In this document: piece after piece, positions 1-55,607 of the stretch | Layout of the letters: the number at the start of each line of letters is the position of its first letter | Position numbering within the stretch: the stretch's first letter is position 1 | NCBI GenBank assembly: GCA_028687425.1 | Contig: JAQUAD010000013.1 | Span: 1-55,607, forward strand | DNA from: Sideroxydans sp. | Lineage (GTDB): Bacteria > Pseudomonadota > Gammaproteobacteria > Burkholderiales > Gallionellaceae | Length of the DNA stretch: 55,607 nt | Reading direction: 5' to 3' | Program-made: the position numbers and the translations under genes | Notes under the pieces: generated by a model | The model's input: the letters and a program-made list of their open reading frames with translations, nothing else | Database searches by the model: none | Told to the model about the DNA's origin: nothing

Positions 1-36
1 GCAGGGGTGTGCCTTCGACCACTCGGCCACTTCTCC
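1..36 (-). tRNA. tRNA-Ser, 5' part only (cut by window edge)
   Basis: Read on the minus strand this begins GGAGAAGTGGCCGAGTGG, the acceptor and D-arm start of a bacterial tRNA-Ser, and continues through the D loop to the left edge. The anticodon is outside the window, so the isoacceptor cannot be named. It lies directly downstream of lysC, a common betaproteobacterial arrangement. Confidence 0.85.
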
Positions 37-80
37 GAAGGGCGCGAATACTAATGTAATCGCCCCGCTTCGTCAAACTA

Positions 81-1313
81 TCATGCGTTTTCTTGATCCA
101 GATCGAACGCCTTGTGCAAAACACGCACGGCCAGCTCGAGATACTTCTCGTCGATGACCACGGAAATCTTGATTTCGGAGGTGGAAATCATCTGGATGTT
201 GATGCCTTCTTCCGCCAAAGTGCGGAACATCTTGCTGGCGATGCCCACATGCGAACGCATGCCGACACCAACCACGGAAACCTTCGCGGTCTTGTTGTCA
301 CCGACGACATTGCGCGCGCCGATGTGCGGCTGCACCTGTGTCTTCAGCAGGTCCATCGTCTTGTTGAACTCGTTGCGATGCACCGTGAACGAGAAGTCGG
401 TGGAACCATCCACGCCGACGTTCTGAATGATCATGTCCACGTCGATGTTCGCGTCGCTGACAGGCCCCAGCACCTGATAGGCGATGCCCGGCTTGTCGGG
501 AACGCCGAGTACGGTGATCTTGGCTTCGTCGCGATTGAAGGCGATACCTGAGATGATGGCCTGTTCCATTTTGTCGTTTTCCTCGAATGTGATCAGCGTA
601 CCCTCGCCTTCCTCCTGGAAGCTGGAAAGCACACGCAGTTTGACTTTGTATTTGCCGGCGAACTCGACCGAGCGGATCTGCAACACCTTGGAGCCCAGGC
701 TCGCCATCTCCAGCATCTCTTCGAAAGTGATGCTCTTCAGGCGACGCGCTTCGGGTACCACGCGCGGATCGGTGGTGTAGACACCATCCACATCGGTGTA
801 GATCTGGCATTCGTCCGCACCCAGTGCAGCAGCGATGGCCACACCGGTGGTATCCGAACCACCGCGTCCCAGCGTGGTGATGTTGCCGTCTTCATCCATG
901 CCCTGGAAGCCAGCCACGACGACGACCTTGCCTTCCTCCAGATCGGCGCGGATGTTCTCCTCATCGATACTGACGATGCGCGCCTTGGTGAATGCGCTGT
1001 TGGTGAGAATCTTGACCTGGGAACCGGTATAGCTCTTGGCTTTGAGTCCTGCATCGATCAGCGCCATGGAGAGCAGACCGATCGTGACCTGCTCACCGGT
1101 TGAGATCACTACATCCAGTTCGCGCGGATCGGGATGCTTCTGGATCTCGTGTGCCAGCCCGATCAAGCGGTTGGTCTCTCCGCTCATCGCCGACACGACA
1201 ACAACGACTTGATGGCCTTGCGCCTTGAATCTTGCCACACGCTGCGCGACGCTCTTGATGCGCTCCGGACTACCCATCGAAGTGCCGCCGTATTTCTGAA
1301 CTATCAGTGCCAC
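81..1313 (-). CDS. lysC: Aspartate kinase
   Basis: Phosphorylates L-aspartate, the first step of the lysine/threonine/methionine and diaminopimelate pathway, in the cytoplasm. The protein opens with the kinase signature KYGGTSMGS and carries a GRGGSDTT nucleotide/substrate loop in the amino-acid kinase domain (about residues 1-250), followed by two ACT regulatory domains, so feedback inhibition by end products is expected from the family. I chose the GTG start that gives VALIVQKYGG (410 aa, the usual length); an in-frame ATG 36 bases upstream would add residues not typical of the family. It is divergent from recJ, with about 105 bases between starts, and is followed by tRNA-Ser. Confidence 0.95.
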   Translation of the reverse strand: MALIVQKYGGTSMGSPERIKSVAQRVARFKAQGHQVVVVVSAMSGETNRLIGLAHEIQKHPDPRELDVVISTGEQVTIGLLSMALIDAGLKAKSYTGSQVKILTNSAFTKARIVSIDEENIRADLEEGKVVVVAGFQGMDEDGNITTLGRGGSDTTGVAIAAALGADECQIYTDVDGVYTTDPRVVPEARRLKSITFEEMLEMASLGSKVLQIRSVEFAGKYKVKLRVLSSFQEEGEGTLITFEENDKMEQAIISGIAFNRDEAKITVLGVPDKPGIAYQVLGPVSDANIDVDMIIQNVGVDGSTDFSFTVHRNEFNKTMDLLKTQVQPHIGARNVVGDNKTAKVSVVGVGMRSHVGIASKMFRTLAEEGINIQMISTSEIKISVVIDEKYLELAVRVLHKAFDLDQENA

Positions 1314-1418
1314 AATATTGCCCGCATTGGAATTTTGAGTGGCGCGCATTCTACCCGAGTTGCAGGGAAATTACGATGTCTGCTCTGCTACACTCCGGGC
1401 AAAAGAAGCCCAGATATC

Positions 1419-3101
1419 ATGACAAGAATCGACACCAGAACTTACCCGGAAATCACAGCAAAACAACTTGCCGAATCCGGCATTTCTCCTTTGTTGGCAC
1501 GCATTTATGCCGCGCGTGGCATCGAGCATGCGGAGCAACTTGAGATCGACCTGAAGAAGCTGCTGCCGTACACGTTACTGAAGCAAGCAGGCGCCATGGC
1601 GAGCGCTTTGGCCGATGCCATCGCTGCCGGCAAAAAACTGCTGATCGTGGCCGACTATGATGCCGATGGCGCGACCGCCTGCGCGGTGGGCATGCGCGGC
1701 CTGACCGCACTGGGGGCCAGGGTGGACTTCATCGTGCCCAACCGTTTCGAGTACGGTTACGGACTGACGCCTGAGATCGTCCGGCTGGCCGCCGGGATGT
1801 CGCCGGATATCCTGCTTACCGTGGATAACGGCATCGCCAGCGTGGACGGCGTGGTCGAGGCACACAGGCTCGGCATGCAGGTGCTGGTGACCGACCACCA
1901 CCTGCCCGGCGATTACCTGCCGGATGCGGAATGCATCGTGAACCCCAACCAGCCCGGCTGTGAATTCCCCAGCAAGAATCTGGCTGGCGTGGGCGTGATG
2001 TTCTATGTATTGATGGCATTGCGTGCGGAGCTGCGCGCGCGCGGCGCCTTCGCCGACAAGCCGGAACCCAATCTTGGCAACCTGCTCGATCTGGTCGCGC
2101 TCGGCACGGTTGCCGACGTGGTGAAACTGGATGACAACAACCGCATTCTGGTACACCAGGGTTTGCAGCGCATCCGCGCCGGGCGTGCCTGCCCCGGTAT
2201 CCAGGCATTGCTGCGCATCGCCCGTCGTCCCGCCTCGCAAGCTTCTTCCTATGAACTCGGTTTCATCGTCGGCCCGCGCCTGAACGCGGCCGGACGACTG
2301 GAAGACATGAGCCTCGGCATCCGCTGCCTGCTGACCGATGACGACGACGAAGCCAACGAGATCGCTGCCAAGCTGGATACGCTCAATCAGGAACGACGCA
2401 GCATCGAAGCCGATATGCAGGACACCGCATTGGCAACGCTGGATACTTTCGACCCAGCTGAAAGTTATGCGCTGGCCCTGTTCAATGAAGATTGGCATCA
2501 GGGTGTGATCGGCATCCTCGCCTCGCGCCTGAAAGACCGTTTCCACCGGCCAGTGATCGCCTTCGCGCGCGCCCAGACCGGAGAGCTGAAAGGCTCCGGG
2601 CGCAGCATCCCCGGCCTGCACCTGCGCGACGCACTCGACCTCGTTTCCAAACGGCAGCCCCACCTGATCCTGAAGTTCGGCGGCCATGCCATGGCCGCGG
2701 GACTGAGCATCCGGGAAGATGCGCTGGATGCGTTCCGCATCGCCTTCGAGGCGGTCGTACAAGAGATGCTGGATAGCGAAGCACTGGTGCGCAGCATCGC
2801 CACCGATGGTGAATTGCAGGCAGAGGAGTTCTCGCTGCGCATGGCGCGCGAACTGCAAGCGCAAGTGTGGGGACAGGGATTCCCGGACCCCTTGTTCGAA
2901 GGCGAGTTCCGCGTACAGTCGCAGCGCATCGTGGGAGAGAAACATCTGAAGCTGAAGCTCGCCTCGTCTGCCGGCAGCTTCGATGCCATCCGTTTCTTCC
3001 ACGCCGACGCCGCACCGGATACCGTGCATGCCGTGTACAGCCTGAGCATCAATGAATACAATGGTTCCGAGACGCTGCAACTGATCGTGCGCCACTGGTA
3101 A
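1419..3101 (+). CDS. recJ: Single-stranded-DNA-specific 5'-3' exonuclease RecJ
   Basis: Degrades single-stranded DNA 5' to 3' in RecFOR recombination and base-excision/mismatch repair. The 560-aa protein (normal length) shows the DHH phosphoesterase motifs: DYDADG at about residues 79-84, TDHH near 155, and the DHHA1 motif GGHAMAAG in the C-terminal half, followed by an OB-type tail. The open frame extends far upstream, but the ATG giving MTRIDTRTYPEI matches the family start and avoids overlap with divergent lysC. The MgtC-like gene follows after 12 bases and prfB a little further on; recJ next to prfB-lysS is common in proteobacteria. Confidence 0.95.
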   Translation: MTRIDTRTYPEITAKQLAESGISPLLARIYAARGIEHAEQLEIDLKKLLPYTLLKQAGAMASALADAIAAGKKLLIVADYDADGATACAVGMRGLTALGARVDFIVPNRFEYGYGLTPEIVRLAAGMSPDILLTVDNGIASVDGVVEAHRLGMQVLVTDHHLPGDYLPDAECIVNPNQPGCEFPSKNLAGVGVMFYVLMALRAELRARGAFADKPEPNLGNLLDLVALGTVADVVKLDDNNRILVHQGLQRIRAGRACPGIQALLRIARRPASQASSYELGFIVGPRLNAAGRLEDMSLGIRCLLTDDDDEANEIAAKLDTLNQERRSIEADMQDTALATLDTFDPAESYALALFNEDWHQGVIGILASRLKDRFHRPVIAFARAQTGELKGSGRSIPGLHLRDALDLVSKRQPHLILKFGGHAMAAGLSIREDALDAFRIAFEAVVQEMLDSEALVRSIATDGELQAEEFSLRMARELQAQVWGQGFPDPLFEGEFRVQSQRIVGEKHLKLKLASSAGSFDAIRFFHADAAPDTVHAVYSLSINEYNGSETLQLIVRHW

Positions 3102-3113
3102 CAGGGAGGAACG

Positions 3114-4382
3114 ATGGAATTCGCTTTTCTGCAGAACAACAGCATCGAGCTGTTACCGAAATTCCTCACCAGCGTCGCCATCGGCCTGCTGATAGGACTG
3201 GAGCGCGAACGGAATCCATCGGCCAAGGCAGGTCTGCGCACGTTCGCGCTGGTCGCGCTGCTCGGTAGCCTGATGGGCATGCTGGCTGATCAACTGGACA
3301 CCCCCTGGCTGGTGATCGGCGGCTTGCTTGCCGTCGCGCTGACCATCATCGCTGCTTACCTGGGCGACGAACCAGACAAACCGGAAGCCGACCCCGGCAC
3401 CACCACCGTGGTCGCACTGATTCTGAGTTATGCGCTGGGCGTGATGATCTGGCTGGACATGTCGGAACTGGCGGTGATGTTGGCCATCGGCATCACCGCC
3501 CTGCTCTATTTCAAGCCGGAATTGCGCGGTTTCTCGCAACGCATGACGCGACGCGACCTGGTGGCCGTGCTGCAGTTTTCCGTGCTGACCTTCATCGTGC
3601 TGCCCATCCTGCCTGACCAGAATTACGGCCCGTATGGCGCGTTCAATCCGCACCAGGCATGGCTGATGGTGGTGCTCATCTCGGGTTTGAGTCTGGCCGG
3701 CTATACAGCGTTGCATATCGTCGGCACCCGCCATGGCGCTACGCTGCTGGGCTTTTTCGGCGGCCTGGTGTCCAGCACCGCTACCACCCTGATCTACTCC
3801 AAGCACGGCAAAGCCAGTCCGGCGCTTGCCAGCCTGGCTGCGATGGTGATCGTGATCGCCAGCATGGTCGTGCTGTTGCGTTTGCTGGTCATGAGTTCCA
3901 TCGTCGCCTTCGGCGCTTTGCCCGGTCTCGCACCAGTTTACGCGGGCGGTTTGATCGCGGGTCTGCTGGCTTCCTTCTACGCATGGAAACAAACCAGCCA
4001 GGGACAGCAACTGCTGCTGCCCGAGACTTCGAATCCGGCTGAATTGCATACCGCCATCGGCTTCGGTCTGCTATACGTGGTGGTACTGATCGGTTCGGCA
4101 TGGATGTCAGATCTTGCGGGCAGTCAGGGTCTGTATGCGGTCGCGCTGGTGTCAGGATTGACCGATGTGGACGCCATCGTGCTCTCCAGCTTGCGCCTGT
4201 TCAATCTGGGACAGCTCAGCGAACAGCAGACGGTCACCGCCATCGCCATCGCCTTCCTGTCCAACATCGCATTCAAATTCGGCATGGTCCTTTTCATCGC
4301 CGGTACAGCGCTGGCCCGTCAGGTCGCGATCGGCTTCGGCGCCATCGCCTGCGGCGTTCTGCTGGGGCTGTTTGCGCTATAA
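3114..4382 (+). CDS. MgtC/SapB-family membrane protein with DUF4010-type C-terminus
   Basis: Multi-pass inner-membrane protein of 422 aa. The N-terminal third has the MgtC/SapB pattern (FLTSVAIGLLIGLERER, then AGLRTFALVALLG); the rest is a series of hydrophobic helices of the DUF4010 type. Architectures of this kind are known but their substrate is not; MgtC itself modulates magnesium homeostasis and ATP synthase in other bacteria, and I would not transfer that function. The ATG follows a good ribosome-binding site (GGGAGGA) 12 bases after recJ, so it is probably co-transcribed with it. Confidence 0.85.
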   Translation: MEFAFLQNNSIELLPKFLTSVAIGLLIGLERERNPSAKAGLRTFALVALLGSLMGMLADQLDTPWLVIGGLLAVALTIIAAYLGDEPDKPEADPGTTTVVALILSYALGVMIWLDMSELAVMLAIGITALLYFKPELRGFSQRMTRRDLVAVLQFSVLTFIVLPILPDQNYGPYGAFNPHQAWLMVVLISGLSLAGYTALHIVGTRHGATLLGFFGGLVSSTATTLIYSKHGKASPALASLAAMVIVIASMVVLLRLLVMSSIVAFGALPGLAPVYAGGLIAGLLASFYAWKQTSQGQQLLLPETSNPAELHTAIGFGLLYVVVLIGSAWMSDLAGSQGLYAVALVSGLTDVDAIVLSSLRLFNLGQLSEQQTVTAIAIAFLSNIAFKFGMVLFIAGTALARQVAIGFGAIACGVLLGLFAL

Positions 4383-4420
4383 TCGCGGCCTTTTAAAAGC
4401 AGCGATAGACAGAGCCGATC

Positions 4421-5525
4421 ATGGAAGCAGAACAACTCAACGCCCTCACCGCCAAACTGCAAGATTTGAGCGCCCGCAACCTCGAACTTCGGAGGTATCT
4501 TTGACTTCGATGGCAAGCAGGAACGCCTCGCCGAAGTCGCCGCGCTAGCCGAAGACCCTGCCATCTGGCAGGACGCCAAGCGCGCCCAGGAACTGGGCAA
4601 GGAACGCAAGATGCTGGAAGGCATCGTGCTCAATCTGCAAAAGATCAGCCAGTCGGTCAACGACAACACCGAACTGATGGAAATGGCGCTGGCCGAGAAC
4701 GACGACGAGAGCCTGCTGAGCATCGCCAGCGACATCGAGGAAATCGAGAAACTGGTCGCCGATCTGGAATTCCGCCGCATGTTCTCCGGCGAGCTGGATG
4801 CCGCCAATTGCTTCCTCGACATCCAGGCCGGTTCCGGCGGTACCGAAGCGCAGGACTGGGGTTCCATGCTGTTGCGCATGTACATCCGCTACGCCGAGCG
4901 CAAAGGTTTCACCGTCGAAGTGCTGGAACAGTCCGATGGCGAAGTTGCGGGCATCAAGGGCGCCTCGCTGAAGATCAGCGGCGAATATGCCTACGGCCAT
5001 CTGCGCACCGAGACCGGTGTGCATCGTCTGGTACGCAAATCACCGTTCGACTCCGGCAACCGTCGCCACACCTCTTTCTCCAGCGTGTTCGTCTACCCGG
5101 AGATCGACGACTCGATCGAGATCGACATCAATCCGGCCGACCTGCGCGTGGATACCTATCGCGCATCCGGTGCGGGCGGACAGCACATCAACAAGACCGA
5201 CTCGGCGGTGCGTATTACCCACATCCCGACCGGTATCGTGGTGCAGTGCCAGAACGACCGCTCGCAGCACAAGAACCGTGCTGAAGCCATGTCCATGCTG
5301 AAGTCGCGCATGTACGAAGAAGAACTGCGCAAGCGCAACGCGGAGAAGCAAGCGCTGGAAGACACCAAGTCCGACATCGGCTGGGGTCACCAGATCCGCT
5401 CCTATGTGCTCGACCAGTCGCGCATCAAGGACCTGCGCACCAACTACGAAGTAGGCAACACCCAAGCCGTGCTCGACGGCGACCTCGACGATTTCATCGC
5501 TGCCAGCTTGAAGCAAGGCGTTTAA
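4421..5525 (+). CDS. prfB: Peptide chain release factor 2 (programmed +1 frameshift)
   Basis: RF2 recognises UGA and UAA stop codons and triggers peptidyl-tRNA hydrolysis. The gene is split between two frames: codons 1-27 run from ATG 4421 to CTT 4499-4501, then an in-frame TGA at 4502-4504 must be bypassed by a +1 shift (continuing GAC at 4503). The product is 367 aa, close to E. coli RF2 (365). The tripeptide anticodon SPF (in RKSPFDSG) and the catalytic GGQ (in [10 protein letters not shown]) are both intact. lysS follows after 13 bases, the usual prfB-lysS pair. Confidence 0.96.
4491..4505 (+). promoter_or_regulatory. RF2 autoregulatory frameshift signal
   Basis: GGAGG internal Shine-Dalgarno element, then TAT, then the slippery CTT TGA C. 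This is the textbook prfB recoding site: low RF2 causes pausing at UGA and a +1 shift that restores RF2 synthesis. Seen directly in the sequence; the mechanism is established in E. coli. Confidence 0.95.
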
Positions 5526-5538
5526 CCAGGAACACATC

Positions 5539-7041
5539 ATGACTACCGAACAGAACATCCCGCAAGTAGACGAGAACCAGATCATTGCCGAGCGCCGCAG
5601 CAAACTGAAGGCGATCCGCGAGCAAGGCGTCGCCTTCCCCAATGACTTCGAGCGCAAGAACATGGCTGCCGACCTGCACGCAGCTTTCGGCGAGAAGTCT
5701 CACGATGAACTGGAAGCCGAGCAGGTACCCGTTTCCGTAGCCGGTCGCATGATGCTCAAGCGCGTGATGGGCAAGGCGAGTTTTGCCACCATCCAGGACG
5801 TGAGCGGACGTATCCAGCTATTCATCAGCAACGACATCACCGGTGAAGATGCGCATGCCGTGTTCAAGCATTTCGACCTCGGCGACATCCTCGGTGCTAC
5901 TGGCGTGCTGTTCAAGACCAAGACCGGCGAATTGTCCGTGCGCGTCACCGAGGTGCGCCTGCTGACCAAGGCATTGCGTCCGCTGCCCGAAAAGTTCCAC
6001 GGCCTGACCGACCAGGAACAGAAATATCGCCAGCGCTATATCGACCTGATCACCAACGAGCAGACTCGCAAGACGTTCATGATCCGCTCCAAGATCGTGC
6101 AGGCCATCCGCGAGTTCTTTGCGCGCCACGATTACCTTGAGGTCGAAACGCCGATGCTGCACCCGATCCCGGGCGGTGCATCGGCAAAACCTTTCGTCAC
6201 GCACCACAATGCGCTGGATATGGAGATGTATCTGCGTATTGCGCCTGAGTTGTATCTGAAGCGCCTGGTGGTCGGCGGTTTCGAGAAAGTGTTCGAGATC
6301 AACCGCAACTTCCGCAACGAGGGGCTGTCGACGCGGCACAACCCGGAATTCACCATGATCGAATTCTATGAAGCCTATCGCGATTACAAGTATCTGATGG
6401 ACTTCACCGAGCGACTGTTTTCCGAGGTGGCGCGCAGGGTACTGGGTACCACAGTTATCAGCTATCAGGGCAAGGAACTCGATCTGGGCAAGCCATTCCA
6501 TCGCTTGACCATGGTGCAGGCGATCCAGAAATACCATCCGCAATTCACCGATGAGCAGCTGAGCAACCGCGATTTCCTGATCAACGAACTGCAAGATCTG
6601 AAGGCCAAGTACAAGCCGGAAGACGGCGTAGGCGGTCTGCAGCTCTCCCTGTTCGAGGAGTTGTCCGAGCATCTGTTGTTCGAGCCGACCTTCATCGTTG
6701 ATTACCCGGTCGAGGTATCGCCACTGGCGCGTGCCTCGGACAAGAACCCCGGCATCACCGAACGCTTCGAGTTATTCATCGTCGGCCGCGAGATCGCCAA
6801 CGGCTTCTCCGAGTTGAACGATTCGGAAGATCAGGAAGCGCGCTTCGATGCGCAGGTTGCGGCCAAGGAAGCCGGCGATGAAGAAGCGATGTTCAAGGAC
6901 GCGGATTACATCCGTGCGCTGGAACATGGCCTGCCGCCGACCGCCGGCGAAGGCATCGGCATCGACCGTCTGGTGATGCTGCTGACCGATGCCGCGAGCA
7001 TCCGCGACGTGATCCTGTTCCCGCACATGCGGCCGGAATAA
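5539..7041 (+). CDS. lysS: Lysine--tRNA ligase, class II
   Basis: Charges tRNA-Lys with lysine. The 500-aa protein has an N-terminal OB-fold anticodon-binding domain (about residues 55-170) and a class II catalytic core: motif 2 [20 protein letters not shown] and motif 3 GIGIDRLVM near the C-terminus. Length is normal for the family. It follows prfB by 13 bases with the start MTTEQN, and the Crp-type regulator starts 10 bases after it, so the three are likely one transcript. Confidence 0.97.
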
Positions 7042-7051
7042 ACTGAGGCCG

Positions 7052-7714
7052 ATGCCAGCCAGCGATAACAAACGGCTGCTTGAACGCTACCCGCTGTTAG
7101 GCGAGCTGGCGCCGGCGCGTTTTTCGGAACTGTTCGACCACAGCTCTGTGATGCGCCTGCCAGCCGGCACGGTGATCTTCGATGAGAACCAGCCATGCCA
7201 GGGTTTCCCGCTATTGCTCTCGGGCAGCGTGCGCGTCATCAAATCTTCTGCAAATGGGCGTGAACTACAGTTGTACCGTGTAGGAGAAGGCGAAAGCTGC
7301 ATCCTCACCAGCAGCTGCCTGCTGGGTCACAGCAATTACCAGGCGCGCGGTATCGTCGAACAGGATGTGGAAATGATCATCCTGCCTCCCGACTCTTTTC
7401 GTACCTTGATGGCCGATTGCCCGCCTTTTCGCGATTACATCTTCAGCCTGTTTGCGGAGCGCCTCACCGATCTGATGGAATTGGTCTCGGCTGTGGCATT
7501 CCAGAAACTGGATCAACGTTTGGCGGCCCTGCTGCTTTCACGTCCCAGCCCGCTCCGTTCGACGCATCAGGTAATTGCTGATGAATTGGGTAGCGCACGC
7601 GAGATGGTGAGCCGCCTGCTCAAGGGCTTCGCCGATCAAGGCTGGGTCAAACTGGGACGGGAACAAATCGAAGTGATAGATCGCAGCGCATTGAATCGCC
7701 TGGCATCGAGCTGA
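7052..7714 (+). CDS. Crp/Fnr-family transcriptional regulator
   Basis: Cytoplasmic DNA-binding regulator of 220 aa. Residues about 15-130 form a cyclic-nucleotide-binding-type beta roll (LPAGTVIFDENQPC, then LLLSGSVRV), and the C-terminus has a helix-turn-helix of the Crp type (QVIADELGSAREMVSRLLKGF). The scattered cysteines do not form the classical N-terminal Fnr [4Fe-4S] cluster pattern, so oxygen sensing by that route is not supported. It sits directly behind lysS and its stop codon abuts the stop of the convergent histidine kinase, leaving no room for a terminator. Its effector and targets are unknown. Confidence 0.85.
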   Translation: MPASDNKRLLERYPLLGELAPARFSELFDHSSVMRLPAGTVIFDENQPCQGFPLLLSGSVRVIKSSANGRELQLYRVGEGESCILTSSCLLGHSNYQARGIVEQDVEMIILPPDSFRTLMADCPPFRDYIFSLFAERLTDLMELVSAVAFQKLDQRLAALLLSRPSPLRSTHQVIADELGSAREMVSRLLKGFADQGWVKLGREQIEVIDRSALNRLASS

Positions 7715-9631
7715 TTATCTCGATTTCAATACAAACGCCATCATCGAACGCAGTTTTGCCGGACGCACCGGCTTGTGCAGCAAATGCATGCCCTTATCCG
7801 CTACGAGTTTCAGCACTTCCGGAGACGTATCGCCACTCACGAGTATGAAGGCCGGTTTGTGCGCGCTGCGGCCATTGATCTTCTCCGCGAGTTCCACACC
7901 CGTCCCGTCGGGTAAACGATAATCGCAAATCACCAGCTCGAATTGCGACTGCTCGAATCTCTGCTCGACCTCAGCCAGACTGTCCGCCACCTCGACCTTG
8001 CAACCCCAAGCCTCAATCAGCCCTGCAGTGCCATTACGCACCAGCTCATCATCATCCACCACCAGAACATGCCTGCCTGTAAATGAGCCTTCAGTTTTTG
8101 CAAGTGGTGCAGATCTGATGGGAGTGCCCTGAGCCAGCAGATCTTTCAGGTCAGGGATACGTGGCACTTCAAGCGCAAAGACGGAACCTCTGCCAGGTGT
8201 CGAGCAAAGATACAGAGGGTGATTCAGTAGTCTGGCAGAACGCTGAACGATGGGCAGGCCCAAGCCCAAGCCCTTGCTTCTGTCGCGGGCTGAATTCTCC
8301 AGTTGCACGAATTCCCTGAAGATATTCTCCTGTTCGCCAACCGGGATGCCTGGGCCGTTATCACGCACCTCAAAGCGCATGCGGTCACCCCGCTTCCGGC
8401 ACGCCAGCAATACAGTGCCGTGATTCTGCGAATATCTGATCGCATTGCTGAGCAAGTTCATCAGAATGCGTTCAAGCAGTATCGGGTCGCTCCTTACTCG
8501 TGACTGGGTTGTATGTATTCGCAAGTTGATGGATTTGGCCCTTGCCATTGGCTCGTATGCCTCAGTCAGTCGTCGCAACAATGTAGATATCTCGATTTCC
8601 TGCACCTGCGGCACGATGACACCCGCATCCAGCTTGGAAATATCCAGCAGCGAATCAAGCAGGCCCGACATCGCCGTCACGGACTCCTCGACCTTTTCCA
8701 CAATCTTGCGTTGTTCCGGGGTTTCAATACGATTTTGCAACTCACCCATGAACAGCCCAAGCGCATGCATGGGCTGGCGCAGGTCGTGACTGGCAGCAGC
8801 CAGGAAACGGGTCTTATCAAAGTTTGCTTTTTCCGCCTGCTCTTTCTGACTGCGCAACGCTGTCGTTGCGTCTTCGATGCGCTGTTGCAAAAGTGCGCGC
8901 TCTTGCTGTAACTGCGACGCCATCTCATTGATGCCTTGCGCCAATTCGTTCAGTTCGATTACTTGCATCTCTCCGATACGCGTATCCAGCCTCCCTGCTC
9001 CGATATCTCGTACCGCAGTACGCATACCCATGATCGGCAGCGTGATTCTGCGTGCAACGCGCATTGCTACAAGAACTGCGAGTAACAACACCATGGCCGT
9101 AAGGATCAGATTCACGACAATCATCCGAATTTTTTCGTTATTGAGTCGATGCTTACCCAGTACCAGAAAGACCCCTCCCAGTGAACTTCCCATGTTTGGC
9201 GTAGTAGAGACTTCCGTGTCATCCAGTGACAATTGGGTCGTTACAATGGCGCGGTAAACCGCAAGTGAATGACTATCCTCACGCAGTGTTTGCCCGGATC
9301 GCCAATCGGGTGCAATGATTTGCTGGTCCGTCACACCGTTCGCACTCGCCAATACCTGGCCTTCAGCGCCCAAGATGAATACCCCTGTCACATCCTGTTG
9401 CGCGAGAGCTACTTCCGCCTGTTGCTGCAGCAGAACACGATTCCCGGAAAATGCCGCGTACTCGCTGGAGGATGCAAGTTGACGTGCAATCAGGCTGGCT
9501 CGATCCTTTAATGCCCGATCAAGATCCGCCATGCGTGACAGGATGTATGAAGTTTCCAGCAGTACGGCCAATATCAATATGGGAATTAGCGCGACCGCCA
9601 TCGCCTGACGCTCAATACCGTAGCTTTTCAT
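7715..9631 (-). CDS. Hybrid sensor histidine kinase/response regulator
   Basis: Membrane sensor kinase of 638 aa. It has an N-terminal membrane helix (about 10-31), a periplasmic sensor region, a second helix (about 170-190), HAMP (about 190-245), HisKA with phospho-acceptor His282 in ASHDLRQPMHA, a HATPase domain (N box NLLSNAIRY, G boxes DNGPGIP and GLGLGL), and a C-terminal receiver with DDD near 526-528 and phospho-acceptor Asp570 in CDYRLPDG. There is no output domain. It overlaps by 20 bases the upstream gene for a periplasmic binding protein, with a TonB receptor before that, so the binding protein may present ligand to the kinase. Start supported by a GGGGGG run just upstream. Confidence 0.92.
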   Translation of the reverse strand: MKSYGIERQAMAVALIPILILAVLLETSYILSRMADLDRALKDRASLIARQLASSSEYAAFSGNRVLLQQQAEVALAQQDVTGVFILGAEGQVLASANGVTDQQIIAPDWRSGQTLREDSHSLAVYRAIVTTQLSLDDTEVSTTPNMGSSLGGVFLVLGKHRLNNEKIRMIVVNLILTAMVLLLAVLVAMRVARRITLPIMGMRTAVRDIGAGRLDTRIGEMQVIELNELAQGINEMASQLQQERALLQQRIEDATTALRSQKEQAEKANFDKTRFLAAASHDLRQPMHALGLFMGELQNRIETPEQRKIVEKVEESVTAMSGLLDSLLDISKLDAGVIVPQVQEIEISTLLRRLTEAYEPMARAKSINLRIHTTQSRVRSDPILLERILMNLLSNAIRYSQNHGTVLLACRKRGDRMRFEVRDNGPGIPVGEQENIFREFVQLENSARDRSKGLGLGLPIVQRSARLLNHPLYLCSTPGRGSVFALEVPRIPDLKDLLAQGTPIRSAPLAKTEGSFTGRHVLVVDDDELVRNGTAGLIEAWGCKVEVADSLAEVEQRFEQSQFELVICDYRLPDGTGVELAEKINGRSAHKPAFILVSGDTSPEVLKLVADKGMHLLHKPVRPAKLRSMMAFVLKSR

Positions 9632-10499
9632 ATCCCCCCTCGATCTTGCTGCGCAGTTGTTCTGCGCTTGTTATTGTCACCCCGAGTGAGCGGGCGACTT
9701 GCGTGTTCACTGCCACTTCAAATTGCCAAGGATGCTGATAGTCGGGAAGCTTCCTCGTCTTGGCAAATTGAGTAACGATCTGCGCGGCCTGGTTAGCCAT
9801 TTGCAACGGCGTACTATACACAGCGCATAACGCCCCTGCTCTAACGTAATTTTGCGACAGGCCGACCATCGGCACATGCTCCCGGTATGTCTCCAATAGT
9901 ATGTTGCGAATAGTATCTGAACGGTAAATCTCTGCATCGGGCAATACCAGCAGCACATCGCTGTCGCTCAATACCTGCTCCAAACTATCCGCAAGCTGAT
10001 CCAGTTCCCGCACTTTCCGAATGCGCAGGTTCATTCCCAAGTTTGTCGACAGTTTTCTCAGTGAAACCAATTCGGGCGTTTCATTAGAAATCAGCACACC
10101 AATGGATTGGGCCTGTGGCAATGCCGCGCGTAAAAGCTGGAATTGACGCTCAGTTGGCTGGTCCAGATAAATACCGGAAGATGTTTGCACCGTGTCACGC
10201 TTTATCTTTTCCAGTTCGGTGCGGCTGACCATAACGTTCAATACCGGTATGGATGAATTTCTGAAGCGGGCTGCAGCCTTGGCACCGATCGCCACGATCA
10301 GCTCTGCTTGCATTGCATCAGCTGCGGGTAATATCTTGATGTCTTGCCGAGATTTCAGTGCACCTAACAGACCTGCTTCAAAAGCGAGGTAAGCCTCTCT
10401 CCCGCTGCTCGACTCAAATACGACTTTGAGAGGCGTGGCTTGGGCTGGATATGAACAGAATATGCCGCAAATCAGTAGCAGAAACCGGGTCAGTATCAC
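9612..10499 (-). CDS. ABC-type periplasmic substrate-binding protein (PF04392-like)
   Basis: Predicted secreted binding protein of about 295 aa. It has a hydrophobic leader (ILTRFLLLICGIFCSYPAQA) and the two-lobed fold pattern of the uncharacterised ABC_sub_bind family, recognised by the conserved stretch VPMVGLSQNYVRAGALCAVY. No ABC permease or ATPase lies nearby, so transport is doubtful; with its position between a TonB receptor and a hybrid kinase, a sensing role is more likely (inference). The frame stays open to 10682 into the TonB gene; I chose GTG 10499 because it follows the TonB stop and leaves a clean signal peptide. The start is uncertain. Confidence 0.75.
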   Translation of the reverse strand: MILTRFLLLICGIFCSYPAQATPLKVVFESSSGREAYLAFEAGLLGALKSRQDIKILPAADAMQAELIVAIGAKAAARFRNSSIPVLNVMVSRTELEKIKRDTVQTSSGIYLDQPTERQFQLLRAALPQAQSIGVLISNETPELVSLRKLSTNLGMNLRIRKVRELDQLADSLEQVLSDSDVLLVLPDAEIYRSDTIRNILLETYREHVPMVGLSQNYVRAGALCAVYSTPLQMANQAAQIVTQFAKTRKLPDYQHPWQFEVAVNTQVARSLGVTITSAEQLRSKIEGGYEKLRY

Positions 10500-10530
10500 C
10501 CGGAGGAGGACGCTCGCCGGGCGCGCGAGT

Positions 10531-12529
10531 CTAGTAATGGAAGGTAGCGAGCAGATAGGCACGTCGATCGAGGAATGGGCTACCTTGTTGAGGGATGCTC
10601 GAATATTCCGTGTGAGTATCCCGGAACAGATTCTGCACCACCAAAGAAACCTCTCCTCCACCAACTTCATCCCGCTTACCAAAGGTACGGGTTATTTTTA
10701 TATCGACCCTGTGCATCGGGCTCTGTACATATTGTGCATCCAGCACCTGCACTTCATCCTGGAAATAATATCCGGCACTGACCGAAAACTCGGCATTGAT
10801 CCTGTGATCCATCAGCAAACTGCCGCTGTTCAGCGGGACAATCTTTGGGCAGCTACGCAGCATCTGGTTGTAGGCATCCTGAATGACAGGCAAGGCAATA
10901 AAGGTAGGAAGTCCATCCGATGCACAATTCGCATGCTGACGAGCATAGTTGAATGTCAGCGAACCATTTTCATCCCAGTGGTACTTCAGCGTATTTTCCC
11001 AACCCGCGAATTCCAGCTGATACATGTTCTTGAAACTGTTGTATACATTTGCATTGATCAGCACCGGATCGACAAAGATCACCTTGCTCAGATGATCAAC
11101 ATAGACACGAGTATCAACTGACAGCCCATACTCAGGAAATTGCCCCATATAGCCAATCTCTCGGGAGACCATGCGCTCGGGCGCGACACCTCCCTGAGCC
11201 CAAATCGGATGGTCAGCGGTGAGGCCCGTATTCCCATACTCCTCACCAAGGGCTGGATTTCGGTACGCAAGCGAAGTGCCGATACGCACTGTCTGATTCT
11301 GTTGCAGGTGGTAGTTGAGCGAGATGCGAGGCGAGACATTGCTATGTCCCATCGCATCGTCCTCCCACATCGCTCCTGCGTTCACAACAGCCGACGTGCC
11401 GATTCGCAATTCTTCATGCGCAAAAACTCGCGGCTGAGTCAGTCTTGGGGCTGGAATCATAAAGACCTGAGGCGAAGTCCCTTCATCCGAGCGGACGCCG
11501 ACTCCCCATACCAGCCTGTTGTCAGGAGACAGCTGATTGATATTTTGAAACTCGATGTCATGCCTGTTGGATTTATATGATTCCGGTATATACGTCTGGT
11601 AATCACCAAAGCTGGAATGGGTATGCTGATAATTGATGCGCACCTCTCCCCCCTGCATCCAATGAACGGGTCCATATCAGCTGTTGATAATCGTAACTTG
11701 ATTGCGTTTCACGGAATGGACTCGTTGCGCGTCCCACAACACCTTCACCCCGGTTCGCCTCGCTATACCCCATTTGAATATCGAAATTATCCGTGGCATT
11801 TGGATGATAGTTTCCGCGCCAGCTAAGCATGCGTGTGCGATTGCTGTCATTGATCAAAGGCCAGTTATAGCCCTGATCCGCGCGATAGCCGACACTCAGC
11901 TTCTGATCCAACACGGATGAACTCAGGCCAATCGTCGCAGAAAGATCTGACACGCCATTCCCGCCTTGCGCTACTGAAATCCGTCCCGGCGTAAGTACCC
12001 CGGGATCACGTGTGATGATATTGATGACCCCTTGGGTCGAATTCGCGCCGTGCGACGCAGCTGAAGGACCACGTACCACTTCAATACGTTCGATATCCTC
12101 CAACAGTACGGGAATATCATCCCAGATCACCGTGCTATTGGGCGGCAGGTAGACACTGCGACCATCTACCAACACCTGCATGCGGCGTGCATAGTTGTCT
12201 GTCGTGCCGTGATACGAAACAAATGAGGCATGACCGTTCTGGCTTCCCACATACATGCCGGGCACCAGGCGAAAAAGTTCGGATAGTTTCCTGAAGCCCG
12301 CAGCACGAATCATCTGCTGATTGATGACGGTAATCGCATTTGGTGATTCATCAAGAGGTTGCTTGAGTCGGGATGGTGTCAGCACGACTGGCACATCAAG
12401 GAAGTAGGCCTGTTCGGAATCAGGAATTTCGGCCGCCAGCACTGCACAAGAAAGTGGGAGTAAGGCCGTTATGGCGAATATCGCTTTCAGCAATTCACGT
12501 GAAGAATATGTCAATCCACCATGCCCCAT
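10531..12529 (-). pseudogene. TonB-dependent outer-membrane receptor, frameshifted at a C6 tract
   Basis: Outer-membrane beta-barrel receptor for ligand uptake or sensing. The N-terminal part (12529 to about 11650) has a signal peptide ending near SCAVLAAEI, a plug domain with AITVINQQMIRAAG and VLVDGRSVYLPP, and IERIEVVRGPSAASHGANS. The C-terminal part (to 10531) is the barrel, ending in an aromatic residue (ATFHY). The halves lie in different frames and join at a run of six C (plus strand) at 11648-11653; five would give one protein of about 665 aa. This may be a true inactivation, phase variation or a sequencing error. It leads the binding-protein/kinase cluster. Confidence 0.85.
11648..11653. 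repeat. C6/G6 homopolymer at the receptor frameshift
   Basis: Six consecutive C on the plus strand at the exact point where the TonB receptor changes frame. Removing one base restores a single open frame (D-A-G-G-E-V-R). Confidence 0.85.
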
Positions 12530-12624
12530 GCAGGTCAAACAATACTTAATATGTAGAAGTATAAGGTAATTATAAGAAGGACTTGCGAAAATATAGCCAC
12601 GCGGCTTCAGTTTAACTATGCGCC

Positions 12625-12652
12625 AAATGAAAAATCCGGCAAAGCCGGATTA
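12625..12652 (-). terminator. Intrinsic terminator after tRNA-Pro
   Basis: On the minus strand AATCCGGC-TTT-GCCGGATT is followed by TTTCATTT. It lies just downstream of tRNA-Pro and probably ends the thrS-to-tRNA transcript. Confidence 0.75.
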
Positions 12653-12672
12653 TCGTGTCACTACTTGTGTCC

Positions 12673-12749
<77 letters not shown>

Positions 12750-12810
12750 AGGGCGCGGATTATAGCAGAGCATATTTAATATGTAGCGCGATTTGAATTG
12801 AAATTAGCGT

Positions 12811-13194
12811 TCAAGTTCGCAACATTCTGAGAATGTCGCTCAACTCACGACGCAACTCGGGAATGGCCATGACAGTCACCGCAGAATTTGCATGCACCTC
12901 ATGCGCCACATCTGCTACTTGAGCATGAGCTTGATCAAGCCTGCTACGCGCACCGCTGATGGTAAATCCTTCCTCGTACAACAATTGCCTGATGCGCCTG
13001 ATCAGCAGGACTTCATGATGCTGGTAATAGCGACGATTACCGCCGCGTTTGAGCGGCTTGAGCTGGGTGAACTCCTGCTCCCAGTAGCGAAGCACATGTG
13101 CCTTTACACCGCATAGCGCACTGACTTCACCAATCGTGAAATATCGCTTTGCGGGGATAGGCGGTAAGCCGGAATCAGTTACCTGCAGTTCCAT
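12811..13194 (-). CDS. MerR-family transcriptional regulator
   Basis: DNA-binding protein of 127 aa with a winged-helix MerR N-terminus: [23 protein letters not shown], then KRGGNRRYY. The C-terminal helix is short and lacks the cysteines of metal-sensing MerR proteins, so its signal is unknown. It overlaps the 3' end of ihfA by 20 bases and is the last protein gene of the pheST-ihfA operon before tRNA-Pro; this ihfA-merR pairing is widely conserved in betaproteobacteria. Confidence 0.88.
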
Positions 13195-13489
13195 GATAGG
13201 TCGTCTCTACCATGCTCTTCAGCTTCTGGCTGGGATGGAAAGTAACCACGCGGCGAGCCGTGATCGGAATCTCCTCTCCGGTCTTGGGATTGCGGCCAGG
13301 ACGCTGCGGCTTATCGCGCAACTGAAAGTTGCCGAATCCTGAAAGCTTGACGCTGTCTCCCTGAGCAAGTTGCATCCTGATCTCTTCAAAAAATGCCTCG
13401 ACCATATCTTTGGCTTCGCGCTTGTTCAGACCAACCTTCTCGAACAGCAAATCCGCCAGTTCGGCCTTCGTCAATGTAGATGTCATCAT
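13175..13489 (-). CDS. ihfA: Integration host factor subunit alpha
   Basis: Sequence-specific DNA-bending protein that acts as a heterodimer with IhfB in recombination, replication and transcription. The 104-aa protein shows the HU/IHF fold: [39 protein letters not shown] and the DNA-intercalating arm [12 protein letters not shown]. Its start overlaps the pheT stop by four bases (ATGA type), implying translational coupling; a second ATG one codon later is also possible. It is located downstream of pheT, as in E. coli. Confidence 0.96.
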
Positions 13490-15843
13490 TTCCCCCTCAA
13501 CTTCGCGCCGATTTTATGCAATGCATCAAGCAACATGGCAATGCTCGGCTCTATCTCTGAATCTGTAAGTGTTTTTTGAGTATCTTTTAACAACACACGG
13601 AATGCAAGGCTTTTTTTCCCTTCCTCGACACCCTGCCCTCGATACACATCAAACAGGGCCAGCTCTGTCACGTAGGGAGCTTTCTGGTTTTTCATTGCAT
13701 CCAGCAGAACCTGCACATCGATCTCATCGTCGACCAATACGGCAATATCCCTTCTAACCGCAGGGAATCTGGATATTTCTTCGGTTTTGGGAACTGCAGC
13801 CTGCACCAAAGCACTTAGCTGTACCTCGAACCAGGTCGCCGGCAATGGCATGTCGTACTGCTGCTGCCATTGCGGATGCAACTCACCCAGCCAACCGATA
13901 GCAACCCCATCAAGCAGAATACGCGCGGATCGCCCTGGATGAGAAGCTGGATGCTCAGCAGCCTGGAAGCTCAGGATCCGAGGCGCGAACAAAGCCTCCA
14001 GATCCCCTTTCACATCATAAAAATCGACGTTGCGCGCCGCTAGCCCCCATTGCTCGGAGACTGTGGCGCCATATGCCAAACAGGCCAAACGTTCCTCCTG
14101 AGAATAGCTTCCCGCTTCCGCCTTGAAACAGCCGCCGATCTCGAATATCCGGACGCGCGCTTGCTTGCGCGCAAGATTGGTGCGCAAGGCACCAAGCAAA
14201 CCGCCCAGCAGGCTGCTGCGCATCACGCTCATCTGGCTGGCAATCGGGTTCATCAAGGTAACTGGTGCGGGGTTCGCGCAAAGGTCGCGTTCCCACTCTG
14301 CTTCGACGAACGAGTAGTTGATGGTTTCCTGATAATCACGCAACACCATGGCTTGACGCACTTTCGCCAAGGGGCGCTCTGCCTCGAAATCAGGCAGGAT
14401 GGACATGTTGGCCTGGATGGACGCAGGTTGAATCTGCTCATAACCATGTACACGGGCGACTTCTTCGATCAGATCCTCTTCGATAGCAATGTCGAAGCGA
14501 TAGCTCGGCGGAGTAACATTAAAATCATTACCACTCTGCTGAAATGACATGCCAAGGCTGGAGAGTATCCGCGCGATCTCATCAGAATTCAGTCCAATGC
14601 CCAGGATGCGCAGCACGCGCGAACCACGCAAAATCACAGGCGTGCGAGATGGCAAATCACCTTGTACTTCGGTCACCGACCCCGCCTCTCCTCCGCAAAT
14701 ATCGAGGATCAATTGCGTGGCACGATCAAGTGCTTGCCGCGTTGCAGCAAAATCAACACCGCGCTCGAAGCGATAGGACGAATCAGAACTGAAACCAAGA
14801 CGACGGGATTTGCCCACGATCACACTGGGTACGAAGAAGGCACTCTCCAGGAAGATGTCCGTGGTCGCGTCATCGACCGCAGAATCCGCTCCGCCCATCA
14901 CGCCAGCCAGCGCAACCGGCCCTTTGCCGTCCGCGATCACCAGCATATCGTCTTGCAGCTCAACCATCTGCTCGTTCAGCAAAGTCAGCTTTTCGCCAGC
15001 TTGCGCAAAACGCACATCGATGTCGCCGTTCAGTTTGTTCAGATCGAAAGCATGCAAGGGTTGCCCCAGCTCAAGCAGCACATAATTGGTCACATCGACC
15101 AAGGCGCTGATGCTGCGCAATCCGCAACGCTCCAGACGCTGCACCATCCATGAAGGTGTAGCAGCCTTTGCATTCACCCCGGAGATCACACGGCCCGTGT
15201 AACGCGGACAAGCGGTCGGCGCAGACACTTTCACACTTCGTGTCGCACTGCCCGATTGCTTGAAGCCTGTCGATGCAACCGACTGCAAGGAGGCCCCAGT
15301 CAGAGCCGCCACTTCGCGTGCGATGCCGTTCAGCGACAGGCAATCACTACGATTCGGGGTGAGTTTTAATGTGATCAGATGATCATCCAGATCAAGATGT
15401 TCGCGGATGCTTTGTCCGACGACAGCTTCATCGGCAAGCACCATCAAACCAGCACTCTCCTCTGCCAACCCCAGTTCTTTTTCGGAACACATCATGCCGA
15501 AGGAAGCCACACCACGCACTTTGGCTTTCTTGATCTCGAATTCAGGCAATCTGGCACCGACCAACGCACAAGGTGCTTTCATCCCCACTGTCACGTTCTG
15601 TGCACCGCATACGATAGTCAGCGGCTCGGCTTCGCCTACATTCACGGTCAGCACGTTCAAGCGATCCGCATCGGGATGTTTTTCTTTCGTTAACACCTGT
15701 GCCACGACGACCTTTTCGAAGGCTGGGGCGACAGGCGTCATCTCTTCCACTTCCAGACCAGCCATGGTCAACAGATGGGACAGTTCCTCGCTCGACAGCG
15801 AGGGATTCACTAAGGTACGTAACCAGGATTCGGAAAATTGCAT
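13486..15843 (-). CDS. pheT: Phenylalanine--tRNA ligase beta subunit
   Basis: Beta subunit of the alpha2-beta2 enzyme that charges tRNA-Phe. The 785-aa protein has the N-terminal tRNA-binding (EMAP-like) domain ([20 protein letters not shown]), B3/B4 editing domains, a B5 domain, and the C-terminal ferredoxin-like anticodon-binding domain ([18 protein letters not shown]). Length is normal. It is separated from pheS by an unusually long 157-base spacer containing a perfect hairpin; ihfA overlaps its end. Confidence 0.97.
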
Positions 15844-15914
15844 GTTCAGTTGAATTGTTTAGTGGTCGTTTTAGTTACGGCATAACGCGGCCTTGTCGCA
15901 TTAGCCTCCACTGA

Positions 15915-15936
15915 CAACAACCCGTGCGGGTTGTTG
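15915..15936. repeat. Perfect hairpin in pheS-pheT spacer
   Basis: CAACAACCC-GTGC-GGGTTGTTG, a 9-bp perfect stem with a 4-base loop and no T-tract on either side, so not a classical terminator. It lies in the middle of the 157-base spacer between pheS and pheT, flanked by partly complementary GGTTAGTC and GGCTAAT segments. Confidence 0.7.
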
Positions 15937-16000
15937 CGGCGCAGACTAACCTGCCGCAGGTAGGTTATGTCGTAGCCAAATGTTTTCCTTCCTTTATGCA

Positions 16001-17023
<1,023 letters not shown>

Positions 17024-17036
17024 TTAGTCTTAAAAC

Positions 17037-17064
17037 AAAAAAGGAGGCTTTCGCCTCCTTTTTT
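17037..17064 (-). terminator. Terminator/attenuator between rplT and pheS
   Basis: GGAGGC-TTTC-GCCTCC flanked by A and T runs on both sides, so it can act in either direction. It sits between the rplT stop and the pheS start and may set the ratio of ribosomal protein to pheST expression. Confidence 0.85.
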
Positions 17065-17078
17065 ATATAGCGCGATAA

Positions 17079-17438
17079 TTACGCGCCGAGGCTGGCTTTA
17101 GCTTGCCCGACGATCTGCGTGAACGCAGCCTTGTCGAACACGGCCAAATCGGCCAGCACTTTGCGGTCGATATCGATCGCAGCCTTTTTCAGGCCGTTCA
17201 TGAACACGCTGTAGCTCAGACCCTGCTCACGTGCAGCGGCATTGATACGAGCGATCCACAGAGTGCGGAACTGACGCTTCTTCTGACGACGGTCACGATA
17301 GGCATATTGACCTGCCTTCATCACCGCTTCTTTGGCGATGCGATAGACGTTCTTGCGACGACCGCGGTAACCCTTGGCCTTGTCGAGGATCTTCTTGTGA
17401 CGCGCGCGCGCCGTTACACCACGTTTTACTCTTGGCAT
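17079..17438 (-). CDS. rplT: 50S ribosomal protein L20
   Basis: Early-assembling 23S rRNA-binding protein (119 aa). It is rich in Arg/Lys and has the conserved N-terminus [18 protein letters not shown] and the core [20 protein letters not shown]. In other bacteria L20 represses its own operon through a leader or internal mRNA structure. It lies 11 bases after rpmI in the infC-rpmI-rplT order. Confidence 0.98.
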
Positions 17439-17449
17439 TTTCTAACTCC

Positions 17450-17647
17450 TTATGCGTAGGGCATCATGGCGCGAACGGACGCCGTGTTGGTTTCATGGAC
17501 ACCGGTAGAGCCACGCAGTTGACGCTTGTTCTTGGTGGTTTTCTTGGTAAGGATGTGGCGCTTGAACGCTTGGCCGCGCTTGACGCTGCCACCAGCGCGA
17601 ACGCGGAAGCGTTTCTTCGCACTGCTCTTGGTCTTCATCTTAGGCAT
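17450..17647 (-). CDS. rpmI: 50S ribosomal protein L35
   Basis: Small basic large-subunit protein, 65 aa. The start at [14 protein letters not shown] is the universal one; the frame is open 48 bases further upstream, but that extension is not part of the family. It is co-transcribed with rplT and infC. Confidence 0.97.
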
Positions 17648-17678
17648 AACAACTCCATTTATTTGATGACGCCGGGAG

Positions 17679-17693
17679 GTTCCTGACAGGAAC
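17679..17693 (-). promoter_or_regulatory. Hairpin in the rpmI leader (possible L20 control element)
   Basis: GTTCCTG-A-CAGGAAC is a perfect 7-bp inverted repeat about 30 bases before the rpmI ATG, inside the 134-base infC-rpmI spacer. L20 autoregulation by leader structures is known in other bacteria; assigning this hairpin to it is inference. Confidence 0.4.
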
Positions 17694-17781
17694 ACTTAAC
17701 AACCCGAAATCACTTGTTTGGGGCACTTTGCACAACCACCGCAACGACAGCCCCTTGCTCCGTCACGATGCTACTTATCTG

Positions 17782-18303
17782 TCAGGCCTTTTTCTTCGGC
17801 GCAATGACCATCACCATCTGACGGCCTTCCATCTTCGGAAACTGCTCCACTACGCCATGCTCTTCCAGATCGGCCTTGATGCGCTCGATCAAGCGCATAC
17901 CGATTTCCTGGTGAGCCATTTCCCGACCACGGAATCGCAATGTCACTTTGGTTTTATCGCCATCAGCCAGGAAGCGGGTCAAGTTGCGCAACTTGATGTT
18001 GTAATCGCCTTCGTCCGTACCCGGACGGAATTTGATTTCCTTGACCTGAACCTGTTTCTGCTTAAGTTTGGCTTCGTGCTGTTTCTTGCTTTCGGCATAC
18101 TTGAACTTGCCGAAATCCATGATGCGGCAAACCGGCGGTTCCGCCAAAGGCGCGATCTCCACCAAATCCAGTTCCGCTTCATCAGCCATGCGCAGTGCTT
18201 CTGCAACTGCCACGATGCCAACCTGCTCTCCCTCCGCGCCAATGAGCCGCACCTGCGGTGCTGTTATCTGCTCATTCAAACGCTGCGACTTATCCTGTGC
18301 TAT
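17782..18303 (-). CDS. infC: Translation initiation factor IF-3 (non-standard start codon)
   Basis: IF-3 binds the 30S subunit, prevents premature 50S joining and monitors start-codon choice. N-domain [20 protein letters not shown] and C-domain [21 protein letters not shown] are plain. No ATG/GTG start exists at the expected place. The TTG in QRLNEQ would cut the N-terminus; upstream, GGAG is followed after 8 bases by ATA (18303, giving 173 aa) and after 2 bases by ATT (18309). A rare start codon is the hallmark of infC autoregulation; I prefer ATA on spacing but cannot exclude ATT. It lies 20 bases after thrS. Confidence 0.93.
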
Positions 18304-18323
18304 TGCAATTACTCCAATAAAAA

Positions 18324-20237
18324 TTAAACCGCGCTTCCCGCATGCAGTTCGGAGTTCAAGCGTTCAATCAACGCTTCCACCGACATCTGCCCCAGGTCTT
18401 CACCTTGGCGGTTTCGCACGGCAACGAGGCCCGCAGCCATTTCCTTATCGCCCACAATCAGCTGGTAAGGCAACTTCTGCAAGCTATGTTCGCGGATTTT
18501 ATAGGTAATCTTCTCATTGCGCAAATCGGATTGCACTCTGAAGCCCGCAGCTCGCAACTTTTCAGCCGCCTGTGCGGAATACCCCTCTTGAGCCTGAGAG
18601 ATATTCATCACCACCATCTGCACCGGCGCCAGCCACAACGGCAGGGCTCCCGAGTGGTTTTCCACCAGGATACCGATGAATCGCTCCAGCGAACCAAGTA
18701 CAGCACGATGCAGCATTACCGGGGTTTTGCGGGTATTGTCCTCATCCACATATTCAGCCCCCAGGCGGCCCGGCATGGAGAAATCGACCTGGATGGTGCC
18801 GCATTGCCATGAGCGCCCGATGGCGTCCTTGATATGGAATTCGATCTTGGGACCATAGAATGCACCCTCGCCCGGCAGCTCTTCCCACTCCATGCCGGAA
18901 GCACGCAGAGCAGCCCGCAATGCGCTTTCGGATTTATCCCAAATGTCATCCGAACCGACACGCCCTTCGGGACGCAGGGCAAGTTTGACCTTCACCTCAT
19001 TGAAACCAAAGTCCTTGTAAACCTTGAGTACCAGCGCATTGAATGCCGTCACTTCGGATTCGATCTGTCCTTCGGTACAGAATACGTGTCCATCATCTTG
19101 TACGAAACCGCGTACACGCATCAGACCATGCAAACCGCCTGAAGGCTCGTTGCGATGGCACGAGCCAAACTCACCGTAACGCACAGGCAGCTCACGGTAC
19201 GAGCGCAGATCCGAGTTGAATACCTGCACATGACCGGGACAATTCATCGGCTTGATCGCGTAGTCGTGCTTCTCCGACTCGGTGGTGAACATGTTGGCCT
19301 TGTAATGTTCCCAATGGCCGGACTTCTCCCACAACACGCGATCGATGATCTGCGGGCAGCGGATCTCCTGGTAGCCGTTATCGCGATACACGCGGCGCAT
19401 GTACTGTTCGATCACCTGCCACATGGCCCATCCCTTGGGATGCCAGAACACCATGCCCGGTGCTTCATCCTGCATGTGGAACAGGTCCAGCTGTTTGCCC
19501 AACTTACGATGGTCGCGCTTCTCGGCTTCTTCCAGTTGATGCAGATAGGCATCCAGGTCTTCTTTCTTCACCCAGGCCGTACCGTAGATGCGCTGCAGCA
19601 TCTCGTTCTTCGAATCGCCGCGCCAATAGGCACCGGCGACCTTCATCAGCTTGAACACCTTGAGCTTGCCGGTCGAAGGCACGTGCGGCCCGCGGCACAG
19701 ATCGGTGAACTCTCCTTCGCTGTAGAGCGAAACCTCCTGGTCAGCCGGGATGGACTGGATGATCTCCGCCTTGTATTTCTCGCCGATGGAATTGAAGTAG
19801 GCAACGGCCTCATCGCGCGGCAGCACACGTCGAGTCACCGGCAGGTCGAGCTTGCTCAACTCTGCCATGCGCTTCTCGATTGCAGCCAGGTCTTCGGGCG
19901 TGAATGGGCGCGAGTAGGAGAAATCGTAATAGAAGCCGTTCTCTATCACCGGACCGATTGTTACCTGCGCCTCCGGGAAAAGCTCTTTTACCGCATAGGC
20001 CAGCAAGTGCGCAGTGGAATGGCGGATCAGGTCCAGACCCTCTTCATCCTTGCCGGTGACAATGGCGAGCTGTGCATCGCTCGCGATCTGGTAAGAAGTA
20101 TCCACCAGATTGCCGTCCACCTTGCCGGCCAGCGCTGCACGCGCCAGACCGGCGCCTATGCTTTCCGCGACTTCGGCGACAGTTACAGGACCTTCAAAAC
20201 TGCGTTGAGAACCATCCGGTAGTGTTATGACAGGCAT
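18324..20237 (-). CDS. thrS: Threonine--tRNA ligase
   Basis: Charges tRNA-Thr, with an editing domain that removes misacylated serine. The 637-aa protein has a TGS domain (1-61), an editing domain with [16 protein letters not shown] and the [11 protein letters not shown] element, a class II core (motif 2 around [20 protein letters not shown]), and an anticodon-binding domain starting near [14 protein letters not shown]. It heads the infC-rpmI-rplT-pheST-ihfA run. A 93-base leader with a hairpin precedes it. Confidence 0.98.
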
Positions 20238-20248
20238 TTCGATCCACT

Positions 20249-20277
20249 CTCAAAAAGCAAATGCGGCCTGCGCCGCA
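20249..20277 (-). terminator. Terminator upstream of thrS
   Basis: On the minus strand TGCGGC-GCAG-GCCGCA is followed by TTTGCTTTTTG. It lies between the end of the mla-type operon and the thrS start, so it likely ends the former. Confidence 0.75.
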
Positions 20278-20330
20278 CTTTCAATATGTTCAGGCGTACA
20301 TACGCCACAGGGCGCGCAGTATATCGCAAC

Positions 20331-21143
20331 TCACCATGTCATGTTCAGGTAGGCGATCAGCGCATCCAGCGCAAATACGAACAGCAGACTCTGCAAGACA
20401 GCCTTGATCGCCACCTTGGGCACATCCGTCACAGAAGGCTGCGCCTGCATACCGTTGTAACAAGAGATGCTGGAGATCGCCAGTCCGAACAGACAGCCTT
20501 TAAATGCGACCACCGCAAAATCGCCCAGCTTCACCGTCTGCAGGAAGCGCCCCACCTGATCCAGCCATGACACGTTCTGGAACAAGGCACTGATCGCCAA
20601 GCCGCCGCCGACAGCAACCAATTGGAAATAGATGGTCAAAGCCAGCACCGCCAGCGTCACACCGACAATGCGAGGCACCAGCAGATAGTCATGCGGCGAT
20701 ATTCCCATTCTCAGGAGACTATTCATCTCCCCCCGGGTCTTCATCAGTGCCAACTCTGAAGCGATGGCCGCACTGCTGCGGGCAACGATGATGATGGCCG
20801 CGAACAACGGCCCTACTTCGCCCACGACCGTCCAGATCAATATCTTCACTGCCAGGGAGCTGTCTCCGCCGATGAGCGAGGTCACTTGCGTGATGACCAG
20901 CGCTCCGCTCAACAAACCGAAGACCGCCACGATCCCGAGCGCCTCGACACCCGTGAAGAACAATTGCCGCTGAAATACAGCATTAACCGGAGGACGCCTT
21001 AAGACACGAAGGTTGTTGAAGGCATACCATAACAAAGCGAGCGCACCGAATACCGTCTTGCGCACTTGCCTCATCTGCAACCGCAGCAGCATGCGCTTCC
21101 AGAACACTTCCATCACAGCCCCTGAGAACGCATTAGGTGACAC
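20331..21143 (-). CDS. MlaE-family ABC transporter permease
   Basis: Inner-membrane permease (270 aa) of the Mla/MCE lipid-transport class. The MlaE signature is clear: ITQVTSLIGGDSSLAVKILIWTVVGEVGPLF, then ARSSAAIASELALMKTRGEMNSL and five or so membrane helices to the C-terminus. The start is GTG with AAGGTGAGG upstream; an internal ATG (21113) is an alternative. It is the last gene of an operon with MCE, TPR-lipoprotein and ATPase-like genes, an order (ATPase-MCE-lipoprotein-permease) unlike the canonical mlaFEDCB. Confidence 0.92.
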   Translation of the reverse strand: MSPNAFSGAVMEVFWKRMLLRLQMRQVRKTVFGALALLWYAFNNLRVLRRPPVNAVFQRQLFFTGVEALGIVAVFGLLSGALVITQVTSLIGGDSSLAVKILIWTVVGEVGPLFAAIIIVARSSAAIASELALMKTRGEMNSLLRMGISPHDYLLVPRIVGVTLAVLALTIYFQLVAVGGGLAISALFQNVSWLDQVGRFLQTVKLGDFAVVAFKGCLFGLAISSISCYNGMQAQPSVTDVPKVAIKAVLQSLLFVFALDALIAYLNMTW

Positions 21144-21152
21144 ATAACAGCC

Positions 21153-21950
21153 TCACCTTACAACGATACGAGATGCACGCTCACGAAAGTGCTTGGCCTG
21201 CACTGCATTACCTTGCCCCTCATATGCTCGCGCAGACAGCAACAGATCCTGCTTGATCTTCTCAGGCAGCCCCAGGGTTTTGTCCAATGCCAGCGTATCA
21301 CTTGCCAAACGCAAAGCCAGATCGAACTCACTGCGCGCGAGTCTTGCCTCGCTCATGTAGCGCATGGCATTGGCATGCTCCAGCGGGTCATCGCCCCGAC
21401 TGGCAGAAGCTGCTCGCTCGGCCCAATGCAGCGCTCCGTCATAATCCTTCTCATGCAATGCCAACGCTGCGCGTGCATTGTCGATGGCACGCTTGAGACG
21501 ACATTCAGACACGCACCATCCTTCAGCCTTGTCCAGCCATGACCGCACATCACTCGACTCACCTTGCTGCAACAGCAACAGGGCTTTCTGTGTCGCCGCA
21601 GCCGCCAGATAGGCTGACCCATATTGCACTGCCTCATCCTGCAGTAGCGCATCCAGATATGCATGCGCCTCCTGCAGTCGCCCCAGCTTCTGATTTACGC
21701 TGGCCAGATTCAGCATATCTATTGCGATGCCCTGAATATTCTCCACGGCGACATCCACCCGCATTGCCATCTCATACTGCCGCAGTGCAACAGCATAGTC
21801 TCCCCTGCCGAAAGCCCGCTGGGCACTCTGACTATGCTCTGCCGCCAACTCCAGTCTTGCGTTCCGCACAGGAGCGCTCTGCCCACATGCCGTCAATAAC
21901 AGCAGGCAAGCAAATACCAACGAGGATGCGGGCAGAAGACGTAACGACAT
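21153..21950 (-). CDS. TPR-repeat lipoprotein
   Basis: Predicted lipoprotein of 265 aa with a lipobox (LLLLTACGQ, Cys about residue 23). The mature part is alpha-helical with tetratricopeptide-like repeats (QSAQRAFGRGDYAVALRQYEMAM; LGRLQEAHAYLDALLQDEA; KDYDGALHWAERAASAS). It overlaps the mlaD-like stop by one base (TGATG), so the two are translationally coupled. No catalytic motif is visible. In this operon it may be the outer-membrane or periplasmic partner, a place held by MlaA/MlaC in canonical Mla systems (inference). Confidence 0.8.
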   Translation of the reverse strand: MSLRLLPASSLVFACLLLLTACGQSAPVRNARLELAAEHSQSAQRAFGRGDYAVALRQYEMAMRVDVAVENIQGIAIDMLNLASVNQKLGRLQEAHAYLDALLQDEAVQYGSAYLAAAATQKALLLLQQGESSDVRSWLDKAEGWCVSECRLKRAIDNARAALALHEKDYDGALHWAERAASASRGDDPLEHANAMRYMSEARLARSEFDLALRLASDTLALDKTLGLPEKIKQDLLLSARAYEGQGNAVQAKHFRERASRIVVR

Positions 21951-22897
21951 CAAGGTTTCCCTGGCGGCACATAGCCATCGACAGGCAAGGCCTGGGCTTC
22001 CGGTTTGTGGAACCAGCCACTGAAAGGCCAGGAGCGTTTCGCACCTTCCAGCATGTCCTGACTATCCTGCACCAAAGCATTGCTGTTATGGATGAATGAC
22101 GGCAACTCTCCCGCCGAATCCGCAGCCAGACGGCGAATGTCGGAAGTGGCCGTCTGCACGTTGTCCAGCGTTGCCTCTGCCCTATCGACCAAACGCGGAA
22201 CCGCCTTGTCCATCACGGCCAGATTGGCATTCACGCTATCCAAGGCCTTATCCAGTTTGCCATGCACGTTTTCCAGCTTCTGATTGCCACTGCTGGCCAA
22301 TTGAGTGAACTGTTTCACTGTCTCCCGCAACTCACCCGTCACCAGAGTCAGGTTCTTCAGTGTCTTCTGGATATCGCCATCGGGGTTGTTGATGCTGCTG
22401 GTGATCTGGCGAATATCACTCAAGATCGGTTGCAACTGCGCAGCCATACTCTCAGCGATGCTACTAGCATCCTGACCTCGCTCGTACTGGAGGACGCTGT
22501 CCTGTGTCACCGGCTGCACCTGCTGCGAACCGGGAATGATCTCCACCACACTCTCACCCACCAGCGCTTCCTTGATCAATCGCGCCTTGGCATCCAGTCC
22601 GATTAGGTGCACATATTCGTTATCCAGCGCCACCTTCACACGCACGGATGCATTGGGCTCCATACTCACCGCTTTGACACTCCCTACCTTGAAGCCGATG
22701 AATTTGACCGCCATACCTTGATTGAGTCCCTGCGCATTCGGCGCAAAAAAATAGATAATCGTGCTACGAACCAGGTAACCCTGTTTGTAGGCGACCAACA
22801 AGACCACCATTAGCATCGCCCCGAGCGCCCCCAACATGAAACGCTTGGTACGCTGCTCGATATTCAACAGTCGCTGATTGTAGTTATTCAGTTTCAT
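21950..22897 (-). CDS. MlaD/MCE-domain periplasmic protein
   Basis: Membrane-anchored lipid-binding ring protein (315 aa). One N-terminal membrane helix (MLGALGAMLMVVLLVAY, about 21-37) is followed by the MCE domain (FFAPNAQGLNQGMAVKFIGF through the conserved GVESVVEI-like segment VGESVVEIIPG) and a long helical C-terminal region (about residues 160-290) with heptad character. It is longer than E. coli MlaD, closer to PqiB/YrbD-long types. It is coupled to the downstream lipoprotein and starts 7 bases after the ATPase-like gene. Confidence 0.92.
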   Translation of the reverse strand: MKLNNYNQRLLNIEQRTKRFMLGALGAMLMVVLLVAYKQGYLVRSTIIYFFAPNAQGLNQGMAVKFIGFKVGSVKAVSMEPNASVRVKVALDNEYVHLIGLDAKARLIKEALVGESVVEIIPGSQQVQPVTQDSVLQYERGQDASSIAESMAAQLQPILSDIRQITSSINNPDGDIQKTLKNLTLVTGELRETVKQFTQLASSGNQKLENVHGKLDKALDSVNANLAVMDKAVPRLVDRAEATLDNVQTATSDIRRLAADSAGELPSFIHNSNALVQDSQDMLEGAKRSWPFSGWFHKPEAQALPVDGYVPPGKP

Positions 22898-22904
22898 TGC
22901 GCCT

Positions 22905-23459
22905 CTAAAGGTGGATCACCAACTGATCCGGATTGCTCTTTCCCTTGCTCTCCTCGAAGCTCACCAAAGCAGAAGTGCGATGAGGAAAGTGCATGCGGAA
23001 CACCTGCTCGAACTTGCTCTCCAGCTGCAATTCCTTATGCGACAGCCCTTCGTTCAATCCATCATAGACGATGAATTCCGGCTCCATCAGCATCGCACGC
23101 ACGAAGCCGACCAGTCTTTTCTCATACAAGGTAAGTTGATCGGGCAGCTTGAGCATCAATGCCGACATCAATGTCTCGTCAGACATGCCACACTGATCCA
23201 GCAAGGTAGTCACATGAGCCTCGAGCCCGTCCGACAGCTCGATGCCATGATACTGCACCGGAAGGATGATGTTCTCCCAAACCCGGAGATTGCTGATCAG
23301 ACCACCGTTGTGCGGCGCGATGACCACACCGGCCTGCGCCCCGAGTGCGTTGAGCACCGCAGCGCGCTGGGTTTCGGAACGGACGATGAGGCAGTAGGAA
23401 CGCCCCGATTGAAGCAGGGCCTGCGTGCTTTCTTCTCCATTCAGACTCAATGTGAACAT
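22905..23459 (-). CDS. Degenerate ABC ATPase-like protein (MlaF position)
   Basis: 184 aa aligning by pattern with MlaF-type ATPases but lacking the catalytic motifs. The Walker A place (about residues 20-36) reads SGRSYCLIVRSETQRAAV, with no GxxxxGK(S/T). The segment ISNLRVWENIILPVQYHG matches the post-Q-loop region. The signature LSGG is replaced by LTLYEKRL. In the Walker B region (PEFIVYDGLNEGL, 127-139) Asp133 is kept but the catalytic Glu is Gly134. It therefore cannot be assumed to hydrolyse ATP. It is the first gene of the MCE operon, 40 bases after tRNA-Val. Confidence 0.75.
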   Translation of the reverse strand: MFTLSLNGEESTQALLQSGRSYCLIVRSETQRAAVLNALGAQAGVVIAPHNGGLISNLRVWENIILPVQYHGIELSDGLEAHVTTLLDQCGMSDETLMSALMLKLPDQLTLYEKRLVGFVRAMLMEPEFIVYDGLNEGLSHKELQLESKFEQVFRMHFPHRTSALVSFEESKGKSNPDQLVIHL

Positions 23460-23498
23460 GAGCTTCTCGAAAAACGATAGTTAAGGAGAAGAAGAAAT

Positions 23499-23575
23499 TG
23501 GTAGGCGCGATTGGACTCGAACCAACGACCCCCACCATGTCAAGGTGGTGCTCTAACCAGCTGAGCTACGCGCCT
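23499..23575 (-). tRNA. tRNA-Val(GAC)
   Basis: 77 nt with encoded CCA. The acceptor AGGCGCG/CGCGCCT, D arm GCTCAGCTGGTTAGAGC, anticodon loop TTGACAT (anticodon GAC) and T arm GGTTCGAGTCC are all intact. It lies just upstream of, and in line with, the MCE operon. Confidence 0.95.
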
Positions 23576-23703
23576 GTAAAAGGACGCGCATTGTAACCGA
23601 ACCGCGCAAACGCGCAAATGAATTATGCAATTAAATGCGAATATTTTTTGTTCGCGGCCATTATTCCGTCCGCACTGTTACTCGCCACGAGATCTCGCAG
23701 CAA

Positions 23704-25089
23704 TCAATACTGGTCTGGGGCGTAATTTTCGAAGCGTGTGAATTCGCCACGGAAGGTCAGCCTGACCGTACCGATCGGACCGTTACGCTGCTTGCCGATG
23801 ATGATCTCGGCCATATTCTTGTCCGGCGTATCCGGGTTGTAGACCTGATCGCGATAGATGAACAGGATCAAGTCCGCATCCTGTTCGATAGCGCCGGATT
23901 CGCGCAGGTCAGACATGACCGGACGCTTGTTCGGACGTTGCTCCAGACTGCGATTGAGCTGGGACAACGCAATCACCGGCACCTGCAATTCCTTGGCCAG
24001 AGATTTCAATGAACGTGATATCTCGGAGATCTCCGTCGCGCGGTTCTCGCTGCCCTTGCCCGCCGGCGATGACATCAGCTGCAGGTAATCGATCACCACA
24101 AGACCCAAGCCATCGTTCTGGCGATGCAGACGGCGGGCACGGGAACGCAATTCCAGCGCATTCAGGCCCGGCGTCTCATCGATAAAGATAGGCGAATCAT
24201 TGAGCAGACCCAGCGCATGCGTCATGCGCGTCCAGTCTTCGTCTTCCAGACGGCCGGTACGCAGCGTATGTTGATTGAGTCGCCCCACGGAGCCGATCAT
24301 ACGCATCGCCAATTGCGCCCCGCCCATTTCCATACTGAAAATTGCGACCGGCTTGCCTTCCAGCGCAACGTTCTCGGCGATGTTGATCGAGAACGCCGTC
24401 TTACCCATACTCGGGCGGCCTGCCACGATGACAAGATCACCCGGCTGCAGACCGGAAGTCATGCGATCCAGATCTGCAAAGCCGGTTGCTGTGCCCGTCA
24501 CCTCGCTGGCATCTTCCCGGCCGTACAAAGTCTCGATGCGCTCGACCACCTGGGTCAGCAAGGGCGGGATCGCAATGAAACCTTGCTTGCCACGATCCCC
24601 TTGCTCGGAGATCTGCATGACCTTGCTCTCGGCCTCGTCCAGCAACTGGCCCGCATCGCGACCGCTTGGATTGTAGGCACTGGTCGCGATGTCGCTGCCG
24701 ACCTCAACCAGTTTGCGCATGATGGCCCGCTCACGCACGATCTCGGCGTAACGACGGATATTGGCAGCGGATGGCACGTTCTGCGCGAGTGAGCCCAGAT
24801 AGCTCAAGCCGCCCGCCTTATCCAGCTCACCGTTGCTTTCCAGCGATTCAGCCAGCGTGATGACATCGACCGGTCTGGCCTGTTCGTTCAGGCGCCCGAT
24901 ATGACGCCAGATCAAACGGTGCTCGCCCCGATAGAAATCCGTCTCGTTCAGCAGGTCGGTGACCTTGTCCCAAGCACTGGTGTCGAGCAGGATGCCGCCC
25001 AACACAGACTGCTCCGCCTCAACGGAATGCGGCGGGAGCTTCAGTGCTTCTAGCTGTGCATCGGCAACGGGAGCTGAATAATTCTGCAT
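23704..25089 (-). CDS. dnaB: Replicative DNA helicase DnaB
   Basis: Hexameric 5'-3' helicase of the replication fork, loaded at oriC. The 461-aa protein has an N-terminal primase-interacting domain (PPHSVEAEQSVLGGILLD) and a RecA-like C-terminal domain with Walker A GRPSMGKTAF and the DnaB motifs VIDYLQLMSS and SDLRESGAIEQDADLILFIY. It is the end gene of the rpsF-priB-rpsR-rplI-dnaB cluster, separated from rplI by a terminator hairpin. Confidence 0.98.
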   Translation of the reverse strand: MQNYSAPVADAQLEALKLPPHSVEAEQSVLGGILLDTSAWDKVTDLLNETDFYRGEHRLIWRHIGRLNEQARPVDVITLAESLESNGELDKAGGLSYLGSLAQNVPSAANIRRYAEIVRERAIMRKLVEVGSDIATSAYNPSGRDAGQLLDEAESKVMQISEQGDRGKQGFIAIPPLLTQVVERIETLYGREDASEVTGTATGFADLDRMTSGLQPGDLVIVAGRPSMGKTAFSINIAENVALEGKPVAIFSMEMGGAQLAMRMIGSVGRLNQHTLRTGRLEDEDWTRMTHALGLLNDSPIFIDETPGLNALELRSRARRLHRQNDGLGLVVIDYLQLMSSPAGKGSENRATEISEISRSLKSLAKELQVPVIALSQLNRSLEQRPNKRPVMSDLRESGAIEQDADLILFIYRDQVYNPDTPDKNMAEIIIGKQRNGPIGTVRLTFRGEFTRFENYAPDQY

Positions 25090-25133
25090 GATTCGGTGAC
25101 AAATAACGGAGGGGGGATTCTACACTCTCCAGA

Positions 25134-25162
25134 CAACAAAAAAGGACTGTCGCCAGTCCTTT
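25134..25162 (-). terminator. Terminator after rplI
   Basis: AGGACT-G-TCGCC-AGTCCT stem with, on the minus strand, TTTTTTGTTGT following. It lies between rplI and dnaB. Confidence 0.85.
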
Positions 25163-25187
25163 CTTGTAACTACTTGAGCGAATGGAA

Positions 25188-25637
25188 TTACTGCTCGCCC
25201 AACACCGAAACGGTCACGTCTACGACAACATCGGGATGCAGCGCGATGCTCACAGCATGATCACCGATCTGCTTCAGGTGACCTTCCGGCATACGCACTT
25301 GGCTCTTCTCAACCTGGTGGCCTTCAGCAACCAGTGCCGCAGCGATGTCGGCGTTGGTCACGGAACCGAACAGCTTGCCGTCAACGCCAGCTTTCTGAAC
25401 CATCTGAATGGTCAGACCGCTCAGCTTCTCGCCGCGTGCCTGAGCATCGGCCAGCTTGGCAGCTTCGCCAGCTTCCAGTTCTGCACGGCGTGCAGCGAAA
25501 TCCGCCACGTTGCTTTCTGTCGCACGCTTGGCCTTGCCTTGCGGGATCAGGAAGTTACGTGCGTAACCGTTCTTCACTTTGACCACATCGCCCAGTTGGC
25601 CGAGGTTGACCACTTTTTCCATCAGAATAACTTGCAT
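25188..25637 (-). CDS. rplI: 50S ribosomal protein L9
   Basis: 23S rRNA-binding protein near the L1 stalk (149 aa). The N-terminal RNA-binding domain ([29 protein letters not shown] region) is joined by a helix to a C-terminal domain. Start follows AAGGAGTA. It is co-transcribed with rpsR. Confidence 0.98.
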
Positions 25638-25647
25638 GGTCTACTCC

Positions 25648-25917
25648 TTAGTGCAAATCAGTGTAAGGCAACAGGGCCAGGAAGCGTGCGCGCTTCACGG
25701 CTGTGCTCAGCTGACGCTGGTAACGCGCCTTGGTACCGGTGATACGTGCCGGGATCAGCTTGCCGTTCTCGGTGATGAATTCCTTCAGGATGTTGATGTC
25801 CTTGTAATCCACTTCCGCGATCTTCTCGGCGGTGAAACGGCAGAACTTGCGGCGCTTGAACAGTTGACGCGAAGAATTGTTCTTCTTGTCGTCTTTCTTC
25901 TTAAATACACGAGCCAT
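25648..25917 (-). CDS. rpsR: 30S ribosomal protein S18
   Basis: Small-subunit platform protein that pairs with S6 on 16S rRNA (89 aa). Conserved core: [20 protein letters not shown] and [20 protein letters not shown]. It lies between priB and rplI, the usual order. Confidence 0.98.
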
Positions 25918-25926
25918 TTTGTGCTC

Positions 25927-26223
25927 CTATCTCAATATGACGTTATCTATATGCAGAACCAGTTGCGTGCTCTTCATGCTGCGCTGCGCCAGGAAACCTT
26001 CAGCCCTCAATAGCTGACCGGGTTGCAACTTGCTCAACTTCTGAGCCGTTTCGCCGAATGCCAGTGCCTGAACCTCACACTGCACTTGACGCTGCATCCC
26101 TGCTTCCTGCTGCATCGAGGTATGGCGCATTCTGAACGCCAATCTCGCCAAACCTGCCGGGGTGTGTCGCAAGCCTTCCGACTCGATCACTTCCCCGTCG
26201 ATCACACAACGGTTGCTGCTCAA
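25927..26223 (-). CDS. priB: Primosomal replication protein N (PriB)
   Basis: Single OB-fold ssDNA-binding protein (98 aa) of the PriA replication-restart primosome. The pattern ESEGLRHTPAGLARLAFRMRH and the closing beta strands fit the betaproteobacterial PriB family, and the position between rpsF and rpsR is diagnostic. The start is TTG, four bases after a TAA stop of rpsF region; a GTG in RCVIDGE is the only other nearby choice and would remove the first beta strand. Confidence 0.92.
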   Translation of the reverse strand: MSSNRCVIDGEVIESEGLRHTPAGLARLAFRMRHTSMQQEAGMQRQVQCEVQALAFGETAQKLSKLQPGQLLRAEGFLAQRSMKSTQLVLHIDNVILR

Positions 26224-26229
26224 TCCAAA

Positions 26230-26607
26230 TTACGCTGCAGCAGCCGGTGCCGGTGCCGCTTCCGCGGCATCGGTCAATGAACGCGACTTCTCTTCCTTCA
26301 TCATCACGGAAGGTGCAGTCACAGCAACCTTGGTCTTGATGGTCAGGTGGCGCAGTACGGCGTCATTGAAGCGGAAAGCGTGTTCCAGTTCGTCCAGGGT
26401 CTCCTGGTCGCACTCGATGTTCATCATCACGTAGTGTGCTTTGTGGATCTTCTGGATCGGGTATGCCAGTTGACGGCGGCCCCAGTCTTCCAGACGGTGG
26501 ATGTGACCGCTCTTGCCGGTCACCAACGTGCGATAACGCTCGATCATTGCAGGCACTTGCTCGCTCTGATCGGGATGCACGATAAATACGATTTCGTAGT
26601 GTCGCAT
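26230..26607 (-). CDS. rpsF: 30S ribosomal protein S6
   Basis: 16S rRNA-binding partner of S18 (125 aa). The start [18 protein letters not shown] is the family start; an in-frame extension upstream is not. Core motif [18 protein letters not shown]. The tail (about residues 108-125) is an Ala/Pro-rich low-complexity stretch ([10 protein letters not shown]), longer than in many species. First gene of the rpsF-priB-rpsR-rplI operon, with AAGGAGAT before the ATG. Confidence 0.98.
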
Positions 26608-26661
26608 TACATCTCCTTGTGGATTAAAGCCCCCCGGCACGCGATGGACGGTGGAGCAAGG

Positions 26662-26687
26662 TTAAAAACTCCCTTTTTCAGGGAGGC
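26662..26687 (-). terminator. Terminator of the ybbA-ybbP operon
   Basis: On the minus strand CTCCC-TGAAAAA-GGGAG is followed by TTTTTAACC. It lies after the ybbP stop and before rpsF. Confidence 0.8.
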
Positions 26688-26730
26688 CGGCATTATAGGG
26701 ATATTGAGCAGCGCGTCAAGCAGCAAGTCA

Positions 26731-29205
26731 TTAATCTGCCGCGAGAATCCTCAGCGGGGGGCGTCTGGTCAACTTGCGCGTTGCCAGCCAGCCGGACAAG
26801 GACACGATCATGATGCCGCCGCTGATACCCACCAGCCAGATCAGCGGATTGAGACTTGCAGAAATCTCCAGTACGAATCGCGCCAGCACCCAGCCCAGCA
26901 AAACCGCACCGCCCGCCGCAAAAAAACCGCTCAGCCCACCCAACACAGCGAACTCGGAAAGATGTAGTCGACGCAAGTAGCGGCTGTCTGCACCCAGTGT
27001 GCGCAAAATCGCCGCCTCATGGCTGCGTTCATCCTGCGTGGACAACAATGCGGCATACAGGACGGCCAAACCGGTCAGCAGCGTAAACAGGAACACCGCA
27101 CTCACCGTCTGCGCGATCTGGTCCATGATGCCGCGCACCTGTGCGATCACTGCGCCGGTATCGATCAGCAGCAGATTGGGAAATTCGCGCGCCAGTTCAT
27201 CGCCGGCCTTCACCTTGTCGGGAGGCAAATAGAAGCTGGACAGATAGCTGGCAGGAAAATCCTGCAGCAATTCCGGCGTAGTGATCACAAAAAAATTCAC
27301 CTTCATCGAATCCCATTCCACCTTGCGCAGACTGGTGACTCTGGCTGTAAAGCGGCTGCCCGCCACATCATAGGCGAGTAAATCGCCGAGTTTGATACCC
27401 AGCGTCTTGGCGATGCCCTCTTCCACCGAAAGCTCATCCCTGCCTGCTGCAGACCACCATTGCCCGCCCACCAACTGGTTCCAGTTTGGCATCTGCGTCA
27501 TATAGGAAAGATTGAACTCGCGTTCCACCAAACCTCGCGCCCGCGGATCGGGATAACTATCGCCATTGACCGCACGACCATCGATCTCGACCAGACGACC
27601 GCGCACCATGGGCTGCATCTCGGGAACAGGCAGCGAGTGCCGCGGGAAGAAATCTGCTATCGCTTCCAGCTGATCCGGCTGGATGTTCACCACGAAACGG
27701 TTCGGCGTCTCCGGCGGCAACTTGCTCTGCCAGCCCTGCAACAGATCGCCGCGAACCAGTGTCAGCACCAGCAAAGCCATGCCCCCCAGACTCAAGGCCA
27801 CCACCTGCACCGCCGCACTGCGTCCATGTCGCGCCAGATTATTGAAGGCATGACGCCACTGTGCATGCAACAGATGCCCATTGCGTGCCATGCCATGCAA
27901 CATCAACCAGGCCAGCCAGCCGAAAAGCATCAAGCCCACCAGCAAGCCGCCGAGTACGGCCAACCCCAGCTTCAACGACCCGGCCTGCCACAAAAACAGC
28001 CCCGCAAGCACCAGCGTCGCCAAGCCATAGACTAGCCAGCCGCTGATCTCCGGCGCCCCCATCTCGCGGCGCAACACCCGCAACGGCGTGACCTTGCGCA
28101 GCTGCAGCAAAGGCAGGAAAGCAAAGCCCAACAACAAGGCGAAGCCGCTCACCGCCGCTTGCAGTACTGGTAACACACCCGGCAGCGGCAATTCTGCATC
28201 ACGCATGCTGGCGATGCTCTGCACCAGCATCGCTTGCGTGCCATAGCCCAGCAGGCTGCCGAACAACACCGCGATCACCCCCAGCAAGATGAACTGATAC
28301 AGGAACAGCCACAGCACCTGCCCCTGCTGCGCGCCCAGACAACGCATCACCGCACAGCCATCCAGATGGCGCGCCACGAAACGCCGTGCAGCCAAGGCCA
28401 TCGCCGCCCCCGCCAGAATCGCGGCCGTCAGCGCAGCCAAGCCGAGGAAACTCTCTGCGCGCTCCAGCGCCGTGCGTATCTCCGGCCGCGCATCGCGCAC
28501 ATCTTCCAGCTTCTCGTTGCCGGACAATCTGGTTTGCAGTTCCACTTTCAATGCTGTGATCTGCTTCGCCTCGCCCGCGATCATCAAGCGATAGGACAAG
28601 CGGCTCCCCTCCTGCAGCAATCCCGTCGCAGGCAGATCGCCCTCATTCATCAGCACGCGCGGCGCGAAGCTGGAGAAACCGATGGACTGGTCGATGTCCT
28701 TCACGATGCGCGCCGCCACCTTGAATCGTCGCGCACCGATACCCACCTCATCGCCCACCTGCGTATCCAGCCGCCGCAACAATCGCTCATCCACCCACAC
28801 CGTGCCCGTAGTCGGGATGGCCTGCGCCACATGCAAAGTCCCGTCGTCGATCTCTATCTTGCCGCGCAGGGGATACCCCGCTTCCACAGCCTGCAGTTCG
28901 CTCAGCAACACCCGCTCGCCATGCGACACCATGCTGGGGAAACTGCGGCTCTGCACCACCTGCAGACCGCGTGCAGTGGCCAGCTTGCGATACTCGGGAG
29001 AGAACGGACGCGTGGAGGTGATGCGCAGGTCGGCACCGATCAGACTTTGCGCCTGCTGCTGCAAAGCCTGCCGCACACGATCTGCGAACAGTCCGACGGT
29101 CGCCAGACTGCCCACCGCCAGCACCAGTGCCAGCAGCAACACGCGCCATTCACCTGCGCGCCAGTCGCGCCGCAGGAGATTAAATGAGAGACGGTAAAGC
29201 TTCAT
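26731..29205 (-). CDS. ybbP: FtsX-like ABC transporter permease (YbbP type)
   Basis: Large inner-membrane permease (824 aa; E. coli YbbP about 800). N-terminal helix, large periplasmic domain, FtsX core helices (AALTAAILAGAAMALAARRF), a second helical block, and a C-terminal FtsX repeat (AVFLFTLLTGLAVLYAALLS; TLGADSRYLRRLHLSEFAVLGG). This is the MacB/LolCDE mechanotransmission class, thought to move hydrophobic compounds or lipoproteins rather than small solutes. Its partner ATPase (ybbA) is upstream but an unrelated gene lies between; its ATG overlaps that gene's stop (TGA/ATG). Confidence 0.9.
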   Translation of the reverse strand: MKLYRLSFNLLRRDWRAGEWRVLLLALVLAVGSLATVGLFADRVRQALQQQAQSLIGADLRITSTRPFSPEYRKLATARGLQVVQSRSFPSMVSHGERVLLSELQAVEAGYPLRGKIEIDDGTLHVAQAIPTTGTVWVDERLLRRLDTQVGDEVGIGARRFKVAARIVKDIDQSIGFSSFAPRVLMNEGDLPATGLLQEGSRLSYRLMIAGEAKQITALKVELQTRLSGNEKLEDVRDARPEIRTALERAESFLGLAALTAAILAGAAMALAARRFVARHLDGCAVMRCLGAQQGQVLWLFLYQFILLGVIAVLFGSLLGYGTQAMLVQSIASMRDAELPLPGVLPVLQAAVSGFALLLGFAFLPLLQLRKVTPLRVLRREMGAPEISGWLVYGLATLVLAGLFLWQAGSLKLGLAVLGGLLVGLMLFGWLAWLMLHGMARNGHLLHAQWRHAFNNLARHGRSAAVQVVALSLGGMALLVLTLVRGDLLQGWQSKLPPETPNRFVVNIQPDQLEAIADFFPRHSLPVPEMQPMVRGRLVEIDGRAVNGDSYPDPRARGLVEREFNLSYMTQMPNWNQLVGGQWWSAAGRDELSVEEGIAKTLGIKLGDLLAYDVAGSRFTARVTSLRKVEWDSMKVNFFVITTPELLQDFPASYLSSFYLPPDKVKAGDELAREFPNLLLIDTGAVIAQVRGIMDQIAQTVSAVFLFTLLTGLAVLYAALLSTQDERSHEAAILRTLGADSRYLRRLHLSEFAVLGGLSGFFAAGGAVLLGWVLARFVLEISASLNPLIWLVGISGGIMIVSLSGWLATRKLTRRPPLRILAAD

Positions 29206-30512
29206 TGCTTCGCCATAGGGGTTGAGGGAAATTCAATTGACCAACTAAGAACATGAGATGCGGGAAGTGAAAACTTGATATTGGAATTAAGATACAAGAT
29301 CTTTGAATGATTTTCACAAACCGCACCATCGTTAGCTTCTACTATTGTTTGCTCAGTAAACTGCGCTTTCCCCGTGCGATTTACGTTTGAATATTTCTCC
29401 GTCACACATTGAAGCTTGGACTCTTTTTCGCTTTTCAGCACTTGCTTCGCATCCCCAGACGAAGTGGCGGCCTGATTTCCCCCCTCTGCTCCCTGAGGCT
29501 TTATCCAATACTCATTTCCAATGCGCCACACAATCGTGACCGATGAAAGTTTACAGCTCGCCATTTTTTTCTGGGGATTCGCAACTGGCTGGTCAGTTGT
29601 GTATTGGGCAGCAATCTCGCACCCTTGCTCATCAAGCAGCAAGGTAGCGTTAGGGATATTCCCAATACTCAATAGCCGAACCACTCCACGAGGTATTAAT
29701 GACCATTGTTGCGTAATATAAATAGCAAATAGCAACGCCACTACCGCACCAAGCAGCACTACCCACCATTTCTTTGCTCCTGCAACGATATGATTTGAGC
29801 TAACGACAGCAAGGACCATCAAGAGTATTGCGAACCACACATTGCCATCGTCCGCACCATTTCGGCTATATCCACTTGCAAATTGCAATATCAATAGCCA
29901 AGGCAAAGCGGCCAAAATTGTGGAAATGAAAAAAACAAAGAAAAGTGGCCTCCTTCCTTTGATTCTCTCTCTCCCAGCACTATCTATGCGTGGGTATGTA
30001 CAGAACATAGTTATTAAGATCAGCAACAGAAAATAAACAATCCACAACCCTGAAGATAATGGCGTTGGTACTTGATAACTTGCCTGATAGAGGTAGACGC
30101 CAAAAAACATTGCGGTAACAAAAGCAGGAGCATCAAGCAAACGCAGTATTTCTGGACTAGCACCTATATCGATTGAGTTCTTTCTGAATTCTTCAGCCAG
30201 CATATTTTTATATACATAGCCCGGAATAATGAAATACAGGCCAAATAGTATGGACACCACAATCCCAACAATAGCAGCAGCGCCTAATAGCAAGCCAATC
30301 GATGAAGCCTCCATACCTGCAGGAAAGAACTTTTCATCCAGCATATATACCAACATGAATAGTCCACCGAAGAACGATCCAATGGCAGTTATCGTTCCCA
30401 GCAAATGTTCAAACATGTACTTCTTTAAAAGAGTAAGAACTGATTCCTGTTTTTTTCTTCTTGGCGAAGCATTCCATTGACAACTCTTCATCCCTATCCC
30501 CATTCCATTCAA
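29202..30512 (-). CDS. Unknown multi-pass membrane protein between ybbA and ybbP
   Basis: 436 aa, not recognised. About eight hydrophobic helices between residues 35 and 270 (TITAIGSFFGGLFMLVYML, GLLLGAAAIVGIVVSILFGL, WWVVLLGAVVALLFAIYI) are followed by a soluble C-terminal domain of about 150 residues with several cysteines (DEQGCEIAAQY, KMASCKL, LQCVTEK, AVCENHS), probably periplasmic. The DNA is clearly more AT-rich than both neighbours, which suggests acquisition, yet its stop overlaps the ybbP start and it begins 8 bases after ybbA, so it is fully embedded in the operon. Several in-frame ATGs (MNGMGIGMK) make the start uncertain. No function assigned. Confidence 0.75.
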   Translation of the reverse strand: MNGMGIGMKSCQWNASPRRKKQESVLTLLKKYMFEHLLGTITAIGSFFGGLFMLVYMLDEKFFPAGMEASSIGLLLGAAAIVGIVVSILFGLYFIIPGYVYKNMLAEEFRKNSIDIGASPEILRLLDAPAFVTAMFFGVYLYQASYQVPTPLSSGLWIVYFLLLILITMFCTYPRIDSAGRERIKGRRPLFFVFFISTILAALPWLLILQFASGYSRNGADDGNVWFAILLMVLAVVSSNHIVAGAKKWWVVLLGAVVALLFAIYITQQWSLIPRGVVRLLSIGNIPNATLLLDEQGCEIAAQYTTDQPVANPQKKMASCKLSSVTIVWRIGNEYWIKPQGAEGGNQAATSSGDAKQVLKSEKESKLQCVTEKYSNVNRTGKAQFTEQTIVEANDGAVCENHSKILYLNSNIKFSLPASHVLSWSIEFPSTPMAKQ

Positions 30513-30519
30513 AGGCTAT

Positions 30520-31188
30520 TCAAACTTGAACCTGCCCCGCCGCCAAGCGCAACTGCCGCTTGCAGCGCGCAGCCAATTTGTCGTCATGCGTCACCAGGAT
30601 CAGCGTCGTGCCCTGCGCACGGTTCAACTCCAGCATCAGTTCGATGACCTGCGCGCCGGTGGCTGCATCGAGGTTGCCGGTCGGTTCATCGGCAAACAAT
30701 ATCTTGGGCTGGGTCACAAAGGCGCGGGCGAGAGCAACGCGCTGCTGTTCGCCACCGGAAAGATGCTTGGGCAGGTGATGCGCGCGGGCACCGAGGCCGA
30801 CCTGCTGCAGGGAATCTTCCGCACGCTGGCGCGCATCGCGCAGTCCAGCCAGTTCCAGCGGCAACATCACGTTCTCCAGTGCGTTCAGCGCGGGCAGCAA
30901 CTGGAAGGACTGAAACACGAAACCTGCCAACTCACCGCGCAAACGCGCGCGACCGTCTTCGTCCAGCGAAAAGATGTCGGTACCGTTCAGGGACACGCTG
31001 CCACTGGTCGGCACATCCAGCCCCGCCAGCAATCCTAGCAAGGTGGACTTGCCGGAACCGGAAGCCCCTACGATGGCAAGGCTATCGCCCGATTCCACCG
31101 CGAAACTCACGTCATGCAGGATAGTGAGCGGACTATCGCCGCTTAACACTTGCTTGGTGAGCCCTGCTGCTTGCACAATCGTTGCCAT
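30520..31188 (-). CDS. ybbA: ABC transporter ATP-binding protein (YbbA/LolD type)
   Basis: ATPase subunit (222 aa) for the YbbP permease. Walker A GASGSGKST (41-49), signature LSGGEQQRVALARAF, Walker B ILFADEPTGNLD and the H-loop LVTHD are all intact. The frame is open upstream, but the start [10 protein letters not shown] matches the family. This ATG shares bases with the ATG of divergent tesA (CATG at 31186-31189), so each gene's upstream signals lie inside the other's coding sequence. Confidence 0.93.
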   Translation of the reverse strand: MATIVQAAGLTKQVLSGDSPLTILHDVSFAVESGDSLAIVGASGSGKSTLLGLLAGLDVPTSGSVSLNGTDIFSLDEDGRARLRGELAGFVFQSFQLLPALNALENVMLPLELAGLRDARQRAEDSLQQVGLGARAHHLPKHLSGGEQQRVALARAFVTQPKILFADEPTGNLDAATGAQVIELMLELNRAQGTTLILVTHDDKLAARCKRQLRLAAGQVQV

Positions 31189-31795
31189 GAACCTCATCCT
31201 CAAAGTCGTTTCACTGCTTGCAGCCCTGTCGCTGTCCAGCTTCGTGCAGGCCGCCAACAACATACTCGTATTCGGCGACAGTTTATCAGCCGGCTACGGC
31301 ATCGCGCGCGAAGCTTCCTGGGCGCATCTGATGCAGCAGGAGTTGAATACAAGCGGCAAGCCTTACACCGTGGTCAATGCCAGCATCAGCGGTGAGACAA
31401 CCGCAGGCGGTGTACGCCGCATCGACAAGGCGCTGGCGATTCACAAACCCGCCGTAGTGATCGTCGAACTGGGCGCCAATGACGGACTGCGCGGCTCGCC
31501 GCTGGCAGAAACCGAAAAGAATCTCGATGCCATCATCAAACGCGCAAAGCAGACAAAAGCCAAAGTGTTGCTGCTCGGTATCCAGCTACCGCCGAACTAT
31601 GGCCCTGCTTATACGGAACAGTTCCGTAACATCTATCCCAGGCTGGCGAAAAAACACCGCATCGCCTTGCTGCCCTTCATGCTGGAAGGCATCCCGCCCG
31701 AGCAGTTCCAGCCGGACAACCTGCATCCGAACGCAACCGCACAGCCGCGCATCCTGCAGAGCGTGATGCAACACTTGAAACCTCTACTACGCTGA
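31187..31795 (+). CDS. tesA: Arylesterase / acyl-CoA thioesterase I-like (SGNH hydrolase)
   Basis: Periplasmic SGNH hydrolase acting on acyl thioesters/esters (202 aa). Signal peptide about 1-22 ([14 protein letters not shown]). Block [10 protein letters not shown] with nucleophile Ser32, block III GANDG with Asn98, and block V DNLHPN with Asp177 and His180 complete the catalytic set. Divergent from ybbA, as in E. coli; the downstream DUF255 gene overlaps its stop by one base (TGATG). Confidence 0.93.
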
Positions 31796-33828
31796 TGACA
31801 AATCACCTTATCCACGAGACCAGCCCCTACCTGCTGCAGCATGCCGAGAACCCGGTGGACTGGCATCCGTGGACACCTGAAGTCTTGCAACAGGCGCGCG
31901 AGCAAAACAAACCCATCCTGCTTTCCATAGGTTACTCGGCCTGCCACTGGTGCCATGTGATGGCGCATGAGTCGTTCGAAGATGATGAGGTCGCGGCAGT
32001 AATGAACGAGCATTTCATCAATATCAAAGTGGACCGCGAAGAACGCCCCGACCTCGACCAGATCTACCAGAACGCGCACTACCTGCTGTCGCGCCGCAGC
32101 GGCGGCTGGCCACTGACCATGTTCCTGTCGCCGGACGGCACGCCGTTCTACAGCGGCACCTATTTCCCGAAGCAGCCTCGTTACGGCCTGCCCGGTTTTC
32201 CGCAGCTGCTGGTGCAGCTCGCGCAGGCTTACAAGGAGAAACACAAGGAACTCGCCGTACAGAGCCAGCAGATCATCAACGCCCTCGCTGCCTGGCAGCC
32301 GAAACCCGGCAACGATGAAATAACCTTCGATGACTCGTCACTTGCCAGCGCAGTGCAGCAGCTGAAACAGGATTGCGACCGCGTGAACGGCGGTTTTGGT
32401 GATGCGCCCAAATTCCTGCATCCGGCTGAACTCGATCTGCTGCTGCGGCAAGCCAAGACGCATCAGGACGAGGATGCACTTCATGTCGCGCTGTTCACCC
32501 TGCAGCAGATGGCGCTGGGCGGACTGTATGACCAGCTCGGCGGTGGCTTCTGCCGCTACAGCGTAGACGCCAACTGGGACATCCCGCATTTCGAGAAGAT
32601 GCTGTACGACAACGGCCTGCTGCTCGGTCTGTACTGCGACGCATGGCAGAACAGCCGCGACCCACTGTTCGCAAACATCGTGGAACAAACCGCAGGCTGG
32701 GTGATGCGTGAGATGCAATCCCCGCAGGGCGGCTACTACGCCTCGCTGGACGCAGACTCGGAACACGAGGAAGGCAAGTTCTATGTCTGGCAGCGCAACG
32801 ACATCCGCGCGCTGTTGACCGAAGATGAATACGCCGTCGTCAAACCCTATTACGGCCTGGACAGCACACCCAACTTCGAGAACCACGCTTGGAACCTGCG
32901 CGTAAGCCGACCGCTGAGCGAGATCGCGCAGTCGTTGCGACTCGATCAAGAACAAGCGACCGCACTGCTTGCATCTGCACGATCGAAACTGTTCAGCGCA
33001 CGCGAACAGCGCGTCCGCCCCGGACGTGACGAAAAGATACTCGGCAGCTGGAACGGCTTGATGATTGCCGGTATGGCAAAGGCGGCACGCGTGTTCGGGC
33101 GCGACAACTGGCAAGCCTCTGCGCAGCACGCCATGGATTTCGTACGCGGCACCTTGTGGCAGGACGGCAAGTTGTACGCCACACACAAGGATGGCAAGAC
33201 GCATCTGAACGCCTATCTGGACGACCACGCCTTCCTGCTGGATGCCGCGCTGGAATTGATGCAGACCGGGTATCGCGAGGCAGACATGCAGTTCGCGGTG
33301 CAACTTGCGGACGCATTGTTGGCACGCTTCGAGGATAGCGAACACGGCGGCTTCTACTTCACCAGCCACGACCATGAAGCGCTGATCCAGCGCAACAAGT
33401 CAGGGCAGGACAACGCCACACCAGCCGGTAACGGCATCGCCGCGCAAGCACTGCTGCGACTCGCAGAATTGACGGGCGACACACGTTACCGCGATGCAGC
33501 CGAGCGCTGCCTGAAGCTGTTCTATCCTCTGATGGAACAGGCGTCCAGCCAGTGTTGCAGCCTGAACACCGCGCTGAGCGAACTGCTGCAGCCGCCTTCC
33601 TTGCTGGTGTTGTGTGGAGATGAAATAGAGACAGCTGCCTGGCGGGCGGCTGTCTCTGAACACTATGCACCGGAGTTGATGGTGATCGCGCTACGCGGCG
33701 ATGAACCGGGTTTACCTGAAGTCCTCGCGAAACCCAGCCAGGCATTGACCACCGCTTGGCTGTGTCGCGGCACGCAGTGCCTGCCGCCCATCACCGACCT
33801 GGCCGCACTGCAGGCCGAACTACCGTAG
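31795..33828 (+). CDS. Thioredoxin-domain protein, DUF255/YyaL family
   Basis: Cytoplasmic protein of 677 aa. An N-terminal thioredoxin-like domain ([33 protein letters not shown] with a CxxC near residues 49-52) is followed by a long (alpha/alpha)6-type region resembling six-hairpin glycosidases ([42 protein letters not shown]). This is the conserved family that includes mammalian SPATA20; its biochemical role is not established. Start overlaps the tesA stop, so they are coupled; the 3' end overlaps convergent sppA by 9 bases. Confidence 0.9.
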
Positions 33829-34773
33829 CGTCACACCCTCACCCTGTGCACCGAAGCCGGGGAACATGCTCGCCACCCCGGCACCCAGTTTCTTCGCCAG
33901 ACGATCCGCGATGTTCTCGTGTGCAGTGAAGTCGACCACGGTTTCGGCCTTGATGATGTCGCGCGCCACGGAATCCACGCTGCCGATGCCGTCCGCCAAT
34001 CCCATCGCGATTGCCTTGTCTCCGGTCCAGAACAATCCGCTGAACATCTCCGGCGTCTCATGCAAACGCTTGCCGCGTCCGTCGCGCACCACGGCGATGA
34101 ACTGCTGATGGATGTCTTCCAGCAAGCCCTTGGTGAATGCCTCCTGCTTGGGATTGCGCGGCGAGAACGGATCCATGAAGCCCTTGTTCTCGCCCGCCGT
34201 CATCAGGCGGCGTTCCACGCCCAGCTTCTGCATGGTGCCCGTAAAACCGAAACCATCCATCAGCACGCCGATGGAACCGACGATGCTGGCCTTGTTCACG
34301 TAGATGTTCTCTGCCGCCGCCGCGATGAAATAACCGCCGGAAGCGCACATATCCTCCACAACCACATGCAAGGGGATCTCGGGATGCAGGGTACGCAGGC
34401 GCTTGATCTCGTCGTTCACCAGACCTGCCTGCACCGGGCTGCCGCCGGGACTGTTCACGCGCAGGATGACGCCGGCCGTGCGTTTGTCCGCATAGGCATC
34501 CTGCAGGCTGGAGATCAGGTTGTCCGCATTGGCCATGCTGTCGGCCGAGATGACGCCTTTCACTTCGATCAACGCCGTGTGCTTGCCGCCCACCAATCCG
34601 TCGCTGCTGTCGCCGGCGATATCCATCACCATCGCAAGCAGGAAGAACAGGTAAAGAAAGGTCAGCAGCTTGAAGAAAATGCCCCAGCGGCGTGTACGGC
34701 GCTGCTCCTGAATGGCGGACAGCGCCAGTTTCTCCAGTACGTTGCGTTCCCAGTTATTGCTCAGATCGGACAT
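33820..34773 (-). CDS. sppA: Signal peptide peptidase SppA-type (S49) protease
   Basis: Membrane-bound serine protease that degrades cleaved signal peptides (317 aa, the short SppA form). One membrane helix (about residues 32-52, [19 protein letters not shown]), then the protease domain with nucleophile Ser145 in CASGGYF and general-base Lys197 in [10 protein letters not shown], 52 residues later as in the family. NSPGGSP lies in the substrate groove. Followed upstream in the operon by a HAD phosphatase 23 bases away. Confidence 0.93.
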
Positions 34774-34796
34774 TGCGCTCTCCCTCTGTGATTCAT

Positions 34797-35453
34797 TCAG
34801 GCATTGGCCTTCAGCCAGGCACGTAATTCATGGAAGTCATTCAGCAGCGCCAACGGTTTCAGCTCGCGCAGCTGCTCTTCCGGATGGGCGCCATAGGTCA
34901 TCCCGACTGCATCCACGCCGGCATTGATCGCCATCTGCAGATCGTGCGTGGTATCGCCGATCATCAGCACCTGCTCCGGCTGCATGCCCAGTTCATCCAT
35001 CAGCTCCAGCAACATGGCCGGGTGCGGCTTGGAGAAGGTCTGGTCGGCCGTGCGTGTGGCCAGAAAGTACGGACGCAGGCCGCTGCTGTCCAGCACACGA
35101 TCCAGCCCCTTGCGGCTCTTGCCGGTCGCCACCGCCAGCACATGACCGGCTTCGTGCAGTTCTTCAATGGTCTCGCGCGCACCGGAAAACAGCGGAATGG
35201 CCTGGTCCTGGGCAAGGAAATAATGGCGATAGCGATCCGCCAGCGGCTCGTACATCTCCTCCGGCGCACTCGGCACCGCGTGCCGCAAAGCCTCTACCAG
35301 CCCCATGCCGATCACATGACGCGCATCCTCGTCGCTGGGAACCGGCAGCTCCAGGTCGCGGCAGGCCGACTGGATGGATGTGGCGATCATCGCCGTGGAG
35401 TCCATCACCGTGCCGTCCCAGTCGAAGACGATCAATTCATAACGCTTTTCCAT
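34797..35453 (-). CDS. HAD-IA hydrolase (phosphoglycolate-phosphatase-like)
   Basis: Cytoplasmic phosphatase of 218 aa. Motif I FDWDGTVMDS (nucleophile Asp11, acid Asp13), a helical cap, motif II AVATGK, motif III Lys in FSKPHPAM, and motif IV IGDTTHDLQMA are present. This subfamily usually sits near rluC and sppA in proteobacteria. Substrate not known; phosphoglycolate or other small phosphoesters are possible. Confidence 0.9.
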   Translation of the reverse strand: MEKRYELIVFDWDGTVMDSTAMIATSIQSACRDLELPVPSDEDARHVIGMGLVEALRHAVPSAPEEMYEPLADRYRHYFLAQDQAIPLFSGARETIEELHEAGHVLAVATGKSRKGLDRVLDSSGLRPYFLATRTADQTFSKPHPAMLLELMDELGMQPEQVLMIGDTTHDLQMAINAGVDAVGMTYGAHPEEQLRELKPLALLNDFHELRAWLKANA

Positions 35454-35541
35454 CTTGCACCACCGAAAAATGAGGCGCGGATTCTAACACTTGGCTGCGC
35501 CGCAACTCGTATAATGCGCGCCCTCCTGCCCCGTTGCCATC

Positions 35542-36153
35542 ATGAGCCTGATACACACCCTCGATCTGTGCGCTGTCGCCGTTTGCGCCATCACCGCCAC
35601 GCTGGAAGCGCACCGGCGCGACCTCGACCTGTTCGGCGTGGCGGTGATCGCGGTCATCTCCGGCATCGGCGGCGGCACGGTGCGCGACATCCTGCTGGGC
35701 AGGCTGCCCGTGTACTGGATCAACGACCCGATCTATGTGGTGGTCGGCATCGCCGCGGCGATCATGACGTTCTTCCTCGGGCGCAGACTGCCCATCCCGA
35801 AGAACTTCTTCTTGTTGCCGGACGCGCTCGGCCTCGCACTGTTCACCGTGATCGGCACCACCGTCGCGCTGAACCTGCATGTACACTGGTTCATCGCGGC
35901 GCTGATGGGTGTCATCACCGGCGTGTTCGGCGGTGTCATCCGCGACATCCTGTGCAACGAAGTGCCGCTGATCTTCCGCACCGACATCTACGCCACCGCA
36001 TCGCTGGTCGGTGCTTTGCTGCTGATCCTGCTCGATACACTGGGAATGGAACGCCCGCTGTCCATCCTTTTTGCCATGTTGCTCACGGTCTCGCTACGAC
36101 TCGCCGCGATCCGCTGGCACATCCACCTGCCGCACCTGCGCTCCTACACATGA
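35542..36153 (+). CDS. TRIC/YeaI-family (UPF0126) membrane protein
   Basis: Inner-membrane protein of 203 aa with seven predicted helices. It has the two internally repeated UPF0126 motifs, GGGTVRDILLGRLPVYWI and FGGVIRDILCNEVPLIF, each with a conserved Gly-rich Arg-Asp signature. The family forms trimeric cation channels related to animal TRIC; some members have been linked to glycine or other solutes, so substrate is open. Its stop overlaps the rlmM start (ATGA). Confidence 0.9.
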   Translation: MSLIHTLDLCAVAVCAITATLEAHRRDLDLFGVAVIAVISGIGGGTVRDILLGRLPVYWINDPIYVVVGIAAAIMTFFLGRRLPIPKNFFLLPDALGLALFTVIGTTVALNLHVHWFIAALMGVITGVFGGVIRDILCNEVPLIFRTDIYATASLVGALLLILLDTLGMERPLSILFAMLLTVSLRLAAIRWHIHLPHLRSYT

Positions 36154-37178
36154 TCGATCCCACACTCCCTGCCTGGCTGGTCTATTGCCGCCCCGGCTTC
36201 GAACACGACTGTGTCGACGAAACACAGGCCAAACCCGTCGAAGCCATCGAGAACAGCGGCTACCTGGTGCTGCAAGGCAAAGCCCGCCTGACCTACAGAC
36301 AGCTCGCATTCGCACGCCAACTGCTCAAGCTGCACGACGAAGTACGCAACCTGCCGGAGCGCGACCGGCTCAGCCCATTGCTCGCCGCCCTCCCGCAGGA
36401 GCCCGCTCAATTCAGCGGTCTGTATCTGGAAGTGCCGGATACCAACGAAGGCAAAACGCTGTCCGGCTTCAGCAAACGTTTCCAGCCTTTGCTGGAACAG
36501 GCGCTGCGCGATGACGAACGGCTGGCCGATGACCCGAACCTGCCACGACTGCACATCTTCTTCCCGTCCGAGGATCGTGCCCTGATCGCCACCAGCGACC
36601 CGCGCAACAGCAGCGACGCGCTCAACGGCATCCATCGTGTCAGCATGTCCCCCGACGCCCCCAGCCGCTCCTATCTGAAACTGGCCGAAGCATTCGAGGT
36701 ATTCCTGGACAAGCAGGAGCAGGAACTGTGGCTGAAACCGCGCATGACCGCCGTCGACCTTGGTGCCGCCCCCGGTGGCTGGACCTGGCAACTCGTGCAA
36801 CGCGGGCTAAAAGTCACTGCCGTGGACAACGGCCCGCTCAAAGGCGCCGCCGCCGGCCATCCCGACATCAAGCATCTGCGTCAGGACGGCTTTCGCTTCC
36901 GACCCAAACGCCCGGTGGACTGGCTGGTATGCGACATGGTGGAGCAGCCGCAGCGCGTCGCGGCATTGATGACGGAATGGATAGTCGGCGGCTACAGCAT
37001 GAATGCCATCTTCAACCTCAAACTGCCGATGAAGAAACGCGTGGAAGCCCTAAAGACTGCGCTCGATACGATACGCGCCACACTCAACAAGAAAGGGCTG
37101 CGCTACCGGCTGGACGCAAAGCAGCTCTACCACGATCGCGAAGAAGTCACCGTGTTCCTGCACCGGGAACGACGCTAG
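36150..37178 (+). CDS. rlmM: 23S rRNA (cytidine-2498-2'-O)-methyltransferase
   Basis: Methylates the ribose of C2498 in 23S rRNA using SAM (342 aa). N-terminal THUMP-like part (residues 1-180), then a Rossmann methyltransferase core with SAM motif VDLGAAPGGWTWQL and catalytic K-D-K-E type residues (e.g. VCDMVEQP, KLPMKKR). The frame is open far upstream through the TRIC gene, but ATG 36150, coupled to the TRIC stop, matches the family start MIDPTLPAWLVYCRPGFE. Ends convergently on the small gene at 37175 with four shared bases. Confidence 0.93.
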   Translation: MIDPTLPAWLVYCRPGFEHDCVDETQAKPVEAIENSGYLVLQGKARLTYRQLAFARQLLKLHDEVRNLPERDRLSPLLAALPQEPAQFSGLYLEVPDTNEGKTLSGFSKRFQPLLEQALRDDERLADDPNLPRLHIFFPSEDRALIATSDPRNSSDALNGIHRVSMSPDAPSRSYLKLAEAFEVFLDKQEQELWLKPRMTAVDLGAAPGGWTWQLVQRGLKVTAVDNGPLKGAAAGHPDIKHLRQDGFRFRPKRPVDWLVCDMVEQPQRVAALMTEWIVGGYSMNAIFNLKLPMKKRVEALKTALDTIRATLNKKGLRYRLDAKQLYHDREEVTVFLHRERR

Positions 37179-37507
37179 ACCTTCACCCGGATATGCATGG
37201 TCGGCTCGCCCTTGCGCCGACTCCCGCTGCGGCGCTCCACCCCGGAACGCAACTCAATCGGCAACGACCGGATCGACTGGATGCGGCGGCAGTAATTCCG
37301 ACGGTCCTTCCCCTTGCGCTGCCGGTCTTCGCGCATATATTCCCCAACGCCACGCTGCCCCACCGCCCCTGAAGGCTGCTGTCCGCGCGCGCTGGCAAGT
37401 GCATCCCCGGCAATAGGCGCTCCGCCCACGGCATGCGGGATCGTCCTGCCTTGTGTCAGGCTGGAAATCGAGTTCTGCGATGATTGAGACAGCGGCAGGT
37501 AACGCAT
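37175..37507 (-). CDS. Small unknown protein A with DRR-CRR-ELRSG motif
   Basis: 110 aa, function unknown. The conserved C-terminal part reads KDRRNYCRRIQ, PIELRSGVERRSG; it is shared with the next gene (EDRRKACRRIH, LIELRSGLDRRR), which confirms the reading frame. The N-terminal half is Ser/Gly/Gln-rich and probably disordered. No signal peptide or membrane helix. A perfect sigma-28 promoter lies 31 bases upstream, placing the gene in the motility regulon by inference. No clear Shine-Dalgarno precedes the ATG, so the start is uncertain. Not a PilZ domain: the spacing of Arg and the DxSxxG motif do not fit. Confidence 0.65.
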   Translation of the reverse strand: MRYLPLSQSSQNSISSLTQGRTIPHAVGGAPIAGDALASARGQQPSGAVGQRGVGEYMREDRQRKGKDRRNYCRRIQSIRSLPIELRSGVERRSGSRRKGEPTMHIRVKV

Positions 37508-37537
37508 ACTTCGGCGACTTTCATGAAATTCGACCTG

Positions 37538-37564
37538 TTATCGGCAGATTCCACAAAATCTTTA
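37538..37564 (-). promoter_or_regulatory. Sigma-28 (FliA) promoter, perfect consensus
   Basis: On the minus strand TAAA (37561-37564), 15 bases, then GCCGATAA (37538-37545): an exact match to the enterobacterial FliA consensus TAAA-N15-GCCGATAA. Predicted transcription start near 37531, about 24 bases before the ATG of protein A. Confidence 0.8.
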
Positions 37565-37581
37565 GGTCTATTTATGCCTGA

Positions 37582-37887
37582 CTATGCTTCTTCATCAATG
37601 TGATCAGATGTCCCCACCTCAAACAGATTGTGGCGGCGGCGGTCCAGCCCGGAACGCAATTCGATCAACACCTTCTGGTTATGGATGCGGCGACAGGCTT
37701 TGCGCCTGTCCTCCTGCGGCAGATGCCGCTCCGCCTCCTGCCTCTCGTTCGCTTCAGCACTCAACGTCACCGAAGTCGGCTCCACTTCCTCATGGACAGG
37801 TTTCAGCGCATGCACCGAAGTCAGCCCCTTCACCGCACGTGTAGTCGGCGTCGCAGCAGGCGGATTGATAGTAGGCACGAATCGCAT
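37582..37887 (-). CDS. Small unknown protein B, paralog of protein A
   Basis: 101 aa, function unknown. The conserved block is EDRRKACRRIHNQKVLIELR followed by SGLDRRRHNLF (about residues 58-90), homologous to protein A, preceded by a Pro/Thr/Glu-rich region. It is basic in the motif and acidic at the C-terminus. It has a strong Shine-Dalgarno (AAGGAG) and two sigma-28-like promoters in a tandem duplication upstream. It is transcribed in the same direction as A but separated from it by A's own promoter, so each gene has its own control. Single-cysteine CRR in both could be functional (inference). Confidence 0.72.
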   Translation of the reverse strand: MRFVPTINPPAATPTTRAVKGLTSVHALKPVHEEVEPTSVTLSAEANERQEAERHLPQEDRRKACRRIHNQKVLIELRSGLDRRRHNLFEVGTSDHIDEEA

Positions 37888-37918
37888 GATGGCTCCTTTC
37901 GCAGCACAGTCACTTGAT

Positions 37919-37945
37919 ATATCGGCAGATTTTGGCGAAGGTTAA
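37919..37945 (-). promoter_or_regulatory. Sigma-28-like promoter B1 of protein B
   Basis: TTAA, 15 bases, GCCGATAT on the minus strand. One mismatch in each box relative to TAAA-N15-GCCGATAA. About 31 bases before the ATG of protein B, the same spacing as promoter A to its gene. Confidence 0.65.
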
Positions 37946-37986
37946 CACCTGGCTGGACACAATGCGATGCTGACCCATTTGATGAT

Positions 37987-38013
37987 ATATCGGCAGATTT
38001 TGACTTAGCTTAA
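37987..38013 (-). promoter_or_regulatory. Sigma-28-like promoter B2 (upstream copy)
   Basis: TTAA, 15 bases, GCCGATAT, the second copy exactly 68 bases further upstream. It would give a transcript with a longer leader through copy B1. Confidence 0.55.
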
Positions 38014-38064
38014 CACCCGGCCAGACATAATACGTAGCTGACCCATTTGATTTTCATTGACCGG

Positions 38065-38460
38065 TTACTCCGCACGATGACAGACAGCCTCTATACGGTT
38101 GCCAAACGGGTCATAGAGGAAGGCACCGAAGTAGTTAGCGTGATAGTACGGACGGAGGCCGGGCATACCATTGTCCTTGCCGCCGTTAGCAAGACCGGCA
38201 AAATAGAAGGCAGCAACTTGGGCTCGTGCAGTAGCTTTGAAACACCAATGGCGCTTTTCGTCGAAATTGGCCGTAGTTGATTCATAGACTGCCAAGCAGG
38301 AATGAAAATCTTCAATGTCGTCACATCGTACGCCATAACCAAGTGCGCCAGGTCGGTCATAAACTTTGGCGATTCCAAGCGCGGCCATCACCGAGTCGTA
38401 AAATGGACGGGCTTTCTCGGTGCTTGGAACGGAAATGGATACGTGATCGAGTACGAGCAC
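38065..38460 (-). CDS. VOC-family protein (glyoxalase/dioxygenase fold)
   Basis: 131 aa with one vicinal-oxygen-chelate domain. VLDHVSISVPSTEKARPFYD at the N-terminus supplies the first metal-ligand His; HANYFGAFLYDPFGNRIEAVCH gives the second His and the typical C-terminal pattern with a Glu ligand. Substrate unknown. The start is GTG without a good Shine-Dalgarno, so somewhat uncertain. The sigma-28-like duplication begins 14 bases beyond its stop. Confidence 0.82.
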   Translation of the reverse strand: MLVLDHVSISVPSTEKARPFYDSVMAALGIAKVYDRPGALGYGVRCDDIEDFHSCLAVYESTTANFDEKRHWCFKATARAQVAAFYFAGLANGGKDNGMPGLRPYYHANYFGAFLYDPFGNRIEAVCHRAE

Positions 38461-38544
38461 AGGAGGTCTAGCATAGGGATGAAGGACTGCGCGCTCTTGC
38501 GCAACCCCTATTGAATGCCGGGTTAGCCCCTAACACATGAATCC

Positions 38545-39132
38545 TCATTGCTTACGATCCATGGGATTCTCTCGAGTGGCTTGCTGCCCGAGCTGTTGGG
38601 CGAGACCGATGAGAATCCCTTCGGGCCCCCGGATGTAACAAAGCCGGTAGATGCCTTCATAATTGACAACTTCATCGACCAACGTCGCACCAAGCTTGCT
38701 GAGCCGGACGAGAGTATCGTCGATGTCCTCGACTGTGAACATTACACGCATATATCCCAGCGAGTTCACGGAAGCTGAGCGGTGATCTGACTCGATGGCG
38801 GGGGCGTCGAAGCGAGTGAGCTCGATGCGGCTGTGACCGTCAGGTGTGCGCAGCATTGCGATTTCCACGCGCTGGCCGTGCACTCCGGTGACACGGCCAG
38901 CCCATTCACCATCGATAGGCATGCGACCTTCGAGGGTAAGGCCGAGTTCAGTGAAAAACTGAATTGCGGCATCAAGGTCTTTCACCACGATGCCGACGTT
39001 GTCCATACGCTTGACTTTCATGATATCTCCTTGATGTCTAACCGACGTCTGTGCTGCCTCAATTTTCGGGGACGGCATTGATGTACAGCCTGAAGTGAGT
39101 AGTACGAACAGAATTGCATATAGGTTCTTCAT
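38545..39132 (-). CDS. VOC-family protein with in-frame lipoprotein leader
   Basis: 195 aa from the upstream ATG. Residues 1-16 look like a lipoprotein signal (MKNLYAILFVLLTSGC), followed by a linker and, from residue 38, a full VOC domain (MKVKRMDNVGIVVKDLDAAI; RIELTRF; GPEGILIGLAQQL). Two starts each have a good Shine-Dalgarno: ATG 39132 (AGGAGT) giving a secreted lipid-anchored form, and ATG 39021 (AAGGAGAT) giving the ordinary cytosolic VOC protein that most relatives resemble. Either the leader is a recent fusion with a broken lipoprotein gene or two products are made. Substrate unknown. Confidence 0.78.
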   Translation of the reverse strand: MKNLYAILFVLLTSGCTSMPSPKIEAAQTSVRHQGDIMKVKRMDNVGIVVKDLDAAIQFFTELGLTLEGRMPIDGEWAGRVTGVHGQRVEIAMLRTPDGHSRIELTRFDAPAIESDHRSASVNSLGYMRVMFTVEDIDDTLVRLSKLGATLVDEVVNYEGIYRLCYIRGPEGILIGLAQQLGQQATRENPMDRKQ

Positions 39133-39305
39133 GTGTACTCCTGATTGTCGGTAAGAGCGCTCGAATTCACCGGCGCAAAACGAAACGCAGACGAAACGGG
39201 TCAGCGTCGTTATTCCTTATCAGTCACTGACTTTCGCACGCTGAATCCTAGCCTGACTCCCCTTACCCTTCCAAGCAGAAAAAAGGCCTATATATTTTTC
39301 CAAAT

Positions 39306-40535
39306 CTACTTCGGCGCCACATCCGGCAAATTAGGATGCGCGTCGTGCATGACGATGCGCGAGACGTACCACATGGCGAGCAGGTTGGCGGCGATGGCGA
39401 TGTAGCCGACGTTCTCGTAGCCGACGATCTTGCCTGCCGCATCCTGGGTGATGACGAAGCCGCTGAGGGTGGCGGCAAGGCCCATAGCAAGGGATTGCAC
39501 GGTGGCGTTGAGCGACATGAAGGTGCCGCGCAGTTTGGGCTGGGCGGCGGAGGTGATGATGGCCATGGCGGGGATGAAGCGGCCCGAGACCAGCACGAAG
39601 AACAGCGTGGTGAACACGACCCACAGCGCGAGCGAAGCGTGTCCGACCTGCGTCACCAGCAGGATGGGCAACATCGCACCGGTGGCCACGATGCGATAGA
39701 CCTTCATCTTGCCGGCAGCATCCGCCCAGTGGCCGATGGCGCGCGCGGTGAACAGCGTGGCGGCACCGCCTGCAAGGTAGATGTAGGCGATGTCGTGCTG
39801 GCTGATGGCGATGTTGTTCACGGCGTACACGGTGATATAGGGGATCACGGTGAAGCCGGAGAAGATGATCATCGCGCTCAGACCCATGGCACGCCAGTGA
39901 TTGATGTCGCGCATCACGGCGAACAGGTCGATGAAGGGATGGGCGCGTTTCTCCTGCGACAGGTGATGGCGTAACTCGGGCAACACGCGATGGGCAATGA
40001 ACAGGAACACGCCCACCAGCACCACGATGAACACGAACGGCGCACGCCAGTGGAACAGGCTGGCCAGCCAGAGCGAGAGTGGCACACCCGCCACAGTGGA
40101 AAAAGAGAATGCCGCAGCCACCGTCCCGCTGGCCTTGGCGCGGCGCGCGAAGGGGATGGTGTCGCCGATGAAGGTCTGCACCAGTGCGCCCAGCACGCCG
40201 CCGAAGGCCCCGGCCAGACCGCGCGCGATGAGCAAGGTGGCGTATCCCGGCGCGATGGCGCAGGCCAAGGTCGCCAGTCCGAACAAGGAGAAGGTGACCA
40301 ACATGAAACGCTTGCGCTCGAAACGGTCGACGAAGGTGGCGGCGAACAGGCCGGATGCGGCGGCGCTGAAACTATAGGACGCGACCAGCAAGCCGAACTC
40401 GTGCGTGGAAATGCCCAATTCGGTCATCAGCATGGGGCCGAGCGGCATCATGATCATGAAATCCAGGATGTGGCTGAACTGGATGGCAGCCAGTGTGAGC
40501 AGCAAGGCGCGTTCTGATTTGACGGGCTGGGTCAT
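39306..40535 (-). CDS. MFS transporter
   Basis: Inner-membrane major-facilitator protein of 409 aa with about 12 helices. N-terminal helix LTLAAIQFSHILDFMIMMPLGP carries the acidic residue typical of drug/sugar exporters, and the loop 2-3 motif is present as DRFERKRFM. Resembles the DHA1/AraJ-like exporters; substrate unknown. Its start overlaps the rluC stop (ATGA), so the two are coupled, which is unusual for a core rRNA-modification gene. Confidence 0.88.
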   Translation of the reverse strand: MTQPVKSERALLLTLAAIQFSHILDFMIMMPLGPMLMTELGISTHEFGLLVASYSFSAAASGLFAATFVDRFERKRFMLVTFSLFGLATLACAIAPGYATLLIARGLAGAFGGVLGALVQTFIGDTIPFARRAKASGTVAAAFSFSTVAGVPLSLWLASLFHWRAPFVFIVVLVGVFLFIAHRVLPELRHHLSQEKRAHPFIDLFAVMRDINHWRAMGLSAMIIFSGFTVIPYITVYAVNNIAISQHDIAYIYLAGGAATLFTARAIGHWADAAGKMKVYRIVATGAMLPILLVTQVGHASLALWVVFTTLFFVLVSGRFIPAMAIITSAAQPKLRGTFMSLNATVQSLAMGLAATLSGFVITQDAAGKIVGYENVGYIAIAANLLAMWYVSRIVMHDAHPNLPDVAPK

Positions 40536-41467
40536 TGCTGCTTTTCCAATCGGTCTATGAAGCCTTGCAGTTCAGGCGCTAGTGGCGCGGTGATGGTCAA
40601 TGGCTCTTCGGTCAGCGGGTGCTTGAAGCTGATGCTGTGCGCATGCAGGAACATGCGCTTGAGGCCCTGCTTCATCAATTCCTTGTTGCGGGCGAAGTCG
40701 CCGTATTTGTCGTCGCCGGCGATGGGAAAGCCGAGGTGCGACAGGTGCACGCGAATCTGGTGGGTACGTCCGGTCTTCAGTTCCGCTTCCAATAAGGTGT
40801 ATCCCGGCCAGTTCTTCTGCAGGTTGAAGATGGTGTGGGCGCGCTGGCCGTCCTCGCGCACCATCACCCGCTTCTCGCCTTGCGGCGTATCGAATTTGTG
40901 CAGCGGCAGCTTCACATGCTGGCGGGCGTTGTGCCAATCCCCCAGCACCAGTGCGTAATAGCGCTTGTCGCTGTTGCCCTCGCGCATGATCTCGTGCATC
41001 CCGGTGAGCGCGGAACGTTTCTTGGCAACCAGCAGCACGCCGGAAGTCTCGCGGTCCAGCCGGTGCACCAGTTCCAGGAACTTGGCCTGCGGCCGCGCGC
41101 TGCGCATCTGCTCGATGACACCGAAGCTGACCCCACTGCCGCCATGGACGGCCGTACCGGCAGGTTTGTTGATGGCGATCAGCGCATCATCCTCATAAAG
41201 AATGGGGAATTCGACGGCTGGGACATATTCGCTCTGGGGTTTTTCGGCGACGCGGATGGGCGGAATGCGCAGGCTGTCGCCCAGCTGCAGGCGGTAGGTC
41301 TGGTCGACACGCTTCTTGTTGACCCGCACTTCCCCGCGCAGGATGCGGTAGATATGGCTCTTGGGCACGCCTTTCAGATGTTTGAACAGGAAATTGTCGA
41401 TGCGCTGGCCTTCGCCGCCCTCATCAATTTCGACCCAAGTTACGGATTCTTTGCCTAAACCACTCAT
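40532..41467 (-). CDS. rluC: Ribosomal large subunit pseudouridine synthase C
   Basis: Converts uridines 955, 2504 and 2580 of 23S rRNA (E. coli numbering) to pseudouridine. The 311-aa protein has an N-terminal S4 RNA-binding domain (QRIDNFLFKHLKGVPKSHIY) and the catalytic motif VHRLDRETSGVLLVAK with the active-site Asp, then GRTHQIRVHLSHLGFPI. The frame is open upstream; I chose ATG 41467 (MSGLGKESVTW) as the family start. Divergent from rne, as in E. coli. Confidence 0.95.
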   Translation of the reverse strand: MSGLGKESVTWVEIDEGGEGQRIDNFLFKHLKGVPKSHIYRILRGEVRVNKKRVDQTYRLQLGDSLRIPPIRVAEKPQSEYVPAVEFPILYEDDALIAINKPAGTAVHGGSGVSFGVIEQMRSARPQAKFLELVHRLDRETSGVLLVAKKRSALTGMHEIMREGNSDKRYYALVLGDWHNARQHVKLPLHKFDTPQGEKRVMVREDGQRAHTIFNLQKNWPGYTLLEAELKTGRTHQIRVHLSHLGFPIAGDDKYGDFARNKELMKQGLKRMFLHAHSISFKHPLTEEPLTITAPLAPELQGFIDRLEKQQ

Positions 41468-41817
41468 TATTGAATATACTCCGCGCCTCGCGTGTGCGCC
41501 TTCGTCGAAACGGGATGCAAATTCTTTTCCCCGTCCAACCCAAGGCAGGCAATCAAGCCGCCTACGAAGCAGCCCCGCCCGGTTAATCTCACTCACCGGA
41601 GACAAGCAGTGATGGTAATTGATTTGCGCGCTCTAAGCACGAAGCAGAATAGATTTTAGTATGTTGCCCAACTGATCGGCGACATACAGCAAAGACAAGC
41701 TAACAACGAGAACAAGCACTTGGACCATCGTCAGTTTCACGATTCGTACAACCACTTTCTCGCGCGCCGATAAGCGCGTAGCTTCGTCCTGCCCGTGTAG
41801 AGCGCGGGAGAAAAATA
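41468..41817 (+). promoter_or_regulatory. Long intergenic region / rne leader
   Basis: 350 bases with no convincing gene between divergent rluC and rne. It ends with a GC-rich inverted repeat (GCGCGCCGATAAGCGCG) and the ribosome-binding site GGGAG before the rne ATG. E. coli rne has a leader of similar length through which RNase E controls its own mRNA; the same role here is inference. Confidence 0.5.
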
Positions 41818-44304
41818 ATGAAACGCATGTTATTCAATGCGACGCAACCGGAAGAACTCCGCGTCGCCATCGTGGACGGTCAGAAGCTGGTCGACCTCGA
41901 TATCGAAACAGCCGGTAAAGAATCTCGCAAGAGCAACATCTATAAAGCAGTCATCACCCGCCTCGAGCCCTCTCTCGAAGCCTGCTTCGTCGAATACGGT
42001 GGCACCCGCCACGGTTTCCTCCCCTTCAAGGAAGTCGCACCGCAGTATTTCCAGCCCGGCACCACCAGCCGCTCCGGCATCAAGGAAGCGCTGAAGGAAG
42101 GCCAGGAACTGCTGGTACAAGTCGAAAAGGACGAGCGCGGCAACAAGGGCGCAGCCCTCACCACCTATATCAGTCTGGCTGGTCGTTATGTGGTGCTGAT
42201 GCCGAACAACCCGAACGGCGGCGGCGTATCGCGCCGCATCGAAGGCGAAGACCGCAACGAGCTGCGCGATACGCTGGCGCAGATCGACGTACCCAAGGGC
42301 ATGAGCATCATCGCCCGCACCGCAGGCATCGGCCGCAATGCCGAAGAACTGCAGTGGGACCTGAACTACCTCAAACAACTGTGGGACGCCATCGAAGGCG
42401 CTTCGCAGTCCGAGAAGGCCCCTTCCCTGATCTATCTGGAAAGCAGCCTGGTGGTGCGCGCCATCCGCGACTACTTCAACCCGGACATCGGCGAAATTCT
42501 GGTCGACACCGACGACATCTTCGAACAGGCGCAGGCCTTCATGAGCACGGTGATGCCGGACCACGTGAACCGCATCAAGCGTTATCACGACGACGTGCCG
42601 CTGTTCTCCCGCTTCCAGATCGAACACCAGATCGAATCCGCGCATGCGCGCGAAGTGCGTCTGCCTTCCGGCGGCGCCATCGTGATCGACCACACCGAAG
42701 CGCTGACCGCGATCGACATCAACTCCGCACGCGCCACCAAGGGCACGGACATCGAATCGACCGCCTTCAACACCAATCTGGAAGCCGCCGAAGAGATCGC
42801 GCGCCAGTTGCGTCTGCGCGACCTGGGTGGCCTGATCGTGATCGACTTCATCGATATGGAATCGAGCAAGAACCAGCGCGCCGTGGAAGACCGCCTGCGC
42901 GATGCGCTGCACTTCGACCGTGCGCGCATCCAGACCGCGAAGATCTCGCGCTTCGGCCTGCTGGAACTGTCGCGTCAACGTCTGGCCCCCAGTCTGGAAG
43001 AAGGCAACCACACTACTTGCCCGCGTTGTAACGGCATCGGCCACATCCGCGGCACCGAGTCTTCCGCTTTGAACATCCTGCGCATCATCCAGGAAGAAGC
43101 GATGAAGGACAGCAGCGCAGCCATCCACGCGCAAGTGCCGGTAGACGTCGCCACCTTCCTGCTGAACGAGAAGCGCGCCGACATCAATCGCATCGAGCAG
43201 CGCTTCAAGGTGCGTGTGATGCTGATCCCGAACCCGCACATGGAGACACCGCACTACTCGGTGAACCGTCTGCGTCTGGACGACATCACGCCGGATCACC
43301 TGCAGGCCAGCTACAAGCAGGTCGTGGCACCGGAAGAGACCAATCCTGTCGCTGCCAAGCAAGAGAACAAGGTCGCGCAGCGTCCGCAAGCCGCCGTGCG
43401 CAGCATCACCCCGACCCAGCCCGCACCGAAGCATACCGAGAAGGAAGAGAAGAAGACTTCCCTGTTCGGTTCGCTGTTCGGCTGGCTGTTCGGCAGCGGC
43501 GAAAAAGAAGAGAAGAAGGCAGAACCTGCCCGCAAGGGAGGCAACCGCAACAATGGCCGTCGCGAACGTGGCGACAAGCGCCGTGACCGCGGTGAGCGTG
43601 GCGAACGCAACGAAAACGGCAAGAAGGCACGCCGTGATGAAGCACCGCGTCCAGAAGCCAACGACAAGGAACAGCAAGGCAATCGCAAGGATCGCCAGCC
43701 GCGTCCGCCTCGTCCGCCCAAGGAAGAAAACAAGCCGGTACTGGAAACAGCGCCAGCCAATAAGCCGGAACAGCAGGCTCAGGAAGGACAGCCGCGCGAA
43801 GGTGGTCGCAAGCGCGGTCGTCGCGGCGGTCGCCGTGAACGTGAGCGTCGCGAGCAACTGGATACGGTGGAAACAAGCAACGCTGCAGTCTCCACACAAG
43901 CGGCACCTGCACCGGTTGCACATGAGACCGCAACACCGGCACGCCTGAAGCCTTCCGAATATGTGGCTTATCCGGCCGGCATGTCCCGCCCGGTGAAACC
44001 GACCGAGATCGTGTGCTTCCCGACCAGCAAGCCTGTCGTCGCAGCCCCGGTTGAAATGCAAGTTGCTGCCCCGGCCGTTGCTGTTGCCGAGCCTGCCGTC
44101 GCAGACAAGGCACCGATCGCAGTCGATCTGGGCGCCGCAGGCCTGACCATGATTGAGACCGACCCGAACAAGGCCGCCTCCGTGGTTGTACCGGCACCGG
44201 AAATGACCGCTCACGCGCCGCGTCGCCGTCAGCGTCCGCGCGAGATCTACACCATCGAAAACAGCGAACCGCTGCAACAGGTGGAGACCCGTTCAGGTAA
44301 CTGA
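41818..44304 (+). CDS. rne: Ribonuclease E
   Basis: Main endoribonuclease of RNA decay and rRNA/tRNA processing, at the inner membrane (828 aa). Catalytic half: S1 domain (about 37-125), 5' sensor and RNase H-like parts, DNase I-like catalytic part with metal-binding Asp in TAIDINSARA and IDFIDM, and the zinc link CPRC (Cys401, Cys404). The C-terminal 330 residues are disordered, with Lys/Glu-Arg-rich RNA-binding blocks (GGNRNNGRRERGDKRRDRG) and Pro/Ala repeats, the scaffold for the degradosome; an amphipathic segment (SLFGSLFGWLFGSG) near residue 550 likely binds the membrane. Ends at a strong terminator. Confidence 0.96.
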   Translation: MKRMLFNATQPEELRVAIVDGQKLVDLDIETAGKESRKSNIYKAVITRLEPSLEACFVEYGGTRHGFLPFKEVAPQYFQPGTTSRSGIKEALKEGQELLVQVEKDERGNKGAALTTYISLAGRYVVLMPNNPNGGGVSRRIEGEDRNELRDTLAQIDVPKGMSIIARTAGIGRNAEELQWDLNYLKQLWDAIEGASQSEKAPSLIYLESSLVVRAIRDYFNPDIGEILVDTDDIFEQAQAFMSTVMPDHVNRIKRYHDDVPLFSRFQIEHQIESAHAREVRLPSGGAIVIDHTEALTAIDINSARATKGTDIESTAFNTNLEAAEEIARQLRLRDLGGLIVIDFIDMESSKNQRAVEDRLRDALHFDRARIQTAKISRFGLLELSRQRLAPSLEEGNHTTCPRCNGIGHIRGTESSALNILRIIQEEAMKDSSAAIHAQVPVDVATFLLNEKRADINRIEQRFKVRVMLIPNPHMETPHYSVNRLRLDDITPDHLQASYKQVVAPEETNPVAAKQENKVAQRPQAAVRSITPTQPAPKHTEKEEKKTSLFGSLFGWLFGSGEKEEKKAEPARKGGNRNNGRRERGDKRRDRGERGERNENGKKARRDEAPRPEANDKEQQGNRKDRQPRPPRPPKEENKPVLETAPANKPEQQAQEGQPREGGRKRGRRGGRRERERREQLDTVETSNAAVSTQAAPAPVAHETATPARLKPSEYVAYPAGMSRPVKPTEIVCFPTSKPVVAAPVEMQVAAPAVAVAEPAVADKAPIAVDLGAAGLTMIETDPNKAASVVVPAPEMTAHAPRRRQRPREIYTIENSEPLQQVETRSGN

Positions 44305-44320
44305 TCGGCTTACTCGCCTC

Positions 44321-44356
44321 AAATAAAAACGCCCGGCATGCCGGGCGTTTTTATTT
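44321..44356. terminator. Bidirectional terminator after rne
   Basis: AAATAAAAACGCCCGGCATG with its exact complement following: a 36-base perfect palindrome with A and T flanks, serving rne and the convergent small membrane gene. Confidence 0.95.
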
Positions 44357-44370
44357 GCCTGAAAGTTTTC

Positions 44371-44829
44371 CTAACGCCCCAGCTGCATCTCTATCTGTTT
44401 CCGGTTTTCATCGCAGTCAATGTTCGATGTGGGTGCGCTACGGTAGTTGTCTCCCGAGGTCAGCTTGAAACTCAGATAACACTGCTGCGTTTCGGCCTTT
44501 CCCGGACGACCGACTTCAATGCTGTCGATCTGCCCTGTCTCAATATGCAAGGGCGCAAAATTGCTACCCGCGAAATGCAGCGTGACTTGCTGCCCGCTCA
44601 CTTCCGCAGAGGCAAAACTCCCGTACTGCTCCTTGTAGGTAAGGATGCCGAACAACAAATAGAACAGGCAGCCCAGAATGACCGCCGTCGAATTCCGTAT
44701 CTCGGATTTCGTTCCTTCCAGCGATGCCGTCAACAGCACGGTCGTGATCACCACTACCACTGCGCCCCAGAACATGGATATCTGAAAGGCATGCAGCAAC
44801 TCCGCTTCATTTGCGAATTCCAGCAACAT
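44371..44829 (-). CDS. Unknown small membrane protein
   Basis: 152 aa, not recognised. Two hydrophobic helices (AFQISMFWGAVVVVITTVLL about 14-34, and NSTAVILGCLFYLLFGILTY about 46-65) are followed by a beta-rich C-terminal domain of about 85 residues with two cysteines (QQCYLSF, NIDCDENR). Lies one base after the low-molecular-weight phosphatase gene and probably shares its transcript. No function assigned. Confidence 0.72.
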   Translation of the reverse strand: MLLEFANEAELLHAFQISMFWGAVVVVITTVLLTASLEGTKSEIRNSTAVILGCLFYLLFGILTYKEQYGSFASAEVSGQQVTLHFAGSNFAPLHIETGQIDSIEVGRPGKAETQQCYLSFKLTSGDNYRSAPTSNIDCDENRKQIEMQLGR

Positions 44830-44830
44830 G

Positions 44831-45322
44831 TCAGCGTCCCAGTTGCGCGCGGATATGCTTCAGCAAACCGCGCGATGCATCCTCAACGAGATCGAGCACA
44901 TGCTCGAAACCATCTGCACCGCCGAAATACGGGTCGGGGACTTCGCGTTCATTGTGCTGCTCCGCAAACTCGAGGAACAAGCCAAGGTGACTTGGCGCAC
45001 CACGCGGCTGCAAGTCTTGCAGTATCGAAAGATTTGCTTCATCCATCGCCAGCACATAATCGAAACGGGTGAAGTCACCCACCCCTGCCTGACGCCCGCG
45101 CAAGTCGCTCATCTCATAACCGCGAAGCTTTGCTGCCCGCTGGGTGCGAGTATCGGGCGGTTCTCCGATGTGGTAATCGTGCGTGCCTGCCGAGTCGATA
45201 TGAATGACATCCTCCAGCCCAGCTTCTTCCACGTAACGACGGAACACCGCTTCGGCGGTGGGAGAGCGACAGATGTTGCCCATGCAGATAAAAATTACGC
45301 TAATTTTTTCTTTATTTTTCAT
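44831..45322 (-). CDS. Low-molecular-weight protein-tyrosine phosphatase
   Basis: Cytoplasmic phosphatase of 163 aa. P-loop CMGNICRS (nucleophile Cys13, Arg19; Cx5R) at the N-terminus and the general-acid loop VPDPYFGG near the C-terminus are intact. In bacteria such enzymes often dephosphorylate tyrosine kinases of exopolysaccharide export, but no such genes are nearby. I chose ATG 45322 (MKNKEKISVIFICMGN); a GTG 54 bases upstream is in frame but adds non-family residues. Confidence 0.92.
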   Translation of the reverse strand: MKNKEKISVIFICMGNICRSPTAEAVFRRYVEEAGLEDVIHIDSAGTHDYHIGEPPDTRTQRAAKLRGYEMSDLRGRQAGVGDFTRFDYVLAMDEANLSILQDLQPRGAPSHLGLFLEFAEQHNEREVPDPYFGGADGFEHVLDLVEDASRGLLKHIRAQLGR

Positions 45323-45549
45323 GTTGTTGCAATCATTTTTGTCTAAAAAATAGGCGCCTTTTGTTGCATATTGCACCGTTATTATTCAGATAGTTACAGA
45401 GGGTTTTACAAGAGCATGGATGGCTGTCAACGATTTACGTTTACCTGACATGAGTCACGCAAACGAACGACCCCTACCATGCTACCTCGCTAGAATTGTA
45501 TCTCTATTTCCGATCAATCTTTTGAGGCCGAGAAATATAGGAAGATAGG

Positions 45550-45602
45550 GCGACGGACTGTTAATCCGCAGGTCCCTGGTTCGAGTCCAGGTCGGGGAGC
45601 CA
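45550..45602 (+). pseudogene. tRNA-Asn(GTT) 3' fragment, possible att site
   Basis: GCGACGGACTGTTAATCCGC is the anticodon arm of tRNA-Asn (anticodon GTT), followed by an intact T arm (GGTTCGAGTCC), the 3' acceptor strand TCGGGGA and GCCA. The 5' acceptor strand (TCCCCGA) and D arm are absent; upstream sequence is unrelated. Integrases often target tRNA 3' ends and leave such fragments. An antisense frame here (WTRTRDLRINSP) is only tRNA read backwards. Confidence 0.85.
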
Positions 45603-45610
45603 AATAAAAT

Positions 45611-45640
45611 AAGGCCAACAGCAATGTTGGCCTTTCTCAT
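45611..45640 (+). terminator. Terminator after tRNA-Asn fragment
   Basis: AAGGCCAAC-AGCAAT-GTTGGCCTT followed by TCTCATTTT. It follows the tRNA fragment closely, as expected of the tRNA's own terminator. Confidence 0.8.
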
Positions 45641-45641
45641 T

Positions 45642-45674
45642 TTGGTCCGCAATTCTGACCTTGGTCCGCAATTC
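45642..45674. repeat. Short direct repeat
   Basis: TTGGTCCGCAATTC occurs at 45642-45655 and again at 45661-45674, 19 bases apart. The rest of 45675-45868 holds no gene and no clear attC site. Confidence 0.8.
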
Positions 45675-45868
45675 CTCAAAATTGCCAGGTTCAGAGGTGT
45701 CTTTCTATCACCCAACAATTCATCCAAATTTCAAGTGCAATTCAGACACATCTCTGACCATTAACTACGACAGTTTTGGACAGGTGTTCGGCCAAAGCAG
45801 ACACCAGAACATTAGGTGAAAATGACTGCTTTACACAACATACTGGATACTCTCAATGCTTAACCGAG

Positions 45869-47581
45869 CTAAGCTTTCGCCGGTAGCAAAATTGCCTGCC
45901 AACAGATCGTTGGCATAACCTCTATCTGACTCAACGCTTCAAAGTTCCGCAATCCCACATGCCCCGGATTAGTTTCGACGGCAAAGACTATGAGTTCTCT
46001 CGCACGAGGGAAGTCTCCCGCTGCGCGGTTTTGCTCCGCAAGCTTCAGTGTGAATGCTGCTTCAAGTATCCGCCCCAGATCAAACGTATTGGCGTGATGG
46101 CGCTCACGGAAATAGCGTGCGTGAAGCTCTTCCATCACCAGCAAGGTCCAGTCCGGATTTTGGTCTGTCAACAGATGCGCAACCAAACTGATGATGGAAG
46201 GCGTTTCAAAATCACTCTTGTAAGTCTCAATAAGGTTCGGGTACTCCGCGCTGCGAAAATCCTCCGGCGCGAAGAAGTTGAAAAGAAAATAAAGGGCCAA
46301 CAACGGTAAACGCTGGGCGGGCTTTGCTAAACCAGGTACGAGCGTTTCAACCTTCTCCAGCACAGGCCGGATGTCCGTTAGCTTCGCTGACGGCTGCAAT
46401 AAATGGCCAACAACCAGTCCCACAAAAGCAACGAGATATTGTTGAGCGGTGGCGGCTTCGAAACCCAGAGGATTGCCGATCCAATATTGGGGCGCCATCT
46501 GCATGGTCAGCTTCCCTGGCAAATCCATCCGCCAGTCGAACTCTTCCGTTTTCGTTTTCGGTGCTCGCTCCACAAAGGTCTTAATCACGTGACGTGCCAC
46601 TCGCGCAAGGCCTGCAAAGGTCAAGGTGGGCTGTCCATCGATCACCCTAGTCTCGTGGAAGCCGTCAATACCGACGAGAATACGAGGAATCTCCTTGAGA
46701 TGGTGCACGTAGCTTGAGCGGATCGAATAGGCTTGCTTGAGTGCAATCGAAAGGTCGGGCCGACTGACGGCATTGACGGTCGTATGCGTATCTTCGCGGA
46801 AGAAGGCGGGGCCAACATGCGCAAGGGCAAACTCACGGAAGCGCCGCCCAATGGCCACATGTTCGTTGGAGAGGACGGAAGCGCGCACCTTATCTGCGAC
46901 GAGTTCGGGGGTTTCCCCAAGTGCATCGTCAATACGCCGCCGCTTGTTATGGTCGTAATCATCCCAAGTGGGCTCAAATCCATCGAATTTCTGCGCGAGG
47001 GATTCCATCGACATAACAAGTAACGCATAGGCTAAATTCACGTCGTCAGATATACGATGCCCGCCGATGACATAGCGTCGGATGGCCCGCATAGCCCCTT
47101 CGTAGCTCTTTCGCTCCAGTGCCATGAGGTTCGAAACAAAACGCTGGAGGTTCTCAACATCTCCAGGCTGCCAGTGCACAGTGCGATCAAACATTCGGGG
47201 TACGTATTTCTGAGGTACCAAGTCCGCGCCAAGGCTGGGCCGCTCGTTCGCCACCAAACGGCGCGCGAGATCGAGATCGGGCGTGCAAGTGACGTTTAGA
47301 ACGAAGGAAACAATGGCTGCAAAATCATTGATCAAAGTATTTCCGCCTGTCGCGATGATTTCGCCGGAATATGGGCCACCGGGCATCTTCTCGATGCGTT
47401 CAATGATTTCACAGGTGAGCGCTCCCAGCCCATGCACACCGATAACCGGCTGGAGCGAACCAGCCTGTGTTTCGATAAGCTCGTCTTCCCGAAATATTTG
47501 GTAGTTCGTGTAATAGATTGCGCGCCGCAGTGTTTCGTACGCTTCGCATTTAAAGAACTTTCCGGTGCTGATTTGCAACAT
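45869..47581 (-). CDS. Unknown cassette protein with HEPN-like R-x4-H motif
   Basis: 570 aa, no named family recognised. Around residues 180-300 the pattern resembles ApeA/abortive-infection HEPN domains: LAYALLVMSMESLAQKFDGF, a charged linker, then SIRSSYVHHLKEIP with Arg288-x4-His293, the ribonuclease motif of HEPN proteins. The flanking regions are mostly helical with no membrane segment. HEPN RNases act in toxin-antitoxin, CRISPR and phage-defence systems; a role here is inference. It is the last gene of the cassette array; a degenerate attC lies upstream, none is evident after its stop. Confidence 0.7.
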   Translation of the reverse strand: MLQISTGKFFKCEAYETLRRAIYYTNYQIFREDELIETQAGSLQPVIGVHGLGALTCEIIERIEKMPGGPYSGEIIATGGNTLINDFAAIVSFVLNVTCTPDLDLARRLVANERPSLGADLVPQKYVPRMFDRTVHWQPGDVENLQRFVSNLMALERKSYEGAMRAIRRYVIGGHRISDDVNLAYALLVMSMESLAQKFDGFEPTWDDYDHNKRRRIDDALGETPELVADKVRASVLSNEHVAIGRRFREFALAHVGPAFFREDTHTTVNAVSRPDLSIALKQAYSIRSSYVHHLKEIPRILVGIDGFHETRVIDGQPTLTFAGLARVARHVIKTFVERAPKTKTEEFDWRMDLPGKLTMQMAPQYWIGNPLGFEAATAQQYLVAFVGLVVGHLLQPSAKLTDIRPVLEKVETLVPGLAKPAQRLPLLALYFLFNFFAPEDFRSAEYPNLIETYKSDFETPSIISLVAHLLTDQNPDWTLLVMEELHARYFRERHHANTFDLGRILEAAFTLKLAEQNRAAGDFPRARELIVFAVETNPGHVGLRNFEALSQIEVMPTICWQAILLPAKA

Positions 47582-47813
47582 TGTGATGGGATCCCTCGGC
47601 GGTTCATAGGCAGAAAACTACCTGACGTTCAGTTTATCCCTTCGGGCGAAACCAGTCCAAAGCGAGAGTGTCCTGAATTTTGTGTAAAGCTGTCGTTGTC
47701 AGCTTTATAGTCAGACGTCAGCCCAAGGCCGAGAAGGTGACCTGGTCAGAAGTGCGGCCTTAGCGGCCAAACCAATTGATTGCGAATTTGACTGCTTATC
47801 TGATCAGAGCGGA
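47582..47813. other. Gene-free leader of the HEPN cassette with IS-end-like sequence
   Basis: No gene. The segment GTGTCCTGAATTTTGTGTAA (47668-47687) resembles the terminal inverted repeats of IS256-family elements, which suggests a solo IS remnant; this is from memory of that family and only one end is seen. Confidence 0.35.
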
Positions 47814-47886
47814 CATCAACCCTGAGCTAAATGGCGCAAAAGGAGCGCATGTGGAATTCGCGTCCATTTTGAGCGTCGTGTTATGC
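47814..47886 (-). repeat. attC site (degenerate R')
   Basis: On the minus strand R'' GCATAAC follows the gene stop; the arms GCTCAAAATGGACGC and GCGCCATTTAGC pair with two unpaired bases, the extrahelical-base arrangement typical of attC. The closing R' reads GTTGATG, off the GTTRRRY consensus. 73 bases. Confidence 0.65.
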
Positions 47887-47889
47887 ACT

Positions 47890-48486
47890 TCAGCATTCTT
47901 CTAACATCTGAGCGATCTTTATGATTTCGTCCACAATTGGTTGAATCTCATACCTAGTTCCGAGACTCTCAAAGACTCCAACGTCAATGTAGTAAGCGCG
48001 GAATACATGAAGCGGAATCCCGCCAGTGTTAGGAGAGCCGCCTACGTAAAATGGAATCACATGACCGGTGACCGGTTTATCCCACAAGTAGGTATCCAGT
48101 TTCTCGTCAAAGTGCTCTAAGTAGTCCCTGAGCCTTTTGTCTTTCAGCGGACTGTTGTCTTCGAGGCGGAACCTCGCCCGTAGCGTCTTCCCTCTTTCGG
48201 CGTGAAGGTTGTGTTTCCCGTCCCACACCGGCCAGAAATAACGACGGATTGCAGCTGCATTTGTAACTAAGTTTCCTAGATGATCTAGTACTGCACGACT
48301 TAACTCTGCTGTCTGATCGAAGTCGCCTTGAGTGTCATTCGTCATCTGAACGTAGTCGGCGAGATACTCAATCGACTGCATTGCAGATGAGCAGTGAGGC
48401 CTTATGGCTTCGATATAGAAAGCGTAATACATCGGCAACACGCCTCCGTACTCCTTGATCGCTGCTTCTCGATATTCTTCAAGCAT
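47890..48486 (-). CDS. Unknown cassette protein with R-x4-H (HEPN-like) motif
   Basis: 198 aa, no named family. Helical throughout the N-terminal two thirds. The segment KRLRDYLEHFDEKLDTYL (about residues 117-134) contains Arg120-x4-His125, the HEPN nuclease spacing, in a helix of the right character (LRxHxEHFDERLD-type). Residues 141-198 are beta-rich and end in a helix. I start at ATG 48486 (MLEEYREA), because the upstream GTG frame lies inside the attC site. It is a single-gene cassette with attC sites on both sides. Function unknown; nuclease role is inference. Confidence 0.68.
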   Translation of the reverse strand: MLEEYREAAIKEYGGVLPMYYAFYIEAIRPHCSSAMQSIEYLADYVQMTNDTQGDFDQTAELSRAVLDHLGNLVTNAAAIRRYFWPVWDGKHNLHAERGKTLRARFRLEDNSPLKDKRLRDYLEHFDEKLDTYLWDKPVTGHVIPFYVGGSPNTGGIPLHVFRAYYIDVGVFESLGTRYEIQPIVDEIIKIAQMLEEC

Positions 48487-48548
48487 AAGGTGGAAGCGAG
48501 CGGCCTGCGCGGTTTTTTGCACAGATACATTCGACTGAAAGGTTATGC
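48483..48548 (-). repeat. Degenerate attC site
   Basis: R'' GCATAAC (it contains the TAA stop of the upstream gene) and R' CTTATGC (G to C at the first base) are complementary at the ends; the inner arms pair poorly (TGTGC with GCGCA). 66 bases, spaced like its neighbours. The downstream gene's ATG overlaps R'. Confidence 0.5.
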
Positions 48549-49079
48549 GTCTGGCGAGAGTACAGGCAAGGCATCTCTTAGCTCCCCATTGTTCTCAATG
48601 ATCTTGGATTGAACGTACTGGCAATACTCTGCGGGCACGTTGTGCTCATGAAGGCCAGCCAGGATATGACTGACGTAAGCCGCGGAAGTCTTCAAATTGG
48701 CTTGGCGGTTCTTCACGACGTAAGTCGTGGCACGGACGATTACTCCATCATTTGTAACAACGTTAATCATTGCGCGGACGTAGTTTGTGCCTTCACCTTC
48801 AATTGCATCGAGGGACTTTCGACCTTTCTCCTTCACCGTATCACGCGACAACAGGAAGTCAGGGATTTCGTACAGCACGCCGTAGACGGTTCTACCCGCA
48901 TTGCTTGGCAGAAGATCAGCCGCCGCACAGTTGTTCGATTTGCTCCATACGGAAAAGACGAGTTCAAACGGCTCGATGGTCGTTGCGACGCAAACTACCT
49001 TTGCATCACCCGCAAGCCGGTCATCGCTGTTGAGTCGGGCAACCGACATGTTTGAGCCGTACTGGAACACTAGGGCCAT
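48543..49079 (-). CDS. Gamma-glutamylcyclotransferase-like protein
   Basis: 178 aa with the GGCT fold signature: FQYGSNMSVARL at the N-terminus (substrate loop YGSNM) and the predicted catalytic Glu94 in LDAIEGEGTNY. Enzymes of this superfamily release 5-oxoproline from gamma-glutamyl compounds or damaged protein crosslinks; substrate here unknown. GGCT-like genes are frequent integron cassettes. Its stop codon TAA is part of the following attC core. Confidence 0.82.
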   Translation of the reverse strand: MALVFQYGSNMSVARLNSDDRLAGDAKVVCVATTIEPFELVFSVWSKSNNCAAADLLPSNAGRTVYGVLYEIPDFLLSRDTVKEKGRKSLDAIEGEGTNYVRAMINVVTNDGVIVRATTYVVKNRQANLKTSAAYVSHILAGLHEHNVPAEYCQYVQSKIIENNGELRDALPVLSPDA

Positions 49080-49104
49080 TGTGGATTCGTCCGCTGACTA
49101 AGTC

Positions 49105-49168
49105 GCATAACGTTTGAATTCACCGGACTGCGCGGCTTTTCGCGCAGTCCGGTGGGATGATTGGTTGG
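49105..49168 (-). repeat. attC site with 14-bp perfect stem
   Basis: Minus strand: R'' GCCCAAC, arm CACCGGACTGCGCG, loop, arm CGCGCAGTCCGGTG, then GAATTCAAAC and R' GTTATGC. 64 bases. The TxAAAC before R' matches the 50258 site. Confidence 0.88.
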
Positions 49169-49192
49169 GCATCTCGGCCGGTTGCGCACGAT

Positions 49193-50224
49193 TCACGCCT
49201 CGACCAATTGACCATAAGACAACCCGGCAAACTGGTCGAATGATTCAAAGCCCTTTACCCAAACAGAAATGAGAGAGCCGTTCTTAACTACATCATCTGA
49301 ATTCATGGAATCTGGAATGGTGATCGGTTCTATGACAGTCACGGCCTCGCTAGACGTTTTTGTGGCGTACGCTGCTCTATCACGAACACAATCCTCCACC
49401 GCAAGGGCGAAGAAGTAGTTGTTGGATCTGTCGATTACTATTCGTGATTGATTGATTAGGAGGCCAACGTCGAATTCAATTCTTGGAACCATGATGATTC
49501 CGTCATTGACTTCAATGCGTATTGGCACTTTGGGAGCTACGTTTACCTTTCCTCTAAGCAGAAATTTTCCGTCGTGACTACCGTTACGAAAGGCAACAGG
49601 CCGGGATGGGTAGAACTTACCCGCTGACTCTCGAGCTATCCGAGATAGATATTCTTCCAGAGTCTTTTCAGGATCGCCCTCTTTGAACATTGGTGTACGC
49701 GAGTCCGAATCGGGATTGCCAATAGTGATGTTCAGGCTTGGATTGCGTGGCTCAAAGCCCGAGAAGCTGAATGTGCCGAGAAGTTGCGGGTTGCCAACCG
49801 AAACGGAGTTAACTTGAAGAAAAAGGTCTACGACTTTTCCTGGTAGGCCCCATTCTTCGTCAGTAAGTTCTCGAACCGTAAAAAGCTCAATGTTGTCGTG
49901 AGCTGCTTGAGTGACCGCCCCCGACTGAAATCCCTTAGTTGAGAAAATTACGCCCTTTGCAGCACCTACCTCTTTGACTGTGGTTGCTAGCGCATCAACA
50001 TGCAGGCGTTCGACTGCAGTATTCCAATACTTACACTCAACGACGACAAGATGCTCATAAAGCCCTTGTTTATGCCGCAGCAGAACATCAATTTGTCGAG
50101 GCGCGCCAGACCTTCCGACAAGATGCGCATTGTGTTCAACCATTACGTCTCCGGTTTCATGCAACGCGGCCACAAGTTTTTCAAAACCGCCCCAGTCCTT
50201 CACCAATTCGTGGATAGTTTTCAT
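49193..50224 (-). CDS. Mrr-like restriction endonuclease (PD-(D/E)xK)
   Basis: 343 aa. N-terminal nuclease domain (about residues 10-120) with Asp46 in RQIDVLLRHK and Glu63-x-Lys65 in VVVECKYWN, then AKGVIFSTKGFQSGAV, the Mrr/type IV restriction pattern. The C-terminal 200 residues are beta-rich with no recognised domain and may bind DNA or act as a sensor. Start at MKTIHELVKDWGG; an in-frame ATG 39 bases earlier lies near the attC site. Single-gene cassette with clear attC sites at both ends. Target unknown; defence against modified or foreign DNA is inference. Confidence 0.82.
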   Translation of the reverse strand: MKTIHELVKDWGGFEKLVAALHETGDVMVEHNAHLVGRSGAPRQIDVLLRHKQGLYEHLVVVECKYWNTAVERLHVDALATTVKEVGAAKGVIFSTKGFQSGAVTQAAHDNIELFTVRELTDEEWGLPGKVVDLFLQVNSVSVGNPQLLGTFSFSGFEPRNPSLNITIGNPDSDSRTPMFKEGDPEKTLEEYLSRIARESAGKFYPSRPVAFRNGSHDGKFLLRGKVNVAPKVPIRIEVNDGIIMVPRIEFDVGLLINQSRIVIDRSNNYFFALAVEDCVRDRAAYATKTSSEAVTVIEPITIPDSMNSDDVVKNGSLISVWVKGFESFDQFAGLSYGQLVEA

Positions 50225-50257
50225 CTTCTTATATTGCCAAAGGAAAGGCATTCCGAC

Positions 50258-50315
50258 GCCCAACGTTTGAGTTCAGCGGCTGCCGTAGGCAGTCCGCTGG
50301 AACGAATTGTTAGGC
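50258..50315 (-). repeat. attC site, canonical
   Basis: Minus strand: R'' GCCTAAC, AATTCGTTC, arm CAGCGG-A-CTGCC, loop TAC, arm GGCAGCCGCTG, AACTCAAAC, R' GTTGGGC. 58 bases, 11-bp stem with one extrahelical A, the orientation signal used by integron integrases. Confidence 0.92.
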
Positions 50316-50320
50316 ACAAC

Positions 50321-51454
50321 CTACTCTGCATCAGAAGCGCCCACACCTTCATGAAACTCTCTCGCAAGCCTTTGGAGTTCTTCGGGAGTTGGTTCAAAGT
50401 CGCGGAGGGCGGCAATTTCTAGCTCTACCGCTAGGGGCTTTGGAATGCCGGCCTGTTTGCGTACCAGCTCTAAGAGTTCCGCTTCTCTATTAGCCCATTT
50501 GTTGCGACTCTGAGCTAAAGTTATTGTTGGATCGGCCTGTGGGTTTCGGCCAACCTCTGCGTGCCATGCGGCAGCGACGATATCCTGCTTCATGACAGCG
50601 AGTCCTGCGGCGAGATTTTTGCTGTCAGCATCTGGAGTTCCTTTATAAGCGGATGCGGCATAGAAAAAGAAGCTCGGGTGATTTGAAGCAATTACCGACG
50701 TACTCTCGGCTCCAGCTATCTTAATCGTAGCAACGTCGAGAATATTCAGGTTTGTCCCCCATAGACGCGCTATCCACTTTCTAATCGGCAGCCCGAGTGC
50801 AATCAGAGGTCTGCGGTCGCTGCTTTCCGACTGGTCAGAGAAAAGTTCAAGCAGTGGGATTGAATAACTGTCAAATGGCCCTTCATAGATACCAGATTGA
50901 TCAAGATTCTTGCCATCGTTAGCCGGTGCCGCCACTGGAACGATATCCACGATGCATGAGTAGCGTGCAAGCTCTCCTTTCGGCACTCCGTTGAGCGCAA
51001 GCAGTTCCCACCAACGATTAGTCGTCTTGGAATTGAGGTAGTCCTGTTTTTTTATCAGAGAAAGTGGCGGGAAATCCATTATTTCGACAGCCCTCGCATA
51101 TTCGAGCGGCAAGCCAAGTGGAAGCAGAAATTTCCATGTTTCACTCCACTTGCCAGTCTTTTGAAACTCTTGAGCAGCTTCGTGACCAGTCACACCAAGC
51201 TGAAAGAAGTGTTGATACCGTTCGGAAATTGCACTAATGATTTCCGCATCGGTGTGCTCGATTTCTAACGTGACCGTTTCACTTTTTATTTGAACAGTGG
51301 CAGCAAAAGAACCGACAGCCTCACGGGCAAGGCTGTCGGACATATAGTGTTTGATAGTCTCCTCGAGAGATTGCGCCTCGTGTCCATCATTCGGATATGC
51401 GAACAGTGTTGCTGCCTGTGCACGCGGACCAATCGTTATTGTTGCTTTCGCCAT
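50321..51454 (-). CDS. Unknown cassette protein
   Basis: 377 aa, not recognised. No signal peptide or membrane segment. N-terminal 60 residues beta-rich (MAKATITIG; TVQIKSETVTLEIEHTDAEI), a central alpha/beta region (IPLLELFSDQ; FFFYAASAYKGTPDA), and a helical, charged C-terminal part (NKWANREAELLELVRKQAGI). It is the first cassette, between the core site GTTAGGC at 51490 and the canonical attC at 50258. Its AT content is higher than the core genome. No function assigned. Confidence 0.72.
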   Translation of the reverse strand: MAKATITIGPRAQAATLFAYPNDGHEAQSLEETIKHYMSDSLAREAVGSFAATVQIKSETVTLEIEHTDAEIISAISERYQHFFQLGVTGHEAAQEFQKTGKWSETWKFLLPLGLPLEYARAVEIMDFPPLSLIKKQDYLNSKTTNRWWELLALNGVPKGELARYSCIVDIVPVAAPANDGKNLDQSGIYEGPFDSYSIPLLELFSDQSESSDRRPLIALGLPIRKWIARLWGTNLNILDVATIKIAGAESTSVIASNHPSFFFYAASAYKGTPDADSKNLAAGLAVMKQDIVAAAWHAEVGRNPQADPTITLAQSRNKWANREAELLELVRKQAGIPKPLAVELEIAALRDFEPTPEELQRLAREFHEGVGASDAE

Positions 51455-51489
51455 GTGAGTTCCTCAGTTACCTATGCGATGGCTGGTGT

Positions 51490-51496
51490 GCCTAAC
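51490..51496 (-). repeat. Integron core site at the head of the array
   Basis: GTTAGGC on the minus strand, 36 bases before the first cassette ATG, the point where attI or a previous attC would recombine. The sequence before it (CAATAACT) shows no R'' partner within 130 bases, so it is either an eroded attI or a truncated attC. Confidence 0.6.
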
Positions 51497-51938
51497 AGTT
51501 ATTGTAGAGACCCATGGGTCCGGACATTTATTAATATAGAGACAGACACTTTTGGCACCTATCCTTATGAATATTTTTACTAATGAATTCCTGCGTCTCT
51601 TTATCACATTATGAAAAAGGAGACGCGCCACGCGAAAATCATTCAACCACAGTTTTGGGTTTGAACATATATGCCAAAAGATATAGATATTTCGGCCTCG
51701 CCTGGATGGATTGGGATGTCCGGAATGATGTGTAAAACAGTCTCTATTTTCATTTGTTGAAAATGACCGTTACGGCCGAATTACTGTCTGACGCATTCTC
51801 GGCCTGTGCGGACATTTGACATTACATAAAAACAAGGCAGCTATGGCGACCATTTCGGACAATAAAACTGAAAAGAATTTACTGGCCTAGGTCGATGCAG
51901 AATGATTAACACGTAATTCAACATGCATAGCTTAGTAC
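51497..51938. other. AT-rich gene-free spacer with CGGACA repeats
   Basis: 442 bases with no convincing gene and no integrase. It has a 12-base palindrome GACCCATGGGTC (51509-51520) and the hexamer CGGACA at 51521, 51809 and 51856, plus one inverted copy at 51717. Such repeated motifs can be transposase-binding sites at an element end, but I cannot assign a family. Confidence 0.45.
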
Positions 51939-54900
51939 CTATTCAAAACTCTCATCCACCCGGCGGTCTCGCTTTCGATCTTCTTCCATACGATTTTCAA
52001 GATGTACGATTTGTTTCTTGGCCCAATCCACAACCTGCGGATCATTGTGTGTTTGCATTTTCTTCGCCAAACCGAGATAAGGCAGGAGTACGTCAGCGAG
52101 CGAACCAGGCCAGCAACTCGGCTGAAATCGAGATGCGAATATGTCCAGAATCGCAAGCCGGTCGGGAGCCATCTCAAGAATGGTCAGTGCCAATGGGGAC
52201 CATTCAGCTGTATCGTGTTCACCGCTACTTACAGATAAGCGCACTTCCTGCGCTAACAATGGCAAGCGCGCTCTTCGGCTTTTATTGGCCCATGCAATCA
52301 GAATTTCTGGGGTGGCTGCATTCACTGGGCTTTCTTTCCGGTCAAAGCTGAACAGGTAGGAAAGTGAATTCCTATACTGCCTGCTTTGCTTGCGTTCAAG
52401 GAATCCTTTGATGGCGGCAATAGGTTGGAGCCGAAATAACGTTGCCGCTAGCTCGCCATATTGCCTAGCTTCGGTACGATAATCTACCAAAGCGCGGGCT
52501 AAGTTTTTGGCAGTTGCTAATGCCTCCTCATATGCAGCATCGCTACGCAAACAGGCAGTAGCTATCTCATTAATGTGATAGGCATCATTCTGTTTGCTGC
52601 TACGGAAGTTGCACAGTGCCAACAAATGCCGTCCCAATGCCGCAGTTTCTTCATCCACCTCCATTTTGCTGGTCCTGATTGAATGAAGGCGCATCCCAAG
52701 AACATCAACAGCTACTTCATAACCATTTGTCAGCGATGCAACGCCCAGCAGTATCTGTCTGAAATTGGGCGGCGGTATCGGATCAGAAACCCGTCCATAA
52801 AGGCTCCTGAATCGCCTAACCTGCACACGGCCATACGCAATGGAAGAAACAAGCCGTCCTGCACCAGCCTCATCAATTGGTAGAGCAGTTTGAAGCATTG
52901 GAAAATATGCTCCAAGAAGAGGGTCAGTAATAGCGGCATCCAGAAGAATATTTGCTTTAACAGGGGCAAGCTCATTGACGGCTTCAATGAAGCCACACAA
53001 CAAGGAAAGACCGCGGTCGTTTTCCTGGATGCCACCCAGCTCGGCACTGATCTGCTTCCAGATTTGTTCCAAATCTGAAGCTCCTTTTGCCAAGCCCCGG
53101 CCAAAGTGGAAATTCATGTGCCAATTGCCACTTAACAAGTTAGGCAACATGGTGGTCAGAATATCTGCAGATGTCGCCGCTTCAATTCCTAATTCTTCAA
53201 CCGCTTTGTATGTCCGTGTTGTTGCCTGCTCAATGGCTAAATTACTGTCATCCCCCCCGGTCTCCATATCAATCAAGTCAAAAGGAAGGTAACTATCAGA
53301 TAAAACATACGCCTGAATTTTTTGCGCCAATCCTTGTGGTCGCAGTTTAGATTCCAGTTCGCGTGTACGCGCAGCAAAATCAGATGACATCATGTTGATA
53401 TCAAATTGAATGGTCTCGCGAAGTGCGAGCCAGCCATCCGGCCAGCCATCTTGAGAAGAAAAGACTCTCACAACGTTTTCCATTTCAGCGCAGATACCTG
53501 AATGACTCCACAGGACTCTGAAATGACGGGCAAGTATGGTTTTAATTTTATGTGCATGTAGTGAGTTGGCGACAACCTGGTTCTTGAGGAATGTAATAAC
53601 CTCTCTGTACCAAGCTGATATGTCAGCGTTAGTTGCAGGTTCCCATCCAAAATCTCTCGGCCTTGCCCCGAAGCTGAAATCATGGCTTGAGGTGAAATGC
53701 ATCACCTCAAGCATTGCTTCTAGTGCTTCCAGACCTGCACTATTCAGTGCAGCATCTTCAACCTCTAGCAGTTGACGTACTACCTCTAGCCTTTCACCAA
53801 CCAATGCATGTGTGCCAGACAGATATAGATGAAACAGTTCCTTGAAGGAGTTGTTTGCGGAAGTGTGATTGAAATTGGCAGACAATTCAGCAACGTATTT
53901 TGCAAGCAATAGTGCTGCCCGACTGAAATATTGCGGCTCATATGCTATCGATCGCAACAAGCCGCACCATCCCCAACGATTCGAAGTGTTAGTTGGTAAT
54001 AATGCCCTTCCATTTTCCTCCGAAGCGGCGGACTCAATTGCCTGGAGAGCCAGGTCCGGGGCAAGGGGAGCAATGTTCTTGAACAGGGAAAGGCCGAGAG
54101 AATCAAGCTTTGCGGGATTGCCCAGCCGACCCTGAGGACTTAACCAGACCTTTGCAATTTGCTGAGCTTGCTCGCAATCATGCAGATAGCCGAGTCTCCG
54201 GCTAAACGATTTCAGTAGTCTTTCGTTTTGTGAAAATGTGTTGATGAGTGTTTCGACAGGGATGTTGCTTAAGGCATTGCGTGCCAATCGGTTGGCAATG
54301 GCATGTGGCAACACAGCGCGCCATTTGCTCCGCTGCTGTATCAGATCACGGGAACGCAATTCACTAACGTGGCGGAATAATTCCCTGGTTTGAATTTCCG
54401 CCAAATCAGCTAGTGCAGGTAATTCAGCAGTGTCTCCATCAAGCGTTTCACCATCGAATGAATAGACAAGGGCGCAGACTTCCGCTGCACGCATTAAAAC
54501 TTCGCCACTATCCTTACGCTGATTGAATAGCCGCTTGAATAATTCTGAGTCTTTCAGGGTGCCGAGGTTTTCACTGCGCTTTACTGTGCGGGCCAAGGCT
54601 AGGGCAATGCGAGCATTGCCACTTGAAAATTCGGCTACCCGGTGGCGGTCTGCTTGAGACAGATTAGGAGTTAGGCGTTCAAGAATTTCTTCGATAACCT
54701 TATCTGATGCGGGTTCAAGCCGAAATACCTGAGTCTCTTCCGGTACATCGTCTGATACGTCGTATTCGACTGTGATCAGGCTCAGCAAACCGCCTGCGGT
54801 GCTCACTGCCTGCGCCAAGTCCCTGTGAGTTGTTGGATTGCAATTGTCGACCACAAGGATGGCCCTCAATCCATCTGCTGCAAGCTGAGAGATCATGTCT

Positions 54901-55079
54901 CTGGCGGAGGGGGTCGGGGGTTGGTCGCTACCTTGATCTACATAAATGACTATGGAGCAATCAAGCGCATTGCTACCGACTTTTGAGTCAAAGAGTGCTT
55001 GAACCAGACGCGTCTTGCCTGTGCCCGAAAGCCCCACTAGCCGGATGATTCCCCCGGGATTTTCTAGGATTGTGCGCAT
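51939..55079 (-). CDS. Large P-loop (STAND-like) ATPase, N-terminus lost
   Basis: 1046 aa remain. A P-loop NTPase domain starts almost at once: Walker A GLSGTGKT (16-23), Walker B AILVVDNCNP (Asp78), then a winged-helix-like region and about 700 residues of helical repeats, the layout of STAND signalling ATPases used in anti-phage defence. An N-terminal effector domain is expected ahead of the P-loop but is missing: the frame runs seven codons upstream of the ATG and hits TAA inside an IS21-type end (55101-55103). No Shine-Dalgarno is visible. I read it as a 5'-truncated gene; whether it is expressed is doubtful. Confidence 0.75.
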   Translation of the reverse strand: MRTILENPGGIIRLVGLSGTGKTRLVQALFDSKVGSNALDCSIVIYVDQGSDQPPTPSARDMISQLAADGLRAILVVDNCNPTTHRDLAQAVSTAGGLLSLITVEYDVSDDVPEETQVFRLEPASDKVIEEILERLTPNLSQADRHRVAEFSSGNARIALALARTVKRSENLGTLKDSELFKRLFNQRKDSGEVLMRAAEVCALVYSFDGETLDGDTAELPALADLAEIQTRELFRHVSELRSRDLIQQRSKWRAVLPHAIANRLARNALSNIPVETLINTFSQNERLLKSFSRRLGYLHDCEQAQQIAKVWLSPQGRLGNPAKLDSLGLSLFKNIAPLAPDLALQAIESAASEENGRALLPTNTSNRWGWCGLLRSIAYEPQYFSRAALLLAKYVAELSANFNHTSANNSFKELFHLYLSGTHALVGERLEVVRQLLEVEDAALNSAGLEALEAMLEVMHFTSSHDFSFGARPRDFGWEPATNADISAWYREVITFLKNQVVANSLHAHKIKTILARHFRVLWSHSGICAEMENVVRVFSSQDGWPDGWLALRETIQFDINMMSSDFAARTRELESKLRPQGLAQKIQAYVLSDSYLPFDLIDMETGGDDSNLAIEQATTRTYKAVEELGIEAATSADILTTMLPNLLSGNWHMNFHFGRGLAKGASDLEQIWKQISAELGGIQENDRGLSLLCGFIEAVNELAPVKANILLDAAITDPLLGAYFPMLQTALPIDEAGAGRLVSSIAYGRVQVRRFRSLYGRVSDPIPPPNFRQILLGVASLTNGYEVAVDVLGMRLHSIRTSKMEVDEETAALGRHLLALCNFRSSKQNDAYHINEIATACLRSDAAYEEALATAKNLARALVDYRTEARQYGELAATLFRLQPIAAIKGFLERKQSRQYRNSLSYLFSFDRKESPVNAATPEILIAWANKSRRARLPLLAQEVRLSVSSGEHDTAEWSPLALTILEMAPDRLAILDIFASRFQPSCWPGSLADVLLPYLGLAKKMQTHNDPQVVDWAKKQIVHLENRMEEDRKRDRRVDESFE

Positions 55080-55087
55080 GGCCTGAA

Positions 55088-55607
55088 TGTTGAATTGCGT
55101 TTAAATCTGACCCACCAATTGCATTGAATTTTGACCCACCCTTGAATTATCTCTGAACCTTTCAGGTTGTGGATAGTTTTCTGTTTTTACCTCCCTTTCC
55201 GGTTTGCGTTGAGCTGTTTCTGAAGCGGTAACTGTCGTTGCCGGTCTCCACGATGTGGCAGTGATGCGTGAGCCTATCGAGCAATGCCGTTGTCATCTTG
55301 GCATCCCCGAACACGTTACCCCATTCAGCGAAGCTCAAGTTCGTCGTGATCACGAGACTCGTGCGCTCGTAGAGCTTGCCGATGAAGTGGAACAGCAAGG
55401 CACCACCGGCCTGGCTGAACGGCAGGTAGCCCAACTCATCCAGAATCACCAGATCGGCATACATCATCCGGTTGGCGAGCTGCCCCTGCTTGCTAGCCGC
55501 CTTCTCCAGTTCCAGTGCATTCACCAGCTCGATGGTAGAGAAGTAGCGCACACGACGGTGTTGATGCTGAACCGCCTGCACGCCGAGTGCGGTCGCCAGA
55601 TGCGTCT
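55088..55607 (-). mobile_element. IS21-family insertion sequence, end and istB part
   Basis: Begins near TGTTGAATTGCG and carries subterminal repeats of TGACCCACC at 55108 and 55132, characteristic of IS21-type ends, then istB. The element continues past the window edge. The exact boundary is inferred from the TG terminus and the break in the ATPase frame. Confidence 0.7.
55162..55607 (-). CDS. istB: IS21-family helper ATPase IstB (5' end outside window)
   Basis: AAA+ helper of the IstA transposase; the C-terminal 147 residues are visible and the frame stays open to the right edge. THLATALGV just before the edge is the segment that follows Walker A, which itself lies outside the window. Walker [16 protein letters not shown] and the sensor-like [17 protein letters not shown] are intact, as is the [13 protein letters not shown] segment. 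The tail [12 protein letters not shown] is the usual end. Confidence 0.92.

Follow-up and report, generated by a model that had tools for sequence, protein, structure and literature searches.

A CALIN of four one-gene cassettes on an apparent integrative island in a Sideroxydans genome

Background

Towards one end of a Sideroxydans contig, several genes follow one another on the minus strand with hairpins resembling integron attC sites between them, and the question is whether these genes are integron cassettes and, if so, how they came to lie here and what they may be for. The window analysed is the whole contig (C5), 55607 bases in length. A first-pass annotation had read the locus as an integrase-less cluster of five cassettes, possibly a sedentary store of defence genes. 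CALINs, scattered cassettes and defence cassettes have already been published, and the present cluster is a further member. Passages of PMC12444791 describe Xanthomonas CALINs in genomes with an integrase elsewhere and mention one CALIN on a conjugative plasmid; both that source and PMC12690207 cite Loot 2024 for cassettes inserted at attG sites that lie outside integrons. For cassettes with antiphage activity in sedentary and mobile integrons (Darracq 2025, Kieffer 2025, Getz), part of PMC12409362 gives a summary.

Results

The attC covariance model (R1) was built from 12 training sites, two from the integrase-linked contig C54 of the same genome and ten from integrase-linked arrays of relatives, with none from the window, and was run over both strands of the whole window with filters off. 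All four places at which attC sites had been claimed were matched, as ranks 1, 2, 4 and 5 in the window and all on the strand of the genes. Two of these sites are strong, at 50258-50315 after cassette 1 (44.9 bits, E 4.4e-9; genome-wide E 2.2e-7) and at 49105-49170 after cassette 2 (42.5 bits, E 1.8e-8; genome-wide E 8.9e-7), and it was on matches at these two places that the first-pass annotation had staked its reading. The site of cassette 3 (48483-48548; 27.2 bits, E 1e-4; genome-wide E 0.005) is moderate and that of cassette 4 (47814-47886; 19.9 bits, E 0.0068) is the weakest of the four. Inspection and the model agreed with the earlier description of two well-formed stems, one of them a perfect 14-bp stem (49121-49154, within the site of cassette 2) and the other with a single extrahelical base (50258-50315), and the scores of the remaining two sites fit their description as degenerate; the site of cassette 3 has a degenerate R' and overlaps the stop of its gene by six bases.

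Rank 3 in the window was a solitary attC outside the cluster (38466-38528, minus strand; 30.8 bits, E 1.4e-5), which sits between two VOC/glyoxalase genes in a stretch (approximately 37927-39305) for which we found no alignment to the loci of eight relatives. Below these five sites the best match in the window reached 11.9 bits (E 0.65), and 50258-50315 read as plus strand gave 9.8 bits only. The genome-wide list at E<=1, for which 150 of 1306 first-look candidates were scored, contained three of the four cluster sites, that at 47814-47886 being absent. Nine control loci without integron integrase (L068-L076; relatives' or own DNA, approximately 146 kb, default filters) gave a best and sole match at E<=1 of 14.9 bits. 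Directly upstream of the first cassette gene, a pattern match to an R'-type heptamer, GTTAGGC (51490-51496, minus strand), is possibly the left junction of the cluster, either attG-type or a relic attC; such heptamers are uninformative alone, since the window holds 70 GTTRRRY words where chance predicts 77.

Every cassette is a single gene with an attC close behind it, both on the minus strand, and the distances from stop to attC are 5, 22, -6 and 3 bases for cassettes 1 to 4. The gene of cassette 1 (50321-51454) encodes a protein of 377 aa with no family match, whose homologs in two other genomes of the family are 35% and 28% identical. The claim of a PD-(D/E)xK nuclease was upheld for cassette 2 (49193-50224), the product of which is an Mrr-type restriction endonuclease (Mrr_cat E 2.8e-13; 50.4 bits against a curated cut-off of 21) with a D...ExK motif intact by inspection only; candidate starts are the ATG at 50224, the ATG at 50251 or an upstream TTG. 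Likewise, the 178 aa product of cassette 3 (48543-49079) proved to be gamma-glutamyl cyclotransferase-like, as had been proposed, with GGACT/AIG2 matches to PF06094 (E 6.3e-10) and PF13772 (E 1.1e-12). Cassette 4 (47890-48486) encodes an R-x4-H protein in which the R and H are invariant in all six aligned sequences, and its start is likely the ATG at 48486, inside an attC R', rather than the GTG at 48522.

The neighbouring gene at 45869-47581, also on the minus strand, encodes a second R-x4-H protein, of 570 aa, with the motif invariant in 7/7 aligned sequences of its family. The earlier description of both proteins as HEPN-like thus stands for the motif and not for the profile: both carry the conserved R-x4-6-H signature, one mark of the HEPN superfamily, and no HEPN family was among their Pfam or PDB sequence matches. 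The 570-aa gene had been counted as a fifth cassette. We found no R1 match at E<=10 in the stretch from 45869 up to where the cluster region starts on the left, nor any attC beside its 86%-identical copies on two Acidithiobacillus contigs, and because this gene has no attC of its own the number of cassettes is four, not five. A homolog of the 570-aa protein on a Bradyrhizobium plasmid has defence-annotated neighbours.

Homologs of the cassette genes gave a mixed picture on a further point of the first-pass annotation, that relatives' copies standing without attC-like spacers would speak against cassettes. A distant homolog of cassette 4 in one relative (G217) has an attC match just upstream, and none was found beside two homologs of cassette 1 or beside the plasmid homologs of cassettes 2 (37% identity over 96%) and 4; the families of cassettes 2 and 4 are therefore not cassette-bound. 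The homologs compared are only approximately 27-40% identical and lie at different loci. Viral contigs yielded no locus for either cassette 1 or cassette 4, no Rfam match in 44000-55607 reached its gathering score, and no promoter-like match fell on the minus strand (one match overall, on the plus strand, vs 4.9 in shuffles). PADLOC recognised none of the cassette proteins firmly, with no match for three of the four and, for the Mrr-like product of cassette 2, weak matches only to the candidate family PDC-S02.

The description of the locus as integrase-less held for the window, in which no integron integrase match was found, and not for the genome. A search of the remaining contigs, which the first-pass annotation had proposed, revealed a full-length integron integrase with cassettes on C54 (TIGR02249, 499 bits vs a cut-off of 265), the only match to this profile above its cut-off in the genome. 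Matches to Phage_int_SAM_4 numbered three, on C54, C82 and C111, with none on C5. Further attC sites lie on C78, C66, C24 and C12, and weakly on C62. With four attC sites of 19.9-44.9 bits on the minus strand and no integron integrase beside them, the feature is a CALIN of four one-gene cassettes running from 51454 to 47814, and the CALIN-type assignment was correct.

On the upstream side of the cluster a minus-strand gene (51939-55079) matches PD-Lambda-4_A (PADLOC PDLC03991, E 4.7e-243, profile positions 226-1277 of 1283). PD-Lambda-4 is the P-loop system of Vassallo 2022, listed in an excerpt of PMC10952713. The protein resembles PD-Lambda-4_A almost end to end, but differs in lacking the first ~225 positions of the profile, in adjoining an IS21 fragment and in having no PD-Lambda-4_B match among the six proteins scanned. 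The fragment, of an IS21-type istB gene (55162-55605, minus strand; PF01695 E 1.3e-48; NCBIfam IS21_help_AAA 173 bits, below its cut-off of 200), lies at the contig end. The right of the window has a G+C content of 0.498 vs 0.568 for bases 1-45000.

Beyond the 570-aa gene lies a low molecular weight tyrosine phosphatase gene (44831-45322, minus strand; PF01451 E 9.9e-42), which is split relative to its relatives. In all four relatives examined (G063, G031, G057 and G109) uvrB adjoins the phosphatase gene, whereas in this genome uvrB lies on C39, beside the first phosphatase codons, after which the sequence diverges; on C5 the 5' end of the gene looks to have been replaced by island sequence. 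A lambda-type integrase lies at C39:5209-6318. Two marks of a site-specific integrative island, a terminal integrase gene and a split target, are thus present, on two physically separate contigs. Comparison of the printed sequences revealed a short near-identical stretch of phosphatase gene in common between the ends of C39 and C5, and a 9-mer word comparison, in which the window stretch stopped before part of the gene, gave only 10-base and 9-base matches. We infer that C39 and C5 each carry one end of a single island, which is not closed because they are separate contigs. Since the flanks point to an integrated island, the label of sedentary is unsupported and probably wrong: the cluster lies beside a truncated PD-Lambda-4-like gene, on DNA that seems to interrupt the phosphatase gene adjoining uvrB.

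Near the phosphatase gene we also observed the 3' part of a tRNA-Asn with its terminator (45546-45635, plus strand; not a whole tRNA gene), 99% identical over 82 bases to a sequence in a relative (G089), and insertion into the phosphatase gene leaves the fragment unexplained. As a simple tRNA-Asn insertion the fragment is oriented wrongly, and the split between phosphatase and uvrB accounts for the boundary better, so tRNA-Asn insertion was not accepted as the sole origin of the island. A composite with a G089-like tRNA-Asn island is possible from the sequences compared; a recombinase-like ORF on C39 shares 57.5% identity with an ORF at the G089 locus. The C111 integrase was rejected as partner of the island, as it adjoins tRNA-Ala and looks like XerD by inspection.

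Across the genus, 29 of 34 genomes had attC matches at E<=0.01, and 15, counted from the match list, had an integron integrase above the curated cut-off. In 15 genomes attC matches occurred with no integrase above that cut-off, which makes scattered cassettes a common feature of the genus. For a link between scattered attC loci and islands, we took 20 loci from 12 relatives, hand-picked from the genus list of attC matches. ARAGORN found a tRNA at none of them, and a motif search gave a match at one but missed two of four positive controls. Searches by tblastn with five tyrosine recombinases gave one hit among the 20 loci, an IntI fragment, and none at seven control loci, and no relatives of the two C39 recombinases, the G089 island integrase or XerD were found within approximately 10 kb of any of the 20. 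A general link was rejected on this result, and riding on an island is therefore not the general rule for scattered attC loci.

Discussion

Our preferred explanation, to which we give a probability of about 0.75 as a whole, is that this CALIN lies on an integrated island, that its cassettes were placed there by IntI, and that at least one of their products serves phage defence or another conflict. The island would have entered the 5' portion of the uvrB-adjacent phosphatase gene by means of its lambda-type tyrosine integrase, bringing with it the truncated PD-Lambda-4-like gene. IntI would then, most likely, have put cassettes at a secondary site on the island DNA, with further cassettes added at the attC sites so formed, and the resident IntI encoded on C54 could still excise and reshuffle them in trans. 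Loading by IntI, a continuing ability to move the cassettes and the defence role are inferred parts of this scheme, and the computation itself shows the attC sites and their strand, the gene families, an integrase gene elsewhere in the genome and the phosphatase gene split relative to relatives. For the products, which include a nuclease of Mrr type, a protein with the R-x4-H motif and one resembling a cyclotransferase, phage defence or another conflict function is most likely the role of at least one. In favour of this explanation, beyond the attC matches and their controls, are the integrase score on C54, the split between phosphatase and uvrB, the lambda-type integrase, the lower G+C content, the PD-Lambda-4-like neighbour, the attC beside the distant homolog of cassette 4 and the defence-annotated neighbours on the Bradyrhizobium plasmid. 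Against it count the separation of C39 from C5, the tRNA-Asn fragment, the minus strand free of promoter-like matches, the absence of a firm PADLOC match, the plasmid homologs of cassettes 2 and 4 with no attC beside them, and the recombinase searches around the scattered loci of relatives.

The main competitor, to which we give somewhat less than even odds, accepts the CALIN but assigns its products to, for example, DNA repair, stress or metabolism. By its family the cyclotransferase-like gene is a metabolic one, PADLOC matched just one of the four cassette proteins, and that weakly, and in one Vibrio cholerae integron approximately 10% of cassettes (at least 16 of 179) were phage-active according to a passage of PMC12409362; against this stand the nuclease-like families and the PD-Lambda-4-like neighbour. 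The island may instead once have held a complete integron that lost its integrase, for example through the IS21 insertion, leaving the CALIN as a decayed remainder. Two degenerate attC sites of four would suit such decay, as would the IS21 fragment and the truncated neighbour upstream, but we consider it unlikely: the only TIGR02249 match above cut-off lies on C54, the Phage_int_SAM_4 matches fall on C54, C82 and C111 rather than C5, and inspection by eye of the sequence upstream of cassette 1 revealed no attI.

Far less probable is an assembly effect, in which a piece of the main cassette array was put on the wrong contig. The genome is indeed a draft of 119 contigs, with a 100-N gap beside the C54 integrase and with C54 ending ~0.5 kb past its last attC and C78 ~0.45 kb past an attC, and drafts are said, in a warning within PMC9024848, to inflate CALIN counts. 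The cluster is nevertheless internal to its contig with non-cassette genes on both sides, and scattered attC loci lie inside long contigs of relatives too (for example, five from G046 and four from G037). Least credible of all is that these are ordinary accessory genes and that what looks like attC is a set of terminators or palindromes arisen by chance. Site four scores low and site three is poor in its R', yet the model, built without these sites, gave a match behind each of four successive genes on a single strand, and only 1 of 500 dinucleotide-shuffled versions of the cluster contained two or more symmetric R''..R' sites as strong as those observed.

Set beside known systems, the cluster resembles other CALINs in its two or more attC sites separated by genes, with no adjoining integrase and an integrase elsewhere in the genome, but differs in adjoining a PD-Lambda-4-like gene on an apparent integrase-bearing island. 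Like the antiphage integron cassettes described in the summary cited above, its cassettes are single-gene and include a small restriction-type enzyme, but those were tested against phages and these four are known from sequence alone. Insertion at attG sites, as cited above, accounts for clusters of one or a few cassettes scattered in a genome with an active integrase. A bolder reading, which we regard as doubtful, is that the island, an integrase-driven defence island, is a cassette shuttle, with an attC bay loaded and unloaded by the resident chromosomal IntI; cassettes would thereby pass between the immobile chromosomal integrons of different cells on a self-integrating vehicle that restores the beginning of the phosphatase gene it enters. 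Recent work has found many phage-defence genes among integron cassettes, and how these cassettes travel between immobile chromosomal integrons is less clear. The present cluster lies on what looks like an integrative island and shares its genome with a full-length integron integrase, and so offers a concrete case in which cassette transfer may be tested.

Cassette boundaries and attC sites

Fifteen attC candidates adjoining integron integrases in this Sideroxydans genome and its relatives were aligned for model building, and three long, badly aligning candidates were left out. In the consensus structure of the remaining 12 sites, all independent of the window, 6 of the 12 predicted pairs were backed by compensatory changes. 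The resulting model (R1) was built on a hand-extended structure of 19 pairs. Run with filters off, R1 gave five clear matches in the whole window (44.9, 42.5, 30.8, 27.2, and 19.9 bits), each of them on the minus strand, with the sixth-best at 11.9 bits (E 0.65). Control loci lacking an integron integrase, about 146 kb in total, gave a top match of 14.9 bits at default filters. Four of the five clear matches fall at 50258-50315, 49105-49170, 48483-48548, and 47814-47886, which are all four places where the first-pass annotation had put attC sites. The site at 47814-47886 is the least certain of these because it was not among the matches listed in the genome-wide R1 run. A solitary attC (38466-38528, 30.8 bits) lies outside the cluster, between two VOC/glyoxalase genes.

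None of the eight loci from relatives used for comparison aligned with the stretch holding the solitary site (approximately 37927-39305). About 55 bases at 39245-39298 recur on two other contigs of the same genome (C37 and C23) and in several relatives, and are perhaps a member of an intergenic repeat family. Two similar stretches of approximately 70 bases stand in tandem at 37920-38060 (ATCAAATGGGTCAGC...), by inspection beside the VOC insertion.

In minus-strand order, the R'-type heptamer at 51496-51490 is followed by a 377-AA gene, a Mrr-type gene, a GGACT-like gene, and a 210-AA R-x4-H gene, each with its attC behind it at 5, 22, -6, and 3 bases, respectively, from the gene stop. The fourth cassette probably starts at the ATG at 48486, within an attC R' sequence. 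A gene for a 570-AA protein (45869-47581), which the first-pass annotation had counted as a fifth gene of the cluster, is separated from the cluster by 232 bases, and the unfiltered R1 scan of the window found no attC behind it. The protein is 83% identical to homologs on two Acidithiobacillus contigs, and DNA similarity to these (86%) covers window positions 45858-47663, that is, the gene and approximately 80 upstream bases. No attC was found near either Acidithiobacillus copy, the sole R1 match at E≤1 scoring 11.3 bits some 6 kb away. Because the DNA similarity is limited to the gene and these upstream bases and attC sites are lacking nearby, the sequences indicate that this gene moved as a separate unit and is a neighbour of a four-cassette cluster.

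Encoded proteins and their distribution

Pfam families above cut-off were Mrr_cat in cassette 2 and GGACT/AIG2 in cassette 3, in agreement with the PD-(D/E)xK nuclease and GGCT-like enzyme proposed earlier; none was found in the 377-, 210-, or 570-AA proteins. NCBIfam gave nothing further above cut-off among the five proteins, PHROGs gave no match for the four scanned, and PADLOC gave only weak PDC-S02 matches, for the Mrr protein. Among family members chosen from the best tblastn and genome or contig search matches, all 7 sequences in the 570-AA family (25-83% identity to the 570-AA protein) keep R-x4-H unchanged, as do all 6 in the 210-AA family (27-37% identity). This invariance speaks for a functional motif in both proteins described as HEPN-like, but it does not prove the HEPN fold, and no Pfam family was matched.

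The Mrr protein occurred in 13 of 158 genomes of the bacterial family and the 377-AA protein in 3, our genome included in both counts, with 31 plasmid records for the former and none in the plasmid search for the latter. The 570-AA protein was confined among the 158 to our genome, with ten plasmid records and three loci in a wider genome-contig search. Three plasmid records held the GGACT protein, and the 210-AA protein was found in seven plasmid records and, among 369 genomes of the class, in our own and one other. In 11 loci of plasmid homologs R1 found no clear attC, the single match scoring 13.2 bits (E 0.64). The family of cassette 4 is present in a second integron, since in another genome (G217) its homolog has an attC match upstream in the same orientation (18.2 bits, E 0.012) and, by inspection, a second attC-like palindrome and a VOC-like gene downstream.

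Probable island setting

In all four relatives examined (G063, G031, G057, and G109), uvrB lies directly upstream of a phosphatase gene. In our genome uvrB is on another contig, C39, where it is followed by the first codons of the phosphatase gene and then by divergence. The gene for an integrase of lambda type, with Arm-DNA-bind_1 and Phage_integrase domains, points toward the divergence point. The phosphatase gene in the window is whole, with first codons unlike those of the relatives as far as a conserved CMGNIC stretch. The simplest reading of these sequences is that an element inserted site-specifically into the phosphatase gene and replaced its 5' end. A rearrangement is also possible because C39 and the window contig are not joined to each other. 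A literature search, judged from its listing, showed no account of insertion into this gene.

Taking 44831-45376 together with C39:5209-8445 (L127), where uvrB and the old first codons adjoin the integrase, the element seems to have inserted in the 5' part of the low molecular weight phosphatase gene and to have given that gene a new start. Genes for a NERD-domain protein and a DUF6035/DUF7830-domain protein lie near this integrase. In the window, 51939-55605 holds a PD-Lambda-4_A-like protein lacking approximately 225 N-terminal profile positions and, next to it where the contig ends, a fragment of an IS21 istB gene. G+C is 0.568 over bases 1-45000 and lower, 0.498, over 45641-55607.

The 3' part of a tRNA-Asn, with a terminator, lies at 45546-45635. 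It is 88% identical to the intact tRNA-Asn region on contig C84 and 99% identical over 82 bases to a stretch in a relative (G089:C9:17756-17837), where a tyrosine integrase precedes it. On that relative's contig (L072), an island at 323-9857 with a patatin-like ORF and a long E1/JAB-like ORF, both named by inspection, ends at a tRNA-Asn fragment.

Integrons elsewhere in the genome and genus

The description of the cluster as integrase-less holds within the window, which is identical in extent to contig C5 (55607 bases), but not for the genome, in which contig C54 encodes a full-length integron integrase (326 AA; TIGR02249, 499 bits versus a cut-off of 265), adjoined by a gap of 100 N and followed on the right by attC sites as far as the contig end. 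R1 found further attC sites on C78 (four), C66 (two), C24 (one), C12 (three), and C62 (one, weak). Near such sites were a DUF4145 protein (PADLOC PD-T7-4, E 1.4e-8), a NYN-LOTUS protein, and, between two attC matches on C66 (L096, 2155-2880), a trypsin-like protein (PADLOC LmuA, E 2.3e-13). Cassette status is clear for the trypsin-like gene only, which by its sequence match is a possible defence cassette at a second locus.

Among 34 genomes of the genus, attC matches (R1, E≤0.01) were found in 29 and integron integrase genes above cut-off in 15; both occurred in 14, and attC matches without such an integrase gene in 15. In 20 scattered attC loci from 12 genomes, hand-chosen among the matches listed, attC matches were kept in all 20, as expected since attC was the selection criterion; no tRNA was found, and tblastn detected no recombinase relative apart from an IntI fragment in one locus. 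From these counts, scattered cassettes are common in the genus; the 20 loci give no sign that the window's island setting is general.

Proposed mechanism and significance

The anatomy of the cluster, read against published integron biology, is our basis for inferring the route of entry, expression, and roles of the products. IntI would recombine folded attC strands; an initial cassette would have entered this DNA somewhere other than attI, and subsequent ones would have joined it at attC sites. The cassettes would be transcribed from a promoter outside the cluster or from weak ones within it; a promoter scan of the minus strand found none. The products may serve as nucleases in phage conflicts. 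Work reviewed in PMC12409362 found antiphage activity in at least 16 of the 179 cassettes of a Vibrio cholerae integron and in cassettes of mobile integrons.

In one study, roughly half of the Xanthomonas genomes carried CALINs, attC clusters without an integrase beside them, at a distance from the integrase (PMC12444791). A survey counted 2961 CALINs and 2760 complete integrons, and reported eight CALINs in 11 genomes of Acidithiobacillia (PMC9024848). Our literature search on integron, gene cassette, and attC in Acidithiobacillus found no paper. The scattered CALIN as a kind of feature is already known from published work on CALINs and on cassette-borne defence, and what is new here is its particular neighbourhood.
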